Assembly: GCA_020847735.1 (NCBI GenBank)
Contig: JADLBL010000002.1
Location: 1-64,000, forward strand
Reading direction: 5' to 3'
DNA from: Candidatus Eisenbacteria bacterium
GTDB lineage: Bacteria > Eisenbacteria > RBG-16-71-46
DNA: 64,000 nt
This document shows positions 1 through 64,000 of this stretch, piece by piece (the first letter of the stretch is position 1; each line of letters starts with the position of its first letter). The translations under genes were made by a program, and so were the position numbers. The notes beneath the pieces are model-generated. The model was not told the DNA's origin. It made no database searches and was given only the letters and a program-made list of their open reading frames with translations.

Positions 1-55
1 CGAACCCTTGCAACCCGAGATACGCCGCGACAAGATCGCCCGGCTCCTGGTTCAT
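1..55 (-). CDS. 5' end of an unidentified gene, cut by the window edge
   Basis: Only the first 18 codons are present, reading leftward out of the window: MNQEPGDLVAAYLGLQGF. The start is supported by a near-perfect Shine-Dalgarno (AAGGAGGA on the minus strand, 65-72) nine bases upstream of the ATG at 53-55. The peptide is too short to assign a family. Its 5' flank (56-212) holds one copy of a 65-bp direct repeat and low-GC sequence, so the gene borders an accessory patch. Confidence 0.6.
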   Translation of the reverse strand, partial: MNQEPGDLVAAYLGLQGF

Positions 56-94
56 CCCGCTGACTCCTCCTTCCCGCGAAGAAAGAAGAGCCAT

Positions 95-159
95 GGATGA
101 ACCGGAGCGCCTACGCCGTCAACTCAGGCCCGGCACTCCACGGAAAGGTGAGAGGAGCC
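95..159. repeat. 65-bp direct repeat, copy 1 (partner at 1346-1410)
   Basis: This segment matches 1346-1410 at about 59 of 65 positions, in the same orientation, 1251 bp apart. One frame of both copies reads (D/E)PERLRRQLRP, and copy 1 lies in a possible 48-codon ORF (ATG at 93, stop ending at 239). Most differences between the copies change the encoded residue, so there is no sign of purifying selection. The two copies bracket a lipoprotein gene and a transposase relic. The origin is unknown. Confidence 0.75.
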
Positions 160-235
160 ACATTCATCAGGTGTTCAAGTGGACAGAACCACTTCCAGAG
201 GAATGTAAAGAATGCCCGGAAGCGAAGCAGCGCCC

Positions 236-709
236 ATGAGGGTCTCGTCGAAGTTCGTGCCTGCTCACGGATTGGCGGGCTCGAGCAAGACGTGCTTTCA
301 CAGAGCGTTGTGGCTCGGTCTCGTGTGCGTTCTGAGCGGCGGGTGTAGTCCAAAGGAGCAGGATCTACTTGGGGTATATGTATCCGGGACCGCAGCGTTC
401 ACAGACACGCTTGAGCTGCTGCCGGATGGAGTGATGCGGCAGCACGTCGTGGTGGGTGCCGGGGCGAGTCATCGGCGTGCCACTGGATCGTGGCGGCTGA
501 TCGCACACTCGCCCATAAATCGGTACGTGCTTATTCGCAATGGTATTGTTGTCAGTGAAAGTAGAAGCACAGCATCCGGGGTTGAGGTTGGCGTTGGTGG
601 GCGGGCGCTGGCTCTTGGGGGATGGGAGTTCGACCATGGACTGGGCTCGAGTGAGTCCGAGGGGCATAGATATCGCAGGCTCAGGAAGTTGACTGGGCGC
701 GACCGTTGA
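236..709 (+). CDS. Predicted lipoprotein of unknown function
   Basis: The product is 157 residues from the ATG at 236; an in-frame ATG at 212 would add eight. A hydrophobic stretch ends in a lipobox-like LSGGC (Cys about residue 37), suggesting export and lipidation. The remainder is a short, beta-rich domain that I do not recognise. Its codon use is clearly less GC-rich than that of the flanking genes, and it sits between two copies of a direct repeat beside transposase debris. Recent acquisition is likely. Confidence 0.55.
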   Translation: MRVSSKFVPAHGLAGSSKTCFHRALWLGLVCVLSGGCSPKEQDLLGVYVSGTAAFTDTLELLPDGVMRQHVVVGAGASHRRATGSWRLIAHSPINRYVLIRNGIVVSESRSTASGVEVGVGGRALALGGWEFDHGLGSSESEGHRYRRLRKLTGRDR

Positions 710-849
710 GAACGAGTGTGGAGTCGCGTAATGCTGTTCAACGGCGACCGGCAGACGGCCCCGTGACGCGGCAGGACTGAGAAGGGCTTACTTGTATAAG
801 TCGAGACTTCATCTGACAGCGTCGGATGGTTTCGGTGTCCGCCGCGTGG

Positions 850-1227
850 TCACGCGACGAGCATCTTCTCCTTCGCGAGCGCGGCACGCTGTCCAAGAAC
901 GTCTGCATCGGCGTCTTGCCGTAGCACCAGCGGCCCTGGTGGGTGCGCTCCCCGTTGTAGACGTTGAGCCACGCGTCGAGGTCGGCCTGCAGGTCCGCGA
1001 GCGACGTGTAGAGCTTCTTGCGGAACGCCACCCGGTAGAACTCGTTGAGCACCGTCTTGTGGAGGCGCTCGCAGATGCCGTTCGTCTGCGGGCTCCTCGC
1101 CTTGGTGCGGGTGTGGTCGATGTTCTCCACCGCCAGGTACAGCTCGTACTCGTGCGCGTCGGTGCCGCAGAACTCGGTGCCGCGGTCGGTCAGCATCCGC
1201 GACAGCGGGATCTCGTGCTCCTCGAAT
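850..1227 (-). pseudogene. IS481-type transposase, truncated and frameshifted
   Basis: The minus strand encodes the C-terminal half of a DDE integrase-type transposase: EEHEIPL, then the second catalytic Asp in LTDRGTEFCG, the catalytic Glu in NGICERLHKTV, and the tail RTHQGRWCYGKTPMQTF. The N-terminal DNA-binding part and the first Asp are absent, with similarity stopping abruptly near 1227. Near 880 the frame shifts: the expected ending LAKEKMLVA continues in another frame to a stop at 850-852, consistent with an extra CG dinucleotide. It is certainly inactive and marks an old insertion. Confidence 0.85.
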
Positions 1228-1345
1228 GTCGCGCTTCCGCATCGCGATCTGCCTCCACTGCGGCGGGCTCGACCTCTACCCCGCCTGCGCGTGGTCAGGC
1301 GCATGATTCCAGCCACACCATTCTCGGAAGCCCCGAAAAGGGTAC

Positions 1346-1410
1346 GGATGATCCGGAGCGCCTACGCCGTCAACTCAGGCCCAGCGCTCCATGGAAAGTC
1401 GAGAGGAGCC
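1346..1410. repeat. 65-bp direct repeat, copy 2 (partner at 95-159)
   Basis: About 59 of 65 positions match copy 1 in the same orientation. It lies just beyond the 5' breakpoint of the transposase relic and just downstream of the minus-strand hydrolase gene. Between 1228 and 1345 no gene is recognisable. One plus-strand frame there reads FRIAICLHCGGLDLYPAC, a Cys-rich piece that could be a fragment of another mobile-element protein, but I cannot name it. Confidence 0.75.
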
Positions 1411-1444
1411 CCTTTTCAGCAGCCTGTTAGCCGAGCCCGGGCGC

Positions 1445-2089
1445 TCAGCGCAGTCCGGCGCGAATCGCGTCCGCCAGCTCTCCGAGCCGGCGGTCGAAGA
1501 AGTGACCGGCACCGGGCACGCGCACCAGACGCTTGGGCTCCGCCCACTGCGGCCAGACGCGTTCGAGGTTTTCGGGCCGGCAGACCTCGTCGTCCGTGCC
1601 CTGCACGACGAGCTTGGGCGTCGGCAGGGTGCGCATCTCGTCGAACGGCTGCGTGTGAACCGGTGGCGCGACGAGCAGCACGCGCTCGATGTCGGGCTCG
1701 GCGGCGAGTCGCGACGCGACCCACGAGCCGAAGGAAAAGCCCGCAGCCCAGCGGCGCGCGGCGGGATGCCGTTCGCGCAGGAAGGCGAGCGCGACGCGCG
1801 CGTCGGCGAGTTCGCCCTCGCCGCGGTCGAACGCGCCGGCGCTGCGGCCGACCCCGCGAAAGTTGAACCGCAGCACCGCCGCTCCGAGCCCGTGCAGGGT
1901 CGCGGCCACGCGGTGCGCGACCTTGTTGTGCATCGTGCCGCCATAGAGCGGATGCGGATGACAGACGACGGCGGTGAGCGCGTGCTCGTGCCCTTCGCGC
2001 TCCTGCAGCAGGCCCTCGATCGGTCCTGCGTCGCCGCGCAGAGTCACCGGCAGCAGGCGCGCGTCGTCGGCCGGGTGGGATCCGCTCAC
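1445..2089 (-). CDS. Alpha/beta hydrolase (COG2945-like serine hydrolase)
   Basis: The product is 214 residues from a GTG whose GTGA overlaps the stop of the upstream gene. An early motif CHPHPLYGGTMHNKV is typical of small alpha/beta hydrolases of the COG2945/dienelactone-hydrolase-like type. The nucleophile elbow is GFSFGS, the acid is in GTDDEV and the histidine in GAGHFF, so the triad looks complete. There is no signal peptide, so it is probably cytoplasmic. The substrate is unknown. The overlap makes it co-translated with the preceding gene. The open frame continues far upstream (to 3589), but that extension lies over other genes and is spurious. Confidence 0.85.
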   Translation of the reverse strand: MSGSHPADDARLLPVTLRGDAGPIEGLLQEREGHEHALTAVVCHPHPLYGGTMHNKVAHRVAATLHGLGAAVLRFNFRGVGRSAGAFDRGEGELADARVALAFLRERHPAARRWAAGFSFGSWVASRLAAEPDIERVLLVAPPVHTQPFDEMRTLPTPKLVVQGTDDEVCRPENLERVWPQWAEPKRLVRVPGAGHFFDRRLGELADAIRAGLR

Positions 2090-2568
2090 GTCCGCGCGGG
2101 CTTGAAGCGGGCGCGCAGCTTTTCGTGCGTCTCTGCGCTGGTCGTCGCGTAGTTGAGCGCCGCGCCGTCGCCCAGCACGAGCACGCACTGCGTGTCGAGC
2201 ATCCATTCCTCGAGCCCGAGCGGCACACCCTCGCGGAAGTCGCTCGCCTCCGCGCTCACGCGTCCCGGGAACGCCTCGAACTCGTCGTTCCACTCGTTGC
2301 CGATGTACAGCTCGTCGCTTCCGCCGAACAGTCCCACCGAGGCGCAGTGTTCGAGCTCGCCCGGATCGAGCAGCAGCGTGCCGCGGTGTTCGGTCGGGCG
2401 AACGCCCTCGGCGCGCAGCCGCCGCCGGATCGCGGGCTCCTCGCCCGGCCGTTCCTGGCCCTCGAGGACCGCGATCGCGGCCAGCTCGAACTCCGGCAGC
2501 AGGTCGCCGGCGTCCACCACGTCGGCGACCGACGCCTGGAGTCTTCCGAAGTAGAGTTTCTCGGTCAC
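2086..2568 (-). CDS. Hypothetical protein paired with a hydrolase
   Basis: The product is 160 residues from a GTG at 2566-2568; an ATG ending at 2622 would add 18 residues of low-complexity Arg/Pro sequence, so I prefer the shorter form. The protein is acidic, has no membrane segment or signal peptide, and contains conserved-looking stretches such as SDELYIGNEWNDEFEAFPG and CVLVLGDGAALNYAT. I do not recognise the family. It is translationally coupled to the alpha/beta hydrolase downstream and divergent from the ThrE-like exporter. Confidence 0.6.
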   Translation of the reverse strand: MTEKLYFGRLQASVADVVDAGDLLPEFELAAIAVLEGQERPGEEPAIRRRLRAEGVRPTEHRGTLLLDPGELEHCASVGLFGGSDELYIGNEWNDEFEAFPGRVSAEASDFREGVPLGLEEWMLDTQCVLVLGDGAALNYATTSAETHEKLRARFKPART

Positions 2569-2702
2569 GGGGCCTCGGGCTTCGGGCGATTCCGCGGGCC
2601 GGGCCGGCCGCCCGCGACGCACCGCGCGGCATCTTAGTGGACTTTCGGGGATTCGGCATCCGCGGTTCGGACGCCGCGTGACCGCGGGGATCGCGCGCCG
2701 AC

Positions 2703-3971
2703 TTGCGCGGGGTGCGCGGCGTGTCCAGCATGCGGCCCGTGAGTGACCCTTCCGCCTCGCGCGAGCAGGACGCCATCGAGTTCGTGCTCGATCTCGGACG
2801 CGCGCTGCACGCGCACGGGCACCCGTCGCACTGGCTCGAGGCCGGCATGGAGCGGGCCTCGGCGCGCCTCGGCCTTCGCGGCCAGTTCTTCACGACCCCC
2901 ACCTCGATCTTCGCCGCCTTCGGCGAGCAGCAACGCCAGCAGACGCGCCTGCTCCGCGTCGAGCCCGGCGAGCTCCACCTCGAGCGCGTCGAGCAGGTGC
3001 TGGCGACGGGCCGCGAGGTGCTCGCCGGCCGTCTCACTCCCGCCGAGGGCTCGCGCCTGCTCGCCACGCAACTCGCCTCGCCGCCGCGCTGGGGAGTCCT
3101 CTCGACCACCGTGGCCTTCGCGCTCTCGGGCGCGGCCGCGAGCCGCTTCCTGGGCGGCGGCGCGCCGGAAACCGCGGCGGCGGCAGCGCTCGGCGGCGTG
3201 GTGGCGCTGCTCGCCGCGCTGGCGCCGCGCGTCGCGGTCGTCGGGCGGTTGTTCGAGCCGCTGGCCGCCTTCGCAGTCTCCCTGCTCGCCGGGCTGCTGG
3301 CCACTCGCGTCCCGCTGTCGGCGTATGTCGCGACCGTCGGCGCGATCCTCGTGCTGCTGCCGGGCCTGACGCTCACGGTCGCGATGGCGGAGCTGTCGTC
3401 GCGCCATCTGGTCTCGGGCACCGCGCGGCTGACCGGGGCGGGCGCGCAGTTTCTCGGGCTCGCGTTCGGGGTGGCCATGGGAGCGAGGCTCGCGGCGCTC
3501 GCCGCGGGCCCGCCGCCGCTCGTCACGCCCGCGCCGCTGCCGATGTGGACCGAGGTGGCCTCGCTCGTGATCGCGCCGCTCGCGTTCACCGTGCTGCTGC
3601 GCGCGCGACCCCGGGACTTTCCGTGGCTGCTGGCCGTCGGCGCAGGCGCCTACTACGCGGGCCGCCTCGCGACCGCCTACGTCGGAACCGAGCTCGGCGC
3701 GTTCACCGGCGCGTTCACCGCGACGGCGCTGAGCAACCTGCTGGCGCGCCGGCGCCGCAGTTCACCAACGACGACGCTCGTGCCCTCGATCCTGCTGCTG
3801 GTGCCCGGCAGCATCGGCTTTCGCAGCCTGACGATGCTCATGAACCGCGACGTGCTGAGCGGCGTCGAGACGGCGTTCTGGATGTTCGTGACCGCCGCGG
3901 CGCTCGTCGCCGGCATGCTCATGGCCGGCATCCTCGTCTCGGCGCCGCCCTTCGCCGACGATCCGGCCTGA
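2703..3971 (+). CDS. Threonine/serine exporter family protein (ThrE/YjjP-YjjB type)
   Basis: The product is 422 residues, with alternative starts at 2730 and just after. A soluble N-terminal part of about 110 residues (LDLGRALHAHGHPSHWLE, then FFTTPTSIFAAFGE) matches the YjjP-like domain. About ten hydrophobic segments follow, ending in VPSILLLVPGSIGFRSL, a hallmark of the ThrE_2/YjjB half. Both halves are fused in one chain, as in Corynebacterium ThrE. The family exports threonine, serine or related small acids using the proton gradient; the substrate here is unknown. The 5' flank shares a 13-base match with the inverted-repeat element at 33805. Confidence 0.85.
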   Translation: MRGVRGVSSMRPVSDPSASREQDAIEFVLDLGRALHAHGHPSHWLEAGMERASARLGLRGQFFTTPTSIFAAFGEQQRQQTRLLRVEPGELHLERVEQVLATGREVLAGRLTPAEGSRLLATQLASPPRWGVLSTTVAFALSGAAASRFLGGGAPETAAAAALGGVVALLAALAPRVAVVGRLFEPLAAFAVSLLAGLLATRVPLSAYVATVGAILVLLPGLTLTVAMAELSSRHLVSGTARLTGAGAQFLGLAFGVAMGARLAALAAGPPPLVTPAPLPMWTEVASLVIAPLAFTVLLRARPRDFPWLLAVGAGAYYAGRLATAYVGTELGAFTGAFTATALSNLLARRRRSSPTTTLVPSILLLVPGSIGFRSLTMLMNRDVLSGVETAFWMFVTAAALVAGMLMAGILVSAPPFADDPA

Positions 3972-4016
3972 TCGCGCGCCGCCGCGCGCCAGGGGTCCGG
4001 CGCCGCGGGCCCGGCC

Positions 4017-6062
4017 TCAGCCGGTCGGCGGCACCGTGAGCACCGGACACCGGACCAGGTGCCGCACGCCGGAGACCGTCGCGCCGTAGACGACGTCGTG
4101 AAGGCCGCGATGGCCGTGCGAACCCGTCACGAGCAGGTCCGCCCCGACCTCGTTCACGATCCGGGCGATTTCCGACTTGGCGTCCCCGTGCCCCAGCCGG
4201 ACGCTCGCCTGCACGCCGCGCGAGGCGAACGCGACCGCGATGACCCGCAGCGCGGCCTCGTCCTCGCGCACTTCCTCGTCGCGGCTCTGCTCGCCCAGGT
4301 AGCGGCTGGCCGCCGACTCCACGACGTGCAGGAAGACCAGTTCCGTTCCCGGCTGGAACTCGAGCGAGCGCAGGAACTCGAGCACGCTCCGGTCGGCGCG
4401 ACCACGCTCGAGCGCGATCGCGATTCGGCGGTGTCCCAGCGCCTGCAGGGCGAGCGGCGAGGGTGGCGACGGCGAGGCCGGCGCGGCGTGCGGCTCGCCC
4501 AGGTGCAGCGCTTCGGCGGCGTGCCCGGCCTCCTCGCGAATGCGCGAGCCGATCGCGTGCACGGCGGCGGCGGCTTCGGGCAGCAGCGCCGGCCAGCGGC
4601 GTTCGAGCCACGGCGCCAGCGCGACGTACGCCAGCAGCAGCCCGAGCCCGGCCGCCAGCGGCAGCGCCAGGCCCCAGACCCACCAGGCGCCCGGCGAGGC
4701 CGCGGCCCAGCCGCCCACCGTGTCCACGACGAGCTTGCCGTTCAGCCCCGCGATCACGACGACGACCGCGATCGCGAGCGCCTTCACCCACGCGGGGTTC
4801 GCGAACTCCCCCATGCGGCGCCGGTCGCTCGTGAACACGACGAGCGGCACGACCGCGAAGGACAGCTGCATGCTTAGCACGACCTGCGAGAGCACCAGCA
4901 GGCTGTCCACCGCCTGCTCGCCGCGCAGTCCGATGACGAGCGCCGCCGGCACGATCGCGAGCCCGCGGCTGATGAGCCGCCGCAGCCACGGCCGCACGCG
5001 GATGCGGACGAATCCCTCCATCACGATCTGTCCGGCGAGCGTTCCCGTGATCGTGCTCGACTGGCCCGAGCTGAGCAGCGCGATCGCGAACACGGTCGAG
5101 GCGAGCGAAGTGCCCAGCAGCGGCGCGAGCAGTCCGTGCGCTTCGGCGAGCCCGGCGACGTTCTCGTGGCCCGCGCCGTGGAAGGTCGCCGCCGCGAGCA
5201 CCAGGATCGCGCCGTTCACGAACAGCGCCGCGTTGAGCGCGACCACCGTGTCCACGAGGTTCATCCGGCACGCGTCGCGCTTGCCCTCGAGCGTGGCGGC
5301 GCTCGCGCGACTCTGCACCAGGGCGCTGTGCAGGTAGAGATTGTGCGGCATCACCGTCGCCCCGAGAATGCCCATCGCGACGTACAGCGATTCGCCGTTC
5401 AGCCCGAGCACCGACAGGCCCCCGCCCGGCTGGCGGGCGAACAGGCTGGGGTGCCCGGCGGAGTCACGCGGCAGGAACGAGGCGAGAATGGCCGGAACAT
5501 CGGGACGCGAGAGGAACATCTCGATGGCGAAGCACACGCCGATGGTCGCGACCAGCGTGATGATGACCGCCTCGAGCATTCGCATGCCGAAGCGGGACAG
5601 CGCGAGCAGCAGCAGCACGTCCAGCGCCGTGATCATCACGCCCCAGAACAGCGGAATGCCGGTGAGCAGGTGCAGCCCGATCGCCGCGCCCAGCACCTCA
5701 GCGAGGTCGCAGGCGACGATGGCGAGTTCGCACAGGATCCACAGCGGCATCACGACCCAGCGCGGGTAGGCGTCGCGGCAGGCCTGGGCGAGGTCGCTGC
5801 CGGTGACGACGCCGAGGCGCGCGGCGAGCGTCTGCAGCAGCACCGCCATCAGGTTGCTCATCAGCAGCACCCAGACGAGCTGGTAGCCGAAGCGCGCGCC
5901 CCCCGCGATGTCCGTCGCCCAGTTGCCCGGGTCCATGTAGCCGACGCTGACCAGGTACGCCGGGCCCGCGAAGGCGATCAAGCGACGCAGCCAGGATCCC
6001 GTCTTCGGAATCGCGACGCTGCCATGCACCTCGGGCAGCGAGCGGTCGTGCGCCTCGCTCAT
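4017..6062 (-). CDS. mntH: Nramp-type Mn(II)/divalent metal transporter with C-terminal UspA domain
   Basis: The product is 681 residues. Residues 25-530 form the Nramp transporter: TM1 carries the metal-site motif DPGNW (Asp44, Asn47) and TM6 the motif MPHNLYLHS (Met238); SSTITGTLAGQIVMEGF is also typical. Residues about 540-681 are a universal-stress-protein domain with the nucleotide motif GSHGHRGLHDVVYGATVS. MntH takes up Mn(II) or Fe(II) with protons across the inner membrane; the cytosolic UspA part may sense ATP. The ATG overlaps the mntR stop (ATGA), so the two genes are one operon. Confidence 0.93.
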   Translation of the reverse strand: MSEAHDRSLPEVHGSVAIPKTGSWLRRLIAFAGPAYLVSVGYMDPGNWATDIAGGARFGYQLVWVLLMSNLMAVLLQTLAARLGVVTGSDLAQACRDAYPRWVVMPLWILCELAIVACDLAEVLGAAIGLHLLTGIPLFWGVMITALDVLLLLALSRFGMRMLEAVIITLVATIGVCFAIEMFLSRPDVPAILASFLPRDSAGHPSLFARQPGGGLSVLGLNGESLYVAMGILGATVMPHNLYLHSALVQSRASAATLEGKRDACRMNLVDTVVALNAALFVNGAILVLAAATFHGAGHENVAGLAEAHGLLAPLLGTSLASTVFAIALLSSGQSSTITGTLAGQIVMEGFVRIRVRPWLRRLISRGLAIVPAALVIGLRGEQAVDSLLVLSQVVLSMQLSFAVVPLVVFTSDRRRMGEFANPAWVKALAIAVVVVIAGLNGKLVVDTVGGWAAASPGAWWVWGLALPLAAGLGLLLAYVALAPWLERRWPALLPEAAAAVHAIGSRIREEAGHAAEALHLGEPHAAPASPSPPSPLALQALGHRRIAIALERGRADRSVLEFLRSLEFQPGTELVFLHVVESAASRYLGEQSRDEEVREDEAALRVIAVAFASRGVQASVRLGHGDAKSEIARIVNEVGADLLVTGSHGHRGLHDVVYGATVSGVRHLVRCPVLTVPPTG

Positions 6063-6736
6063 GCGTCCGCCCTTCCCCGTCCGAGTTGCACCAGGACGCC
6101 GTCCACCGCCGCGCCGGCCGAGACGAACGCCGAGCCGGCGACTTCGATCTCGAGCACGCCGTCCTCGGACCGCACCGCGCGCATGCGCACCGCCGCGCCC
6201 GGCACGAGCCCGGCGGCCTTCCAGCGCACCATGCGGCGCACGTCGCGGTCGCGGATCTCGCGCACGACGCCCTTCTCGCCCGCGCGCAGCGAGGCCAGCG
6301 GCACGAGCGCGCGGCGCGCGATCCGCCCGTGGCGATCGGGAATCGGGTGCCCGTGCGGATCCTCGCTCGGATGGCCGCACAGCCGGTCGATCGCTCCCAG
6401 CACGCGGTCGCTGACGTGGTGCTCGAGCACCTCGGCGTCCTCGTGCACGTCCGCCCAGTCGAGCCCGAGCACGTTGACGAGGAACGTCTCGAGGATGCGA
6501 TGGCGGCGCACCACCTGCAGCGCCGCCCGCTCGCCCACCGCCGAGAGCCGCGCCGCGCCGCGGCGATGCAGGCGCACGAGCCGCTCGCCGGCCAGGCGCG
6601 CGAGCATGTTCGTGACGCTCGGCGCCGAGACGCCCAGTCGTCGCGCGAGCGCCGTGACCGTCACGGGAGCGTCCTGCCCGAGGTCGTGCAGCGCCTTCAG
6701 GTAATCCTGGCGCGAACGCGTCAACGAGGCGGTCAT
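6059..6736 (-). CDS. mntR: MntR/DtxR-family metal-dependent repressor
   Basis: The product is 225 residues. An N-terminal winged helix (VTALARRLGVSAPSVTNML) is followed by the DtxR dimerisation domain (RRHRILETFL, then DVHEDAEVLEHHVSD, then PHGHPIP) and a C-terminal FeoA/SH3-like domain of about 75 residues. Aligned with family members, the ligand position that is Cys102 in DtxR is Glu here, and Asp11 (QDYL) matches Asp8 of Bacillus MntR. Both favour Mn(II) over Fe(II) sensing. It precedes mntH in one operon and probably represses it. The open frame runs up to 6934, but the extension is Arg/Pro-rich and covers the operator region. Confidence 0.9.
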   Translation of the reverse strand: MTASLTRSRQDYLKALHDLGQDAPVTVTALARRLGVSAPSVTNMLARLAGERLVRLHRRGAARLSAVGERAALQVVRRHRILETFLVNVLGLDWADVHEDAEVLEHHVSDRVLGAIDRLCGHPSEDPHGHPIPDRHGRIARRALVPLASLRAGEKGVVREIRDRDVRRMVRWKAAGLVPGAAVRMRAVRSEDGVLEIEVAGSAFVSAGAAVDGVLVQLGRGRADA

Positions 6737-6899
6737 CGCCGCCTCCGCGCTGCGGGGCGGACGGCCGGCCCGCCGGCGCCGGCCGCGCACGCCGGCGGGC
6801 CGGGCGGGCCGGGCGGGACGCCGATCGCGTCGGGGTTCTTCGTCTGGAGCATGCGGGTCGGACCTCCGTCGGAAATCGCGAGCGGCGCCGGCGCTGGCC

Positions 6900-6956
6900 G
6901 CGTGCGCGAGCGGCGTATTAGTTACGACTAACAACCGAGTTTGTCCAGCCTAATTT
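6900..6956 (-). promoter_or_regulatory. Candidate mntR-mntH promoter with MntR operator
   Basis: TTAGTTACGACTAA at 6918-6931 is an inverted repeat with 5-base arms and a 4-base centre, resembling DtxR/MntR boxes. On the minus strand a TGGACA (-35-like) is followed after 17 bases by TAACTA, which overlaps the palindrome. A repressor bound here would block the -10 region. The site is about 180 bp upstream of the mntR ATG in an otherwise gene-free stretch (6737-7178); the rest of that stretch shows only the Shine-Dalgarno region of the plus-strand operon. Confidence 0.5.
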
Positions 6957-7178
6957 CGGGCTCGGGAGCCGGCGCGCCGAAGGGCGTCGCCGGATTCCCG
7001 GACCTGCGGCCGGCGCGGGAGCCCACCGCTCGGAGCGGAGGCGTCACGGCGAGGGAACCGGCCGCCGCGGCTGCGCGCGTGCGGGACGCGGCGGTCGTCC
7101 CGGCTCCGCACGCCGCTTGGCGCGGCCCGAGCCGCTCGGCTAACCTGCCGCCTCGCCAGCCACCCTGCGGAGAGTGCC

Positions 7179-8153
<975 letters not shown>

Positions 8154-8178
8154 AAACGCCGTCCCTGGCGGGAGACCC

Positions 8179-9384
8179 ATGGCCTACGACGTGAAGCTGC
8201 CGGACATCGGCGAAGGGGTTGCCGAAGGCGAGATCGTGCGCTGGCTGGTCAAGGCGGGCGAAGCGGTGCGCGAGGATCAGCCGCTGGTCGAGGTGATGAC
8301 CGACAAGGCCACCGTCGAAATCCCCTCGCCACGCACCGGCACGATCGAGGCGATCCACGTCGAGGAAGGCGCGATGGTTCCGGTCGGCACGGTGATCGTC
8401 TCGATCGCGCTCGCGGCGGGAGAGGCCCGCCCGGCCCCGGCGACGGCCGCGGCGCCATCCCACGCCGCTCCCCCGGCCCAGGCCGCCGCCGGAGCCGCGG
8501 CGCCCCCGGTCGCCGCCCGCGTCGAAGCGACTCCCGCAGTGCGCGCGCTCGCGAAGGAACTGGGGGTGGCGCTCGAGTCGGTGCGCGGCACCGGCCCCGG
8601 CGGGCGGATCACCGCCGACGACGTGAAGTCGGCGCGCTCGCCGGCCAGCGCCGCGGCCTCGCCCCCTCCCAGGGGCCCCGAGTCGCGCCAGCCGCTGCGC
8701 GGCCTGCGCCGCAGGATCGCCGAGCACATGCGCCACTCGGTTTCGACGGCCGCGCAGTTCACGTTCGTCGCGGAGTGCGACTTCACCGAGATCGTCCGGC
8801 ACCGGGCGTCGGTCCGGGCGAAGGCCGAGGCGGCGGGCGTGCGCCTCACCTACCTCGCCTACGTCTTCCGCGCTCTGCCCCAGGTGCTCAGGGAGTTTCC
8901 GCTCCTCAACGCGACGCTCGACGAGGAGCGGCAGGAGATCGTCACCAAGGGCTACTGGCACCTCGGGCTCGCGACCAACACGGACGAAGGGCTGACGGTG
9001 CCGATTCTCCACGACGCCGACCGCTTCGGGCTGTTCGCGCTCGCGCGCGAAATCGAACGGTTGTCGGCCGCGGCGCGCGAGCACCGGCTCAAGCTCGAGG
9101 AACTGCACGGCGGCACGTTCACGGTGACGAGCACGGGAGCGAAGGGCGGCGTTCTGGCGACGCCCATCCTTCACCTGCCTCAGGTCGCGATCCTCGGCGT
9201 GCACGCGATCACGCGCCGGCCGGCGGTCGTGGACGAGCAGATCGTGATCCGCGATCTCGGCAACCTGTCGCTGTCCATGGACCACCGCGTCGTGGACGGC
9301 GCGGTGGGGGCCGACTTCCTGTACGCGCTGACCGACCGGCTGCAGGCGCCGGCGGCCTGGCTGAACGAGGGAGACCTGAGGTGA
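8179..9384 (+). CDS. Dihydrolipoamide acyltransferase (E2) of a 2-oxoacid dehydrogenase complex
   Basis: The product is 401 residues. One lipoyl domain lies at residues 1-78 with the lipoylated Lys in VMTDKATVEIPSP. An Ala/Pro-rich linker follows, then a peripheral-subunit-binding domain (TPAVRALAKELGVALESV, then GTGPGGRI) near 115-155. The C-terminal catalytic domain carries the active-site motif DHRVVDGA. It transfers the acyl group from E1 to coenzyme A and forms the complex core. Its stop overlaps the start of E1 alpha (GTGA). Confidence 0.94.
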   Translation: MAYDVKLPDIGEGVAEGEIVRWLVKAGEAVREDQPLVEVMTDKATVEIPSPRTGTIEAIHVEEGAMVPVGTVIVSIALAAGEARPAPATAAAPSHAAPPAQAAAGAAAPPVAARVEATPAVRALAKELGVALESVRGTGPGGRITADDVKSARSPASAAASPPPRGPESRQPLRGLRRRIAEHMRHSVSTAAQFTFVAECDFTEIVRHRASVRAKAEAAGVRLTYLAYVFRALPQVLREFPLLNATLDEERQEIVTKGYWHLGLATNTDEGLTVPILHDADRFGLFALAREIERLSAAAREHRLKLEELHGGTFTVTSTGAKGGVLATPILHLPQVAILGVHAITRRPAVVDEQIVIRDLGNLSLSMDHRVVDGAVGADFLYALTDRLQAPAAWLNEGDLR

Positions 9385-10484
9385 TCGACGAAACCCTGCG
9401 CCGCGTGCTCGACGACGAAGGCCGCCCGGTCGGGTCGGCTCCGGACGTGCCGGAGGCCGATCTGCGGGCGATGCACCGGCACATGCTGATGATGCGCACC
9501 ATGGACCAGCGCATGCTTTCGCTGCAGCGCCAGGGCCGCATCGGCTTCTACGGCCTGACGACGGGCCAGGAAGCCAGCGTCACGGGCTCGGCGTATCCGC
9601 TGCGCGCCGCGGACTGGATCTTTCCCGCCCTGCGCGAGACGGGCGTCTCGATGTGGCGCGGCACGACCGTGAAGGAGGTCGTCTGCCAGCTCATCGGCAA
9701 CTCGGCGGACGTGCTGATCGGCCGGCAGATGCCGATGCATTTCAGCGACCGGCGCGTGAACTCGGTCGCCTGGTCGAGCGTCATCGGCACGCAGCTCGTG
9801 CACGCGATGGGGGCGGCCTGGGCCGCGAAGCTGCGCGGCACGGACGACGTGATGGTCGGCTACATCGGCGACGGCGGCACCTCGTCGTCCGATTTCCATG
9901 CGGCGATGAACTTCGCCGCCGTGAAGAAGGTGCCGTGCGTGTTCTTCTGCCAGAACAACCAGTGGGCGATTTCGGTGCCGCTGTCGTCGCAGACGGCCTC
10001 GAGCAGCCTGGTGATCAAGGCGGCCGCCTACGGCATGCCCGGCATCCGCGTGGACGGCAACGACCTGCTGGCGGTGATCGCCGCGATGCGCGAGGCGGTG
10101 GATCGCGCCCGTTCGGGCGGGGGCCCGACCTTCGTCGAGTCGGTGACGTTTCGCATGGGCGGGCACTCCTCGAGCGACGACCCGACCCGCTACCGCGACG
10201 CGGAGCTGGTGAAGACATGGGAACGGCGCGATCCGATCGCGCGCTTCGGCGCCTACCTGCGCTCGCGCGGCCTGCTCGCCGACGCCGACCTCGAAGCGTG
10301 GTCGGCCGAGCTGAACGACGAGATTTCGCGGGCGGTGACCGAGGCCGAGGCCGCCGGCCCGCCGGCGATCGAGACGCTCTTCACCGACGTCTACGCCTCG
10401 GTGCCCGCGCACCTGCAGGAGCAGATGAAGTACGCGCTCTCGCTCGGCCACGGGACGAAGTTCGAGGGGGCGTTCCCGCTGTGA
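9381..10484 (+). CDS. 2-oxoacid dehydrogenase E1 component, alpha subunit
   Basis: The product is 367 residues from a GTG overlapping the E2 stop. The thiamine diphosphate/Mg motif runs from GDGGTSSSDFH to CQNNQWA (GDG...NN). The phosphorylation-loop region reads MGGHSSSDDPTRYRD, as in branched-chain E1 alpha. It pairs with the beta subunit at 7179. Its own stop overlaps the crcB start (GTGA), so fluoride-channel translation is coupled to this operon. Confidence 0.93.
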   Translation: MIDETLRRVLDDEGRPVGSAPDVPEADLRAMHRHMLMMRTMDQRMLSLQRQGRIGFYGLTTGQEASVTGSAYPLRAADWIFPALRETGVSMWRGTTVKEVVCQLIGNSADVLIGRQMPMHFSDRRVNSVAWSSVIGTQLVHAMGAAWAAKLRGTDDVMVGYIGDGGTSSSDFHAAMNFAAVKKVPCVFFCQNNQWAISVPLSSQTASSSLVIKAAAYGMPGIRVDGNDLLAVIAAMREAVDRARSGGGPTFVESVTFRMGGHSSSDDPTRYRDAELVKTWERRDPIARFGAYLRSRGLLADADLEAWSAELNDEISRAVTEAEAAGPPAIETLFTDVYASVPAHLQEQMKYALSLGHGTKFEGAFPL

Positions 10485-10858
10485 GATCGGCCCTGCTCGT
10501 CGCCCTCGGGGGCGCACTGGGCAGCGTGCTGCGTTGGCTCGTCGGCGGCTGGGTGCAGTCCCTGACGCCGAGCTCGACGTTTCCGTGGGGCACCTTCGCC
10601 GTCAACGCGATCGGTTCGTTCGCCATCGGCGCGCTGCTCGGCCTGGCGCTCGAGCGGGCGCTGGTCCCGCCCGCGATGCGGCTGCTGCTGGTGACGGGGC
10701 TGCTCGGCGGATTCACGACGTTCTCGTCGTTCTCGTACGAGACGCTGCAACTTGCCCGGGACGGGCAGTGGCCGGCCGCGGTCGGCTATTCGCTCGGCTC
10801 GCTCGTCCTCGGCGTGGCGGCGGCGTTCGTGGGCTGGGCGCTGGTCACGCGCGTTTAG
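10481..10858 (+). CDS. crcB: Fluc/CrcB fluoride ion channel
   Basis: The product is 125 residues with four hydrophobic segments, the normal size of a Fluc monomer. It has the hallmark GGALGSVLRW near the N-terminus, FAVNAIGSFAIG with the pore Asn in TM2, and GLLGGFTTFSSFS in TM3 with the conserved Phe residues. Fluc dimers export fluoride passively. The GTG start overlaps the E1 alpha stop. I see no crcB fluoride riboswitch upstream, as expected for a gene inside an operon. Confidence 0.95.
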   Translation: MRSALLVALGGALGSVLRWLVGGWVQSLTPSSTFPWGTFAVNAIGSFAIGALLGLALERALVPPAMRLLLVTGLLGGFTTFSSFSYETLQLARDGQWPAAVGYSLGSLVLGVAAAFVGWALVTRV

Positions 10859-10868
10859 GAGAAGGCTC

Positions 10869-11216
10869 ATGCACATTGACGGTCCCGGACTGCGGATCCG
10901 CATCTACGTCGGCGAAACCGACCGCTGGCACGGGCGACCGCTCTACGACGCGCTCGTGATCCGCGCGCGGGAGATGGGGCTCGCCGGCGCGACGGTGTTG
11001 CGCGGCGTCGAGGGCTTCGGCGCGCGCAGTCGCCTGCACACGGCCAAGGTGCTGCGGCTGTCCGAGAACCTGCCCATGATCGTCGAGATCGTGGACCGCG
11101 AGGACCGCGTGCGTGCGTTCCTCGCCGAATGCGACGGGATGATCACCGACGGACTGGTGACGGCCGACCCGGTCGAGATCGTCAAGTACGTCGCGTCTCC
11201 CCCCCCGCAGGGCTGA
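10869..11216 (+). CDS. DUF190 family protein
   Basis: The product is 115 residues, ten bases after crcB. Motifs LRIRIYVGETDRWHGRPLY, GLAGATVLRGVEGFG and LSENLPMIVEIVD are diagnostic of DUF190, a small PII-like (ferredoxin-like fold) cytosolic protein. DUF190 genes often lie beside crcB, so a role in regulating the fluoride channel is plausible but unproven. The gene ends in a convergent region with a clear terminator hairpin. Confidence 0.9.
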   Translation: MHIDGPGLRIRIYVGETDRWHGRPLYDALVIRAREMGLAGATVLRGVEGFGARSRLHTAKVLRLSENLPMIVEIVDREDRVRAFLAECDGMITDGLVTADPVEIVKYVASPPPQG

Positions 11217-11287
11217 GACCCCGGCGGGCGCGCCCGCGGCCCGAAAACGAGAATGGCGCCCCGGGAGCATCCCCCCTGCGGGCGCCA

Positions 11288-11317
11288 GCGCGGACCGGGG
11301 TCCGCGCCTTTCTTCTC
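11288..11317 (+). terminator. Rho-independent terminator after the dehydrogenase-crcB operon
   Basis: GCGCGGACC (11288-11296) pairs with GGTCCGCGC (11299-11307) and is followed by CTTTCTTCTC. In practice the loop would open to about six bases. It lies in the convergent gap between the DUF190 gene and the minus-strand LysM gene. Confidence 0.7.
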
Positions 11318-11352
11318 GTCTCGTTCCCCGCGCGTCGCGAGAGCGCGCGGTT

Positions 11353-12960
11353 CTAGAGTTTGGGCAGCTTGAGCTTCTGGCCCGGCTTGACGCGCGTCTG
11401 GACCAGGTTGTTCTCCATCATGATGGCGGCGACACTGGTTCCCCACCGGCTTGCGATATCGGCCAGCGTTTCGTTCTTCTGAACCGTGACGCTCGCCGGC
11501 CGCGGTCCCGAAGCCTTCGCCGCCGCCCGCGCGGGCTCCGGCGCATGGCGCACGACGACGACGGTGGGCGCCGGGGTGGCCGCGACCTTCGCGATCGCGG
11601 GCGCGCCCGGCGACGCGGATTCGTCGGCGGCCTGCGCGGGCTTCGCCGGTCCGGCGACAGGCGCCGCGGGCGCCGCGGGCGTCGCGGCGGACGTGACCTG
11701 GGCCGTCGGGGCTTCGGGCTTCGCCAGGCTCGTCACCTGGACCGCCGCCGAAGGAGCGAGCGACGCGGCGGCCGGAGCGGTCGTGCGCGCGGCGGCCGAG
11801 GACGAGCTTCCGCCCTCGGGCACCCGGAGGTCCGGCATCGGCGCGGGCGGCGCGGCGGCCGCGACCGGAGCGCTCTTCGCCTTCGGGACCTCACGATCCT
11901 GCGTGGCGACGGGTGTCTGCGTCGTCGAGGCGCCGCGCTTCGTCGCGGGCGCCGGAGTCGCGCGTTTCGGCGCCGACGCGGCCACGGGTTCGCTCGCGGA
12001 GGAACCGGCGCCCGCACGCGGTGCGGCTCCGTGCTGCTGGAAGAACGCCGGATGGAACGTGACGCCGAAGCGGTGCGCGCCCTGGGCCTCGTTGGCCCCG
12101 GCGAGGAACGCGTAGTCGAACCAGAAGCCGTTCACACCGGTGCCGAGACCGAAGCTCGGGCCTCCAAGAGGCTCGCCGCTTCCGGCGCCCAGCTCGAGGC
12201 GGTAACCGGCCCGCAGCGCCACACGCTGCTGCCACATCCATTCACCGCCCAGGCGCACGTCGTTGTAATAGGCGCGCGGGAAGTTGGCGTCCAGCGCCAG
12301 GCGCAGCCCCTTGCTCTCATCGGCCCACGAGGCGCCGAGGCCGAAGACGCCCGGCAGGTCGTAGGAGCCGGAGTCGTACTTCATCTTCCCGCCGAGGTTG
12401 CGGGCGGCGGCGCCGAATCCGAACGCGCCGCGGCGCGCCTGAACGCCGAGGTCGAGGCCGAAGCCCGAGCCCGAGGCCGACGCCAGGCTCTCGTGCAGCA
12501 GGTGCACGCGCGCACCGCCGGTGACATCGGGCGAGAAGGGCCGCGCGAACGCGAGGCCGAACGCCATGTTCGAGACGTTGAAGGATCCGGTCGGGGCGCC
12601 GAAGGCGTCGCGACCGTCGAACGAGCCGTCGCTCTGGTAGAGCACGCTCGCCGCCCAGCGCGTCGCGCTGCGGCCGACACGGCCACTCGCGGCCAGCCAG
12701 TCCTGCGACACGTCGAGCGCCAGCGCCGAGTGCGAGAGAGCGTACTCCGGCGAAGTCATCGAACCGAGCGCCGCCGGATTCCACGCCGCCGCGTTCAGAT
12801 CGCGGCCCGCCCCGAGCGTGGCGCCGCCCATCGAGAGGATGCCCGCACCCGTTCCGACCGACAGGAAGTTCCCGGCGGTGGTCCCGGCGTTCTCGATGCC
12901 GGCGTGGGCGAGGCCCGCCGAAAGGATCAGCGCGAGCGCGGTCAGGCGGATGCGAAGCAT
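11353..12960 (-). CDS. PorV/PorQ-like outer-membrane protein with C-terminal LysM domain
   Basis: The product is 535 residues. A signal peptide (ends AGLAHA) precedes about 300 residues typical of PorV/PorQ-like barrels: FLSVGTGAGILSMGGA, LNAAAWNPAALG and GGARVHLLHESLA. A Pro/Ala-rich linker (about 330-485) leads to a LysM domain at the C-terminus (VQKNETLADIASRWGTS, then GQKLKLP). The barrel part should sit in the outer membrane while LysM binds peptidoglycan. The Fn3 gene immediately upstream (12999) is its probable partner. The paralogue at 14643 lacks the linker and LysM. Confidence 0.85.
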   Translation of the reverse strand: MLRIRLTALALILSAGLAHAGIENAGTTAGNFLSVGTGAGILSMGGATLGAGRDLNAAAWNPAALGSMTSPEYALSHSALALDVSQDWLAASGRVGRSATRWAASVLYQSDGSFDGRDAFGAPTGSFNVSNMAFGLAFARPFSPDVTGGARVHLLHESLASASGSGFGLDLGVQARRGAFGFGAAARNLGGKMKYDSGSYDLPGVFGLGASWADESKGLRLALDANFPRAYYNDVRLGGEWMWQQRVALRAGYRLELGAGSGEPLGGPSFGLGTGVNGFWFDYAFLAGANEAQGAHRFGVTFHPAFFQQHGAAPRAGAGSSASEPVAASAPKRATPAPATKRGASTTQTPVATQDREVPKAKSAPVAAAAPPAPMPDLRVPEGGSSSSAAARTTAPAAASLAPSAAVQVTSLAKPEAPTAQVTSAATPAAPAAPVAGPAKPAQAADESASPGAPAIAKVAATPAPTVVVVRHAPEPARAAAKASGPRPASVTVQKNETLADIASRWGTSVAAIMMENNLVQTRVKPGQKLKLPKL

Positions 12961-12998
12961 GTGGGTCTCCGGTGGGGGCGGCGGTGGCGTGCGGAGCG

Positions 12999-14294
12999 TC
13001 AGGGCGTGCGGACCATCTTCACCTGCCGGCTCGCGCCGCCGCCCTGCAGCCAGGCGCGATACACGCCGGGCGCGCACGTGCGGTTGCCGTCGCTGCGGCC
13101 GTCCCAGGTGACGAGGTTCGTTCCGGGCGTGAGTCCCCGCAGTTCCAGCGTGCGCACGCGCTCGCCGGCCGAGTTCAGGATGTCCACGCGCGCGTCGAAC
13201 GGGCCGCCCACGGGCGCTTCGACCGGCAGGGTCACGGCGTCGGCGAGCGGGCACGGATTCGGATACGCGGCCTGCAGCTGCAGCGCGGTGACGTTGCCGC
13301 CGCTCAACCAGACCTGCACGGCGGCGGTGCGGGCGCTCTCGTTGCCGGTCGCGTCCAGGGCGGTCACGGCGTACCAGAGCGAGGCGCTGTCGGGCGCCGA
13401 GGAGTCGGTGAAGTTGGCCGCGGTGACGGTCGAGGCGTCCACGCGCGCGAACGGCCCCGCCGAGGTGACCGCGCGGTACACGTGATAGCCGGCCAGGTCG
13501 GGTTCGGTGTTCGCATTCCAGCGCAGCCGCACGCCGCCCGCGTCGGCGCCGCCCGCGAGGCCGCTCGGCGTGGCCGGCGGCGCGGTGTCGAGCAGGTGGT
13601 CCACGAGCACGACGTTCGAGAGCGCCGAAGCGTTGCCGGACTCGTCATGCACGCGCATCGCGAAGTAGAGATCCACCGTGCGGTTCAGCCCGTTCACGGT
13701 GCAGCCCTGAGCCGTGCCCGGCGCCGCGGGGGACGGCACACCCGTTCCGACGAGCGTGGCCGAGGCGAAGTTGGCGGCGGTGATCGGCGAAGCCGACCAG
13801 CGCAACTCGTAGTGATGCGCGACGCCGGTCAGACTGTCGTCGCCGGTCGCCGTCCAGCCGAGCGTCACGCTCGAGGCGGTCGTGGCGCCCGAGGCGAGCG
13901 CGACGGATTCGGGACGCACCGTGTCGCCCGCCGACGAGGTGAAGCCGACGACGTTCGAGATCGCCGACCAGTTGCCGCGCTCGTCGGCGGTTCGGATCGC
14001 CACCCAGTAGGCGGTCAGCGTCTGCAGCCCGTTGACGAACATGGACTGCTGCGTTCCGGCGGGCTGCGGGGCGGGCGGGTTCGCGACCAGGGTGGCCGCC
14101 GTAAAGTTGCCCGCGTTGATCGGCGAGGTCGAGATGCGAACCTCGTACTGCGTCGCGGTGCCGGTCGAGCCGTCGTCACCCGGAGCGGTCCATGAGAGCG
14201 TCACGCTCGTGGTCCCCTGCGCGCGGGCGCCCGGAACGCGTGCGCCGGCGAGCGCCGCAAGCACGACGAGCACCACGAACAGGCGACGGACCAT
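12999..14294 (-). CDS. Secreted protein with fibronectin type III repeats and FlgD-like Ig domain
   Basis: The product is 431 residues with a signal peptide (MVRRLFVVLVVLAALAG). Three Fn3-like units follow (near 27-125, 128-230, 235-330), two of which share the block SPI(N/T)A(G/A)NF. The C-terminus (AYPNPCPLADAV to PGVYRAWLQGG) is a FlgD-like Ig domain of the kind used as a secretion/anchoring tail in FCB bacteria. It is probably a surface protein. A 38-bp gap separates it from the downstream LysM barrel gene. Related genes lie at 15638 and 16666. Confidence 0.85.
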   Translation of the reverse strand: MVRRLFVVLVVLAALAGARVPGARAQGTTSVTLSWTAPGDDGSTGTATQYEVRISTSPINAGNFTAATLVANPPAPQPAGTQQSMFVNGLQTLTAYWVAIRTADERGNWSAISNVVGFTSSAGDTVRPESVALASGATTASSVTLGWTATGDDSLTGVAHHYELRWSASPITAANFASATLVGTGVPSPAAPGTAQGCTVNGLNRTVDLYFAMRVHDESGNASALSNVVLVDHLLDTAPPATPSGLAGGADAGGVRLRWNANTEPDLAGYHVYRAVTSAGPFARVDASTVTAANFTDSSAPDSASLWYAVTALDATGNESARTAAVQVWLSGGNVTALQLQAAYPNPCPLADAVTLPVEAPVGGPFDARVDILNSAGERVRTLELRGLTPGTNLVTWDGRSDGNRTCAPGVYRAWLQGGGASRQVKMVRTP

Positions 14295-14642
14295 GCTCCA
14301 CTCCCGAGTTGATGCCCGATCGCCGGGCTCATCCTGCCGAGGTTCGAGGGGTGTCGCGGGAGCCCGGCGGCGCAGCTGAGCGCCCGGTCCCGCTGGCCGC
14401 GGCGGGCCGCGACCGCGTCGCCTGCAGCAGCTTGCGTGCCCGCGAGTCCTCCGGCCCCGCCGTGGCCGCAAATTGCGGTCGATGCGTGCCGTTGGCCCCG
14501 ACGGCGTCTCCGCGGGCCGGAGCCGGAGGAATGCGAAGCGCATCGCTTTCGGCGCGGGGCCGTGCGTCGTGCGCGCATTCGCCGGGCACGGCGGACGAGC
14601 GCGAGGGGGACGCGGCGCCGGCGGCGCCCGGCCCGGGAGCGG
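14295..14642. other. 348-bp non-coding spacer between two minus-strand cassettes
   Basis: No supported gene. A near-palindrome CCGCAAATTGCGG at 14466-14478 lies about 170 bp upstream of the Fn3 gene at 14294 and resembles the palindrome at 37809. A GC-rich hairpin (GGCGCC repeats near 14610-14630) follows the stop of the 14643 gene on the minus strand and could act as a terminator, but it has no U tract. Confidence 0.4.
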
Positions 14643-15638
14643 CTACTTTCGCTCGGGGACCGCCGCCTCGGCCGGCGCGGAAGCGGGCGAGGCGAGCCGG
14701 CGCAGATCCAGCCCGACCCGGTGGACGGACTCGCCGTCCGGCGACGCGACGTAGCCGTAATCGAGCCACATCGAGCCGAGGCCGGCGCCGAACCCGAAGG
14801 CCGGGCCGTTCAACCGATCGTCGGCCGGCGCTCCCAGTTCGCGGCGGTAGCCGGCGCGCAGTGCGAATCGGCCGCGCCATCGCCATTCGGCGCCGGCGCG
14901 CAGGCTGCGGTAGTAGTCCGAAGGGGCCGCGAGGTCGAGCAGCAGCCGCATCCCGCTCGCGGCGTGCTCCAGCGCGACGCCGGCGCCGAGGCTCGCGGGC
15001 ATGCGCCAGCGCTGGCCGCCCCAGTTCATGCCGCCGCCGAAGTTCCGCGCCGAGAGTCCGGCACTCAGCGCGCCCGCGCGCAGTTGCGCTCCGGCGTCGA
15101 AGGCCAGACCGTCGCCGCCACTCTCGCCGATGCGTTCGCCCACCCAGCGGGCGGCGCCGCCCACGACCAGGTTGCGCCCGAGCGGACGCGCGAGCTGCAG
15201 CGCGAGCGCCCAGCTGCGCGCCTCGTCCGTGGTCGTCGGCTGGTTGGCGGCGTCGCGGCCCTCGATCGTGCCCTCGCTGCGCAGGATGCCGCTCATGCCC
15301 CAGCGCACGGCGCTTCGGCCCACGCGGCCGCCGAACGCGGCCCAGTCGTGAGCGGCATCGTTGGCGAGCGCCGCGTGCGAGAACGCGAAGTTGCCCGTGG
15401 AAAGGCCCGCGAGCGCGGCCGGGTTGAGCGCGGCCGACTGCAGGTCGCCGCCGAACGCGAAACCGGTGCCGCCGCGTCCCACCACGGCCGGGCCAGGATC
15501 GGTCGCGAGGAAGCCGCCCACGCGCGTGCCCGCGGCCTCATCGCCCGCGCGCGCGCGCCGTGCGTGCGCGAGCGGCAGCACGAGGAACAACGCGAGAGCG
15601 GTGATCGCGGCCGGGCGCGTCCGTGCGCGACGCATCAT
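14643..15638 (-). CDS. PorV/PorQ-like outer-membrane protein
   Basis: The product is 331 residues with a signal peptide. It shows the same signatures as the 11353 gene: GFLATDPGPAVVGRGGTGFA, LQSAALNPAALAG, and the closing strand block GPAFGFGAGLGSMWLDYGY. It ends without a LysM extension. The start overlaps the stop of the upstream Fn3 gene (TGATG), so the two are co-translated. It is probably an outer-membrane shuttle or anchor for the Fn3/FlgD-tailed partner; that role is inferred from PorV biology. Confidence 0.85.
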   Translation of the reverse strand: MMRRARTRPAAITALALFLVLPLAHARRARAGDEAAGTRVGGFLATDPGPAVVGRGGTGFAFGGDLQSAALNPAALAGLSTGNFAFSHAALANDAAHDWAAFGGRVGRSAVRWGMSGILRSEGTIEGRDAANQPTTTDEARSWALALQLARPLGRNLVVGGAARWVGERIGESGGDGLAFDAGAQLRAGALSAGLSARNFGGGMNWGGQRWRMPASLGAGVALEHAASGMRLLLDLAAPSDYYRSLRAGAEWRWRGRFALRAGYRRELGAPADDRLNGPAFGFGAGLGSMWLDYGYVASPDGESVHRVGLDLRRLASPASAPAEAAVPERK

Positions 15639-16654
15639 CAGGGCACCCTCGCCACGTTGAGGGACCGCGTCAGGCGCGGCGCCACCAGCACGGCCCGGTA
15701 GACGCCGGGCGCGCACGGGCGGCCGGCGTCGTTCGCGCCGTCCCAGACGACGTCGTGAATGCCGGGTGCGAGCGTGCCCAGGTCGAAGCGGCGAACCTGG
15801 CGGCCCGATCCGTCGAGCAGGTCGAGACGCGCGGAGCCGCCCCCCGAGGGCACCGCGACGGGCAGGTTCATCGGCTCGCCCATGCGCGCGGGATTGGGGT
15901 ACGGCGCCTGCAGGTCCCACGCGAGCGGCGCGTTGGCGATGCCGGACTTGAGCACGATCTGCATGGCCGCCGAGCGCGCGCCCTCGCCGCCCGAGCGGTC
16001 GTAGGCGCTGACCGCGTACCACAGCGCGTCCACGCCGACGGGCAGCGCGGTGTCCGTCCAGCCCGTCGTCGCCGCCGACAGCGAGACCATGCGCGTCCAG
16101 GGCCCTTCGGGCGTGGTCGCGCGGTACACGCGGTAGCCGGCGAGGTCGCCCTCGGAGTTCGCCCGCCAGGTCACCCGAACGCTGGAGTCGTCGGCGCCCG
16201 GTCCGACGGCGACACCCGAAGGCGTCGCGGGCGGCGCCCCGTCGGGCGGCCAGTTGAAGGCGACGATGTTGGAGACGAGCGACCAGTTGCCCGAATCGTC
16301 CATCGTCCGCATCCCGAGCCAGTAGGGCGTGCCGCGCGTGAGCCCGCGCACGACGTACGACTGTTGCGTTCCCGCCGTCGCGGGATCGGGCACGCCCGGC
16401 ACGATCAGGCCGGAGCCGAAGGTCGCCGCCGTCATCGCGAAGGTGGCGATGCGCAGTTCGTAGATGGCGGCGCGGCCGACGTTGCCGTCGTCACCGGGCG
16501 CGGTCCAGCGCACCACGAGCGAGTCGGCGCCCTGCGCTCGGGAGAGCGCGGGCGCCAACCACAGCAGCAGCAGGAGCAGCACGAAGTAGCCGAGCGCGTC
16601 GCGGCGAACGAGCGTTGGCGAACTTCCCCTGTCGCGCGGGCGCCCGGAGGTCAC
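15638..16654 (-). CDS. Secreted Fn3 protein with FlgD-like Ig domain
   Basis: The product is 338 residues from a GTG. A long basic N-region precedes the hydrophobic signal segment FVLLLLLLWLAPALSRA. Two Fn3 units follow (WTAPGDDGNVGRAAIYELR..., then APPATPSGVAVGPGADD...), and a FlgD-like C-terminal domain (APYPNPARMGEP to PGVYRAVLVAPR). It is one Fn3 unit shorter than the paralogue at 12999 and is coupled to the PorV-like gene downstream. It begins 11 bp after the end of a third, shortened Fn3 gene. Confidence 0.83.
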   Translation of the reverse strand: MTSGRPRDRGSSPTLVRRDALGYFVLLLLLLWLAPALSRAQGADSLVVRWTAPGDDGNVGRAAIYELRIATFAMTAATFGSGLIVPGVPDPATAGTQQSYVVRGLTRGTPYWLGMRTMDDSGNWSLVSNIVAFNWPPDGAPPATPSGVAVGPGADDSSVRVTWRANSEGDLAGYRVYRATTPEGPWTRMVSLSAATTGWTDTALPVGVDALWYAVSAYDRSGGEGARSAAMQIVLKSGIANAPLAWDLQAPYPNPARMGEPMNLPVAVPSGGGSARLDLLDGSGRQVRRFDLGTLAPGIHDVVWDGANDAGRPCAPGVYRAVLVAPRLTRSLNVARVP

Positions 16655-16665
16655 TCTTCGCTACC

Positions 16666-17469
16666 TCACTCCCTCCCGCGCGGCAGCATCGTCGCGCTGG
16701 ACCAGTTGAGCCACGTCAGTCCGACCACCAGGTCGTTGATCGCGGCGGGTGGTTTGGTGTCCGGCGTCGTCGCGTTCGGCACGTTTGAGAGGGCCGAAGC
16801 ATTGCCCGCCTCGTCCACGACCTTCGCGGCGAAGTAGTAGGTGGCCTGGCGCGAAAGCCCGGTCACCGTGAACGACTGCGGCGTGCCGGGCGCTCCGGGA
16901 GCGGGCAGGCCCGTCGCCGCGTTCGCGCTCGAGAAGTTCGCCGCCGTGATGGGCGACGTGGACCAGCGCACGTCGTAGGACGCGGCGGTGCCCGTCAGGC
17001 TGTCGTCGCCGGTCGCCGTCCAGGCGAGCGTGACCGTCGTGTCCGTGAGCGAGGCGACGCTGATCGCGAGCGCCGCCGGCCGCACGACATCGGGCGCGAC
17101 CGCGGTGGTGCGCGAGACGACGTTGGACAGCCCCGCCCAGTTCGGCACTTCGTCCGCCGTCTTGATCGCGAACCAGTACGTGGTCGCGGGCGAGAGCCCC
17201 GTGACCCGGACGCTCTGCGCGCTTCCGGGCCCCGAGGGAGCCGGCACGCCGGCCGTCCAGCGGGTCGCCGACGCGAAGTTCGCCGCGCTGATCGGCGAGG
17301 TCGAGTAGCGGATGTCGAACTGGGTCGCGGTGCCGCTCAAGCTGTCGTCCCCTGGAGTGGTCCAGTTCAGCAGGACGCTGTTCCACGCCTGCTGGGCCCG
17401 GGCCACCCCGGTCGAGCCGATGAAGAGAACGAACATCAGTGCAAGGAAAACCAGCCAACGCGTCGTCAT
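16666..17469 (-). CDS. Secreted Fn3 protein, probably 3'-truncated
   Basis: The product is 267 residues with signal peptide MTTRWLVFLALMFVLFIG...VARA. Two complete Fn3 units carry the repeated block STSPI(S/T)AANF and the motif GDDSL(S/T)GTA. A third begins with PPAAINDLVVGLTWLNWSSA but stops after a few residues (TMLPRGRE), and no FlgD-like tail follows. Compared with its paralogues it looks truncated by deletion or frameshift. It is first in the minus-strand block and lacks a PorV-like partner of its own. It could still be secreted. Confidence 0.7.
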   Translation of the reverse strand: MTTRWLVFLALMFVLFIGSTGVARAQQAWNSVLLNWTTPGDDSLSGTATQFDIRYSTSPISAANFASATRWTAGVPAPSGPGSAQSVRVTGLSPATTYWFAIKTADEVPNWAGLSNVVSRTTAVAPDVVRPAALAISVASLTDTTVTLAWTATGDDSLTGTAASYDVRWSTSPITAANFSSANAATGLPAPGAPGTPQSFTVTGLSRQATYYFAAKVVDEAGNASALSNVPNATTPDTKPPAAINDLVVGLTWLNWSSATMLPRGRE

Positions 17470-18254
17470 CGGAGCGTTGCCTCCAGCCGAACCCACGCCC
17501 ACGAGCCATGTGTGGGGGCCAGGCTCTTCCGCGCGAGCAGATCCCAGGGTGCAGAGTGCGGTGGCCGAGGCGGGGTCGCCCTGCCGGTGCTCTCCGGGAC
17601 CGGACCTTCGCAACCACTGCGAGTCCGATACCGGGGCGCGCCGGCAGCACGAAGCGTGCCCCGCGAACGACCTACAACCGATGACTCCGATCCGTTCCCG
17701 GAATACTCATCGCCCGTGAGCGCAACGAGTTTCCGCGAGTCGAACCGGCTGCTGCAGCGTGGGGAGTTCGGCTTGCAGGCCGCACGTCCAGAGGGCGGGC
17801 GGGCTGTTCCTCTGCAACGGCGAGGCGACCTTCCGCGCCGTTGCATTCGGCGATGGGGGGAGGTGCTGGGGGGCTCCTTCCCTGAAGCGGCACGGCCCGG
17901 CCGAGCGGGCATGCATGCGGCGCAAGTTGCCAGAGCCGCGCGGCCACGGCAAGAAGAAACACGCCCTTGAACGAATGAATTTTCCCATACCTCGGACGTC
18001 GGCAGGGGCGGCGCCGCACCGTCGCGGCCAACCGGGTAGAGCGCCACCCTCTGACCGACGGCGATTGACCGACGGGATGCCGGGCCATATCCTTTTTCGC
18101 GAACTCGTACCCGGGGTCAGGCCTCGTCCGGCAGCAGCTCGCCGGGCTCCCCGACCGTTCCGCCCACCTGACCCGGAGCCGCACCGCCGGCTCGATGCTT
18201 CCAACCGCCGCGCGCGGACGGCCGAAGGGCCGTCCGGTGAGCGCCCGGCCCGCC
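17470..18254. other. 785-bp gene-free leader between the Fn3 block and the pilus operon
   Basis: No ORF here looks like a real gene on either strand. The GC content falls near 17650-18100. It must hold the divergent promoters of the Fn3 block (minus) and the pilus operon (plus). TTGAAC near 17970, followed by AT-rich sequence, is the best -35-like element I see, but no convincing -10 accompanies it. I found no riboswitch I could name. Confidence 0.4.
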
Positions 18255-19384
18255 ATGGGAAATCCGTCCGCCATGAACGCACCCGCGCTCGAAAGAGACG
18301 ATGTCCTGCGACGAGCGGTCGAGCTCGGCGCGTCGGACCTGATCGTCACCGCCGGGCACCCGATCATGGTGCAGCGGGCCGGGTTGCTCGAACCGCTGCC
18401 GGGCTCGGAGGTGCTGAATCCCAGCGCGACGCAGGCCTTCGGCGAGGCGTTCCTGGACCCGGCGCTCCGCGAGCGCTTCACCCGCGACCTCGAGCTCGAC
18501 ACGCGCTACTACCTGCCCGGCGTGGCTCATTTCCGCGTGAACCTCTTCGTCCAGCGCGGGCACTGGGCCGCCGCCGTCAGGATCATCCCGCTGCACATTC
18601 CGCTCCCGGGCGAGATCGGTCTCGCGCCGCACGTCGTCGAGCGCCTGCTCGGGGTGACGCGCGGGCTGGTGCTGGTGACCGGACCGACGGGTTCGGGCAA
18701 GTCCACCACGATCGCGTCCCTGCTGGAGCAGCTGAATACCCGCGGACCGCGCCGGCACATCATCACCATCGAGGACCCGATCGAGTTCGTCTTCGAGCCC
18801 CGGCAGGCGGTCATCGAGCAGCGCGAGGTCGGCCTGGACACGAAGACCTACGCGCGCGGCCTGCGCGGCGCCCTCCGCCAGCTGCCGCACGTGATCTTCG
18901 TCGGCGAGATGCGCGACCTGACCAGCATGAGCATGGCGCTGTCCGCGGCCGAGACCGGCAACCTCGTCATCTCGACCATGGCGACGCAGTCGGCGGCGCA
19001 GACCGTCACCCGCATCGTGGACTCGTTCCCTCCCCATCAGCAGCCGCAGATCCGCGCCCAGCTCGCGCTGACGCTGCGGGCCGTGATCGCGCAGCAGCTC
19101 CTTCCCCGCCGTGACGGCCGGGGGCGCATCGCCGCGCGCGAGATCCTGTTCACCACCCAGGCGATCCAGAACCTGATCCGCGACGACAAGGTCCACCAGA
19201 TTCCGAACGTCATCTCGACCGGGCTGCGCGAGGACATGCTGTCCATGGACGACGCGCTCGCCGAGCTGGTGGATCGCGCCAGCGTCGAGTACGAGGCCGC
19301 CCACCCCTACTTCACCGACACCGAGAAGCGGGCCGCGCTGCAGAAGCGCGTGTACCGCACCGCGCCGGTGGCGGAGCGGGCCTG

Positions 19385-19385
<1 letters not shown>
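18255..19385 (+). CDS. PilT-like type IV pilus ATPase with altered ASP and HIS boxes
   Basis: The product is 376 residues from the ATG at 18255 (18273 also possible). PilT-family features are Walker A GPTGSGKST (about residue 143), ITIEDPIEF, VGEMRDL (Walker B) and the PilT-type AIQNLIRDDK near the C-terminus. Two signature boxes differ: the usual RQDPD is RQLPH, and the HIS box, normally GHLV..TLHT, is GNLVISTMAT. PilT depolymerises the pilus for retraction. Loss of these residues may alter or abolish that. The stop overlaps the pilB start (TGATG). Confidence 0.88.
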
Positions 19386-21108
<1,723 letters not shown>

Positions 21109-21109
<1 letters not shown>

Positions 21110-22386
21110 TGCCCAGCTACTACTACCGGGCCCGGGACGCGAGCGGCCGGCCTCACGAGGGCATCGAGGTCGCGCAGAGCGAGGACGACGTCCTGCGCAC
21201 GCTCTCGGGACTGCAGCTCACGCCCGTGTCGATCGAGGTGCACGCCTCGCCCAACGGCACGCCGCGCGTCGGCGCTCCCGGCCTGGGCGGGCTCGCGAAC
21301 GACGTCTCGATCGCGCTGCGCGCGATGGGCCAGCGCGTGCAGCCGGGCTCGGTGGCGCTGTTCGCGCGCCAGCTCTCGACCATGATCTCGGCGGGCCTGC
21401 CGCTCGTGCGCGCCATGCGTTCGATCGCCCGCGACCATCACGACCGCCGGCTCGCCGGCGTGCTGCAGGCCGTCGGCGACGACGTCCAGAAGGGGGATTC
21501 GCTGGCGATGGCCCTGTCGCGCCATCCGCACGTCTTCGACGAGGTGTTCGTCAGCCTCGTCCAGACCGGCGAGTTCAGCGGCACGCTCGACCAGGTCATG
21601 GACCACACCGCCAACTACCTCGAGCGGGCCGAGGTGCTGCGCCTGCGGGTCGAGGCGGCCCTGCGCTACCCGATCTTCGTGCTGACCTTCGCGGTGCTGG
21701 TCTTCCTGGCGATGATCTTCAAGATCGTGCCGATGTTCTCGGCCATTTACGAGCGCTTCAAGGTCGAGCTGCCCCTGCCCACCCGCATGCTGCTTGAGGT
21801 AAGCCAGTTCGCCACGCGCAACGTGTTCCTGTTCATACTGTTGGCGCTGCTCGGCTGGTTGCTGATCTGGTCCTGGGCCCGCAGCGAGCAGGGTCGGCTG
21901 ACCCTGGACCGGATCAAGCTGAAAATGCCGCTCTTCGGTCCCCTGATCGCCATGTATGCTGTTACCAAGTTTTCCCGGACCCTGGGCATCCTCATCGGCA
22001 GCGGAACCCAGATTCTGACCGCGCTCAAGGTGATGCGGCCCGTGCCCGGGAACAAGGTGCTGGAGAAGGGGATTGACGAGGTCCGCGGGCAGGTCGAGGA
22101 GGGCATTTCGCTCTCCCGCGCGCTCGGGGACACGGGAGTTTTTCCCGACATGCTCGTGCAGATGTCGGCGACCGGCGAGGAGACCGGCAAGCTCGACCAC
22201 ATGCTGTCGCGCACCGCGGACTTCTACGAGCAGCGCGTGACCGCGAAAGTCGAGGGCCTCTCGTCGCTCGTCGAACCGATCGCGATCGTCGTCCTCGGCG
22301 TGGTGATCGGTGTGATGCTCATGGCGCTCTACCTGCCGATCTTCAACCTCGGCCAGGCGATGCGCTCGGGGCTCACGGGACACTAG
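21109..22386 (+). CDS. pilC: Type IV pilus inner-membrane platform protein PilC
   Basis: The product is 425 residues. Two GspF domains are visible: FARQLSTMISAGLPLVRAMR...ALSRHPHVFDEVFVSLVQTGE, and the second with SGTQILTALKVM...MSATGEETGKLDHML. Three transmembrane segments are placed as usual for PilC/GspF. It couples PilB/PilT to pilin insertion at the inner membrane. The ATG overlaps the pilB stop. Confidence 0.95.
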
Positions 22387-22491
22387 GGTTTCACCAGGGC
22401 AGCACGGGACCGCCGCGCCTCCGCACCGGGGGCGACACCCCGGCTCGGGCGGTGGTCCAAAACCGAAGAGAGCCGGAGGAGGTGGGTGACG

Positions 22492-22869
22492 ATGAAGAGG
22501 CTCAGCCTGCAGCGCGGCTTCACGCTCATGGAACTCATGGTGGTCATCGTCATCGTCGCGATTCTCGCGGCGGTCGCGGTGCCGCTGTACATCAACTACG
22601 TCAACGACGCGCGCCGCACCGAGGCCAAGGGCGCCATCGGCGCCGTGATCACGGCCCAGCAGGTCTACTTCCAGCAGAACAACACGTACGCGAACGATGT
22701 GACGGCGCTGAAGGTGGACCTCACGGACATGGTGCCGCGGTGGACGATCACCGTGCCCACCGGAACCGCGACGGCGTTCAGCGTGCACGCCGTGCAGGTC
22801 GGCGGCCCGCTCGTGCAGGACTACACCTACGATCGAACGACGGGTGTGGCCACCTGGACACCGAACTAA
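22492..22869 (+). CDS. pilA: Type IV major pilin (prepilin)
   Basis: The product is 125 residues. A short basic leader MKRLSLQRG precedes the cleavage site G/FTLMELMV, with the conserved Glu at +5 and a hydrophobic helix to about residue 30. The globular part is small with no Cys pair, as in short group-A-like pilins. I chose the ATG at 22492 because GGAGGAGG lies nine bases upstream. A 105-bp gap before it and a terminator hairpin after it fit a highly expressed structural subunit. Confidence 0.93.
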   Translation: MKRLSLQRGFTLMELMVVIVIVAILAAVAVPLYINYVNDARRTEAKGAIGAVITAQQVYFQQNNTYANDVTALKVDLTDMVPRWTITVPTGTATAFSVHAVQVGGPLVQDYTYDRTTGVATWTPN

Positions 22870-22933
22870 GGGACCGTCCACGCGCCGCGGACTACTCGCC
22901 GTAGCGCCGACTCCGTCACCCGAAAACGGGATC

Positions 22934-22977
22934 GCCCGGCCGGCCGCGTTCCGTGCGGCAGGCCGGGCTTGGTTTCT
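22934..22977 (+). terminator. Terminator/attenuator hairpin between pilin and minor pilin genes
   Basis: GCCCGGCC (22934-22941) pairs with GGCCGGGC (22961-22968), with further pairing inside (GCCGC/GCGGC), followed by TTGGTTTCT. The next gene starts at 22978, directly after the T-rich stretch. The hairpin should cut transcription after the pilin, letting only part of it proceed into the minor pilins. Confidence 0.75.
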
Positions 22978-23397
22978 ATGCGCTCGAGGTTCCCAGACCA
23001 GCAGGGCTTCTCGTTGATCGAGGCGCTCACCGCCACGGTGATCGCCGTGATCGCCGTGCTCGGACTTGCCTACACGTTCAGCGTCGGGCGGGGCCAGGTG
23101 AACCGTTACGAAGTGGCCCGTGCGGCGCTCGGCGCGGCCGAGGACCGCATGGAGCGGCTGCTGCTGCTTGCCGACACGACGCCCGCGACGGACTCGCTGG
23201 TCGTCGGCTACCGTTCGGCGACGTCGCCGTTTCTCTATCGGGGCGCCGCGCTGGGGACGACCTGGTGGCACGTGGACGGCTACGACGACCCCGACCTGCC
23301 CGACAGTCCCGACCTGCGCCGGCTGATCGTGTGCGTCCGCTGGAACTCCTCCGTGCCTGATTCGGTCCAGTTCAGCCAGTTGCTGGCGCTGCCATGA
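22978..23397 (+). CDS. Minor pilin/pseudopilin, PilV-like
   Basis: The product is 139 residues. The leader MRSRFPDQQG ends at a prepilin site G/FSLIEALTATVIAVIAVLG with Glu at +5. No Shine-Dalgarno is obvious because the terminator hairpin occupies the upstream region; a TTG at 22969 in frame would add three residues. The position as first of three prepilin-like genes after the pilin matches PilV/GspI-type minor pilins that prime pilus assembly. Confidence 0.85.
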   Translation: MRSRFPDQQGFSLIEALTATVIAVIAVLGLAYTFSVGRGQVNRYEVARAALGAAEDRMERLLLLADTTPATDSLVVGYRSATSPFLYRGAALGTTWWHVDGYDDPDLPDSPDLRRLIVCVRWNSSVPDSVQFSQLLALP

Positions 23398-23903
23398 AGC
23401 TTCGCCCCCTCGACGAGCGCGGGCTCACGCTGACCGAGGTCACGATCGTGGCCGCGATCGGAGTGCTCGTGCTGCTCGGCCTGGGCGGCTTCTACCTCAA
23501 CTCGCAATCCACCTGGCTCGACGCCTCGTCGCAATCCATCACGCAACGCGAGGGCACCCTCATCACGCAGGCCATCGCGGACAGCGTGCGCGAGAGCGGC
23601 GGGGCGAGCGCGCCGGCCGTACCGGACGCCGAACACGCGCAGGTCCACCTGTTCCGCTTCAACCAGGCGTCGGGGACACTGGAAACGACCGCCTTCTGGT
23701 GCTTCTGGTGGGACCCCGCCGATTCGCTGGTCCACCAGGGACCCGACCCGGCGACGGACGACCGGGGCCCGCTGTCCACCTCCAGGGTCGAGCGCTTCCG
23801 GGTCGTGGCGGACAACTCGCTCGTGCAGGTGGCGCTCCGCCTTCGTTCGGCCACGGGCGAGCCGGTCGAAGTCTCGACCAGCGCGATGATGAGGAACCGA
23901 TGA
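23394..23903 (+). CDS. Minor pilin/pseudopilin, PilW-like
   Basis: The product is 169 residues; its ATGA overlaps the previous stop. The prepilin site is unusual: RG/LTLTEVTIVAAIGVLVLLG, with Leu instead of Phe at +1 but the +5 Glu kept. Prepilin peptidase tolerates this. The globular part contains WCFWWDPADSL and has no family signature I recognise beyond the position typical of PilW/GspJ. Confidence 0.82.
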   Translation: MKLRPLDERGLTLTEVTIVAAIGVLVLLGLGGFYLNSQSTWLDASSQSITQREGTLITQAIADSVRESGGASAPAVPDAEHAQVHLFRFNQASGTLETTAFWCFWWDPADSLVHQGPDPATDDRGPLSTSRVERFRVVADNSLVQVALRLRSATGEPVEVSTSAMMRNR

Positions 23904-25219
23904 GCGGACTCCCGGCCGGCGCGCCCGGACACGCGCGGGAGCGCGGCTTCGTACTCGTGGGGGTGGTCATGATGGTGCTGGCGCTCACCATCATCGGCCT
24001 GTCGCTCTACGGCCTGTCCGGCTACGAGTCGCAGTTCTTCAGCCGCACGCTGTTCGACCGACAGGCGGCCTACAGCGCCAGCGGCGGCATCGAGCTGGCG
24101 AAGGCGCTCATCTCCACCCCGCTCGGATCCCCGCCGGATTATCGCCTCTCCAACGTGTCGCGGGCCGTCGGCCGCGAGGGGGTCATCTCGGCGCTCGCCT
24201 GGCAGGACGGTCCCCCGGCCGACTCGACGGGGCTCGTGGACTGGGACGCGCCGGTGCACCTGCGCGTGGCCGCCCGCGTGAACGGAGTCGTGCGCACGAC
24301 CGAGGGCACGTTCGAAGGCTCCCAGCAGAAGAATCCCTATCACTACGTCTTCACCTGCCCGGGCACCATCACCACGCAGGTCGAACAGAACAACCGCCCG
24401 CTCGCGCTCATCGGCAAGGTGTGGCAGACCATCCGTGACGAGGACGAGGACAAGCGCTGGACGGCGGCGCTCGATTCCCAGTCCGACATCAGCTTCGAAT
24501 CCGGCGACGCCCCCCACCCAGCGTCGGCGGCGTTCATCGCCGCGCACGCTCCGGGCGACACCGCCACGAAGCGTTACCCGGACACCAGCGACAGCTCGCT
24601 CGTGCTGACGATGGACGCCCGCCTGGCGCCCAACCAGGTGCGGTTCTTCGCCCCGCACGTGGACTCGCTCACGCTGACCAAGCCCAACCTCGCCTACTTC
24701 GACGTCTACACGCAGCGGAACACGTACATCCAGGTCGCCGGCACCGCGGTCTGGGTCGTCCCGCGCGGGGTGCGTTTCGAGAACGAGTTCACGGTGCGCC
24801 TCGTTCCCGGCGCCTCCTCGGGCACTCTCGTCCTGGTCGTCGGCCCCAACGAGCGCTGGGCCGGGAGCGAGCAGGTCGGCCCGTGGTTCGAAAAGGGCAT
24901 CCAGATCACGCAGGTCACGCTGGGCAGCGCGCTGCCGAACGTCTTCGTCGTCACGCACGGAACCGCCCGGATCCACGACGAGATCCAGACGCAGGACATC
25001 TACGCGCGGCGCATCTCGGTGTTCGCCGAGAACATCGACTTCCAGGGGCCGGGCTACAACATGCCCAGGGACAACATGTGGCTGCAGTACGACAACTCCA
25101 TGGAGTCGCTGGCCACGACGCTCAAGGCCCTCGGCGCGCTCCCCGGCACGACCGGCATGGCCGCGGGCACCTGGACCCTGCGATCGGGTTCGTGGACCTC
25201 GTCACCGGGTTTGCAGTAA
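23900..25219 (+). CDS. PilX-like pilus assembly protein
   Basis: The product is 439 residues from an ATG overlapping the previous stop (ATGA). A PilX-type N-terminus, RERGFVLVGVVMMVLALTIIGLS, lacks the +5 Glu, as is common in PilX/GspK proteins that cap the pilus tip. SGYESQFFSRTLFDRQAAYSASGGIELAKAL is the usual region after the helix. The large remainder (about 350 residues) is longer than PilX and rich in beta-type sequence; it may be an adhesive or exposed tip domain. Confidence 0.8.
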   Translation: MSGLPAGAPGHARERGFVLVGVVMMVLALTIIGLSLYGLSGYESQFFSRTLFDRQAAYSASGGIELAKALISTPLGSPPDYRLSNVSRAVGREGVISALAWQDGPPADSTGLVDWDAPVHLRVAARVNGVVRTTEGTFEGSQQKNPYHYVFTCPGTITTQVEQNNRPLALIGKVWQTIRDEDEDKRWTAALDSQSDISFESGDAPHPASAAFIAAHAPGDTATKRYPDTSDSSLVLTMDARLAPNQVRFFAPHVDSLTLTKPNLAYFDVYTQRNTYIQVAGTAVWVVPRGVRFENEFTVRLVPGASSGTLVLVVGPNERWAGSEQVGPWFEKGIQITQVTLGSALPNVFVVTHGTARIHDEIQTQDIYARRISVFAENIDFQGPGYNMPRDNMWLQYDNSMESLATTLKALGALPGTTGMAAGTWTLRSGSWTSSPGLQ

Positions 25220-25232
25220 TACTCCCGGCGAA

Positions 25233-26273
25233 ATGAGAGTCGGCCTGAATGCCCGCCCGTGGGTGGGCCTGGATATCGGCGAGTACAGCATCAAGCTGTT
25301 CTCGTTGCGGCATGGCGTCGGCGGCGACCGGCCGTGTGCGAGCGAACAGGTGCTGCCCGCGGCGGGCGGAACCAGCCCCGAAGCGCTGGGGCACCTGCTC
25401 GCCGAGTGCTTCTCCCGCTCCGGTCACTCCCCCCGTTCGTTCGGCGGCCTGACGCTCGGAGTCTCGGGCGGCGACGTCATCATCAAGCAGGTCTCGCTGC
25501 CGCTCATGGACGACGGCGAAATCCCCGGCGCGCTGCGCTTCGAGGCCCGCAAGCACCTGCCGTTCGATCCGCAGACCTGCGTGATCGACTATCAGCTGCT
25601 CGCGCGGGTGCCCTCCGAGAAGCGTCTCGACGTCCTGCTCGCCGCCGTGCCCCAGGCCCGGCTCGAACGCCTGATGGCCCCGCTGAAGGCGATCGGCGTG
25701 GACCCGGACATCGTGGACGCGGCGCCGCTGGCCCTCACCAACGCGATCTCGCGCTCGGCCGAACGCGAAACCGAAGCGCGCGTGGCGGTGGACCTCGGGC
25801 ACGGCGGCTCGTGGCTCACGCTCTACCAGCGCGGCGAACCCTACTTCGCACGGCGGCTCGAGTTCGGCGGTGCCGGCGTGACCCGGGCGGTCGCCGCCGC
25901 CCTGCGCGTGCCGCTCGAGGAGGCGGAGGAATGGAAACTCGAGGCCGGCGCGGACGACTCGTCCATCCGCGTCGAGCCCGAATCGGCCGAGATGCAGGGC
26001 GTGCGCGATTCGCTCCTCGGCCTCGCGGACGAGCTGCGCCGTTCGTTCGCCTACTACCGCACGCTCGCACCGCTGCCCGAGCCGTTCACGCTGTGGATTT
26101 CCGGCAACACGGCCCGCCTGCCGGGTTTGGCCGGCGAGCTGAGCGCGATGCTCGAGGTCCCGACCTTCGTGTTCGACCCGCTCGAATCGGTGCCGGCCGA
26201 GACGCGCGGGCAGCTCCCCGCCGGAGGGCCTCAGTTCGCGCTCGCCTACGGCCTGGCCTCGAGGATGTCGTGA
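25233..26273 (+). CDS. pilM: Type IV pilus assembly protein PilM
   Basis: The product is 346 residues with an actin/FtsA-like fold. WVGLDIGEYSIKLFSL is the first nucleotide-binding block, followed by LPFDPQTCVIDYQLL, VAVDLGHGGSWLTLY and LWISGNTARLPGL. PilM is the cytoplasmic ATP-binding member of the alignment subcomplex and binds the N-terminus of PilN, encoded next. The stop overlaps the pilN GTG (GTGA). Confidence 0.92.
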   Translation: MRVGLNARPWVGLDIGEYSIKLFSLRHGVGGDRPCASEQVLPAAGGTSPEALGHLLAECFSRSGHSPRSFGGLTLGVSGGDVIIKQVSLPLMDDGEIPGALRFEARKHLPFDPQTCVIDYQLLARVPSEKRLDVLLAAVPQARLERLMAPLKAIGVDPDIVDAAPLALTNAISRSAERETEARVAVDLGHGGSWLTLYQRGEPYFARRLEFGGAGVTRAVAAALRVPLEEAEEWKLEAGADDSSIRVEPESAEMQGVRDSLLGLADELRRSFAYYRTLAPLPEPFTLWISGNTARLPGLAGELSAMLEVPTFVFDPLESVPAETRGQLPAGGPQFALAYGLASRMS

Positions 26274-26839
26274 GCACGATCTTCACGATCAACTTCCGCC
26301 GGGAGGCTTTCCTGCGCGAGCGCGCCCGGGCGCGCCGCCGCGCGGTCCGCATGGGCATCTGGCTCGCGTACTTCGGCGTGCTCGCGATCGTGCTCGGCCT
26401 TTACGCGCTCAATCTCGCGTCGCTTTCCCAGAGAGCCGCCCGGATCGAGCGGCAGGTCGAGAGACTTCGCAGGCAGCCTTCGGGCGCCGACTGGCGTCCG
26501 GGGCAGCCCGAGGCCGACCTGGTCTCGCGCTCGCTGGGCGACGCCGGACGCTGGCGCGACCGCCTGAACCGGCTCGCCCACCTTCTGCCGGCCAATGCCC
26601 GGGTGACGAACGTGGCCTTCAACCCGGACAACCTGAGCGGCGCCGATCGGGCCAAACTGATGATCACGGGCGAACTCCGGCCCTCGACCGGCGGCGACCG
26701 CATGCAGCAGGTGCTGGCGTTCGTCGGGGTCCTGTCGCGCGATTCGCTCTTCTCGGCGGGCTACGCCAACGTCCGGCTGGTCACCACGCGCGCGGCCGCC
26801 TCCGGGCAGGGCGCCGAGTTCGTGATCGAGTGCCGATGA
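26270..26839 (+). CDS. pilN: Type IV pilus assembly protein PilN
   Basis: The product is 189 residues. The N-terminus STIFTINFRRE resembles the PilM-binding INLLPWRE-type peptide. One transmembrane helix (WLAYFGVLAIVLGLYAL) is followed by a coiled coil and a ferredoxin-like periplasmic domain. The start is GTG, overlapping pilM. The order pilM-N-O-P-Q is conserved, which makes the assignment safe despite weak sequence conservation. Confidence 0.88.
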   Translation: MSTIFTINFRREAFLRERARARRRAVRMGIWLAYFGVLAIVLGLYALNLASLSQRAARIERQVERLRRQPSGADWRPGQPEADLVSRSLGDAGRWRDRLNRLAHLLPANARVTNVAFNPDNLSGADRAKLMITGELRPSTGGDRMQQVLAFVGVLSRDSLFSAGYANVRLVTTRAAASGQGAEFVIECR

Positions 26840-27405
26840 TGAATCCGATCCTTTCCGCGCGCCTGCGGGCGCAGTGGCCGGTCGCGCTCGTGGCCGCGGT
26901 GCTGATCGTGTTCGTGGCGATGCACGCGCTCGTGCAGGCGCCCCTGCAGAACCGCTTTCAAACCGCGCTCCGTCGCGCCGGCAACCTCGGCGCCGTGCTC
27001 GACCCCTCGGGCGGCGCCGTCCCCGCCGCGATGCCCCCGCGGGTCTACACGCTGCTGATGGAGAACTCCGCGCCGCCTGGCGAAGTGGACGCGAAGGCGC
27101 AGGCCGGAACGCTCGGCGCCGAACTCGTGCAGCAGATCTCCAGCCTCGCGACCCTCCAGCATCTTGACGTCGTCGGGGCCGAACCCGGCCCGGTCACGCA
27201 GCAGCCGGGCTGGAATGAAGCACGCGCCCACCTGCGCATGAAGGGTTCGTGGGCGCACTGGCTGTCGTTCCTCGACGCGCTGGCGCACAGCGGCCGGCTG
27301 CTTCGCGTCGAGCGCTTCACCCTGGCGCCGGGCGAGCCGGGGGCCTGCGACATCGAGGTGTGGATCTCGGGCGCCACGCTCAAGCGACGCGGAGCCACGC
27401 CATGA
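26836..27405 (+). CDS. pilO: Type IV pilus assembly protein PilO
   Basis: The product is 189 residues. There is one N-terminal transmembrane helix (WPVALVAAVLIVFVAMHAL), a coiled-coil stretch and a periplasmic domain. The start is ATG with ATGA overlap to pilN; another ATG follows three bases later. Identity rests mainly on position between pilN and pilP and on topology. Confidence 0.82.
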   Translation: MMNPILSARLRAQWPVALVAAVLIVFVAMHALVQAPLQNRFQTALRRAGNLGAVLDPSGGAVPAAMPPRVYTLLMENSAPPGEVDAKAQAGTLGAELVQQISSLATLQHLDVVGAEPGPVTQQPGWNEARAHLRMKGSWAHWLSFLDALAHSGRLLRVERFTLAPGEPGACDIEVWISGATLKRRGATP

Positions 27406-27890
27406 ACCGCGACGTCGGCAGGTTCCTCGGACCTCTCTTCGCCATCGCCGTGTTCGCGTTCGTGCTCTGGCAGACCCTCCAGGCCCTGCAGGCGTCCGGC
27501 GTCTGGCGCTTCGGCGCGCCCCGGGCGGTCGTGCCCGTGACCGATCCGCTCGCGTCGCTCGACGGCCTCGTCTCCCGGACGCAGGCGCTGGGCTTCGATG
27601 ACGCATCCCGCGATCCGTTCGGCTATGGTGCGGCCCAGCCGGGCCCGGGAGGCGACCAGACCGTGCGCCGCCGGGTGGTGACGCCGCCGCCACCCGCGCA
27701 GCCGGTGCTGACCGCCATCATCTACGACAACGACCCCCGGGCCATCGTCCGCTGGGAGGGTCGGGACTTCACGGTTCACACCGGCATGCTGTTCGCCGAC
27801 TTCACCGTCGTGAGCATCGCGCCCGAGCAGGTCGTCCTTCGGCGCGGCGCGGAGAATCTCGTCCTTCGACGCAAACCCCAGGGAGACTGA
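27402..27890 (+). CDS. pilP: PilP-like pilus protein
   Basis: The product is 162 residues. It has an N-terminal hydrophobic helix rather than the lipobox of classical PilP. After it come ASRDPFGYG, a Pro-rich linker and a small beta domain (LTAIIYDNDPRAIVRWEG...FTVVSIAPEQVVLRRG) typical of PilP/GspC HR domains, which bind the secretin N0 domain. It overlaps pilO by ATGA and precedes the secretin by three bases. Confidence 0.82.
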   Translation: MNRDVGRFLGPLFAIAVFAFVLWQTLQALQASGVWRFGAPRAVVPVTDPLASLDGLVSRTQALGFDDASRDPFGYGAAQPGPGGDQTVRRRVVTPPPPAQPVLTAIIYDNDPRAIVRWEGRDFTVHTGMLFADFTVVSIAPEQVVLRRGAENLVLRRKPQGD

Positions 27891-27893
27891 CGC

Positions 27894-29162
27894 GTGAAAT
27901 CCCTTCGCCCCGTCCTCGCCGCCGCGATCGCGGCCCTGCTGCTCGCCGCGGGACCCAGCGGCGCGGCGGCGCCCGAAAAGGTCGTCAGCCTCTCCGCCAC
28001 CGACGCCAACATCTCCGAGGTCCTCAAGTCGCTCGCCGACAAGGGTGGCTTCAACATCATCACCGGGCCCACGGTCTCGGCGGGCAGGATCACGATCCAG
28101 ATGAAGGACGTGCCGGTGGAGCAGGCGGTGAATCTCGTGGTGCGTGCCGCGGGCCTGTCCTACGAGCGCATCGGCAACTCGATCCTCGTGGCCGACGCCA
28201 AGTCCCTTCAGGAGGAGACCGGGCTCTCGTCCTACATCGTGGACCTCAAGTTCGCGGACGCCTCCGAGGTCAAGGAGGCTCTGAAGGGCCTCACCGACAA
28301 GATCGAGGTGGACCGCAGCGGCAACCGGCTGGTCGTCGTGACCAGCCCGCGCATCATTTCCGAGATCGAGGAGATCGTCTCGGAGCTCGACAAGCCGGCC
28401 CGGCAGGTCATGCTCGAGGCGCGAATCGTCGAGGTGTCCACCGACGACTTCAAGAAGCTCGGCATCGACTGGGACCTGCTCAGCCGCCAGGGCTTCATGT
28501 TCGTCGAGGGCAATTACGATTCGCTGCAGGGCGGCGAGAGCTCGGACCAGATCCGCGGCCTCAAGATCTTCCCGAACACGCCGGGGACGAACGACATCTT
28601 CAAGCTGCGCAACTTCAGCCGCGTCGCGCAGGTCTACCGCGTCGCCATGGACCTGGCGATCCAGAACGGCAGCGCGCGCGTGCTCGCCAACCCGAAGATC
28701 GCGACGCTGAACGGCCGCGAAGCCAGCATGCTCGTCGGCTCGCGCATCCCGTTCGTCATCAGCGGGACGGTGTTCGCCGGAGGAGGCGCCGCCACCTCGC
28801 AGACCGTGCAGCGCGAGGAGGTCGGCGTGAAGCTGGCCATCACGCCGCTCATCAACGCCGACGGCTACATCACCACCGTCATCCGGCCGGAGGTCAGCTC
28901 GGTCATCGGATTCAAGGGGGCCAACGACGACCTGCCGGTGGTGGCGACGCGGCAGGCGACGACGACCGTCCGCCTGAAGGACGGCGGTTCCGTGATCATC
29001 GGCGGTCTGCTCAGCGAGGAACGCACCACGAACACCTCGCGGCTGCCGATCCTCGGCGACATCCCGGGCCTCGGCCTGCTCTTCCAGCACACCTCGACGC
29101 AGGTCTCGAAGAAGGACCTGGTGATCGAGGTCACCCCGCGTATCCTGCCCGACCAGCCGTAG
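27894..29162 (+). CDS. pilQ: Type IV pilus secretin PilQ
   Basis: The product is 422 residues with a signal peptide. An STN/N0 domain (SATDANISEVLKSLADKGGFNIIT) and an N1-type KH domain (SSYIVDLKFADASEVKEAL) precede the secretin core (VMLEARIVEVSTDDFKKLGIDW, VLANPKIATLNGREASMLVG, VEVTP). It forms the outer-membrane pore for the pilus. At this length it lacks the AMIN domains found in proteobacterial PilQ. It is the last gene of the long pilus operon; a gap of several hundred bases follows on the plus strand. Confidence 0.93.
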   Translation: MKSLRPVLAAAIAALLLAAGPSGAAAPEKVVSLSATDANISEVLKSLADKGGFNIITGPTVSAGRITIQMKDVPVEQAVNLVVRAAGLSYERIGNSILVADAKSLQEETGLSSYIVDLKFADASEVKEALKGLTDKIEVDRSGNRLVVVTSPRIISEIEEIVSELDKPARQVMLEARIVEVSTDDFKKLGIDWDLLSRQGFMFVEGNYDSLQGGESSDQIRGLKIFPNTPGTNDIFKLRNFSRVAQVYRVAMDLAIQNGSARVLANPKIATLNGREASMLVGSRIPFVISGTVFAGGGAATSQTVQREEVGVKLAITPLINADGYITTVIRPEVSSVIGFKGANDDLPVVATRQATTTVRLKDGGSVIIGGLLSEERTTNTSRLPILGDIPGLGLLFQHTSTQVSKKDLVIEVTPRILPDQP

Positions 29163-29199
29163 CGCCGGGCCTGCCCGCGCGAGCCGCGCGAATCGGCGA

Positions 29200-29520
29200 T
29201 CAGAAGCGCGGCAGGCCGTGCACCTGCAGCGTGCCGGCGAGCCAGCCGAGCCACGCCCCAGCCGCGACGGTGAGCGCCACGGTCACCAGGCCGAGGCCCG
29301 CGCTGGAGAGCCGGGGGGTGTCGCGCCGATACCGGTACAGCCACCAGATCAGGAGCGGGACGAGGGCGCCCTTGACGGCGACGAACACGAGCCAGTGCTG
29401 CGAGGCGAGCGTCGCGAGCACCGGGTTGCCCTCGCGGTTGCCGAACCAGTGGATGCCGACGGCGGTGGCGAACAAGTCCAGGCTGTTCGCCGCGATCGCG
29501 AGGAAGAAGAGCACCTGCAT
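29200..29520 (-). CDS. Small membrane protein, DUF5658-like
   Basis: The product is 106 residues from an ATG at 29518-29520. It has three to four hydrophobic segments and the block SLDLFATAVGIHWFGNREGNPVLATL, which resembles DUF5658-type proteins (D..T....G..E.NP). The function is unknown. It lies opposite and between pilQ and the prepilin peptidase gene. Confidence 0.65.
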   Translation of the reverse strand: MQVLFFLAIAANSLDLFATAVGIHWFGNREGNPVLATLASQHWLVFVAVKGALVPLLIWWLYRYRRDTPRLSSAGLGLVTVALTVAAGAWLGWLAGTLQVHGLPRF

Positions 29521-29619
29521 GTCGATCACCCCGGGGGTTGTGGTCCCGCTGCGCGACCTCGGCCCGATACTGTCAGAGCTCGGCACGGACCTCAACGGAT
29601 TCGTGCCGGTGGAGCCCGC

Positions 29620-30393
29620 ATGACGTTCGATTTCTTCATCGGCATCTCGGTCGTCCTACTTGGGCTCGTCATGGGCAGCGCCGTGACCGCGCTCGCCTGG
29701 CGCGTGCCGCGCGGCGAGTCGTGGGTGCACGGCCGCTCGCGCTGCCCGAAGTGCGGCCACGTGCTGGGGGTCGCCGACCTCTTCCCGGTCCTGTCGTGGG
29801 CGGTGAACCGTGGGCGCTGCCGGCACTGCGGCGTGGGTGTGAGCGCGCGCTACCCGCTGACCGAACTGCTGTGCGCCGCGTGGGCGTTCCTGGCCTGGCA
29901 GAAGCTCGGACTGACGCCCGCCTTTCCGCTGGTCGCGTTCTGGGGCTTCCTGCTGGTCGCGCTGCTGTGGATCGACCTCGACTTCCAGCTGCTGCCCGAC
30001 GCGCTCACCCTGCCCGGCACGTTGCTCGGCATCGGCGCAGCGCTGCTGGGCCCGGGAGCGCGGCATGCGATGTTCGGCATGCTGGCGGGCGCGGGACTGC
30101 TGTGGCTCGTGGCCGAGCTCTATTTCCGGGTCCGCAAGGTCGAGGGTCTGGGCGGCGGCGACGTGAAGCTCGCGGCGATGTTCGGCGCCGTCCTCGGCGG
30201 GCCGCTCGCGCTGCTCACCATCTTCCTCGCCGCGCTCGGCGGCACCGTGTGGGCCGGAGTGCTGCTCGCGCGCGGCAAGGCCGACGGCCGCACGCCGCTG
30301 CCCTTCGGCACGATGCTCGCCCCGGCGGCGATGGTCGTGTTCCTGTGGGGCGAGCCGGCCTTCCGCTGGTACCTCGGGCTGCTCGGCCGCTGA
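29620..30393 (+). CDS. pilD: Prepilin leader peptidase/N-methyltransferase
   Basis: The product is 257 residues with about seven membrane segments. A cytosolic zinc site CPKC...CRHC lies near residues 47-72. The two catalytic aspartates are in WIDLDFQLLPD and LGGGDVKLAAM. It cleaves and N-methylates the pilin and pseudopilins encoded at 22492-25219. The Met at 29620 follows GGAGCCCGC, an acceptable ribosome site. Confidence 0.95.
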   Translation: MTFDFFIGISVVLLGLVMGSAVTALAWRVPRGESWVHGRSRCPKCGHVLGVADLFPVLSWAVNRGRCRHCGVGVSARYPLTELLCAAWAFLAWQKLGLTPAFPLVAFWGFLLVALLWIDLDFQLLPDALTLPGTLLGIGAALLGPGARHAMFGMLAGAGLLWLVAELYFRVRKVEGLGGGDVKLAAMFGAVLGGPLALLTIFLAALGGTVWAGVLLARGKADGRTPLPFGTMLAPAAMVVFLWGEPAFRWYLGLLGR

Positions 30394-30473
30394 CGCGCGC
30401 GGCGGGCGGTCGCGCCGCTTTGACCCGCGTCACGGGCGCACGGCACACTGCCCCGCCCCCCGAGGAGATCCGC

Positions 30474-31466
30474 ATGACCCGCTCGCGCATCACCGGCATC
30501 GGCTTTCACGTCCCGCCCCGCGTCGTCTCGAACCATGACCTCGAAAAGCTCATGGACACGAGCGACGCGTGGATCGTCGAGCGCACCGGCATCCGCACGC
30601 GGCACTTCGCGGACGAAGGCACGGGTTCCAGCGACCTCGGCGTCGAAGCCGCGCGCCGCGCGCTCGCCGACGCCGGTCGCGCGGCGGAGGACGTGGACTT
30701 CGTGATCTTCGCGACCACGACCTCCGACTGGATGTTCCCGGGCAACGGCGTGATCGTGCAGGAACGGCTCGGCCTCGCGACCGTGGGCGCGCTCGACGTG
30801 CGCAACGCCTGCAGCGGCTTCGTGTACGCGCTGTCGGTCGCGGACGCGTTCGTGCGCATGGGCCGCTACCGCTGCGTGCTGGTGATCGGGGCCGAGGTGC
30901 AGAGCACGGGGCTCGACCTCTCGACCGCGGGCCGCGACATGGCGGTGCTGTTCGGCGACGGCGCCGGCGCGGCCGTCGTGGAGCCGGCGGCGGAGGACGG
31001 CGGCATCCTGTCGTGGGCGCTGCACAGCGAGGGCTCGATGGCGCGGGACCTGTGGTGCGAGGCGCCGAGCTCGGCCGCGCCGGGCCGCATCACGCACGCG
31101 ATGCTCGACGAGGGGCGCCACCACCCGAGGATGAACGGCCGGCAGGTCTTCAAGAACGCGACCACGCGCTTCCCCGAGGTCATCCTCGAGGTCCTGCGCG
31201 ACGCGGGCCGCTCGCTCGAGGAAGTCGCGCTGGTGGTCCCGCACCAGGCGAACCAGCGGATCGCCGATGCGGTGGCGCAGCGGCTCGGCCTGCCGCCCGA
31301 AAAGGTCTTCCAGAACATCGGGCGCTACGGCAACACCACCGCGGCCAGCATTCCGATCGCGCTCACCGAAGCCCGGGACGCGGGGCTCGTCCGGCGCGGC
31401 GATCTCGTCGTGCTCGCGGCCTTCGGGGCCGGCTTCGCGTGGGGCGCCTGCGCGATGGTCTGGTAG
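30474..31466 (+). CDS. fabH: Beta-ketoacyl-ACP synthase III family protein
   Basis: The product is 330 residues with good ribosome site GAGGAGAT. The catalytic Cys113 is in DVRNACSGFVYAL, His257 in VPHQANQRI and Asn287 in GRYGNTTAAS, the full FabH triad. It condenses acyl-CoA with malonyl-ACP to start fatty-acid synthesis, or acts in a related thiolase-fold pathway. The 2-oxoacid dehydrogenase operon could supply branched-chain primers. Convergent with the YebC gene; a shared hairpin lies between. Confidence 0.9.
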   Translation: MTRSRITGIGFHVPPRVVSNHDLEKLMDTSDAWIVERTGIRTRHFADEGTGSSDLGVEAARRALADAGRAAEDVDFVIFATTTSDWMFPGNGVIVQERLGLATVGALDVRNACSGFVYALSVADAFVRMGRYRCVLVIGAEVQSTGLDLSTAGRDMAVLFGDGAGAAVVEPAAEDGGILSWALHSEGSMARDLWCEAPSSAAPGRITHAMLDEGRHHPRMNGRQVFKNATTRFPEVILEVLRDAGRSLEEVALVVPHQANQRIADAVAQRLGLPPEKVFQNIGRYGNTTAASIPIALTEARDAGLVRRGDLVVLAAFGAGFAWGACAMVW

Positions 31467-31470
31467 GCCC

Positions 31471-31491
31471 GCGGCGCAGGGGGGGCGCCGC
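31471..31491. terminator. Bidirectional hairpin between convergent genes
   Basis: GCGGCGC (31471-31477) pairs with GCGCCGC (31485-31491) around a G-rich loop. It sits in the 27-bp gap between the fabH-like and YebC genes. There is no U tract on either side, so termination efficiency is uncertain. Confidence 0.45.
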
Positions 31492-31493
31492 GC

Positions 31494-32216
31494 TCACGCC
31501 AGGTTGTGAAAGACCTTCTGGACGTCCTCGTCCTGCTCGAGCTTGTCCACGAGCTTGAGCACTTCGGTCGCCTGATCCTCGGGCAGCGTCGTGGGAGTGA
31601 GCGGAAGGTACTCGTGCTCGGCCGAGATCGGCGTGATGCCGCGATCCTCGATGGCCTTCTGCAGCCGGCCGAAGTCCGCGAACGCGCAGCGCACGACCAG
31701 CTGGAGCTCGCCCTTCTCGCCCGTGCTCTCGCCCATCTCCTCGAGCCCGTGATCGATCAGGTCCAGCTCCAGCGCCTCGGCGTCCAGTCCCTCGGGCTTG
31801 AGGCGGAACACGCCCATGCGCTTGAAATGAAACGCGACACTGTTGGTCGAACCCAGGTTGCCGCCGCCGCGGATGAGCGCCGCCCGCACGTTTCCGACCG
31901 TGCGGGTCGTGTTGTCGGTGGCGGTTTCGACGAGCAGGGCGATGCCGTGCGGCGCGTAGGCCTCGTAGAGGATTTCCTCGTAATCGGCCTGGTTCTGGCC
32001 CGAGGCCTTCTTGATGGCGGCCTCGACCTTGTCCTTGGGCATGTTGACCGCGCGCGCGTTCTGGATGACGCGGCGAAGCGCGGGGTTGTTCTCGGGACTC
32101 GGTCCGCCCCGTTTGACCGCGATGGTGATTTCCTTGCCGATGCGCGAGAAGGCCTTGGACATGCGGTCCCAGCGGGCGAACATCGTGGCCTTGCGGGTTT
32201 CGAAAATGCGTCCCAT
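31494..32216 (-). CDS. YebC/PmpR family DNA-binding or translation-related regulator
   Basis: The product is 240 residues. Typical stretches are [60 protein letters not shown] and [12 protein letters not shown]. The N-terminus differs from E. coli YebC ([17 protein letters not shown]), matching a form common in the FCB group. Family members have been described as transcription regulators and, more recently, as factors aiding translation of proline stretches. Confidence 0.92.
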
Positions 32217-32425
32217 GGTCGTTCCTGGCTCGGGATCGGAGGCGATCGGGGCTGGCGCGGGCGCGCCGCGGGGGGAAAAAGTAAGCCACGCGCGGGGGTT
32301 CCGTCGAGGCGGAGCACCCGGCACCGTTCGCGCGGGCGGATTCCGGCCGTGCCCGGAGCGGGCGCGACTGCTAGCTTCGCCGCGAAAACGCGAGTGACCC
32401 CAGGTTCCACCCCCCGGAGGACCGC

Positions 32426-33796
32426 ATGAGAAGCCTCGCCGACGTTGACCGCTGGATCGCCGATCACCTCGACGAAAGCCTCGCGGAACTCGGGAGGCTC
32501 GTCGCGCAGCCGAGCGTCGCCGCGCAGGGGCTGGGCATGGACGAGTGCGCGCGGCTCGTCGCCGCCATGCTCGAGCGCCGGGGTTTCGCCGTCGAGCTCG
32601 TCCCCTCCGGCGGCGGCCCCCCGGTGGTGCTCGGGGAACGCGCGGGACGCTCCGACCGCACGCTGCTCGTCTACAACCACTACGACGTTCAGCCGCCCGA
32701 GCCGCTCGAGCTGTGGACGAGCCCGCCCTTCGAGGCGACCCGGCGCGACGGCAAGGTCTTCGGTCGTGGCGTGAGTGACGACAAGGGGCACATCGTCTCG
32801 CGACTGCTGGCGATCGACGCGCTGCTCGCCACCCGCGGAGAGCTGCCGTGCCGAGTCAAGTTCGTGATCGAGGGCGAGGAGGAAGTCGGCAGCGTTCACC
32901 TGCCGGCATTCGTGCGCGCCCACCGCGAGCGCCTCGCGGGGGACGCCTGCCTGTGGGAATTCGGCCAGGTGGACGACCGCGGCGTGCCCATGCAGTTCGC
33001 CGGATTGCGCGGCATCTGCTACGTGGAGCTGTCGGTCGAGACGGCCTCCCTCGACGTGCACTCGGGGCTCGGCGGCTCGATCTTCCCGAACGCGGCCTGG
33101 CGGCTCACCTGGGCGCTCGCCAGCCTCAAGGGCAGGGACGAGCGCATCCGCATTCCCGGCTGGTACGACGACGTGCGCCCGCCGAGCGCCCGCGACCGGG
33201 AGCTCATGGCGGCGCTGCCCGACACCGCTCCGGCCTATCGCGAACGCTACGGCGTTCGCGGATTCCTGCGCGGCATGGAAGGGGGCGTTGACCTGCGCAT
33301 CGCCGAGGTCTTCGAGCCGACCTGCACCCTGTGCGGGCTCGACTCCGGCTACCAGGGGCCGGGCTCGAAAACCGTGCTGCCCGCGAGGGCTTCGGCCAAG
33401 GTGGACTTCCGCATCGTGCCCGACCAGACGCCCGAGGACCTACTGCCGAAGCTGCGCGCGCACCTCGACGCACAGGGATTCCCTGACGTCACGATCACCT
33501 TCCTCGGCGGCAATCCCGCGGGCCGGACCGATCCCGACGACCCCTTCGTCTCCCTGGTTTCCGACACGGCCGCGCCCGTGTACGGGGTGCCCATGCAGAT
33601 CGTTCCGATGATCGGGGGCTCGGGGCCCAACCACTGCTTCCTGCACGAGTTGAAGGTGCCGGTCGCGTGCGCGGGGCTCGGCTACCCGGACACGCGGGCG
33701 CACGCGCCGGACGAGAATCTGCGCGTGGACCACTACGCGAACCACGCCCGGCACATGGCGCGCATCCTCGAGGCGTTCGGAAGCCCGGCCAGCTAG
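32426..33796 (+). CDS. M20 family metallopeptidase (dipeptidase-like)
   Basis: The product is 456 residues with ribosome site GGAGG seven bases upstream. Zinc-site motifs are [25 protein letters not shown] and EGEEEVGS, with the terminal His in [12 protein letters not shown]. The lid domain carries LDVHSGLGG. It has no signal peptide, so it is probably cytosolic and cleaves dipeptides or N-acyl amino acids. It is divergent from the YebC gene across a 209-bp promoter region. Confidence 0.92.
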
Positions 33797-33804
33797 ACGA
33801 CATT

Positions 33805-33947
33805 CAGCGATTCGGCATCCGAGGCTCGGCGGCGGTGCGTCCGGCGAGGGCGAAGCCATGGATGGCGAGAGCCCGAGTGGATGCAGCGCAGCGAGGCAGG
33901 GAGCCGAGCAAGCGGGCCGCCGCCGAGCCTCGGATGCCGAACCGCAG
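33805..33947. repeat. 143-bp inverted-repeat (MITE/REP-like) element
   Basis: The left arm 33805-33835 and right arm 33917-33947 are 31-base inverted repeats with 29 matches; the core is TTCGGCATCCGAGGCTCGG. The 81-bp centre has no gene. A 13-base exact piece (GATTCGGCATCCG) with further similarity occurs at 2650, upstream of the ThrE-like gene, suggesting a dispersed family. Such structures are usually non-autonomous mobile elements, often moved by a transposase elsewhere. Confidence 0.75.
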
Positions 33948-34067
33948 AAACCTGTTCGGCCCCTCCGCGGGCCGGTCCGAACACGGCCGTATCCGGCGCG
34001 TCGCCCTCGCGTGTATCCTGCACGCGAAGCCGCGCGGTTCGAAGAACGCGCAGCACGGGGGTCACCG

Positions 34068-35078
34068 ATGCGATCCACGCGTTACGCCGCGATGCTGGCG
34101 CTCGGCTACACCGTCGTCGCGACCGCCTACATCCTCGTCTCGAGCAGCATCGCCGCCCGGATCTCGACGAACATCGAGGAACTCGAGACGATCGAGACGA
34201 TCAAGGGCGTGCTCTACGTGGTCGTGACCGCCATCGCGATCTTCCTCGGCGCGCGCTGGATGTTCGTCCGGGTGGATCGAATGCACGACCATCTGGTCGC
34301 CCGCGATCGAGCGATCGTCGAGAACGAGCGCCGCGTCTTCGCCGGTTTCATCGCCGGCACCATCGCCCACGACGCGAACAACGTGCTGGTCGCGGTGATC
34401 TCCGACCTCGACGCGCTGGAGCGATCCAGGCCCCAGGGTGATCCGACCATGAATCGGCTGCAGGTTTCGGTCGAGCGGCTGGTGGCGCTCAACCAGCGGC
34501 TGCTCGTCACCGCGCGGCGCGGACGGGCGACCCGTGCCGAGGACGTGGACCTCGTTCCCAACATCGAGGAGACGCTGGCGGTGGCCCGATCGCACGCGGC
34601 CGTGCGAAGCTGCCGCCTCGAGTTCGTCCGCTCGGGCCCGGTCCGCCTGCACACGCACGCCCTGCTCGTGCAGCAGATCCTCTCGAACCTGGTCGTCAAC
34701 GCCGCCGAGGCGACGGGCGGTCGCGGCCGCATCGAGGTCCGTCTCCGCGATTCGCCGACCGAGGTGACCCTGGAGGTGCACGACGACGGGCCCGGCATTC
34801 CGGTCGAGCGCCGCGCGACCCTCTTCGAATCCCTCGAATCCACGAAACCCGACGGCTCCGGGCTCGGACTCTTCTCGGTCCGGTCCTGCGTCTCCGCCCT
34901 GGGCGGGACCGTCGAAGTCGGCGACTCGCCGCTCGGGGGCGCCTGTTTCCGTGTGGTGCTTCGCGAACTGCCTCGCGACTCCGGCGGAGCGGGGATGGCC
35001 GCCGGTTCCCGGCCCTTCGGTCCGCCCGCGCCCGACTCCAGGCACGGACGCCAGCGGGCGACGGCGCCCGAGGCGTAG
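34068..35078 (+). CDS. Membrane-bound sensor histidine kinase
   Basis: The product is 336 residues. Two N-terminal transmembrane helices flank a very short periplasmic loop (about 30 residues). The H box is FIAGTIAHDANNVLVAVISD, like the AHDFNN class of orphan-type kinases. N box ILSNLVVNAAEA, G1 DDGPGIP and G2 GSGLGLF complete the HATPase domain. With so little periplasmic sequence it may sense a membrane or cytosolic cue. No response regulator gene is adjacent. The ATG at 34068 was chosen because the upstream extension runs into the inverted-repeat element. Confidence 0.88.
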   Translation: MRSTRYAAMLALGYTVVATAYILVSSSIAARISTNIEELETIETIKGVLYVVVTAIAIFLGARWMFVRVDRMHDHLVARDRAIVENERRVFAGFIAGTIAHDANNVLVAVISDLDALERSRPQGDPTMNRLQVSVERLVALNQRLLVTARRGRATRAEDVDLVPNIEETLAVARSHAAVRSCRLEFVRSGPVRLHTHALLVQQILSNLVVNAAEATGGRGRIEVRLRDSPTEVTLEVHDDGPGIPVERRATLFESLESTKPDGSGLGLFSVRSCVSALGGTVEVGDSPLGGACFRVVLRELPRDSGGAGMAAGSRPFGPPAPDSRHGRQRATAPEA

Positions 35079-35183
35079 CGCGGGCCCCGGCCTTCCGGGT
35101 GGCGGCGGCGCCCCGGGCCGCCGATAACGACGGCGAGCCGGGGCGCAGGGCCCCGACGTGATTTTCGGACCACGGGGACTCCG

Positions 35184-36545
35184 TTGCCTTCGACCAGCCT
35201 GGGTGCGGGCGGAATCGCCGCGGACCCGCCGCTCTCCCGCGCCTACGCGCCCCTCGCCGCCGCGGCGCTGCTCACCGCGCTCGCCGGGCCGGTTCTCAAT
35301 CTGGAACTGGCTCGCGACCCGAGTCCGGCCTCCGCCCTCGCGGGCTTCTGGCTCGGCTACTCGGTGCTGCTGCTCCTCGAAGCCGCGTGCGTGGTGTGGC
35401 AGTCCACCTCGCTCGCGTTCCTGGGCACGCCTCGCGCCCGCCGCCGCCTCGGCTGGCTGGCGCTGGCGACAGGCACGGCGACCTCCGTGCTGGTGTGGCT
35501 CGCCGGTCAGCCCGCGAGCTCCGCCTGGCTGTTCCGCGAAGTGGTGCCGACGAGCCGTGACGCCGCCCTCACCGCCGCGAACGTCCTGCGCGCGCTCGCG
35601 CCGCTGCCCGCGATCGTCGCGCTGCGCGGGGTGCTGGCCGCGAGCGTGCTGCGCGACGGGCGCGGAGCGGCGATCCCCGCGGCGCTGCTCGCGCGCCTGG
35701 CGGTCCTTTCGGCCTGGCCGCTTCTGCCGCATGGCGGGACGGGCGTCCGATCGGCCTGCGAAGCCCTGCTGGCGGGAGGCGTGATCGAGCTCGTCGTGCT
35801 CGCGCTCGCGCGCTCGGCCGCGCTCCCGCACGCGGCGCATCACGTTCCGCCCGCCGCGGCCCGGGTGGCCGCGGTCGCGGCCCCGCTGGTGGCCGCGACG
35901 CTCGCCTGGGCGGCGCTGCGCCCGGGCCTGCACGCCGTGCTCGGCCGGCTCGATCACCCCGAACTCGCACAGGCACGCTTCGGACTCGTGTTCGCCGTGT
36001 TCATGGCGCTGTGCGCGCCCGTGTGGGCCCTGCGCGATCTTGCGCTGCTGGCCGAGGGGGCGGGCGCCTCGCGCGATTCGGTTCGCCGCTTCGCCGGCCG
36101 CGTCGCGGCGGCGGCCTCGATCGCGTTCGCGGCGGTGCTGGTCGGGGCCGCGCTCCGTCCCGACATGGGGTCCGCGCTCGGCTTCGGTCCTGCGACGGGC
36201 GAGTTCGCGTGGGCGGCCGTGGCGCTGCTGACGCTGGCGCCCGCACTGGTCGCGGCGCGCATGCCGGCGCAGGGGCAGCTGATCGCGCGACACGTCACGA
36301 GCGTCTTCGGGTGGGCGCCGGCGCTGAGGCTGGCGCTGACGGTGGGGCTCGGGCTGATCGCCGCGCGCTTCGCACCGCGAATGGACGGCGCGACGCTCGG
36401 CGCGGCGCTGCTGCTCGCCGGCGAGGTCTTCGAGGTCTGGGCCTACGAGCGCGCCGTCGCGCTCACGCCCGGGTCGGACAGGCCGCAGGACGTGAGTACG
36501 CCCCACGCGGACGGCTCTCCCGATTCGATCGCGAGGGCGGCGTGA
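35184..36545 (+). CDS. Polytopic membrane protein upstream of apbE
   Basis: The product is 453 residues from a TTG. About twelve hydrophobic segments are spread over residues 20-425, with a hydrophilic tail. I recognise no family signature; the size and topology recall MATE/flippase-type transporters (RDAALTAANVLRALAPLPAIVAL). Its stop overlaps the apbE start (TGATG), so it is co-translated with the flavin transferase. It could be the membrane component of that system. Confidence 0.65.
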   Translation: MPSTSLGAGGIAADPPLSRAYAPLAAAALLTALAGPVLNLELARDPSPASALAGFWLGYSVLLLLEAACVVWQSTSLAFLGTPRARRRLGWLALATGTATSVLVWLAGQPASSAWLFREVVPTSRDAALTAANVLRALAPLPAIVALRGVLAASVLRDGRGAAIPAALLARLAVLSAWPLLPHGGTGVRSACEALLAGGVIELVVLALARSAALPHAAHHVPPAAARVAAVAAPLVAATLAWAALRPGLHAVLGRLDHPELAQARFGLVFAVFMALCAPVWALRDLALLAEGAGASRDSVRRFAGRVAAAASIAFAAVLVGAALRPDMGSALGFGPATGEFAWAAVALLTLAPALVAARMPAQGQLIARHVTSVFGWAPALRLALTVGLGLIAARFAPRMDGATLGAALLLAGEVFEVWAYERAVALTPGSDRPQDVSTPHADGSPDSIARAA

Positions 36546-37591
36546 TGGTCCGCCCCGGCGCCCGGCTCGTCGCCCTCGCGGCGTTGCTGGCGATCGGCAC
36601 GGGCGCCGCGCCGCGCTCGGTGACCTACCCCGGCCGCACGATGGGGACCTACGTGAACGTGACGCTGGTAACCCCCGACTCCGCGGCGAGCGCACCGCTG
36701 GCCGCGACCGCGCTGGCGGTCTTCCACCGCACCGACTCGCTGATGAGCAACTGGACCACGTCCAGCGAAGTGGCCCGGCTCAATCGCGAAGCCGCGGCGG
36801 GTCCGGTCACCGTGCAGCCCGAAGTCGCGAGGGTGCTGGAGGTGGCGCTCGACCTGTACGCCGAAACCGACCGGACTTTCGACGTGACGGTGGAGCCGCT
36901 GGTTCGCGCCTGGGGTTTTCTCGGCGGGCACCCGCACGTTCCGTCGGACTCGGCGGCGGCCGAGGCGTTCCGGCGTGTCGGCGCGGACCAGGTTCACTTC
37001 GACCCCGCGACGCGGACGCTGCGTTTCGCGAATCCCGGCGTGCGCGTGGATCTTGGCGGCATCGCCAAAGGCTGGGCGGTGGACGTCGCGGCGGAGTCCC
37101 TGCGCGCACACGGCGTGCACGACGCGCTCGTGGACCTGACGGGCAACATGAACGCGATGGGCCATCCCGCGGGATCCGAGGCCTGGCGGATCGGCATTCG
37201 CGACCCGCGCGATCGGGTGCCGTGGTTCGCCCGCATCACCCTGCGCGACGAAGCGATCTCGACCTCGGGCAAGTACGAGCAGTTCGTGGCGGCGGACGGC
37301 CGGACCTTCGGACACATCATGGATCCGCGCACGGGCCGCCCGGCCGAGGGTCTCATCTCGGTGACGCTCGTCTCGAAGAGCGCCTTCACCTGCGACGCCT
37401 GGGACACACCGTTGTTCGTTCTCGGCACCGAAGCGGCGAAGGCGAAGGCGCTCGCCCACCCCGAGTTCGAGGCGATCCTGGTCGAACCCGGTCGCGATGG
37501 TGTGGACACGGTGTGGGTGGAGTCGTCGCTCCTCGATCGCTTCCACCTCGAGCCCTCAGCGGCCGGATTCCTCCGCGTGCGGTCCTTCTAA
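36545..37591 (+). CDS. apbE: FAD:protein FMN transferase ApbE
   Basis: The product is 348 residues with an N-terminal signal segment. Motifs TYPGRTMGTYVNVTL, VDLGGIAKGWAVD, AISTSGKYEQF and FGHIMDPRTGRPA are all present. ApbE attaches FMN covalently to Ser/Thr of exported proteins, using FAD and Mg. The usual GG(D/N) in the substrate-site loop reads TGNMNAMG here. It lies upstream of a CX5CH lipoprotein, a dihaem lipoprotein, TlpA, DUF4266 and DUF3570 genes, a neighbourhood suggesting an extracytosolic redox system. Confidence 0.93.
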   Translation: MVRPGARLVALAALLAIGTGAAPRSVTYPGRTMGTYVNVTLVTPDSAASAPLAATALAVFHRTDSLMSNWTTSSEVARLNREAAAGPVTVQPEVARVLEVALDLYAETDRTFDVTVEPLVRAWGFLGGHPHVPSDSAAAEAFRRVGADQVHFDPATRTLRFANPGVRVDLGGIAKGWAVDVAAESLRAHGVHDALVDLTGNMNAMGHPAGSEAWRIGIRDPRDRVPWFARITLRDEAISTSGKYEQFVAADGRTFGHIMDPRTGRPAEGLISVTLVSKSAFTCDAWDTPLFVLGTEAAKAKALAHPEFEAILVEPGRDGVDTVWVESSLLDRFHLEPSAAGFLRVRSF

Positions 37592-37745
37592 TGTAGTCGG
37601 CCATTCCGTGCGGAGCGCGGTGCCGGCCCCTCCGCATGCACATGAGAGCGCGCACTCGCGGCCCGCTCCGCTTTCCGGGTCATTTCCCGGTATCCGGCGC
37701 CGAGGCACGACGCTTGCCCTGCACACCGCGTCCAACCCGACGGAC

Positions 37746-37820
37746 CTTGTGCCCGACGCGCACAAGCGAAGCCACAAACGACTTGCAGGCGCAACACGGA
37801 GCGCGTGCCCCCGCAATTGC
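37746..37820. promoter_or_regulatory. Two palindromes in the leader of the 18-gene run
   Basis: CTTGTGC (37746-37752) and GCACAAG (37760-37766) form an inverted repeat around seven bases. CCGCAATTGCGG at 37809-37820 is a perfect 12-base palindrome; a near copy lies at 14466. Both sit in the 299-bp gap (37592-37890) before the CX5CH lipoprotein gene, which otherwise holds no gene. They are candidate operator sites; no -10/-35 pair is convincing. Confidence 0.35.
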
Positions 37821-37890
37821 GGCTCGGGGTCGCGATTCGCAACGGAGCGCCTTGCACATTCGCAGTTTGAGTCCAGGAGAGGCGGAGCAC

Positions 37891-38346
37891 GTGAATCGGT
37901 TCACGAAGTCGGTGAGAAGCACGCGGCATTGCGCGCTGGCGATCCTGCTGGGATCGCCGTTGGTCGCGCTCGGCTGTGCCTCCCCGACCGCTCCACCTGC
38001 GCCGCCTTCGGGCGGCAAGACCTTCAACGGCAGCTATTCCGACTTCGTCGCCCAGGTCGAACCGGTGATCCAGCGCCGTGGTTGCGACACCGGTGGGGAT
38101 TGCCACGGCGGTGGTCCACGCGGGGCGTTCGAGCTCTCGCCCTCGGGTTCCAAGAACACGCGGTTCGATTTCGACCAGGTCTCGCTTCAGGTCAATCCGG
38201 TGACGCCGGACTCGAGCCGCATCCTCACCAAGCCGCTGGCGCTCGCCGCCGGCGGTGTGCCCCACTCGTTCAAGCCCTTCGCCAGCACCGCCGACACCGA
38301 CTTCGTCGCGATCCGCACCTGGGTGCTCGCCGGGGTGACGCCATGA
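37891..38346 (+). CDS. Small lipoprotein with CX5CH haem-like motif
   Basis: The product is 151 residues from a GTG with GGAGAGGCGGAG upstream. The signal peptide ends at lipobox LVALGC (Cys29). A Pro/Ala linker leads to a motif with Cys65 and Cys71-His72 (CDTGGDCHGG). This CX5CH spacing is not the classical CXXCH; similar Cys-His sites occur in small cytochrome-like or copper-binding lipoproteins. It may bind haem or a metal. It overlaps the next gene (ATGA) and begins the long gene run. Confidence 0.75.
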   Translation: MNRFTKSVRSTRHCALAILLGSPLVALGCASPTAPPAPPSGGKTFNGSYSDFVAQVEPVIQRRGCDTGGDCHGGGPRGAFELSPSGSKNTRFDFDQVSLQVNPVTPDSSRILTKPLALAAGGVPHSFKPFASTADTDFVAIRTWVLAGVTP

Positions 38347-39029
38347 CGCCCGTCCGCGCCGGCATGCTCGCGTTCGTGGCCTCGCTCGCGCTGGCCGCCG
38401 CGCCCGCGCACGCGCAGGACGCGCCCGCCGACAGCGCCGCCGGCTCGGAAGTCGCCGTGGGCGCGGAAGCCGCGTCCCCCGTGGCGCCGGCGCCGCCCGC
38501 GCACCGGCGCGACGGCCTCGAAGCGCTCGTGCCCGCGCTCGCCGAGAACGCCTACACGCTCGAGTCCGGTCCACGGCCGTTTCTCGACCGGCTGGCGGTG
38601 ACCCCGGCCTTCGGCGCGCTCGGATCCGAACGGCTGTTCGCGATCCGGGTGGCCTACAACCCGAATCGCTGGCTCGGCTACGAAGCCGAGCTCGCCCACA
38701 ACCCCAGCCAGGCGGTGCACGCGATCCTCCACCGCCTGAGCATTCTCGTTCGCCGCCCGCTGTCCGGGCGGCTGCAGCCCTACGTCACTGCCGGCTACGG
38801 CATGGCGGTCGTCCTCCCCGGACGATCCGTGAACGCGGATGCCGTCACCAAGAACATGCTCGCGCTGGGCGGCGGGCTGGAGCTGTACATCCGGGACGAT
38901 CTCGCGCTTCGGGCGGAGATGCGGCGCAGCACCGTCTTCGGACGCCAGGCGAACCGTGAAGGTCTGGTCGCGTACGACTACGCGGAGCAGACCCTGGGTC
39001 TCGCGTTCTACCGGACCATCAGGCCGTGA
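38343..39029 (+). CDS. Small outer-membrane beta-barrel protein
   Basis: The product is 228 residues with signal peptide ending AHAQ. After an Ala/Pro linker, residues about 85-228 show alternating strands typical of an eight-stranded OmpA-like barrel (FAIRVAYNPNRWLGYEAELAHN...LQPYVTAGYGMAVVLPG...LGLAFYRTIRP), with a terminal hydrophobic strand. It probably sits in the outer membrane with its partner lipoproteins. Confidence 0.75.
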   Translation: MTPVRAGMLAFVASLALAAAPAHAQDAPADSAAGSEVAVGAEAASPVAPAPPAHRRDGLEALVPALAENAYTLESGPRPFLDRLAVTPAFGALGSERLFAIRVAYNPNRWLGYEAELAHNPSQAVHAILHRLSILVRRPLSGRLQPYVTAGYGMAVVLPGRSVNADAVTKNMLALGGGLELYIRDDLALRAEMRRSTVFGRQANREGLVAYDYAEQTLGLAFYRTIRP

Positions 39030-39064
39030 CCCACGGATCCTCGACCGGAGGTCAAAGCGACATC

Positions 39065-41041
39065 ATGACGCCCCGAACCCAGCATCGCGCCTTCAAGGCC
39101 CTGTTCGCGCCGCTCGCCGCGGCGTGCCTGCTCCAGCTGTCGGCGGCCGGATGCCGCGACAGCGCGCCCGACGACCTCATCCAGCAGGAGCCGACCACCG
39201 ACGCGCTCGTGTTCGTCAAGACCACGGCCTCGGGCACGCTCAATCGCACCGAGGACGCCGGCAACCTGTTCAAACTCTCGCCCATCACTCCGGACGGCGT
39301 CGTCACTCCGGTCACCAACTTCACGGGCGCGAACGTGTGCGACCCGGCCGTATCGTTCGACGGCAAGAAGATCCTGTTCTCGATGCGCCCCTCGGGCGGA
39401 GGCGCGCACAACATCTACGAGATCGACGCCGACGGGACGAATCTGCGCCAGGTGACGAGCGGTGGCGGGGACGACTTCGATCCGCTCTACCTGCCGGACG
39501 GCCGCATCGCGTTCACCAGCACCCGGCCCGGCGAGATGGACGAGTACAACCACGCGCCTTCGGCCAGCCTGCACACCTGCAACATGGACGGCAGCGGCAT
39601 CGAGCGCATCAGCTTCAACCAGAGCGACGACTTCGATCCCGAGCTGCTCCCCGACGGACGGCTCGTGTACACGCGCTGGGAACACTTCGGGACCATGAAC
39701 CGGTTCCCCCTGTTCTTCACGAATCCCGACGGCACCGGCACGTTCCACTTCTTCGGCCCGCACGACCGGAACTTCTTCCACCCGGTCGTGGCGCCGGATG
39801 GCCGCATCATCTCGATCGAGTCCACGATGGTGAACGAGGACGAAGGCCCGCTGGCCGTCCTCAAGCCCGAGCAGGGGCCCGCCGACCCGACGACCGGCGC
39901 GCGTGCCCTGCACTGGGACGTCCTCACGCCGCAGGTCAACACCGACGGCGAGCCCTGGCCCTACGGTGCGTTCAAGTACCCGCGGCCGCTCGGCGGCAAC
40001 CGCTTCGTCGCGTCCTACACGCTTCCCGCGGCGACGCCCGAAGAGACGGACTACGCGCTCTACACGTTCACGCTCGCGCAGGCCGGCGCGGGCACCACGG
40101 CCGACCCCGCGACGTTCAGCGTCGCGGACCTGACGTTCCTCTACAACGACCCGAACACGAACGAGTTCGACGCCCAGTTGCTGGCGCCGCACGCCAAACC
40201 CCCGGTCATCGCGTCCACCGTGAACCGCATGGTGGACTACGGCGTGTTCCTCGCCCAGGACGTCTTCAACCGCGGCACCAACGACGGCCAGGAGCGCCCG
40301 CAGCGCGGTGTGGACCGCATTGACAGCATCGCGGTCATCGCGGCGCGGCCCACCCTCGTGGGCGAAATGAACGACTTCTCGGCGAACGAGTTCGAGAAGC
40401 GGGCGCTCATCGGCTTCGCGCCGGTGCAGTCCGATGGCTCGTTCAAGATCCGGGTGCCGGCGGACACGCCGATCAGCTTCGCCACGCTCGACAGCCTCGG
40501 CCGCGGTTTCGTCGTCAAGCGCACGCACCTCTACGTCCGCCCCGGCGAGACGTTCGATCGCTGCATCGGCTGCCACGAGGACCGGGTTCCGGGCGGGCCG
40601 TTCCCCACGAACCCCAACCCGATCGCGGGCATGCTCCCGGCGCACGACCTGAACATCCCGAAGTCGCAGTTCATGGTGATCAACTGGCAGAACGACATCG
40701 GACCCGTCGTGGCGGCCAAGTGCCAGAGCTGTCACACCCCTGTGATCAACGGGCCCGACACGACCCTGGCCGGCGGCCTCGATCTCACGACGGTCCCCGA
40801 CACGGTCCGCATGAACCGCATCTTCCCGCGCGCCTACGTGAACCTGTCGGGCGAAATGATGGACGGCCGCCGGCAGGAGACCGATCCCCCGTTCCCCCGC
40901 CGCTCGCGTCTCATTGACTACGTGCTCGGCGTGGGTTCGCGCAGCGGTTCGGGCGTGCACCCGACCGGCGCCGACTCGCTGACCGCGGTCGAGCGCCGCA
41001 AGTTCAACCTCTGGGTGCTTCTCGGCGCCCAGTACAAGTGA
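39065..41041 (+). CDS. Dihaem lipoprotein with TolB-like propeller, hydrazine synthase alpha-like
   Basis: The product is 658 residues; GGAGGT precedes the ATG at 39065 (an in-frame GTG at 39026 overlaps the previous stop). A lipobox precedes Cys30. Residues about 45-300 hold PD40/TolB-type blades (GKKILFSMRPSGGGAHNIYEIDADG). Two CXXCH haem sites follow: CIGCH at 500 and CQSCH at 553. The layout, propeller then C-terminal haems, recalls proteins annotated as hydrazine-synthase alpha-like in many non-anammox bacteria. It is probably an electron-carrying or oxidoreductase lipoprotein; the substrate is unknown. Confidence 0.8.
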   Translation: MTPRTQHRAFKALFAPLAAACLLQLSAAGCRDSAPDDLIQQEPTTDALVFVKTTASGTLNRTEDAGNLFKLSPITPDGVVTPVTNFTGANVCDPAVSFDGKKILFSMRPSGGGAHNIYEIDADGTNLRQVTSGGGDDFDPLYLPDGRIAFTSTRPGEMDEYNHAPSASLHTCNMDGSGIERISFNQSDDFDPELLPDGRLVYTRWEHFGTMNRFPLFFTNPDGTGTFHFFGPHDRNFFHPVVAPDGRIISIESTMVNEDEGPLAVLKPEQGPADPTTGARALHWDVLTPQVNTDGEPWPYGAFKYPRPLGGNRFVASYTLPAATPEETDYALYTFTLAQAGAGTTADPATFSVADLTFLYNDPNTNEFDAQLLAPHAKPPVIASTVNRMVDYGVFLAQDVFNRGTNDGQERPQRGVDRIDSIAVIAARPTLVGEMNDFSANEFEKRALIGFAPVQSDGSFKIRVPADTPISFATLDSLGRGFVVKRTHLYVRPGETFDRCIGCHEDRVPGGPFPTNPNPIAGMLPAHDLNIPKSQFMVINWQNDIGPVVAAKCQSCHTPVINGPDTTLAGGLDLTTVPDTVRMNRIFPRAYVNLSGEMMDGRRQETDPPFPRRSRLIDYVLGVGSRSGSGVHPTGADSLTAVERRKFNLWVLLGAQYK

Positions 41042-41652
41042 GCGAGTCCAGCATGAGCTTCCTTCTCACCCAGACCGTGCGTCGGGTGGCGTTCGCATCG
41101 GCGGTGGCGGCGATGGCCGCCGCCGGGCCGGTCGCGGGCGCGCCCCTGCCGGCGGCCGGCGCCGAGGCCCTCGGAGTCTCGAGTACGGTCGCCGAGACCG
41201 CCCTGGGCCGTCACTCGCTGCGCATGCTGGACGGTTCGAACACGTCGCTCTCGGCGATGCGCGGGCGCGTGGTGATCGTCAACTTCTGGGCGAGCTGGTG
41301 CTCGCCCTGCCGGCGCGAGCTGCCGAAGCTCGATGCGCTCCACCGCGAGTGGCGTTCGCAGGGCGCGTCGGTGCTCGCCGTCTCGATCGACGACGACGCC
41401 CGCAACGCCGGTCGCTTCGTCCGGAGCGGGCGGCTCTCCATGCCCATCGCCTGCGACGGCCCTCAGGGGCTGGCCCGTCAACTGAACCTTCGGCACGTGC
41501 CCGCGACGATCGTCCTGGACCGTGACGGCCGCATCGCCTGGAGCACCGGCCGCTCCGACGACGCCGAGCTGGCGAAGCTCACGTCCGTCGTGCGTCGCCT
41601 CGCGGGCGCCGCACCGGTGGCCGGCATCGAACCGAACGGAGGCGGACGATGA
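41038..41652 (+). CDS. TlpA-like thioredoxin-fold protein
   Basis: The product is 204 residues from a GTG overlapping the preceding stop (GTGA); ATG at 41053 is possible. The signal peptide ends near AGAPLPA. Thioredoxin fold with redox site WASWCSPC (Cys88, Cys91), then IDDDARNAGRFV and the cis-Pro in HVPATIVLD. It is a periplasmic thiol reductase, likely keeping Cys residues of the haem proteins or of DUF4266 (CACK) reduced. Coupled to the DUF4266 gene by ATGA. Confidence 0.9.
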   Translation: MSESSMSFLLTQTVRRVAFASAVAAMAAAGPVAGAPLPAAGAEALGVSSTVAETALGRHSLRMLDGSNTSLSAMRGRVVIVNFWASWCSPCRRELPKLDALHREWRSQGASVLAVSIDDDARNAGRFVRSGRLSMPIACDGPQGLARQLNLRHVPATIVLDRDGRIAWSTGRSDDAELAKLTSVVRRLAGAAPVAGIEPNGGGR

Positions 41653-41891
41653 GTTCGACGATGGAAAGGCGCGTCCTGCTGCTGATCCTCGCCCTGGCTG
41701 TCGCGGCCCCGATGCTCACGGGCTGCGCCGCGCATTCGGTCGCGGCCTACGAGCGCGAAAGACTCGCGGACCCCATCATGGCGTTCCAGGCGCGCGCCGC
41801 GAAGGACGCGCGCCGCGTGCGGGCGTTCGAGGCGCGCGAAGGCTCGACCGGCGGTGTCGGTGGCGAGGGCGGAGGCTGCGCGTGCAAGTGA
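41649..41891 (+). CDS. DUF4266 lipoprotein
   Basis: The product is 80 residues. Lipobox MLTGC precedes mature Cys26. The mature part has ERERLADPIMAFQ, REGSTGGVGGEGG and a C-terminal GGCACK, the whole DUF4266 pattern. The end with two Cys invites metal or redox chemistry, or disulphide exchange with the TlpA protein encoded just upstream. DUF4266 is usually found next to DUF3570, as here. Confidence 0.9.
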   Translation: MSSTMERRVLLLILALAVAAPMLTGCAAHSVAAYERERLADPIMAFQARAAKDARRVRAFEAREGSTGGVGGEGGGCACK

Positions 41892-43021
41892 CGCGCGGCA
41901 CGGGGCTCGGGTTCGCGGCGATCGCGCTCGGCGCGTTGGCGGCTTCCCCCGCCGGCGCGCAGGTCGCAGTCGCGAGCACCGCGAACGGGCTGTTCCGGAC
42001 GTTCGTGGACTCGAAGCACGTGCTGGTTCGCTCGTTCGTCGAGGATTTCACCGTGCCGCTTCGCGGCGACGGCAACGTGACGCTGCATTGGAACCACGAG
42101 CGGGTGCTCATCCCCGGCGTCGCGGCTCCCGCCGGGAGCGAGGAGGCGATTGACGCGATCACGACCGCGAGCCGGCCCATCGAGGGCAACGCGTTCCAGG
42201 ACTTCATCAAGGTCCGCAACGAGCTCGAGGGGCAGGTCAGTCGCGGTGGCGCTTCGCTGGGCTACTACCATTCGATCGAGAGCGACTACCTGGGGCACCA
42301 GGTGTCGGCCTCCTACAACCGCGACGTGCGCGACGACCAGATCAACATCTCGGTCGGGACCAGCTTCGGCTGGGACGACATCAAACCGCTCGTGGACCAG
42401 CGCGGCAGCACCGCGCCCGACCACAAGAACACGCTGCACGTGAATGCCGTCGCCACCCGCGTCCTTTCGCCGGTGTCCGTCGTGCGCCTGGGCGTCGAGG
42501 TCAATCGCGTCACCGGCCTGCAGCACAACCCCTACCGCATGGTGTATGCCGGCGGCACCACGATGCCCGAGCGGCACCCGGAGTCGCGACTGCGGCGCGA
42601 TGCCTTCCTGAAGTTGCACCACTACCTCGCGAACCGCTCGAGCCTCAAGTTCGACTACCGCCTCTACGACGACGATTGGGGCGTGCTCTCGCACGAGGTC
42701 GCGGGCGGTCTGTCGCAGTACATCACGCGCGGCCTGTACGCGCAGTACGAGTACCGCTGGTACACGCAGTCGAGCGCCGACTTCTGGCGCCCCGAGTACG
42801 CCACCACGCAGGGCGTGGACGGCTACGTCACGGGTGACTACCGGATGAGCCCGCTGTCGTCCCACCTGTTCGGCTTCAACCTGAACGCCGATCTCGGCGT
42901 GCTCGCGCCCGATTCACCGAAGTTTCGACGGTTCTCGGTCTCGCTCGACTACGAGCGCTACTTCAACAGCAACAACTATTCAGCGGACATCCTGGAGACG
43001 GGACTGGAGTTCCGGTTCTAG
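41882..43021 (+). CDS. DUF3570 outer-membrane protein
   Basis: The product is 379 residues from GTG 41882 (GGAGG six bases upstream); GTG 41888 would overlap the DUF4266 stop. Signal peptide ends AGAQ. The sequence YYHSIESDYLGHQVSASYNRDVRDDQINISVG and the C-terminal GLEFRF with terminal Phe indicate a large outer-membrane barrel (about 16 strands). DUF3570 has no known activity; context suggests an outer-membrane partner for DUF4266 and flavin/haem proteins. Confidence 0.88.
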   Translation: MQVTRGTGLGFAAIALGALAASPAGAQVAVASTANGLFRTFVDSKHVLVRSFVEDFTVPLRGDGNVTLHWNHERVLIPGVAAPAGSEEAIDAITTASRPIEGNAFQDFIKVRNELEGQVSRGGASLGYYHSIESDYLGHQVSASYNRDVRDDQINISVGTSFGWDDIKPLVDQRGSTAPDHKNTLHVNAVATRVLSPVSVVRLGVEVNRVTGLQHNPYRMVYAGGTTMPERHPESRLRRDAFLKLHHYLANRSSLKFDYRLYDDDWGVLSHEVAGGLSQYITRGLYAQYEYRWYTQSSADFWRPEYATTQGVDGYVTGDYRMSPLSSHLFGFNLNADLGVLAPDSPKFRRFSVSLDYERYFNSNNYSADILETGLEFRF

Positions 43022-43063
43022 GTGCATTCCAGGTGATGGAGTGGCCGGAGAGAGGAGCCTGAC

Positions 43064-44710
43064 GTGCGACGAGTCATTGTGCTGAGTCTCGGACTGTCCC
43101 TGGTCGCGGCGACCGCGCCGCAGGCGGGCACGTTCGAGCGCGCCCGCATCGTTCCCGACCTGGGTCTCGATGCCATCACCCGCGGTGTCACCCGCCAGCA
43201 GGTGGGGCGGGAGCTGTTCTCGGACCCGTGGGCCACGGCGACGATCGGACACGTGGACCTGTACGACGTCTTCCCCTACGTCGAGTCCCGTACGTTCCAG
43301 ATCGTCTCGGATCCGCGCTGGAACCGGCTCGTGATCGGCGAGGCTGGGCGGGCGCTGCGCGCCTACGACGGCGCCGGAACCCCGCTCGGCCGCCTCTCGG
43401 AGCCGCGCGGTCTGGCGGTGGACGAGAACGATCGCGTGTACGTGGCCGACGCGGGCAACGACCGGATCGTCGTCCTGCAGGCCAGCACCACGTACGGCGA
43501 GGTGACGCTCGAACCGCTCTACGAGATTCGCGGTCTTTCCCGGCCGTTCGACGTCGCCTGGTCGGACGGCGGCACGCCGTTCACCCCCGGTGACGACGCC
43601 CTCTACGTCGCCGACACGGGCCGCAATCGCGTCGCCGCATTCGCGCTCGGCGCCGGCTCGGCCCGCGAGGTCGCCGCCATCGGCGATCTCGGCAGCGGTC
43701 CTGGCCGCTTCGCCGGACCGATGGCGATTCGCGCCGGCCGCGAGGACGGCCGCAACACCCACGACGTGTTCGTCGCCGACGCGCACAACGGCCGGCTCGT
43801 GCGCCTTCTGCACGACGCCTCGGGGCTGCACTGGGCGTCCGAGACGAAGGTGGACGCCGACGTCGTCACCTCGCTGGACACCGATCAGTGGGGCAACCTC
43901 TACGCGGCGGCGCCCAACCGCGGAGTCGTGCGCAAGTACGCGCCCGACCTCTCGCCGGTCGCCGAGCTGCGCGGCGACCTGGTGCGCCCGCGCAACTTCC
44001 ACGTGCCGTTCTTCACGGTCCGCGACCACCGGACCGGTACGGTCACCCGCGAAGGCCGTGCGAACGGCCTGACCGTCGAGGAATGGACCGACGCGAGCGG
44101 CGTGCGCCTGTGGAACCTCGGCCTCGAGGTGCCGGAGCTGGCCGTCGCCGGCGCCGACCAGCCCGAAGCGCGTTTCACGCTCACCGATCGCGCCAGCGTC
44201 GTCGTCGAGCTGCTCGACGCCACCGGCGGTGCGCCGCTCGTTTCGCGTTCCGCGGGCACGCTCGAAGCCGGCGCGCACACGCTGGCCCTGACCGAGGCGG
44301 ATCGCGCCGCGGTCGCGGGTCGCGGCGACCTGCGCCTGCGGCTGGTCGCGACCTCCATGTACGCCGGCGGTCCCTCCGCCCAGGCCGAGACGGGCTTTCG
44401 CTGGAACAGCTCGGGCGCTCTCGCGCCTCCGGCCTTCGCCATGATGCTCGGCAGCTCGCCGAACCCCGCCGCCCGCTCGGCCCGCATCGCCTTCGCGTTG
44501 CCCGCCGGGTCCGGCGCCGCCTCGCTGCGCGTCTACGACTCGATGGGCCGCGCCGTTCGCTCGCTCGGCTCGTCGTTCGCCTCCGGCCGCAACGAGGTGA
44601 CCTGGGACCTGCGCTCCGACCGGGGTGGTCGTGTGGCGCCCGGCGTCTATTTCGCCCGCCTGACGACCGACGGCCGCGAGCTGTCGCAGCGGCTGGTGGT
44701 GATTCCGTGA
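43064..44710 (+). CDS. Secreted NHL-repeat beta-propeller protein with FlgD-like C-terminal domain
   Basis: The product is 548 residues from a GTG with AGAGGAG upstream. After a signal peptide, NHL-type blades run to about residue 310 (PRGLAVDENDRVYVADAGNDRIVVLQ, DALYVADTGRNRVAAF, HDVFVADAHNGRLVRL). The C-terminus (GSSPNPAARSARIAFAL to PGVYFARLTTDG) is a FlgD-like Ig domain, presumably a secretion or anchoring tail. The GTGA overlap couples it to the next lipoprotein gene. Confidence 0.85.
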   Translation: MRRVIVLSLGLSLVAATAPQAGTFERARIVPDLGLDAITRGVTRQQVGRELFSDPWATATIGHVDLYDVFPYVESRTFQIVSDPRWNRLVIGEAGRALRAYDGAGTPLGRLSEPRGLAVDENDRVYVADAGNDRIVVLQASTTYGEVTLEPLYEIRGLSRPFDVAWSDGGTPFTPGDDALYVADTGRNRVAAFALGAGSAREVAAIGDLGSGPGRFAGPMAIRAGREDGRNTHDVFVADAHNGRLVRLLHDASGLHWASETKVDADVVTSLDTDQWGNLYAAAPNRGVVRKYAPDLSPVAELRGDLVRPRNFHVPFFTVRDHRTGTVTREGRANGLTVEEWTDASGVRLWNLGLEVPELAVAGADQPEARFTLTDRASVVVELLDATGGAPLVSRSAGTLEAGAHTLALTEADRAAVAGRGDLRLRLVATSMYAGGPSAQAETGFRWNSSGALAPPAFAMMLGSSPNPAARSARIAFALPAGSGAASLRVYDSMGRAVRSLGSSFASGRNEVTWDLRSDRGGRVAPGVYFARLTTDGRELSQRLVVIP

Positions 44711-45342
44711 CGCAACCCCACCGGGCATGGGCGACGCGGGCGCGGCGGGCTTCCCGTCGCGCCGCGGCCCTGCTGGCGCTGGCCGCCTGCACGGCGAGCC
44801 TCGCCGGCTGCCTGGGCGCGCCCAAGATCGAGGATCGGTGGACTCGCATCGATCTCGCTTCGGCCAACCACGCGCCCGGGCAGAGCGTGCCTCCCGGCGT
44901 GCGCGACTCGGTGATGCTGGTCGCCCGCATCACCTACCGCGCGATCGTCACCGGGTACGCGGTGGCCGAGCTGCGGGCGAGCGGTTCGGTCGCCAACGGC
45001 GACGTGACGCTCTCGCCCGACGCCTCGCGCGAACCGATGGCTTACGACATTGACCGCATCCTCGCCAACTCGGTGTCGGTGGGGCGCACCGTGCACCCGA
45101 TCACCGGCTGGGACCACCTGGTCCAGACGCTGCCCATGTCCTTCGCCGCGGTCCCGCCGGCTTCGGTGGACACCACGGGCGCCACCTCGGGACTGTTCCT
45201 GCTCTGCTATTTGGGCAGCGGCGAGGAGATCGAGCTGCGCGACGGCTCCGACTCGATCGCGATCACCCCCTTCCCGGCCGCGCAATACCAGATCCTGCCC
45301 GTCGGCCTGAAGCTCACGCTCGGAACGGCGCCCACGCCGTGA
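44707..45342 (+). CDS. Lipoprotein of unknown function
   Basis: The product is 211 residues. A basic N-region and hydrophobic stretch end in lipobox SLAGC (Cys about 35). The mature part is beta-rich with no recognised family. VDTTGATS at 154-161 resembles, without fully matching, the ApbE flavinylation consensus (D-x-x-S/T-G-A-T), because the Asp is one residue too close. Overlaps both neighbours by four bases. Confidence 0.7.
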   Translation: MTQPHRAWATRARRASRRAAALLALAACTASLAGCLGAPKIEDRWTRIDLASANHAPGQSVPPGVRDSVMLVARITYRAIVTGYAVAELRASGSVANGDVTLSPDASREPMAYDIDRILANSVSVGRTVHPITGWDHLVQTLPMSFAAVPPASVDTTGATSGLFLLCYLGSGEEIELRDGSDSIAITPFPAAQYQILPVGLKLTLGTAPTP

Positions 45343-45989
45343 CGAACGCGACCCTGCGAATCGGCGCGCCGCTGCTGGCGCTGACCTGCCTGACCGCTCC
45401 CGCGCTGGCGATGGCCGCGCGACCGCTGTGGTTCGTGGGCGTCACGGGCGGCACGGCCCGATTCGACTCGCATCTCGCCGACTACCAATGGAACCTCGCG
45501 CCGCGCCCGGCATTCGGCGCGCAGGTCGGCGCCACCGTGGGCCGTTTCGGACTCGCCCTGCGCGGCTGGTCGGCACTGGCGGCGCAGCATGTGGACGCCT
45601 CCGCCTCGGTTCCCGACCCGGCGGTGCGCGTCACGACCTTCGATCTGGCCGGCGAGGCCACGCTCGCGCGCGGACTCGGGGCCGAGTTGCTGGCCCGCGG
45701 CAGCGCCGGCCGCGCCTCGCTCAGCTATTCGCCGGACCGGGTCACGCTCGACGCCGGCGGTGGCACGACGACCGTGGACCTCGCGCCGGTGCACGCCTTC
45801 ACCTGGGGCGCCGGCGCCGCGTTGAGGCGCCCGATCGCCCCCCGATGGATGGCCGCGCTGGCGGTCGAACGCACCGCCCTGTCCTTCGAAACCGCGCATC
45901 GCTCCGGCTCCGGAGTGACGTACGCGCGGGAGACCTTCGGCAATTGGAATGGCCGGCTCGAGCTGGCCCGCTACTTCGGCGAGCGATGA
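45339..45989 (+). CDS. Outer-membrane beta-barrel protein
   Basis: The product is 216 residues from a GTG (GTGA overlap). A signal peptide precedes amphipathic strands ending in NGRLELARYF, the pattern of an eight-stranded barrel. No family is evident. Probably an outer-membrane partner of the neighbouring lipoprotein. Confidence 0.7.
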   Translation: MTNATLRIGAPLLALTCLTAPALAMAARPLWFVGVTGGTARFDSHLADYQWNLAPRPAFGAQVGATVGRFGLALRGWSALAAQHVDASASVPDPAVRVTTFDLAGEATLARGLGAELLARGSAGRASLSYSPDRVTLDAGGGTTTVDLAPVHAFTWGAGAALRRPIAPRWMAALAVERTALSFETAHRSGSGVTYARETFGNWNGRLELARYFGER

Positions 45990-46003
45990 AAGGAAGGACC
46001 CGC

Positions 46004-46975
46004 ATGAAGGCGCAGGGATCGCAGCCACACCGCTCCCGACCCGCAGTTCCGTTCGCCCGCACGGCGCGGGCGACGTGGTCGCTGCTGGCGCTGCTCGCGC
46101 TGCCGGCGCTCGCCCTGCCCGCACGGGCGCAGGACGAATCCGCGGCCGACAGTCTCGCGGCCCCGGTCGTCGTCGGTGAGTCCACCGACACGGCGCCGCT
46201 CGGCGACAGCACGCTCGCGGCACCCGCGGCTCCGGTCATGAACCCGCAGCTCAAGGTCGGATCGAAGCGCGTGCGCCTGACCGGCGCCGCGCGCAATGTC
46301 GTGCGCTCGGGCCCCGGCGACACCTACGCGGTCGTCGGCGTCTTCAAGGCGAAGACCGAGTTTCCGGTGTTCGCCAAGAGCGGCGACTGGTACGGCGTCA
46401 AGCTGTCCGACACCGAGACGGGCTGGGTGCATCGCTCGCTGTGCAAGGAACTCGACGACGTGTCGGGCCTCGAGTTCAAGCCGAACCCGCGACTCTACTC
46501 GCGCACGGGAGCGTTCCTGATCGAGGGCTACACGGGCGGCTACGCGTTCGATCAGAAGTCGAACTCCCTCGTCGCCGGCGGCCGGCTCGGCTACTACGTC
46601 TTCGACCGCCTGACGGTCGAGGGCGGCCTGTCGTGGACGCACGTGCGCCGCCCCGCCGAGATCGTGGAGTCGCTCTTCGGCCTGTCGCTCGAGGCCGAGG
46701 ACTTCCACATGATGTTCTACCACTTCATGGCGACGTACGAACTGCTGCCGGGCCGGCAGATGGTGCCGTACGTCAGCGTCGGCGCCGGCTCCAGCATCAT
46801 GAAGGGCGAGTCCGAGCCCAGCCTGAACCTCGGCGCCGGAACGACGATGTACCTCTCGCGCCGCACCGCGGTGCGCTGGGAAGTGCGGGACTACCGCATG
46901 AAGACGGGCGCCGCCAACGCGCGCCAGACCCACCACAACGTCGAACTCACGATCGGCACTCTTTACCTCTTCTAG
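46004..46975 (+). CDS. Outer-membrane barrel protein with N-terminal bacterial SH3 domain
   Basis: The product is 323 residues from the ATG at 46004, which has AAGGAAGG in good position; an earlier ATG at 45986 overlaps the previous stop. After the signal peptide (ends PARAQ) a bacterial SH3 domain lies at about 80-145 (ARNVVRSGPGDTYAVVGVF...GWVHRSLC). Residues 160-323 form an outer-membrane barrel ending NVELTIGTLYLF. SH3b domains bind peptidoglycan peptides, so the protein may bridge wall and outer membrane. Confidence 0.78.
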   Translation: MKAQGSQPHRSRPAVPFARTARATWSLLALLALPALALPARAQDESAADSLAAPVVVGESTDTAPLGDSTLAAPAAPVMNPQLKVGSKRVRLTGAARNVVRSGPGDTYAVVGVFKAKTEFPVFAKSGDWYGVKLSDTETGWVHRSLCKELDDVSGLEFKPNPRLYSRTGAFLIEGYTGGYAFDQKSNSLVAGGRLGYYVFDRLTVEGGLSWTHVRRPAEIVESLFGLSLEAEDFHMMFYHFMATYELLPGRQMVPYVSVGAGSSIMKGESEPSLNLGAGTTMYLSRRTAVRWEVRDYRMKTGAANARQTHHNVELTIGTLYLF

Positions 46976-46984
46976 GAGCGCGTC

Positions 46985-47548
46985 ATGAAGAATGGACTCC
47001 TCCGCCCCCTCGGGGCCGCGCTGCTGGTCGCGGCGTGCCTCGCGGCCCCCGCGGGCGCCAAGGCGCCGCCGCCCATCGCGGCGCGAGCCGGCCTCGAGCT
47101 GGCCCGCGCCGCCGCCACCGCCTGGGCGGCCGACTCCCGACTGGTCTACGTCGAGAACGACGAGGACGTGGACGCCGACGGCGGCGCCGCGCGCTGGGGC
47201 TACCTGTTCGTCTCCCCCGCGACCGGACGCGCACGCGCATGGTCCGTTCGCGACGGCCGCATCGCCGCGGCCGAGAACGTCGAGATGGCGTTCGAGGCCC
47301 CGCCGCTGCCCGAAGGCTGGATCGACAGCGGCGCCGCGCTGGCGGCGGCCGACCGCGAGGCGGGCCGCGCGTTCCGCAAGGGAGCGCAGGGCCACCTGAG
47401 CACGATGCTGTTGATGCGCGGGGCGTTCGACGAATCGGATCCCGACCGCACGACCTGGACGCTCGTCTACACGGCCCCGGGCGCGCCGTCGCTGTGGGTC
47501 GTCGTGGACGCGGCCGAAGGCAAGGTCCGCCGGACCTGGAGGGGCTGA
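46985..47548 (+). CDS. Secreted PepSY-like protein
   Basis: The product is 187 residues with signal peptide ending AGAKA. Two lobes of similar pattern follow: AATAWAADSRLVYVENDEDVD...GRARAWSVRDGRI, and FRKGAQGHLSTMLL...LWVVVDAAEGKVRRTWRG. This resembles PepSY-type domains, but the match is weak. It sits nine bases after the SH3-barrel gene and six before the next. Confidence 0.6.
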   Translation: MKNGLLRPLGAALLVAACLAAPAGAKAPPPIAARAGLELARAAATAWAADSRLVYVENDEDVDADGGAARWGYLFVSPATGRARAWSVRDGRIAAAENVEMAFEAPPLPEGWIDSGAALAAADREAGRAFRKGAQGHLSTMLLMRGAFDESDPDRTTWTLVYTAPGAPSLWVVVDAAEGKVRRTWRG

Positions 47549-47553
47549 CCGTC

Positions 47554-48357
47554 ATGCGCCCGAAACTGCTCCTTCCGACCCTGTGGTTCGTCGCCATCGG
47601 CGCGGCCACCTCGCTCGCGGGCGTGACTCCCGGCGAAACGCCGACCGAGGTGCGCGTCCAGCGCGTCAAGCCCGACCGGCCGAAGCTGCCGACGCTGCGT
47701 TTCCTCGGCGCCAACCGCGACTACCTGCGCGCCGAGCTGGACCGCCTGCGCGCGAAGACCGTGAGCGTGAGCGGCGAGGCCGCGGCGATCGACCCGCGCT
47801 TCCTGCGCTACGGCGAGATGGTCGCGGCGGCGCGGGCCGCCGGCGACTCCGCGGCCGCCGCGGACTCGGCCCGCTCGGGACGTGAGTTGTTCGCGAGCGT
47901 CACCGAGCTGGGCGGGCTCGAGGGCGAGCTGGACCAGCTCGACCGCGCGCTCGCGCGCCAGCGCGAGCGGCTCGGCGTGCTGCAGGCGGATTTCGCCGGC
48001 ACGCAGCGCACCGCGCTGGCCGTCGTCCTGAGCGGCTGGCCCGGCGACGACGCGCCGCGGGCGCTGGTGATTTCGCTCGAGGATGGCACCCGCGAAACCG
48101 TGAACCTTTCGCCCGAGCAGTGCGACGCGCTGCGTACGGGCGGGGCCGTGCAGGTGCTCCACCGCCTGCTCGAGCCACGCGAGCAGGTCTTCGAGTTCGC
48201 CTTCGGCGGCGGCGCGCCCGGCTGGCTCGAGCTGGACCCGGCGCGCGACCGGCTGAACCTGCTGCGCCTGGACATCTCCCACCTGGCCGCGGACGACTCC
48301 TCGAGCGTCGCGGCCACCGCCTGGGTGCTGGACGACCGGACCGCCCTCGCCCGGTGA
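47554..48357 (+). CDS. Secreted coiled-coil protein of unknown function
   Basis: The product is 267 residues with an N-terminal signal peptide. An Ala/Arg/Glu-rich helical part (about 50-155) looks like a coiled coil (ELGGLEGELDQLDRALARQRERLGVLQ). The rest is a beta-type domain. No family recognised. Its stop overlaps the start of the TPR giant (GTGA), suggesting they work together. Confidence 0.65.
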   Translation: MRPKLLLPTLWFVAIGAATSLAGVTPGETPTEVRVQRVKPDRPKLPTLRFLGANRDYLRAELDRLRAKTVSVSGEAAAIDPRFLRYGEMVAAARAAGDSAAAADSARSGRELFASVTELGGLEGELDQLDRALARQRERLGVLQADFAGTQRTALAVVLSGWPGDDAPRALVISLEDGTRETVNLSPEQCDALRTGGAVQVLHRLLEPREQVFEFAFGGGAPGWLELDPARDRLNLLRLDISHLAADDSSSVAATAWVLDDRTALAR

Positions 48358-51300
48358 GCTCGACTTCCCCGAACTCGCGCGCCGCCCATCCCGGCGCTCC
48401 GCGGGCGTTCGCGTGGCTGCTCGCCGCGCTCGCGCTCGGCGCTTTCGGCGCGCCCTCCTCGGCGACGGAAGCCCCGCCCGCGGTCCGGCCGGTGGTCGGC
48501 GACTCGCTCGGGGAGGGCGCGCTGCGCCTGGCCCGCGCTCAGGCGGCGTGGCGCATGGGGCAGCCGCTCGAGGTGATCCGCGTGCTCGAAGCGGTGGACT
48601 TCGCCTCCCCACCCGCGTTCGAGGGGGCGGACCGCGCGGCGTTCCTGCTCGCGCAGGCGTGGCTTCGCCTCGGCGCGCACGCGCGTTTCGATTCGCTCGC
48701 CCGCCAGGTCGCCGGCTGGCCCCGCTCCAGCGAGTTCACGCGTGCGCTCGCCGACCAGCGCGCGCTGCTCGATCCGGCCGCCGACGCCCGCGGGGCGCTG
48801 CACGCCGGCGGCGCGCCACGCCTGCGTGAAGACGCCGAGGGCGCGGTGCACTTCCGCGCCGCCGCCGAGAGCGTCGCCGCCGGCGGGGACGCGCGCGACG
48901 AACTCGGCCGCGTGCCCGGCGGGAGCGCGCACGATCCCGCCGCACGCGACCTGGCGGCGCGCCTCGCGTACGAACGGGGCGATTCCTCGACGGCCGTGCG
49001 TGCGCTGGCGAACCTGCTCGAGCGCGATCCCGGTTACGCGAACCGGCGCGAACTCGAGGCGCTGCTCGCCGACGACGCCCTGCGCCGCGGCGACGCCCAC
49101 GAGGCCTACCGGCTCTGGGGGACGCTCGACGCCGAATGGACCGCGACGCGCGATTCGTTGCGCACGCTGGCGACCCGGAAGGACCTCGAGCCGCTCATCG
49201 CCGCGTGGGAGGACGATCCCGCCGCGAGCGGCGCGCCGCTCGTGCCGGCCCGCCGCTCGCGCGAGGGCGCGGCGGCGCTCGGCCGCTCGCGCGCCGACCG
49301 TGGTGAAGGCGCCGGCGATCCGGGCGCCGCGTTCGACCGCCCCGAGCGGGTGGTCACCGCCGCCCGCGTGCTGCCTCCCTCGGCCCCGGAGTGGGCCGCG
49401 CTCTCGAACGCGCAGGCGCGCACCGGCGAGGCGGACGCCGCGGCCGCGCGGGCGGGCGACGAGGCCCGGCGGGAGCGTGAGAGCGCCGCCGAGCTGCAGC
49501 GCTACCTGCGGACCGGTCAGGACTCGCTGGCGCGCGAGCACGCGCGCATCGAAACGCGCCTCGCGCGCCTCGGCGAGCTGCACCGCGCGCTCGATGCGAT
49601 CGACGCCCGGCTCCGGGCCGTGCGCGATTCGGCCACACGACGGGTCCTGCGCCGCGCCGCGGCGCTGCTCGCGGCATGCGAGGCGAACCAGCGCTGGATC
49701 GCCGGGCTCGACCATTTCTGGGTGAAGGGCCCCGCGCCGATGCGCGCTCCGGCGGGCTACGCGAGCCCGGAGTCGGTGCTCGTCGTCGAGCGCGCGCTCG
49801 TGCGCGGCGTCGCCGACATCGCCGCGCGCGTCGCGGCCGAGAGCCCCGGCACCATCGCGCGTTCGTACGAACGGGCATGGCGGCCGGGCGTGCTCGACCG
49901 CATCGCCCGGCAGGACGCCGAAGCGGCCGCCTCGCTCGCGTGGGCGAAGCGGCTCGCCGGCTCGCTCGACTCGAGCCTCGCGGTCGCGACCCGTGCCGAG
50001 CTCTCTCGTGCGCTGGCGGCCCGCGCCGAACGCCTGGCGGGTCATGCCGACTCGCTGCGCGCCGCCGCGGGCCGCGAACGCGACGCCGTGGCGCGTTCGG
50101 CGGTGCGTCGCACGCTGGCGACGATGGAAGACGAGCGCGAAGCGATCGACTACGGCCTCGCCGCCTCCGCCTGGGCGATCGCCGCCGGCCTGGACCACGC
50201 GACCGATGCCGGCGCCGCCGACTCCGGCGCGGCCGCGCAGTCACCTGAAGCGTCGCGCTGGCGCGACGAGGCGATCTCCCGCCTGCAGGCGTTTCTCGCC
50301 GGCCATCCCGGGGCGGCCGGGCGCGCCGACGCGCGCTACCGTCTCGCCGACCTGCTCGAGCAGCGCGCGCGCGTGGCGTTCCGCGCCCGCATGGAGCAGT
50401 ACCTGAAGTCGCCCACGGGCACGGTGCCCGTCCTTGAGACCGGACCGTCCATCGCGCTCCATCGCGCGAGCCTGCAGGACGACCCGAAGTTCCAGCATCG
50501 CGACGCGGTGCTTTACGACCTCGGCACTCTGCTGGCGGAACGCGGCGATGCCGGGGCGATCACCTGCTTCCGCACGCTGGTCAACGATCATCCGGATTCG
50601 CCGCTGGCGCAGGAGTCGTGGCTGCACCTCGCCGACGAGGCGTTCGACCAGCAGCGCTTCTACGACGCCGTCCCCCTCTACCGCGCCGCGGTCGAGGGCG
50701 CAGACACGACGCTGCGCACCATCGCGCTCTACAAGCTCGGTTGGACCGAGTTCCACGTGGACCACTTCGAGCAGGCGGCCGACGCGTTCGGCGACGTGCT
50801 GGACCTGTACGCCGCCGGCCGAGTGGACGCGCGCATCCGCCTCGACGATGACGCCGAGGTGCTGCTCGTCCATTCGCTGGCGCGCGGGGGCGGCGCCGAG
50901 GCGTTCACCGCGCACTTCGAGCGCGTCGGCCCGCGGCCCTACGAGATGCGGCTGCTGCGGGCGCTCGGGCAGCACTTCCGCAAGTACGCGCTGTTCGGGC
51001 CCGCGATCGCCGCCGATCAGCTGATGCTCGACCGCTACCCGCTCGCGCCCGACGCGCTCGAGTCGGCGCGGCGCATGGACGAGACCTACCGCCGCTGGAA
51101 CCATCCCGAGGAGCGCCGTGCGGCGCTGCTGGCCAACGCCGAACGCTTCTCCCCCGGCAGCGCGTGGATCACGGCGAGGGCGGGCGACTCGCTGACGACC
51201 CGGGGCGATTCGCTGCGCGCGGCCGGCGACGCGTTCGCCCGCGCGGCGCTGCTCGAGGTCGCGTGGGAGCACCATGCGGCCGGACGCGAGCGGGGCGACG

Positions 51301-52988
51301 CCGGGGACTGGCGCGAGGCCGCGCGGCTCGAGGAGCGCGTGCTCGCGACCTGGCCCGCGGAGCCGAATCATCGCGCGCTGATGCTGCAGGCGTCGGAGTC
51401 CCGCGCCGCGCTCGGCGACGTCGCGGGCGCCCTCGCGCACGTGGATTCGGTGGCCGACGGCCGCGACACGCTGGCCGCGGCCGCGCGCCTGCAGCGCATC
51501 GCGGTGCTCGACGCGTGGTACGAACGCACGCGGGCGGCATCGGCCGGCCCGGTCGGCAGCGATTCCGTCGCCCAGGCCGTTCTCGCCGCCGGCGAGTCGC
51601 TGCTCGACGGATTCCCCGCCGACGCGCACGCGGCCGACGTGCGCTGGCGCCAGGGCCAGCTCTCCTTCGCCCACGGCTGGTTCGATCGCGCCGCCGAAGC
51701 CTTCGGCGCGTTCGCCGGGCGGCACCCCGGCGACCCGCGGGCGCCCCGCGCGGCGACGCTGCGTGCCGACGCCTTCGTTCGTCTCGAGCGCTTCGACCGT
51801 GCGCAGGAGGCCTACGAGAGCGCCTTCGCGCTGGCGCGGTCCGCCGGCGACGACTCGCTCGCCCGCCGCGTCGAGCGTGCGATTCCCGCCTGCGCCTACC
51901 GTTATGCCGAGTCACGGGTGGCCGCGGACTCGACCGACTACTCGGGCCATGCGGCGCGTTTCGAGAACGTGGCGCTGCGCTGGCCGACCTTCGAGCACGC
52001 CGACGCGGCCTTCTACCGCGCCGGGCTCGCCTACTTCCGCGCCGGGCGCACCGCTGACGGCGCCAGGGCCATGGGCTCGCTGGCCGCGCGCCGGCCGGGC
52101 AGTTCGCTGGCGCGCGACGCCGGACGTGCGACCGCGTCCGCGTGGGAGGCCGCGGGCGACACCGCCGCCGCGGCGCAGGCCTGGCTGGACTTCGCCGCAC
52201 GCTTCCGGTCCGACCCGCAGTCGGACGACGCGTCGCTCCGGGCGGCCGGCTTCTTCGAGCGCGCGGGGCGCACCGCCCGCGCCGACTCGCTGCGCCTGGC
52301 GTGGATTCGTCGCCACCCGGCCGACGAGGCCACGGCGCTCGCGCTGCTCGAGCCCGTCGCCTCGCGCTCGCTCGACTCCGTCTCGACCGCGCGTCCGATC
52401 TCGCGCTGGCTGCCCGCCGCGAAGAAGCGCACGAGTCCGCGCACGTCGCTCGCGGACTATCTTGCGCGCGCGGCGAAGCATCCCGAACTCGCCTCCCGTT
52501 CGCTGCTCGCCCGCGTCCGCTTCCTCGAGGGCGAGGAGGCCGCGGCGGCCTGCGCCCGGGTCGCGCTTCGGCAGCCGCTCGCGAAGACGATCGGTTCGCG
52601 CAAGTCGAAGCTCGACGTGCTGCTCGCCCGCTATCGCGCCTGCATCGCCCTGGGCGATCCCGAGTGGTCGCACGCGGCTTCGTTCCGCATCGGCGAGGCA
52701 CTGGTGGCGTTTGGCGACGCGCTGGAGGCGAGCGAGCGTCCGGCCGATCTCAAGGGTGAGGACCGCGCCGCCTACGACGAAGTCATCCACCGTCAGAGCG
52801 ACGTCTTCTACCAGCGCGCCGAGGGCGTCTGGCACGACCTGCTCGAGGGCACGACGGCGGATTCCGACGACGCCTGGCTCGCGCGCGCGCGCGCGGCGCT
52901 GCAGCCGCGCCTGGCGCTGCGCGCACAGGTCGCTCCGAGCACACCGCCACCCGCCAACCCGCCGGCCGAGAGGAATCAGCAACCATGA
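48354..52988 (+). CDS. Giant periplasmic TPR protein (1544 residues)
   Basis: A GTG start overlaps the previous stop. A signal peptide (FAWLLAALALGAFGAPSSA) is followed by helical repeats through nearly the whole chain. Clear TPR-type units include ALRLARAQAAWRMGQPLEVI, AAARLAYERGDSST-like segments, DAVPLYRAAVEGADTTLRTIALYKLGWTEF and DRAAEAFGAFAGRHPGDPRAPRA, plus coiled-coil stretches near 380-420. Similar large TPR proteins accompany ExbB/ExbD/AgmX clusters (for example gliding-motor loci of myxobacteria). It probably scaffolds an envelope complex. Confidence 0.85.
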   Translation: MSSTSPNSRAAHPGAPRAFAWLLAALALGAFGAPSSATEAPPAVRPVVGDSLGEGALRLARAQAAWRMGQPLEVIRVLEAVDFASPPAFEGADRAAFLLAQAWLRLGAHARFDSLARQVAGWPRSSEFTRALADQRALLDPAADARGALHAGGAPRLREDAEGAVHFRAAAESVAAGGDARDELGRVPGGSAHDPAARDLAARLAYERGDSSTAVRALANLLERDPGYANRRELEALLADDALRRGDAHEAYRLWGTLDAEWTATRDSLRTLATRKDLEPLIAAWEDDPAASGAPLVPARRSREGAAALGRSRADRGEGAGDPGAAFDRPERVVTAARVLPPSAPEWAALSNAQARTGEADAAAARAGDEARRERESAAELQRYLRTGQDSLAREHARIETRLARLGELHRALDAIDARLRAVRDSATRRVLRRAAALLAACEANQRWIAGLDHFWVKGPAPMRAPAGYASPESVLVVERALVRGVADIAARVAAESPGTIARSYERAWRPGVLDRIARQDAEAAASLAWAKRLAGSLDSSLAVATRAELSRALAARAERLAGHADSLRAAAGRERDAVARSAVRRTLATMEDEREAIDYGLAASAWAIAAGLDHATDAGAADSGAAAQSPEASRWRDEAISRLQAFLAGHPGAAGRADARYRLADLLEQRARVAFRARMEQYLKSPTGTVPVLETGPSIALHRASLQDDPKFQHRDAVLYDLGTLLAERGDAGAITCFRTLVNDHPDSPLAQESWLHLADEAFDQQRFYDAVPLYRAAVEGADTTLRTIALYKLGWTEFHVDHFEQAADAFGDVLDLYAAGRVDARIRLDDDAEVLLVHSLARGGGAEAFTAHFERVGPRPYEMRLLRALGQHFRKYALFGPAIAADQLMLDRYPLAPDALESARRMDETYRRWNHPEERRAALLANAERFSPGSAWITARAGDSLTTRGDSLRAAGDAFARAALLEVAWEHHAAGRERGDAGDWREAARLEERVLATWPAEPNHRALMLQASESRAALGDVAGALAHVDSVADGRDTLAAAARLQRIAVLDAWYERTRAASAGPVGSDSVAQAVLAAGESLLDGFPADAHAADVRWRQGQLSFAHGWFDRAAEAFGAFAGRHPGDPRAPRAATLRADAFVRLERFDRAQEAYESAFALARSAGDDSLARRVERAIPACAYRYAESRVAADSTDYSGHAARFENVALRWPTFEHADAAFYRAGLAYFRAGRTADGARAMGSLAARRPGSSLARDAGRATASAWEAAGDTAAAAQAWLDFAARFRSDPQSDDASLRAAGFFERAGRTARADSLRLAWIRRHPADEATALALLEPVASRSLDSVSTARPISRWLPAAKKRTSPRTSLADYLARAAKHPELASRSLLARVRFLEGEEAAAACARVALRQPLAKTIGSRKSKLDVLLARYRACIALGDPEWSHAASFRIGEALVAFGDALEASERPADLKGEDRAAYDEVIHRQSDVFYQRAEGVWHDLLEGTTADSDDAWLARARAALQPRLALRAQVAPSTPPPANPPAERNQQP

Positions 52989-53368
52989 CAATGCGCGCGC
53001 TCCGGATCGTGGTTCTTGCCGGTCTCCTGCTCGCCGCCGCGCCCGTCGGCGCCGCGACCGCCTCGACGCCGGCGAAGCGTGCCGCAGCCGCGAAGCGGCC
53101 CGCGGTGGCGCAGCCGCCCCGCCCCGGCACGCCGGCCGCGGCCCCGGGGACCGAGGCTCGCCGCCTCGGCGACGTGCACATCGAGGGAGAAGTCGAAGTG
53201 CCGCGCGTGACCTTCATCACGGTGCGCCAGCCGCACCGCTTCACCGACTACGCCCGGGCGACGTCGGTGCGTCCGGCCCGCCGACTGGCGACCGACGCGA
53301 CGTTCCCGGCCTGGATTTCACCTTCACCCCACGCTGCAAGCGATGCACGAAAGGAGAACCGCAAATGA
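52985..53368 (+). CDS. Small secreted protein of the ExbB/AgmX cluster
   Basis: The product is 127 residues with signal peptide ending GAATA. After an Ala/Lys/Pro linker comes GDVHIEGEVEVPRVTFITVRQPHRFTDY, a block I associate with short proteins next to TolQ/TolR-like genes in gliding-type clusters. Overlaps the TPR gene and exbB by ATGA at each end. Function unknown. Confidence 0.65.
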   Translation: MTMRALRIVVLAGLLLAAAPVGAATASTPAKRAAAAKRPAVAQPPRPGTPAAAPGTEARRLGDVHIEGEVEVPRVTFITVRQPHRFTDYARATSVRPARRLATDATFPAWISPSPHAASDARKENRK

Positions 53369-54081
53369 ATGCCCTGTCGGCTCTTGCCTCCTTCTATAAA
53401 GAGGGCGGCCTGTTCATGCACGTGGTGCTGGCGATCGGGTTGATCGTCGGCGCCATCATCGCCGAGCGGTTCATCGTCATCGGCAAGGCCATGGCCATCG
53501 ACGCCCGTGCGTTCGTGGACGCGATCGTCACCCATGCCCGCCGTGGTGACTGGAACGGCGCCCGCCACACCGCCATGCAGTCGGGCACGCCTCTCGCCCG
53601 GGTCGCGCAGGCCATGCTCGAGTCCGGCGCGCAGGACGAGGAGAGCCTGCAGCGCGCGGCCGACGACGCCACCACGCTGCAGCTCCCGAGCCTTTCGAAG
53701 CGCCTCGCCTGGCTCGGTCTGCTCGCCAACTCGGCGACGCTGATCGGACTCCTGGGCACGATCACGGGACTCATCACCGCGATCGCCGGCGTCGGTGTCG
53801 CCGACGCGGCCACGCGCTCGGCGAAGCTCTCCGCCGGCATTTCGGAAGCTCTGCACTGCACCGCGTTCGGCCTCACGGTCGCGATTCCGACGCTCATCGT
53901 GCAGGGCTGGTTCATCAGCCGCGTCGAGGAACTCGGCGACAGCATTGACCAGCTCGCGATCCGGCTCGGCAAGGTCATGTCCGCCCCGGCCCAGTCGGCC
54001 ACGCAGGCCGTGCGGCCCGTCCGCCCGCAGGTCGCGGCCCAGCCCGTCCGCCAGGTCGCGGGCGAGAGCGGGACGCGCTAG
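53365..54081 (+). CDS. ExbB/TolQ/MotA-family proton channel protein
   Basis: The product is 238 residues with AAAGGAG upstream. Three transmembrane helices: LFMHVVLAIGLIVGAIIAERF, then LAWLGLLANSATLIGLLGTITGLITAI and SEALHCTAFGLTVAIPTLIVQGWF, which carries the conserved Thr/Pro pattern. With ExbD it forms the inner-membrane channel that turns proton flow into motion of a periplasmic partner. The set ExbB-ExbD-ExbD-AgmX matches the AglR/AglQ/AglS plan of myxobacteria. Confidence 0.92.
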   Translation: MNALSALASFYKEGGLFMHVVLAIGLIVGAIIAERFIVIGKAMAIDARAFVDAIVTHARRGDWNGARHTAMQSGTPLARVAQAMLESGAQDEESLQRAADDATTLQLPSLSKRLAWLGLLANSATLIGLLGTITGLITAIAGVGVADAATRSAKLSAGISEALHCTAFGLTVAIPTLIVQGWFISRVEELGDSIDQLAIRLGKVMSAPAQSATQAVRPVRPQVAAQPVRQVAGESGTR

Positions 54082-54085
54082 ACCC

Positions 54086-54586
54086 ATGGCCGGCCGGCAC
54101 GCAAGGCGCGGCAAGGGGCACCGGGTCGAGACACCCGATCTCGAACTGATGCCCATGCTGAACGTCTTCATCTCGATCATCCCGATGCTGCTGCTGTCGG
54201 CGGCGTTCGTGCAGCTCGCGGTCATCCCCACGGGGCTGCCCGCGAACGCGGCCGCTGTCACCCCTCCGCCGGAGGCCGCGGACGATGCGCCGCCGCCGCC
54301 GGTCACGATCTGGATCCGCTCCTCGGACTACATCGTCGAGGGCCAGGGGCTCGCGCGCCGCTCGTTCGCACGCACCCCGGGCGGCGAAGGGTCGAAGGAC
54401 CCGGGACGACTTCAGCTCGAAGCGGCCCTGCGGGCGCTGGGTTCGCGCGAAGGCAGGAAGCCCGAAGTCCGCATCGTTCCCGAAACCCGCACCCGCTACG
54501 AAGAGATCATCGACATCATGGACCTGGCACGCGCCGCGGGAATGCCGAACGCCGCGCTCGCCGACGCGGTCCCGGGAGCCGTCTGA
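54086..54586 (+). CDS. ExbD/TolR-like protein lacking the membrane Asp
   Basis: The product is 166 residues with one N-terminal transmembrane helix (MLNVFISIIPMLLLSAAFV). ExbD/TolR normally has a proton-carrying Asp at the start of this helix (LLDV); here it is Asn26. The periplasmic part shows ExbD-like features (VRIVPETRTRYEEIIDIMDLARAAGM). It begins five bases after exbB. The neighbouring second ExbD keeps the Asp, so the pair may be heteromeric. Confidence 0.85.
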   Translation: MAGRHARRGKGHRVETPDLELMPMLNVFISIIPMLLLSAAFVQLAVIPTGLPANAAAVTPPPEAADDAPPPPVTIWIRSSDYIVEGQGLARRSFARTPGGEGSKDPGRLQLEAALRALGSREGRKPEVRIVPETRTRYEEIIDIMDLARAAGMPNAALADAVPGAV

Positions 54587-54587
54587 C

Positions 54588-55067
54588 ATGGCCCGACTCG
54601 TTTCACGCCGACACCGAGCACGCGCCGGCCTCAAGGCCAGCTCGAGCGTCAACCTCATCTCGATGATGGACATTCTCACCGTGCTGCTGCTCTTCCTGCT
54701 GAAGAGCTACTCGGCGGGCGGCGAGGTCATGGTTCCGCAGCCGGGAGTCCGCCTGCCCGAATCCACGGCCGAGAAGGCCCCCGACGCTTCGCTGGTCGTC
54801 GCGATCGACGGCGATGCGATCAAGCTCGGCTCCGAGAAGGTCGCCTCCGTGGCCGAAGTCGCCGCCAGCCGCGATGCCGGCATCCCCGCGCTCGCGGCGC
54901 GGCTGCCCGTCGCGGCGGCGAATCCCGCCGCCGGCGCCGCGCAGGCCACCACGGTCACGATCCAGGGCGACCGCGCCATCGAGTACTCGCTGCTTCGCAA
55001 GGTCATGTTCACGCTCAGCCAGAGCGGTTACGACAACGTCTCGCTCGCCGTCCTGCGGAAGGCGTGA
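54588..55067 (+). CDS. ExbD/TolR-like protein
   Basis: The product is 159 residues. The transmembrane helix MMDILTVLLLFLLKSY carries the essential Asp28. The periplasmic domain ends IEYSLLRKVMFTLSQSGYDNVSLAVLRK, the typical ExbD closing unit. It is encoded two bases after the other ExbD and ten before the AgmX-like gene. Confidence 0.9.
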   Translation: MARLVSRRHRARAGLKASSSVNLISMMDILTVLLLFLLKSYSAGGEVMVPQPGVRLPESTAEKAPDASLVVAIDGDAIKLGSEKVASVAEVAASRDAGIPALAARLPVAAANPAAGAAQATTVTIQGDRAIEYSLLRKVMFTLSQSGYDNVSLAVLRKA

Positions 55068-55077
55068 GGGCATCGTC

Positions 55078-56265
55078 ATGAGCTTCGTTCGATCGAATCA
55101 CTGGCTGTCCTCGCCGGATACGGGCGGAGACGGACTCTTCCAGCGCTGTCTTGGCGGCTCGGGCGTGGCGGGCGCGATCTTTCTCGCCGTCGTGATGCTC
55201 GCGCCATTGCCGAAACAGATGATGGAGCTGGCCGCGAACGACGCGCCGCGCGTCGCACGCATCCTGTTCACGCCCGCGCCCGCCGTTCCGATGCCCGCGC
55301 CCACTCCGCTCGGCGGAACGCCGGGCCTGCGGCCCGGCCCGCTCGGCGACGGCCCGCCCGAAGGCACGGGGCCGAAGGGCCCGCTCGCCGCGAAGCTCGG
55401 CCCCGGCACCGGCGTGCCCGGGCCGGGAGGCGGCAAGGGAACCTCGCCCGGGCTGGGGACGGGCGAAGCCGGCCGGGCGCGCGCCATGCAGGTCGCGGCG
55501 CAGCTCTCGGGCGCGACCAGCTCGCTCGAAAAGTCGCTCGCCGGGCTCGGTGATCTCGGCGTCGTCGGCTCGAGCAGCGGCAGGACCGGTGCGGCGCTCG
55601 CGCGCCGCGTCTCGTCGGTGGGCAACGTGCGAAGCGACGCGCAGGTCGCCTCGTCCGGCGCCGGGCTCGGCTCCGGCGTGGGCGGCGGCGCGGACCTCGG
55701 CGGCTCCGCCGTGCGCGGCGCCTCGGTGTCGGTGGGCTCGCTCGTCGGTGGCGTGGGCGGCGATCCGCTTGGCGGCGGCGGTCCGGGTCGCGGCGGCCAG
55801 GGCGGAGGTGGCGGCATGGGCGGCGGAAGCGGTGGAGGCGTGGGCTCGGGCACCGGGATGGGCAACGGCGGCTACGGTGGTGGCGGGCTCGGTGGCAACG
55901 GCCTGCCCGCGGGCGGCGGCGGCGGCGGCATGGGCGGCGGACCCGGTGGCTCGGGCGTCGCGGGACCGGGCGTCTACCGCAGCAACGCTTCGCTCATGGC
56001 GGTCATCCAGAAATATTCGGCCGGCATCCAGTTCTGCTACGGCAACGAGCTCAAGCGCAACGAAGGCCTCAAGGGCAAGCTGGTCGTCGCGCTGGTCGTG
56101 GACGCCGCGGGCAACGTGACGCGCGCCGAGGTGATCCAGGACACGCTCGGCTCGAAGGCGCTCGCGAGCTGCGCGCTGTCGCAGATCCGCGACTGGAAGT
56201 TCCCCGCGATCCCGGCGGGCTCGACGGCCTTCCAGGTGCCGTTCGTCTTCACGCCCCCCAACTGA
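55078..56265 (+). CDS. AgmX/PglI-type TonB-like protein
   Basis: The product is 395 residues. A single hydrophobic segment (GVAGAIFLAVVMLAPL) is followed by a long Gly/Pro-rich, extended periplasmic region (about 75-310) and a C-terminal AgmX/PglI domain (LMAVIQKYSAGIQFCYGNELKRN..., CALSQIRDWKFPAIPAG). This matches the TonB plan of inner-membrane anchor, elastic spanner and outer-membrane contact domain. In myxobacteria AgmX-type proteins belong to the gliding machinery. SGATSS at 144-149 lacks the upstream Asp of the ApbE consensus. Last gene of the run. Confidence 0.88.
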   Translation: MSFVRSNHWLSSPDTGGDGLFQRCLGGSGVAGAIFLAVVMLAPLPKQMMELAANDAPRVARILFTPAPAVPMPAPTPLGGTPGLRPGPLGDGPPEGTGPKGPLAAKLGPGTGVPGPGGGKGTSPGLGTGEAGRARAMQVAAQLSGATSSLEKSLAGLGDLGVVGSSSGRTGAALARRVSSVGNVRSDAQVASSGAGLGSGVGGGADLGGSAVRGASVSVGSLVGGVGGDPLGGGGPGRGGQGGGGGMGGGSGGGVGSGTGMGNGGYGGGGLGGNGLPAGGGGGGMGGGPGGSGVAGPGVYRSNASLMAVIQKYSAGIQFCYGNELKRNEGLKGKLVVALVVDAAGNVTRAEVIQDTLGSKALASCALSQIRDWKFPAIPAGSTAFQVPFVFTPPN

Positions 56266-56278
56266 GGCCGGCTCCGGC

Positions 56279-56307
56279 GGCCCGCGTTCGCGGGCTCGCC
56301 GCGGGCC
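56279..56307. terminator. Hairpin closing the 18-gene run
   Basis: GGCCCGCG (56279-56286) pairs with CGCGGGCC (56300-56307); an alternative CCCGCG/CGCGGG hairpin lies inside. It occupies the convergent gap between the AgmX-like gene and the minus-strand START-like gene. No U tract. Confidence 0.45.
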
Positions 56308-56340
56308 CGGGCGCGGCTGCTCGGCGCTCGCCGCCCCGGT

Positions 56341-56970
56341 TCATCTTCGCGGCGCGGCTTTCGCGGCGCGGCGCTCGATCTCGGCCCGGACCTGCGTCAG
56401 CAGGTCACGCGCGCTCCGGCTGAGCATTCCGCGGCCCAGCCAGCCGGGCGCGCTCGCCCGCGGGGAGGCGTCGAGCGAGTAGGACACGACGGCACGCAGC
56501 GAGTCCCCGCTCAGCGACCACGAGCCGTCGTACGTGCGGAAGTCCTCCCTCAGCACGTCGTGGAACTCGATTCGCGAAGGCGGAGACTCCGCCACTTCCA
56601 GCAGCACGCGCGCCGTGCGCTGGAACGGGAACACCCCCACCGTCGCGGTCTGCCGGATGCGCAGGTGTTCGCCGTCGCGCAGAACGACCTCGCTGCGCCG
56701 GACCGAGCCGACGAAGCTCGAAATGCTCGTGTAGTCGGTGAGCACCCGCCAGACCGTGTCGAGATCCGCCGTCGTTTCGAAACGCCCTCGAACCTCGTAG
56801 GTCCCGGCCCGGTTCGTCACCGTCAGCTCGACGCCTTCGGCGCGACTCGCCGGCGCCGCAAGGACGAGGCCGGCCACCGCGAGAAGCAGCAGCGCGAGAC
56901 GCGGGGGCCGCACTCGCGTGCGGCCCCCCTCGCCGGAGCCACCGGCACCTGTTTTCTTGTCCAGCTTCAT
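56341..56970 (-). CDS. Secreted START/SRPBCC-like protein
   Basis: The product is 209 residues from an ATG at 56968-56970 (GGGGAG nine bases upstream). A signal segment LALLLLAVAGLVLAAPASRA is followed by a polyketide-cyclase/coenzyme-Q-binding-type fold (TTADLDTVWRVLTDYTSISSFV...TYDGSWSL). It probably binds a hydrophobic ligand in the periplasm. It is downstream of the porin gene on the same strand (25-bp gap). Confidence 0.82.
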   Translation of the reverse strand: MKLDKKTGAGGSGEGGRTRVRPPRLALLLLAVAGLVLAAPASRAEGVELTVTNRAGTYEVRGRFETTADLDTVWRVLTDYTSISSFVGSVRRSEVVLRDGEHLRIRQTATVGVFPFQRTARVLLEVAESPPSRIEFHDVLREDFRTYDGSWSLSGDSLRAVVSYSLDASPRASAPGWLGRGMLSRSARDLLTQVRAEIERRAAKAAPRR

Positions 56971-56995
56971 GCCGGCCACTCCCCTGGCGTCGCGA

Positions 56996-58438
56996 TCAGA
57001 AGGCGACGACGCCTTCGATCATCAGGCCCTCGAACCTGCCGTCGTGGAGGATGTTGTTCGCGGGGTAGTCCTCGTACGCCTGCCGGACGTACTCCGCCTT
57101 CATCAGGATGCCCGGCGTCATGAACCAGCCACCCGCCACCTGGACTCGGTTCGACGTCACGTCCTGCGTGAAGCCCGCGAGCCGGCCCTTGACCGTATTG
57201 TAGCGGGCGCCCACGTACAGGTCGTCCCACGCGAAGCGGTACAGGACTTCGCCCGCGAACTGCGTCCACTTGCGCTCGGGCGCGTTCGCGGCGATCTCGG
57301 CCGCCGTCTTGCCCTTCGCCTGCTCGAGCGTGCCGAAGAACTCGAAGCCGCCGACCTTGACGAACGGGTTCAGGCACGTCGCCGTGACCTTGCTGCTCAG
57401 GCCCGGCTGGATGTCGCCCGTCCAGGCCTGGGTCCCCACCGCGCTGGTGGTGTTGGTGAGCACTTCGAAGTAGCGCGAGCCGGCGCGGCTTCCCGAGTAC
57501 AGCGTGTTGCTGGCCGACTTGGCCGTGGTGTAGAGCGAGCCGGTCACGCGCACGCGCACCTTCTCGTCCACCTGCTTGTCGAAGCCGAGCTTGCCGAGGT
57601 AGGTGGGCGCCCGGTCCTGTGGGTTCGCGACCGTGCCCCGCACCTCTCCACCCGTGGCGCCGACCATCGCCATGTAGCCGTCGTGCCGCAGGTAGGCCTC
57701 GGCCCCGATCTCGGTGGTGAAGGCGTTCAGGATCAGGTTGCCGACGAACGGATTGGTGATGGCGTTGCCGTTGTCCGTCGAGCGGAAGTGCGCGTCGCCG
57801 TAGTTCACCTCGAAATGGCCGACGCGGAGCGTCAGATACTTCATCAGCCGGTCCAGGCTGGGGTTCTCCCACGGAGAACCGTCAATCAGCAGGAAGCCGT
57901 CCTTCACCCACGTCTCGTTGTGGTGACGTGACGACAGGTAGGTGGTCATCTCCACGCGGATTCCCTGCGCGAGCTGCGCGTTCATGTACATGTTCGCGGC
58001 GGCGTTGTTGAAGCCGGCGCCGATCCGCTTGAGCTGGTTCTGGTTCACGGGCGGGCTGCCCGACATCACCGGCGTCGCGTTGTTCGAGTGGTGCAACGCC
58101 TGGAACTGCTGCGTGAAGCCGGCTCCCCATGCGAGCGCGAAACCGTCGTAGGGCACGCCCTCCTCCTTGGGCGCCTCGAACTGGTTCACGCTGCGCGAGT
58201 CGTGCGGACGGAAGTACTGGATCGTGTTCGGGGCGGCCTTCGCCCGTGCGGTCTCGCCGGGGATGCGGTCCTCGGCGCGCGCCGTCGGCGCGAGCGCCAG
58301 GAACGCGAGCACGGCGAACACGCCGAGCGCGAACGCCCGCGGAACGACGGTCCGGCGGCCGGCCTCCGGCGCGGCGGCCGGTTCGATCTTCACGAGAGCT
58401 TCGGACTGTGGCTTCGACGACACGAATGCCGTGCGCAT
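56996..58438 (-). CDS. Outer-membrane porin-like protein
   Basis: The product is 480 residues from ATG 58438 with AGGAGAAG upstream; an ATG at 58492, also with AGGAG, would add 18 residues. A long N-region precedes the signal helix (ALGVFAVLAFLALAPTARA). The mature protein has amphipathic strands and a final FEGLMIEGVVAF, typical of a barrel ending in Phe. Stretches like LTLRVGHFEVNYGDAHFRSTDNGNA recall phosphate-selective-porin-type proteins. Substrate unknown. Confidence 0.8.
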   Translation of the reverse strand: MRTAFVSSKPQSEALVKIEPAAAPEAGRRTVVPRAFALGVFAVLAFLALAPTARAEDRIPGETARAKAAPNTIQYFRPHDSRSVNQFEAPKEEGVPYDGFALAWGAGFTQQFQALHHSNNATPVMSGSPPVNQNQLKRIGAGFNNAAANMYMNAQLAQGIRVEMTTYLSSRHHNETWVKDGFLLIDGSPWENPSLDRLMKYLTLRVGHFEVNYGDAHFRSTDNGNAITNPFVGNLILNAFTTEIGAEAYLRHDGYMAMVGATGGEVRGTVANPQDRAPTYLGKLGFDKQVDEKVRVRVTGSLYTTAKSASNTLYSGSRAGSRYFEVLTNTTSAVGTQAWTGDIQPGLSSKVTATCLNPFVKVGGFEFFGTLEQAKGKTAAEIAANAPERKWTQFAGEVLYRFAWDDLYVGARYNTVKGRLAGFTQDVTSNRVQVAGGWFMTPGILMKAEYVRQAYEDYPANNILHDGRFEGLMIEGVVAF

Positions 58439-58506
58439 GGTCTTCTCCTGGGTCCTCGGACCCTCGTCAGACTGTTGGGTTTCGGGGTACATGATCCGCT
58501 CCTGGG

Positions 58507-59190
58507 TCAGGGGTGAGCGGCGGACTGCTGCGCTTTCGCATCACGCGGCACGATGAGCAGCTTGAATCGCACCACGATCGGGTCGCGCACCTTGAGAGTT
58601 CCGAGCATCAGCGCCGGAGGCTTCACGCCGAACTCACTCATCTTCATGGGGTGACTGCCCTCCAGCCAGACGCCCTGTTCGGTGGGCACGAGGGTTCCCG
58701 TCACGCTCACCGGGCGCTGCTGGCCGGCCACCGACAGCGTGCCCTCCGCGGTCACCGGCAGCGTGTCGCCCCGCGCCGCGGCGACGCGCGAGTTCGACAT
58801 GACGAAGCGGATGTCGGGGTACTCGGTCGCCTTGAGCGCCTTGAGCATGTTCTTGTCGAGCGCCTCCTTGCCCGAGCGCATCGTCTTCAGGGGGACGCTG
58901 AGCTCGAGGCCACGAAGACCTCCGTCGCGAAGCCACTGGCGAAGCGCCGCGGCATCGGCCGGGTCCGCCTGCGCCTCGTCGCGCAGCAGGACGAAGCCGA
59001 GCGTGGACGTACGGCTGTGGTAGTCGTGAAGCGTCGAGGTGCCCTCGAGCCAGAGCGTGCTGCCCGCGCCAAGGCCGGCGGCCGCGGTCACGCCGGCCGC
59101 GTGGGCGGCGAGCGGTGCAACGAGGAACCAGCCAGCCAGCCCGCAGACCAGTAGGGCCCGGGCGCTGCGGCTGACTTCAGGCGCTTTCAT
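58507..59190 (-). CDS. YceI family periplasmic lipid-binding-like protein
   Basis: The product is 227 residues with signal peptide ending AAHA. The lipocalin-like YceI fold is visible: LWLEGTSTLHDYHSRT, LSVPLKTMRSGKEALDKNMLKALKATEYPDIRF, and LSVAGQQRPVSVTG. YceI proteins bind isoprenoid-type ligands. The start overlaps the UspA stop by 14 bases, and the porin gene follows 68 bases on. Confidence 0.9.
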   Translation of the reverse strand: MKAPEVSRSARALLVCGLAGWFLVAPLAAHAAGVTAAAGLGAGSTLWLEGTSTLHDYHSRTSTLGFVLLRDEAQADPADAAALRQWLRDGGLRGLELSVPLKTMRSGKEALDKNMLKALKATEYPDIRFVMSNSRVAAARGDTLPVTAEGTLSVAGQQRPVSVTGTLVPTEQGVWLEGSHPMKMSEFGVKPPALMLGTLKVRDPIVVRFKLLIVPRDAKAQQSAAHP

Positions 59191-59629
59191 GGGAATCCTC
59201 CTTGACGACGAGAACGCTGCAGTGGGCGTGCGTGACCACGTGGCTCGAGACGCTCCCGAGCAGCAGCTTGCTCAACCCGGTCCGGCCGTGGGATCCCATG
59301 ACGATGAGATCCGCGCGCTCGTCCCGGATCAGCCGGACCAGCGCGTCGCGAGGATCGCCGGTCAGGATGCGGCTCTCGGTCGCGATCCCCGCCTCGCGCA
59401 ACTCCGCCTCCGCGCGGGCCACCAGCTCGCGTGCCTTCTGGCCCTGCACTTCGGTCATGTCGCTCAGCAGCGGGGCGGGCGAGTCGACTCCCACCTCCGC
59501 GGGCAGGATCACCGGAGCCAGGACGTTCGCCACGATGACCCGGCTGCCGGCCGGCCAGCGCATCCGGAGTACGAACCGGACCGCGCGAGCCGAGTGAGCG
59601 GAATCGTCCAGGGCGATCAGGATTTTCAT
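59177..59629 (-). CDS. Universal stress protein UspA family
   Basis: The product is 150 residues with MKILIALDDSAHSARAVRFV at the N-terminus and the nucleotide-binding pattern MGSHGRTGLSKLLLGSVSSHVV near the C-terminus, the ATP-binding type. AAGGAGGGCCC lies just upstream of the ATG. First gene of the minus-strand group (UspA, YceI, porin, START-like), divergent from the LuxR-type regulator. Confidence 0.93.
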   Translation of the reverse strand: MKILIALDDSAHSARAVRFVLRMRWPAGSRVIVANVLAPVILPAEVGVDSPAPLLSDMTEVQGQKARELVARAEAELREAGIATESRILTGDPRDALVRLIRDERADLIVMGSHGRTGLSKLLLGSVSSHVVTHAHCSVLVVKEDSHESA

Positions 59630-59802
59630 GGGGCCCTCCTTCCGGTTGAGTGAGCGCCTGAAGAATCGCCCGCACGGCCAGCCGAAAAAATGGGACGGAG
59701 GGGTGAGCGGGGATGATCCGAAAGGAGTAGTCTGCGGCTCGCGACAAGGCGCGCGGGCGCGTATCCTTCGCCGTCCACCAGCAGCCGCGGAGGCCATTGA
59801 CG

Positions 59803-60663
59803 GTGCCCGACCACCCGAAAGCACATCCCGCATCACGGCGGCGCAAGTCCGCGGAAGCGGCCGCCCCGCTCATCCGGCTCGTGATCGCGGATCACCACGC
59901 GATTGACCGGGGCGGTCTCGTGGGTCTGATCGAGAACGAGCCCGACATGGTCGTGGTGGGCGAGGCCGCCACCGTCGCCGAGGTCCTGGTCCAGTGCCGG
60001 GCGCTCCGCCCCGACGTGCTGGTGCTGACCATGAACCTGCCCGATCAGGCCGAAGAGCCGGCGTTGCTGCGCCTGCGCCGCGAACTTCCCGATCTCAGGG
60101 TGCTGGCCATGTCCGACCGCGGCACCCACAACTGCGTGGTGCTGAACCCGCCCTCCCGCCAGCGCGGGACGGACCAGCCGGTGGAGTTCTGTCCCGTGGG
60201 GACGGACTGCCTGGCACTGGCCGTCGCCCAGGGGGCGCGCGCGACGCTGCGGCGCAGCGCCGATCCCGAGGATCTCTTCCGCGGCATCCGCGCGGTGTCG
60301 AGAGGGCAGTCGTGGTTCGATCCGACCACGACGTCGGAACTGGCGCGTGGAACCGATGGACACGGTCCGGCCTCCGGCGGAACGAACGAACCGCTCTCGG
60401 AGCGCGAGTTGGACGTGGCGGCGCTGCTCGCCGAAGGCCTCTCGAACAAGGAGATCTCCAGCGCCCTATCCATCAGCGAGCCCACGGTGAAGAAGCACGT
60501 GGCCCACATACTCGAGAAGTTGCGCCTGCAGGACCGGCTTCAGGCCGGACTGCACATCGCGCGCAACCCGCTGCTGATCCGCAGGCCCGCGGGCCCCCGG
60601 GCCACCTCCGCTCCAGCACCGCCGCCGGCGCGCGCAGCTTCGAGGCGGCCCGGGGCCGCCTGA
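59803..60663 (+). CDS. LuxR-family response regulator with degenerate receiver domain
   Basis: The product is 286 residues from GTG 59803 (GGAGG nine bases upstream; TTG 59797 is too close). A receiver-like domain covers about 20-150: IRLVIADHHAIDR keeps one acidic residue (Asp30), but the phospho-acceptor position reads VLVLTMNLPD, Thr76 instead of Asp. About 25 extra residues (HNCVVLNPPSRQRG...EFCPVGTDC) with three Cys interrupt the domain. A NarL/LuxR helix-turn-helix follows (LSERELDVAALLAEGLSNKEIS...TVKKHVAHILEKL). It probably regulates the divergent uspA group. Confidence 0.88.
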   Translation: MPDHPKAHPASRRRKSAEAAAPLIRLVIADHHAIDRGGLVGLIENEPDMVVVGEAATVAEVLVQCRALRPDVLVLTMNLPDQAEEPALLRLRRELPDLRVLAMSDRGTHNCVVLNPPSRQRGTDQPVEFCPVGTDCLALAVAQGARATLRRSADPEDLFRGIRAVSRGQSWFDPTTTSELARGTDGHGPASGGTNEPLSERELDVAALLAEGLSNKEISSALSISEPTVKKHVAHILEKLRLQDRLQAGLHIARNPLLIRRPAGPRATSAPAPPPARAASRRPGAA

Positions 60664-60790
60664 GGCCGGCCGGGAGAGCGGCTCTTTCCAGGCGGTGGGG
60701 CAGTGCGCCGCTCCCTCCAGAGCGGGAAGAATGAGCTGCCGGTCGGCATGAGGGCCGGATAGAATCCGAGAGGTAAGGAGGGCCGCCGAC

Positions 60791-61738
60791 ATGCCCCTTC
60801 TAGCTTCCCTTGCCCGCCTCGCGCCTCTCGCCGCCCTCGTGCTAGCGGCGCCCGCCATGGCCGCCACTCTCGACGGCCAGCTCGATCCGGAGTACGGCGC
60901 GCCCATCGTCGTCCAGACGATCGCGACCAACCGGGGAAACAACACGCGCGGCGTGCCCGACTGGTCCTACGGCTCCGAACTCGACGCGCTCCACGCGACG
61001 CTCGACGGCGGGACACTCCGCCTGTTTCTCGCCGGAAATCTGCTCCAGATGGCGAATCCCAGCGACCCGGGCATCTTCGCCGACTTCCTGTACGTCTTTC
61101 TCGACACTCGACCCGGCGGCCAGAATGTCCTGAGGAACGACAACTTCGTGATCGACAGCCCTTATGCAACCAACGTCCTGAACGGTTGCGCCGGCCTGCG
61201 ATTCGATCCCGACTTTTCCCCCGACTACTGTTTCGCCGCGTTCGCGACCGGCAGCGACGTCTGGGGCTTCGGGCCGTTCACGCTGCACGGCTGGGTCGCC
61301 GAACTGCTCACGAGCGGTGGCGGACCGGGCGCGTACCTCGGCTCGACCGGGGCCGGGCCGACCGCCGGGCTCACGGGCGGAACGAACCCGCTCGACATCG
61401 GACTTGCGATCGACAACCGCAACGTCGCGGGGGTGCCGGAAGGATGCGCGCCCGCGTGGGGCTCCGGGGTATCCACCGGCGTCGAGTGGGCGGTCCCGCT
61501 CGCGACGCTCGGCGACCCGTCGGGCTGCGTCCGACTTTCGGCGTTCTTCGTTTACAGGGGAATGTTCCGCGTGGGGAATCAGTGCCTTCCGCCCATGCCG
61601 GCGGGAACCTGCGGGACCGCCTACCCTTCAGCTCTGAACTTCGCCGCGCTCGCGGGAGACCAGTCCCTTCTCCTCTGCGGCCTTCCGGTCCCCGCGAGGA
61701 GGGGAACGTGGGGGCGGCTCAAGTCGCTCCACCGATAG
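60791..61738 (+). CDS. Secreted protein of unknown function
   Basis: The product is 315 residues with AAGGAGG upstream and signal peptide ending APAMAA. Mature chain begins TLDGQLDPEYGAPIVVQT, resembling sugar-binding-like beta-sandwich proteins of unknown function in environmental bacteria; several Cys (GCAGLRF, DYCFAA, EGCAP, SGCVRL, QCLPP, TCGT) suggest disulphides. No sorting tail recognised. It stands alone between the regulator and the TatT gene; 61739-61989 holds no gene. Confidence 0.7.
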   Translation: MPLLASLARLAPLAALVLAAPAMAATLDGQLDPEYGAPIVVQTIATNRGNNTRGVPDWSYGSELDALHATLDGGTLRLFLAGNLLQMANPSDPGIFADFLYVFLDTRPGGQNVLRNDNFVIDSPYATNVLNGCAGLRFDPDFSPDYCFAAFATGSDVWGFGPFTLHGWVAELLTSGGGPGAYLGSTGAGPTAGLTGGTNPLDIGLAIDNRNVAGVPEGCAPAWGSGVSTGVEWAVPLATLGDPSGCVRLSAFFVYRGMFRVGNQCLPPMPAGTCGTAYPSALNFAALAGDQSLLLCGLPVPARRGTWGRLKSLHR

Positions 61739-61989
61739 CCACCCGCGGGGAGATCGGCGTTCATGTCGCCCACCGTCCGCACCTGCACGGGCTCGCGTGA
61801 GCGGGATTCGACCGGAGGAAGCGGTCCGCGCGTGCACTACGCTCCGGAGCCGGTGCTCCTGTCGCGTGGCGCGCCCAGCAATCTTCACGCACGAGCTTGA
61901 CCCTCGTAAGGCAGCACGCTAGCGTCCGTGCCGCTCCCCACGGGCCCGCTTCCGTGGCCATCCCGGCCGCCCGCCAAGGAAAGGACCGC

Positions 61990-62952
61990 TTGAGCCCTCG
62001 AACTCCCCGCGCCGGCCTCGTCGTCCTCGTCTTCGTTCTGGCCCTCGCGCCGGCGCTGGGCGGCTGCTCGATCAAGCGCATGATGGTGCGCGGCGTCGCC
62101 AACTCGCTCACGAGCGGCCCGGACGTCTACGGCACCGACGACGATCCGGATCTCATCAAGGACGCCCTGCCGTTCGGCCTCAAGACGATGGAGTCCCTGC
62201 TTGCCGTGATCCCGGATCACGAGGGGCTGCTGCTCACGCTGTGCAAGGGCTACACGCAGTACGCCTACGCGTTCGTCCAGAGTGAAGGCGACCTGCTCGT
62301 CAACAGCGATTACGAGCGGGCCAACGCTCTCCACGAGCGCGCGTACAAGCTGGACCTGCGGGCTCGCGACTTCGGCCTTCGCGGGCTCGAGAAGCGCTAC
62401 AAGGGCATCACGGCCGGACTGCAGACGGACCCCGCGACGGCGGCGGCTCGGATCCAGGCGCGCGACGTCGGCATGCTCTACTGGACCGCGGCCGCCTGGG
62501 GCTCGGCGATTTCGCTCGGCAAGGACAAGCCCGAGATGCTCGCCGACCTGCCCGCCATTCGCGCGCTCATGGAGCGCGGCCTCGAGGTGGACGAGGGCTA
62601 CGAAGGCGGTGCGATGCACGAGGCGATGATCGTGCTCGAGGCGCTGCCGGCGGCGATGGGCGGCTCCGTCGAGCGCGCCCGCCGGCATTTCGCGCGCGCC
62701 GTCGAGCTGTGCCACGACACCAAGCCTTCACCGTACGTCACGCTCGCGACCAGCGTGGCCATCCTGGAACAGAACCGCCCCCGGTTCGTCGAGCTTCTCG
62801 AACATGCGCTGACGTTCGATCCGGATCGCGACCCGTCACAGCGCCTCGCGACGATCGTGCTGCAGCGCAAGGCCCGCGCGCTGCTCGAGCACCAGGACGA
62901 GTTCTTTCTCGACGACGCTTCCGCTCCCGACACCACCCAGACACCGGAGTAA
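61990..62952 (+). CDS. TatT-family TRAP-associated lipoprotein
   Basis: The product is 320 residues from a TTG with AAGGAAAGGA upstream. Lipobox ALGGC gives Cys about 26. Helical TPR-like sequence follows: PFGLKTMESLLAVIPDHEGLLLTLCKGYTQYAYAF, DVGMLYWTAAAWGSAISLGKD, and HARRHF-type repeats. TatT proteins form trimers that dock a TRAP-type solute receptor in the periplasm. The DctP gene follows three bases on. Confidence 0.88.
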   Translation: MSPRTPRAGLVVLVFVLALAPALGGCSIKRMMVRGVANSLTSGPDVYGTDDDPDLIKDALPFGLKTMESLLAVIPDHEGLLLTLCKGYTQYAYAFVQSEGDLLVNSDYERANALHERAYKLDLRARDFGLRGLEKRYKGITAGLQTDPATAAARIQARDVGMLYWTAAAWGSAISLGKDKPEMLADLPAIRALMERGLEVDEGYEGGAMHEAMIVLEALPAAMGGSVERARRHFARAVELCHDTKPSPYVTLATSVAILEQNRPRFVELLEHALTFDPDRDPSQRLATIVLQRKARALLEHQDEFFLDDASAPDTTQTPE

Positions 62953-62955
62953 CGG

Positions 62956-63972
62956 ATGATCCTTCGCCGCTGGCTGACCCTGCTGTGCACGCTCCTCGTC
63001 GTCGCCGCCCCCGCGTCCGCCTTCGCGCAGACGACCGTCATCAAGCTCGCCACGCTGGTCCCCGAGGGCTCGGTCTGGGACAAGGCCATGCGCGAGATGG
63101 GAGCGCAATGGAGCGCCGCCACGCAGGGTCGGGTTTCGCTGCGCATCTATCCCGGCGGCGTCGCCGGCGACGAGCCCGATGTCGTGCGCAAGATGCGGCT
63201 CGGGCAGCTGCAGGCGTCGGCCGTGACCACCGCGGGCCTCGCCTCGATCGATCCGGCGTTCCACATCTTCAACATTCCGATGTTCTTCTCGTCCTACCCC
63301 GAGCTCTACGCGACCCTGGACGCGCTCGAGCCGGTGCTCAGGAAGCGCCTCGAGGACAAGGGCTTCATCCTGCTGTCGTGGGGACATGGCGGCTGGGTGT
63401 ATTTCTTCACCAGGAACCCCGTCGCCGACGCGGCGGGGCTCAAGAAGACCAAGCTGTTCGTGTGGGCCGGCGACGAACAACTCGCCGAACAGTGGAAATC
63501 GCTCGGCTTCCAGCCCGTCGCCCTCGCCGTGACCGACATGATGACCGGCCTGCAGACGAACATGATCGACGCCTACCCTTCCACTCCGCTGCTCGGGTTG
63601 ACGCTGCAGTGGTATCGGCAGACGCCGAACATCATGGGCCTCGGCCTCGCGCCCCTGGTCGGCGGACTGGTCGTGACCAAGTCGGCGTGGATGAAGATCT
63701 CTCCCGCGGATCGCGCGAAGATCATGGTTTCCTGCCGAAAGCTCTCGGATCGTCTCAAGGTCGAAGTGCCGAAGCAGGACACGACCGCGGTGGTCGAGAT
63801 GCAGAAGCGCGGCCTGAAAGTGAATCCGGTCAAGCCCGCGGACGCCGCCGTTTTCTCCGGCATCGCCGATCAGTTCGCCGCCGGCATCCCCGGCTCGCGC
63901 GTGCCTCCCGAGATCCTCGCCGCGGCCCGCAAGGCGCGCGACGACTGGCGCAAGAAGGCCGCCGCGCGTTAG
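62956..63972 (+). CDS. dctP: TRAP transporter solute-binding protein (DctP family)
   Basis: The product is 338 residues with signal peptide ending AFAQ. Family motifs: IKLATLVPEGSVWDKAMREMGAQWSAATQGRVSLRIYPGGVAGDEPDVVRKMRLGQLQA and the later GLQTNMIDAYPSTP. It captures an organic acid or related solute for a DctQM-type sodium symporter. The membrane subunits should lie just beyond the window. Confidence 0.92.
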   Translation: MILRRWLTLLCTLLVVAAPASAFAQTTVIKLATLVPEGSVWDKAMREMGAQWSAATQGRVSLRIYPGGVAGDEPDVVRKMRLGQLQASAVTTAGLASIDPAFHIFNIPMFFSSYPELYATLDALEPVLRKRLEDKGFILLSWGHGGWVYFFTRNPVADAAGLKKTKLFVWAGDEQLAEQWKSLGFQPVALAVTDMMTGLQTNMIDAYPSTPLLGLTLQWYRQTPNIMGLGLAPLVGGLVVTKSAWMKISPADRAKIMVSCRKLSDRLKVEVPKQDTTAVVEMQKRGLKVNPVKPADAAVFSGIADQFAAGIPGSRVPPEILAAARKARDDWRKKAAAR

Positions 63973-64000
63973 CAGCGAAGATTGGCGCGGCGGAGCGCAT

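Follow-up and report, generated by a model that had tools for sequence, protein, structure and literature searches.

The window, a stretch of 64,000 nt from contig JADLBL010000002.1 of Candidatus Eisenbacteria bacterium (GCA_020847735.1; genome G000), carries a conserved block of 19 genes running from apbE through the gene of an AgmX-type TonB-like arm (36.5 to 56.3 kb, last base 56265; all genes described here are on the + strand). The reading we favour, to which we give an even chance, is that the block encodes one trans-envelope machine, in which a proton-driven Glt/TonB-like motor bears an electron path of flavin, thiol, and haem that leads to the outer membrane. The part made up of ApbE, TlpA, DUF4266, and DUF3570 is a known, little understood module; its joining to haem lipoproteins and motor genes is new, and a literature search found no relevant paper combining HZS-alpha (hydrazine synthase alpha) with ApbE, ExbD, or DUF3570.

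Extent and distribution of the block

Profile matches placed all the genes named by the sequence-only reading where it had put them. However, that reading ended the unit at 43021, while comparison of loci extended it to 56265, making it about twice as long, and the ExbB/ExbD/ExbD/AgmX/TPR machine that had been left unlinked to the redox genes proved to be part of the same conserved unit. The order CXnCH lipoprotein, barrel, HZS-alpha-like protein (HZSA), TlpA, DUF4266, DUF3570, NHL was found, within reach of the contigs, in about 22 non-redundant loci, those beyond the window's coming from several lineages of uncultured bacteria, mostly Candidatus Eisenbacteria and Krumholzibacteriia. The giant TPR gene was also in fixed order at these loci, as were ExbB-ExbD-ExbD-AgmX where the contigs extend that far. 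A neighbourhood search, suggested earlier as a check, thus found the gene families kept together, and the recurrence of their order excludes a chance grouping. Several adjacent genes overlap by four bases (CX5CH lipoprotein/barrel, 38343-38346; HZSA/TlpA, 41038-41041; TlpA/DUF4266, 41649-41652; DUF4266/DUF3570, 41888-41891), and a gap of 300 bases separates apbE from the CX5CH gene.

Within the phylum, HZSA was present in 13 of 47 genomes, all 13 of which also had AgmX, and the two were jointly missing from some genomes of the same genus as carriers. Outside the phylum, G230 holds a divergent copy of the block, with AgmX present and no adjacent ExbB/ExbD, and the gammaproteobacterium G340 a related but rearranged cluster with three TPR proteins. 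Plasmid-borne relatives sought by tblastn gave weak or classic-type matches only; a Vibrio match was the classic TlpA-DUF4266-DUF3570-ApbE module, with neither HZSA nor AgmX nearby. The neighbours of a second DUF4266/DUF3570 pair in G028 (L042) were uninformative, and an Rfam scan of the window gave no match.

Immediately upstream of the block is a multi-helix membrane protein (35184-36545) whose stop codon contains the apbE start (36543-36547). The coupling of apbE to a 12-helix protein described earlier holds as an overlap in the window, but hydropathy counts about 10 helices and the protein is a local neighbour outside the core: it has no family match and is shared with a same-genus genome only (locus L026), no homologue being detectable ahead of apbE in nine other loci. 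Given this lack of conservation, it was rejected as the protein through which electrons enter the core.

Flavinylation and thiol proteins

The exported ApbE FAD:protein FMN transferase (36545-37591; PF02424, E = 2.7e-80) is the only ApbE of the window genome, which has a single DUF3570 protein and no FMN_bind protein; the same was found in G012 and G069. DUF2271 was discarded as a further ApbE substrate, its matches being under the cut-off in all three genomes. In a few genomes ApbE is encoded elsewhere, away from the block.

DUF3570 had been described as having no assigned activity, wrongly, as it is a demonstrated substrate of ApbE, its published flavinylation being from Chlorobium (Méheust et al. 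2021, PMC8238504). The window protein (41888-43021; DUF3570, E = 5e-36) is predicted to form a 16-strand outer-membrane barrel, which supports the outer-membrane component proposed for the system, and is the probable FMN carrier. The proposed attachment site is DAITTAS (residues 89-95; 42152-42172). In the alignment the D, A, and S columns of this D...AS site are invariant and two block members (L067 and L071) have SGAS, while most block-type DUF3570 proteins do not have the G that is canonical in the ApbE motif. These have a single site (TTAS in the window), not two [S/T]GA[S/T] motifs, and form their own clade in the tree (support 0.99). Because of the one TTAS site and the SGAS in only two block members, the DUF3570 system of the block is, judging from sequence, a related variant of the Méheust system.

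The two preceding genes encode a TlpA/ResA-like thioredoxin with a WCSPC motif (41038-41652; AhpC-TSA, E = 1e-22) and a DUF4266 lipoprotein (41649-41891; PF14086, E = 1e-13) with a Gly-rich C-terminal arm. The arm ends in a CXC motif, CACK in the window and CACN or CACK in relatives, and a thiol role has been proposed for this family (PMC8238504). A profile search of the genome also found DsbD and Ccm genes, including PF01578 genes.

Predicted proton motor and envelope proteins

At the far end of the block, an ExbB/TolQ proton channel (53365-54081; PF01618, E = 2e-23) is followed by two ExbD genes (54086-54586 and 54588-55067; PF02472, E = 1e-12 and 3e-13) and the AgmX/PglI-type TonB-like arm (55078-56265; NF033768, E = 2e-23). 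The C terminus of the arm also matches GltG and GltJ, with no match to FHA, the domain that GltG-type proteins have together with a TonB C terminus. The ExbB and two ExbD of the Glt core (AglR, AglQ, and AglS) are all represented, whereas its three TPR proteins (GltC, GltD, and GltE) are not: the window has one TPR protein of 1,544 aa, with profile matches to YbgF/BamD-like repeats (48354-52988).

The other envelope proteins comprise a small outer-membrane barrel (38343-39029; PF13505, E = 5e-8, and a weak match to TIGR04565, OMP_myx_plus), an NHL-repeat propeller with profile matches to a FlgD-Ig/T9SS-like tail (43064-44710), a weak barrel-like exported protein recognised by profile and locus comparison (45339-45989), a protein with an SH3 domain and an OMP_myx_plus barrel (45986-46975; PF08239, and TIGR04565 with E = 8e-18), an exported coiled-coil-like protein with a weak FtsL match (47554-48357), and two exported proteins without family that are conserved among the loci (46985-47548, and a small one at 52985-53368). 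A lipoprotein without family (44707-45342) contains DTTGATS, which was rejected as a second ApbE site on being absent from the orthologues.

ExbB, the two ExbD, the AgmX/GltG-like arm, the TPR protein, and the OMP_myx barrels resemble the Glt core complex, and the NHL protein has a surface-sorting-like tail. The main function might then be that of a Glt/Nfs-like surface machine for motility or envelope-polymer transport, as Glt-type complexes of Myxococcus serve motility and the spore coat (PMC3169522), with TlpA, DUF4266, DUF3570, and the haem lipoproteins as helpers for the thiol state of surface proteins or for redox switching of the motor. We find this unlikely, since a folding aid would hardly need as many as three haem sites and an ApbE of its own, and the core complex by itself did not drive motility (PMC3169522).

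Haem-type lipoproteins

The small lipoprotein after apbE (37891-38346; lipobox VALGC) is predicted from the alignment to be a monohaem cytochrome. Its CX5CH (CX4CH in some orthologues) and a distal His are invariant among the CXnCH lipoproteins, and the window protein gave no Pfam cytochrome match. The HZS-alpha-like lipoprotein (39065-41041; PF18582, E = 2.2e-15, and PD40 repeats) has a TolB-like propeller, an HZS_alpha middle domain, and two CXXCH motifs, both invariant. The structural check proposed for this dihaem protein found a fold similar to that of hydrazine synthase alpha (5c2v_A; E = 5.6e-33, TM 0.70).

This match spans the full length, and together with the two invariant haem sites and the invariant His 207, 228, 233, and 239, which surround the position of Cys303 on the propeller, it would suit a genuine enzyme whose substrate is a small compound of nitrogen or sulphur, the other parts supplying or removing electrons and substrate. 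We nevertheless regard this as improbable. At the position aligned to Tyr591, the ligand of haem alpha-I, the window protein has Val, and Cys303 aligns with a His, in a segment where the alignment is weak; no beta or gamma subunit was found among the proteins of the block, and remote HZS-alpha-like proteins also exist apart from the redox/motor module. The earlier idea of small nitrogen-compound oxidation gained no support, with the ligand changed and the beta and gamma subunits missing from the block. Hydrazine synthesis was rejected for the absence of both the ligand Tyr and, within the block, the partner subunits, and the block does not encode hydrazine synthase.

A proposed trans-envelope machine

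In the motor-borne electron path that we favour, ExbB and the two ExbD would form a proton-driven inner-membrane motor acting, via the AgmX/GltG-like TonB arm and the TPR scaffold, on outer-membrane barrels, and the extracytosolic electron path would be mounted on its frame. ApbE would put FMN on the DUF3570 barrel at DAITTAS, TlpA and the barrel flavin may exchange electrons via the flexible CXC arm of DUF4266, and the CXnCH and dihaem lipoproteins could transfer electrons onward or use them on some substrate. We infer the order of carriers, the haem loading, the motor role, and the flavinylation of the variant site; the redox tie between the thiol/flavin and haem proteins is guilt by association.

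This reading is based on the fixed order in about 22 loci, the G230 copy, and the related G340 cluster, on the joint presence and absence of HZSA and AgmX, on the invariant D...AS and haem motifs, the two SGAS sites, and the predicted barrel, and on the DsbD and Ccm genes and the published DUF3570 flavinylation and DUF4266 thiol proposal (PMC8238504). The flavin step draws indirect support from the sole ApbE and DUF3570, with neither FMN_bind nor DUF2271 over the cut-off, in G000, G012, and G069. The reading as a whole is weakened by DUF3570 proteins mostly without the canonical G and with one site, not two, by the solitary AgmX of G230 and the distant ApbE of a few genomes, and by the conserved block having no link to the quinone or NADH pool. 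The extracytosolic redox system of the sequence-only reading finds support in the conserved neighbourhood, the outer-membrane component, and the dihaem fold. TonB-type uptake, with the motor opening a barrel to admit a metal or its complex and the flavin and haems reducing it at the surface or in the periplasm, would fit ExbBD, the TonB-like arm, and the ferrous iron transporter of some DUF3570 clusters (PMC8238504), but is improbable for a block without TonB-dependent receptor, periplasmic binding protein, or metal transporter.

More tentatively, the motor-borne path may be a new envelope machine of several phyla, Gammaproteobacteria included, in which a Glt/TonB-type proton motor and an outer-membrane flavin-haem conduit form a single unit, DUF3570 holds its FMN on the cell surface or close to it, and the HZS-alpha-like protein either carries out a redox reaction or feeds one. 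The DUF3570/DUF4266 flavinylation module and the Glt-like core complex noted in gammaproteobacteria, separately listed as of unknown function, here share one locus that adds hydrazine-synthase-alpha-like haem proteins, and each system gains a partner and a testable role. The predictions are that an outer-membrane barrel bears a flavin, that ApbE accepts a wider target motif, D..[S/T][G/S/T]AS, and that extracytosolic redox proteins have a proton motor attached to them. The related gammaproteobacterial cluster may open a route to cultured organisms.

Comparison with known systems

With Kuenenia hydrazine synthase alpha (5c2v) the block protein shares the propeller, the HZS_alpha domain, the second haem domain, and both CXXCH, but identity is about 20%, the ligand Tyr591 is gone, and the block has no beta/gamma subunits. 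Tol-Pal and TonB-ExbBD have a similar proton-driven ExbBD motor, TonB-like arm, YbgF-like TPR protein, and TolB-like propeller, whereas the block has two ExbD genes and neither a TonB-dependent receptor nor Pal. The likeness to the Glt/Agl core and Nfs (Luciano et al. 2011, PMC3169522), one of gene content, lies in ExbB, two ExbD, a TonB-like arm, TPR, and outer-membrane barrels occurring together; here, however, there is one giant TPR protein and not three, FHA was not found in the 395-aa arm, and the block is tied to redox genes, not listed in that core. Finally, the Méheust clusters (PMC8238504) likewise have ApbE, DUF3570, a thioredoxin, and DUF4266 adjacent, with the D...AS site and the C-terminal CXC of DUF4266. 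In contrast to them, no DsbD adjoins the block, its DUF3570 is a separate clade with one TTAS/TSAS site, and the module lies inside a block of 19 genes that also encodes haem lipoproteins and an ExbBD/AgmX motor.

Gene content and extent of the block

All the genes that the sequence-only reading had placed in one unit at 35184-43021 were found at their positions, and 4-base overlaps join most neighbours. The gene set stood but not its limits: compared with relatives, the conserved order starts with apbE at 36.5 kb and continues unbroken up to an AgmX-type gene, whose end lies at 56265, and the membrane protein upstream of apbE (35184..36545, plus strand) is not part of the conserved block. The first four added genes encode, in turn, NHL, lipoprotein, barrel-like, and SH3-barrel products. 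Two proteins lacking a clear family come next, then the 1544-aa TPR protein and a small exported one, and the series closes with ExbB, two ExbD, and a TonB-like protein of AgmX/PglI type. The genome is 99.6% complete, with the window on contig C2. Downstream of the block, reading the minus strand at 56341-59190 by eye gave START/SRPBCC-like, porin-like, and YceI-like proteins.

The alignment of the hydrazine synthase alpha (HZS-alpha)-like protein, run against 84,980 genomes, one per species, retrieved 21 loci, labelled Eisenbacteria, Krumholzibacteriia, or another phylum or none. The predicted co-occurrence held, with block genes kept together and in identical order in 21/21 loci, as far as contigs and fetched flanks extend. 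The apbE gene adjoins the block in 13 loci and lies 9 kb upstream in one; in two it falls outside the fetched flank and is present elsewhere in both genomes.

The redox genes and motor genes of the block go together. Within the phylum, the HZS-alpha-like gene appeared at high score in 13 of 47 genomes (two of them with contig-split or partial genes) and AgmX passed the cut-off in 14, both being present in 13 (Fisher p=1e-10, inflated by shared ancestry). The sole genome with AgmX alone, G016, has it at a contig edge, and within the window's own genus two genomes lack both genes. Since shared ancestry inflates the p-value, stronger evidence comes from this alternation inside one genus and family.

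Predicted haem proteins

The likeness of the dihaem lipoprotein (39065..41041, plus strand) to HZS-alpha was borne out by sequence (E=7e-19) and by a fold match (E=5.6e-33, TM 0.70), and 22 orthologues keep both CXXCH motifs without exception. However, where HZS-alpha has CSGCHYGSY with Tyr591, the alpha-I haem ligand, the window protein has CIGCHEDRV, with the tyrosine replaced. Cys303 of HZS-alpha falls opposite an invariant His, in a segment where the alignment is weak. The motif of the small lipoprotein (37891..38346, plus strand) varies among orthologues between CX5CH and CX4CH, but its cysteines and His, and a distal His, never change, a pattern expected of a haem-c site. The window genome also has Ccm-type genes and a single DsbD.

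DUF3570 types and the proposed flavin site

ApbE, DUF3570, a thioredoxin-like protein, and DUF4266 occur together in hundreds of clusters; co-expression showed flavinylation at two [S/T]GA[S/T] motifs of the Chlorobium luteolum DUF3570, and redox cycling by the CXC end of DUF4266 has been proposed (Méheust et al. 2021, PMC8238504). The flavin/thiol half is therefore a known module, and DUF3570 is not without an assigned role. A full-text literature search on DUF4266 or DUF3570 returned nothing besides this paper.

Block-type DUF3570 forms a clade of its own (support 0.99), separate from that of the classic TlpA-DUF4266-DUF3570-ApbE module. Two genomes, G004 and G009, have both kinds; in G004 (contig C89, L028/L029) they stand side by side, since the classic module directly adjoins the block at its AgmX end and is convergent with it. 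A DUF4266/DUF3570 pair in G028 (L042, contig C47, 8851-10223), with HZS-alpha-like, TlpA, and ApbE genes not recognised nearby, includes a DUF3570 whose sites are TSAS and TSAT and which groups with that of the gammaproteobacterium G340. A classic module also lies on a 1.85-Mb replicon of the cultured Vibrio sp. THAF191d (L170, 16255-19315), a stretch for which the plasmid table lists no gene; this strain could serve as a model in the laboratory for the known half.

The window genome, G012, and G069 each have exactly one ApbE and one DUF3570, no FMN_bind protein, and no DUF2271 over the cut-off, which leaves DUF3570 as the sole known-type substrate for that ApbE. The window site is DAITTAS, not TGAS. 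Of 23 block-type DUF3570, two (L067, L071) read SGAS at the site and the others TTAS or TSAS, while D89, A94, S95, R96, and P97 are invariant; we infer that these ApbEs accept TTAS and TSAS. The AlphaFold2 model (pLDDT 84.5) is a 16-strand barrel whose closest PDB matches are outer-membrane channels, with the site in the long beta3-beta4 connection. Most connections from odd to even strands are long and most from even to odd strands short, so ordinary barrel topology would put the site on the outer or lumen side; the model is of moderate confidence there (block pLDDT about 68-77).

Relatives beyond the phylum

Remote HZS-alpha-like genes were sought more widely, in 385 genomes. G230, outside the phylum, has a divergent block copy with AgmX and no ExbBD beside it. 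In G340, a cluster encodes in line HZS-alpha-like, SH3-barrel, OMP_myx barrel, TlpA, DUF4266, DUF3570 (motifs SSAS and STAS), TPR proteins, ExbB, ExbD, ExbD, and AgmX, with apbE near. We assign G340 to the gammaproteobacteria because translated genes place apt-dnaX-ybaB and recR-htpG at the flanks and its htpG DNA is 70% identical to that of E. coli over the aligned 60%. Between its apbE and HZS-alpha-like gene (L164, 11978-16258), the other strand encodes two proteins, one with a LamG domain and a weak match to CXXCH, the other beginning with a twin-arginine-like sequence. The module is absent beside the remote HZS-alpha-like genes of G334, G073, G201, and G167 in the stretches read.

Proposed mechanism and known systems

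The block itself shows which genes are present and in what order, their motifs, and their predicted folds; we infer carrier order, direction, substrate, and a motor-redox link. Proton flow through ExbBD would move AgmX, which would act on outer-membrane barrels through TPR scaffolds, while the thiol chain (DsbD, TlpA, DUF4266) and the haem lipoproteins would connect to FMN on DUF3570.

Among the openly accessible article texts searched, we found no paper joining a Glt-like core complex to HZS-alpha-like, DUF3570, or ApbE genes. The union of both halves as a single conserved locus with haem lipoproteins appears undescribed so far. In the literature, the motor finds its main parallel in the Glt-like core complex, for which PMC3169522 left the gammaproteobacterial role open; taken singly, both the flavin/thiol half and the motor half are of a known kind.
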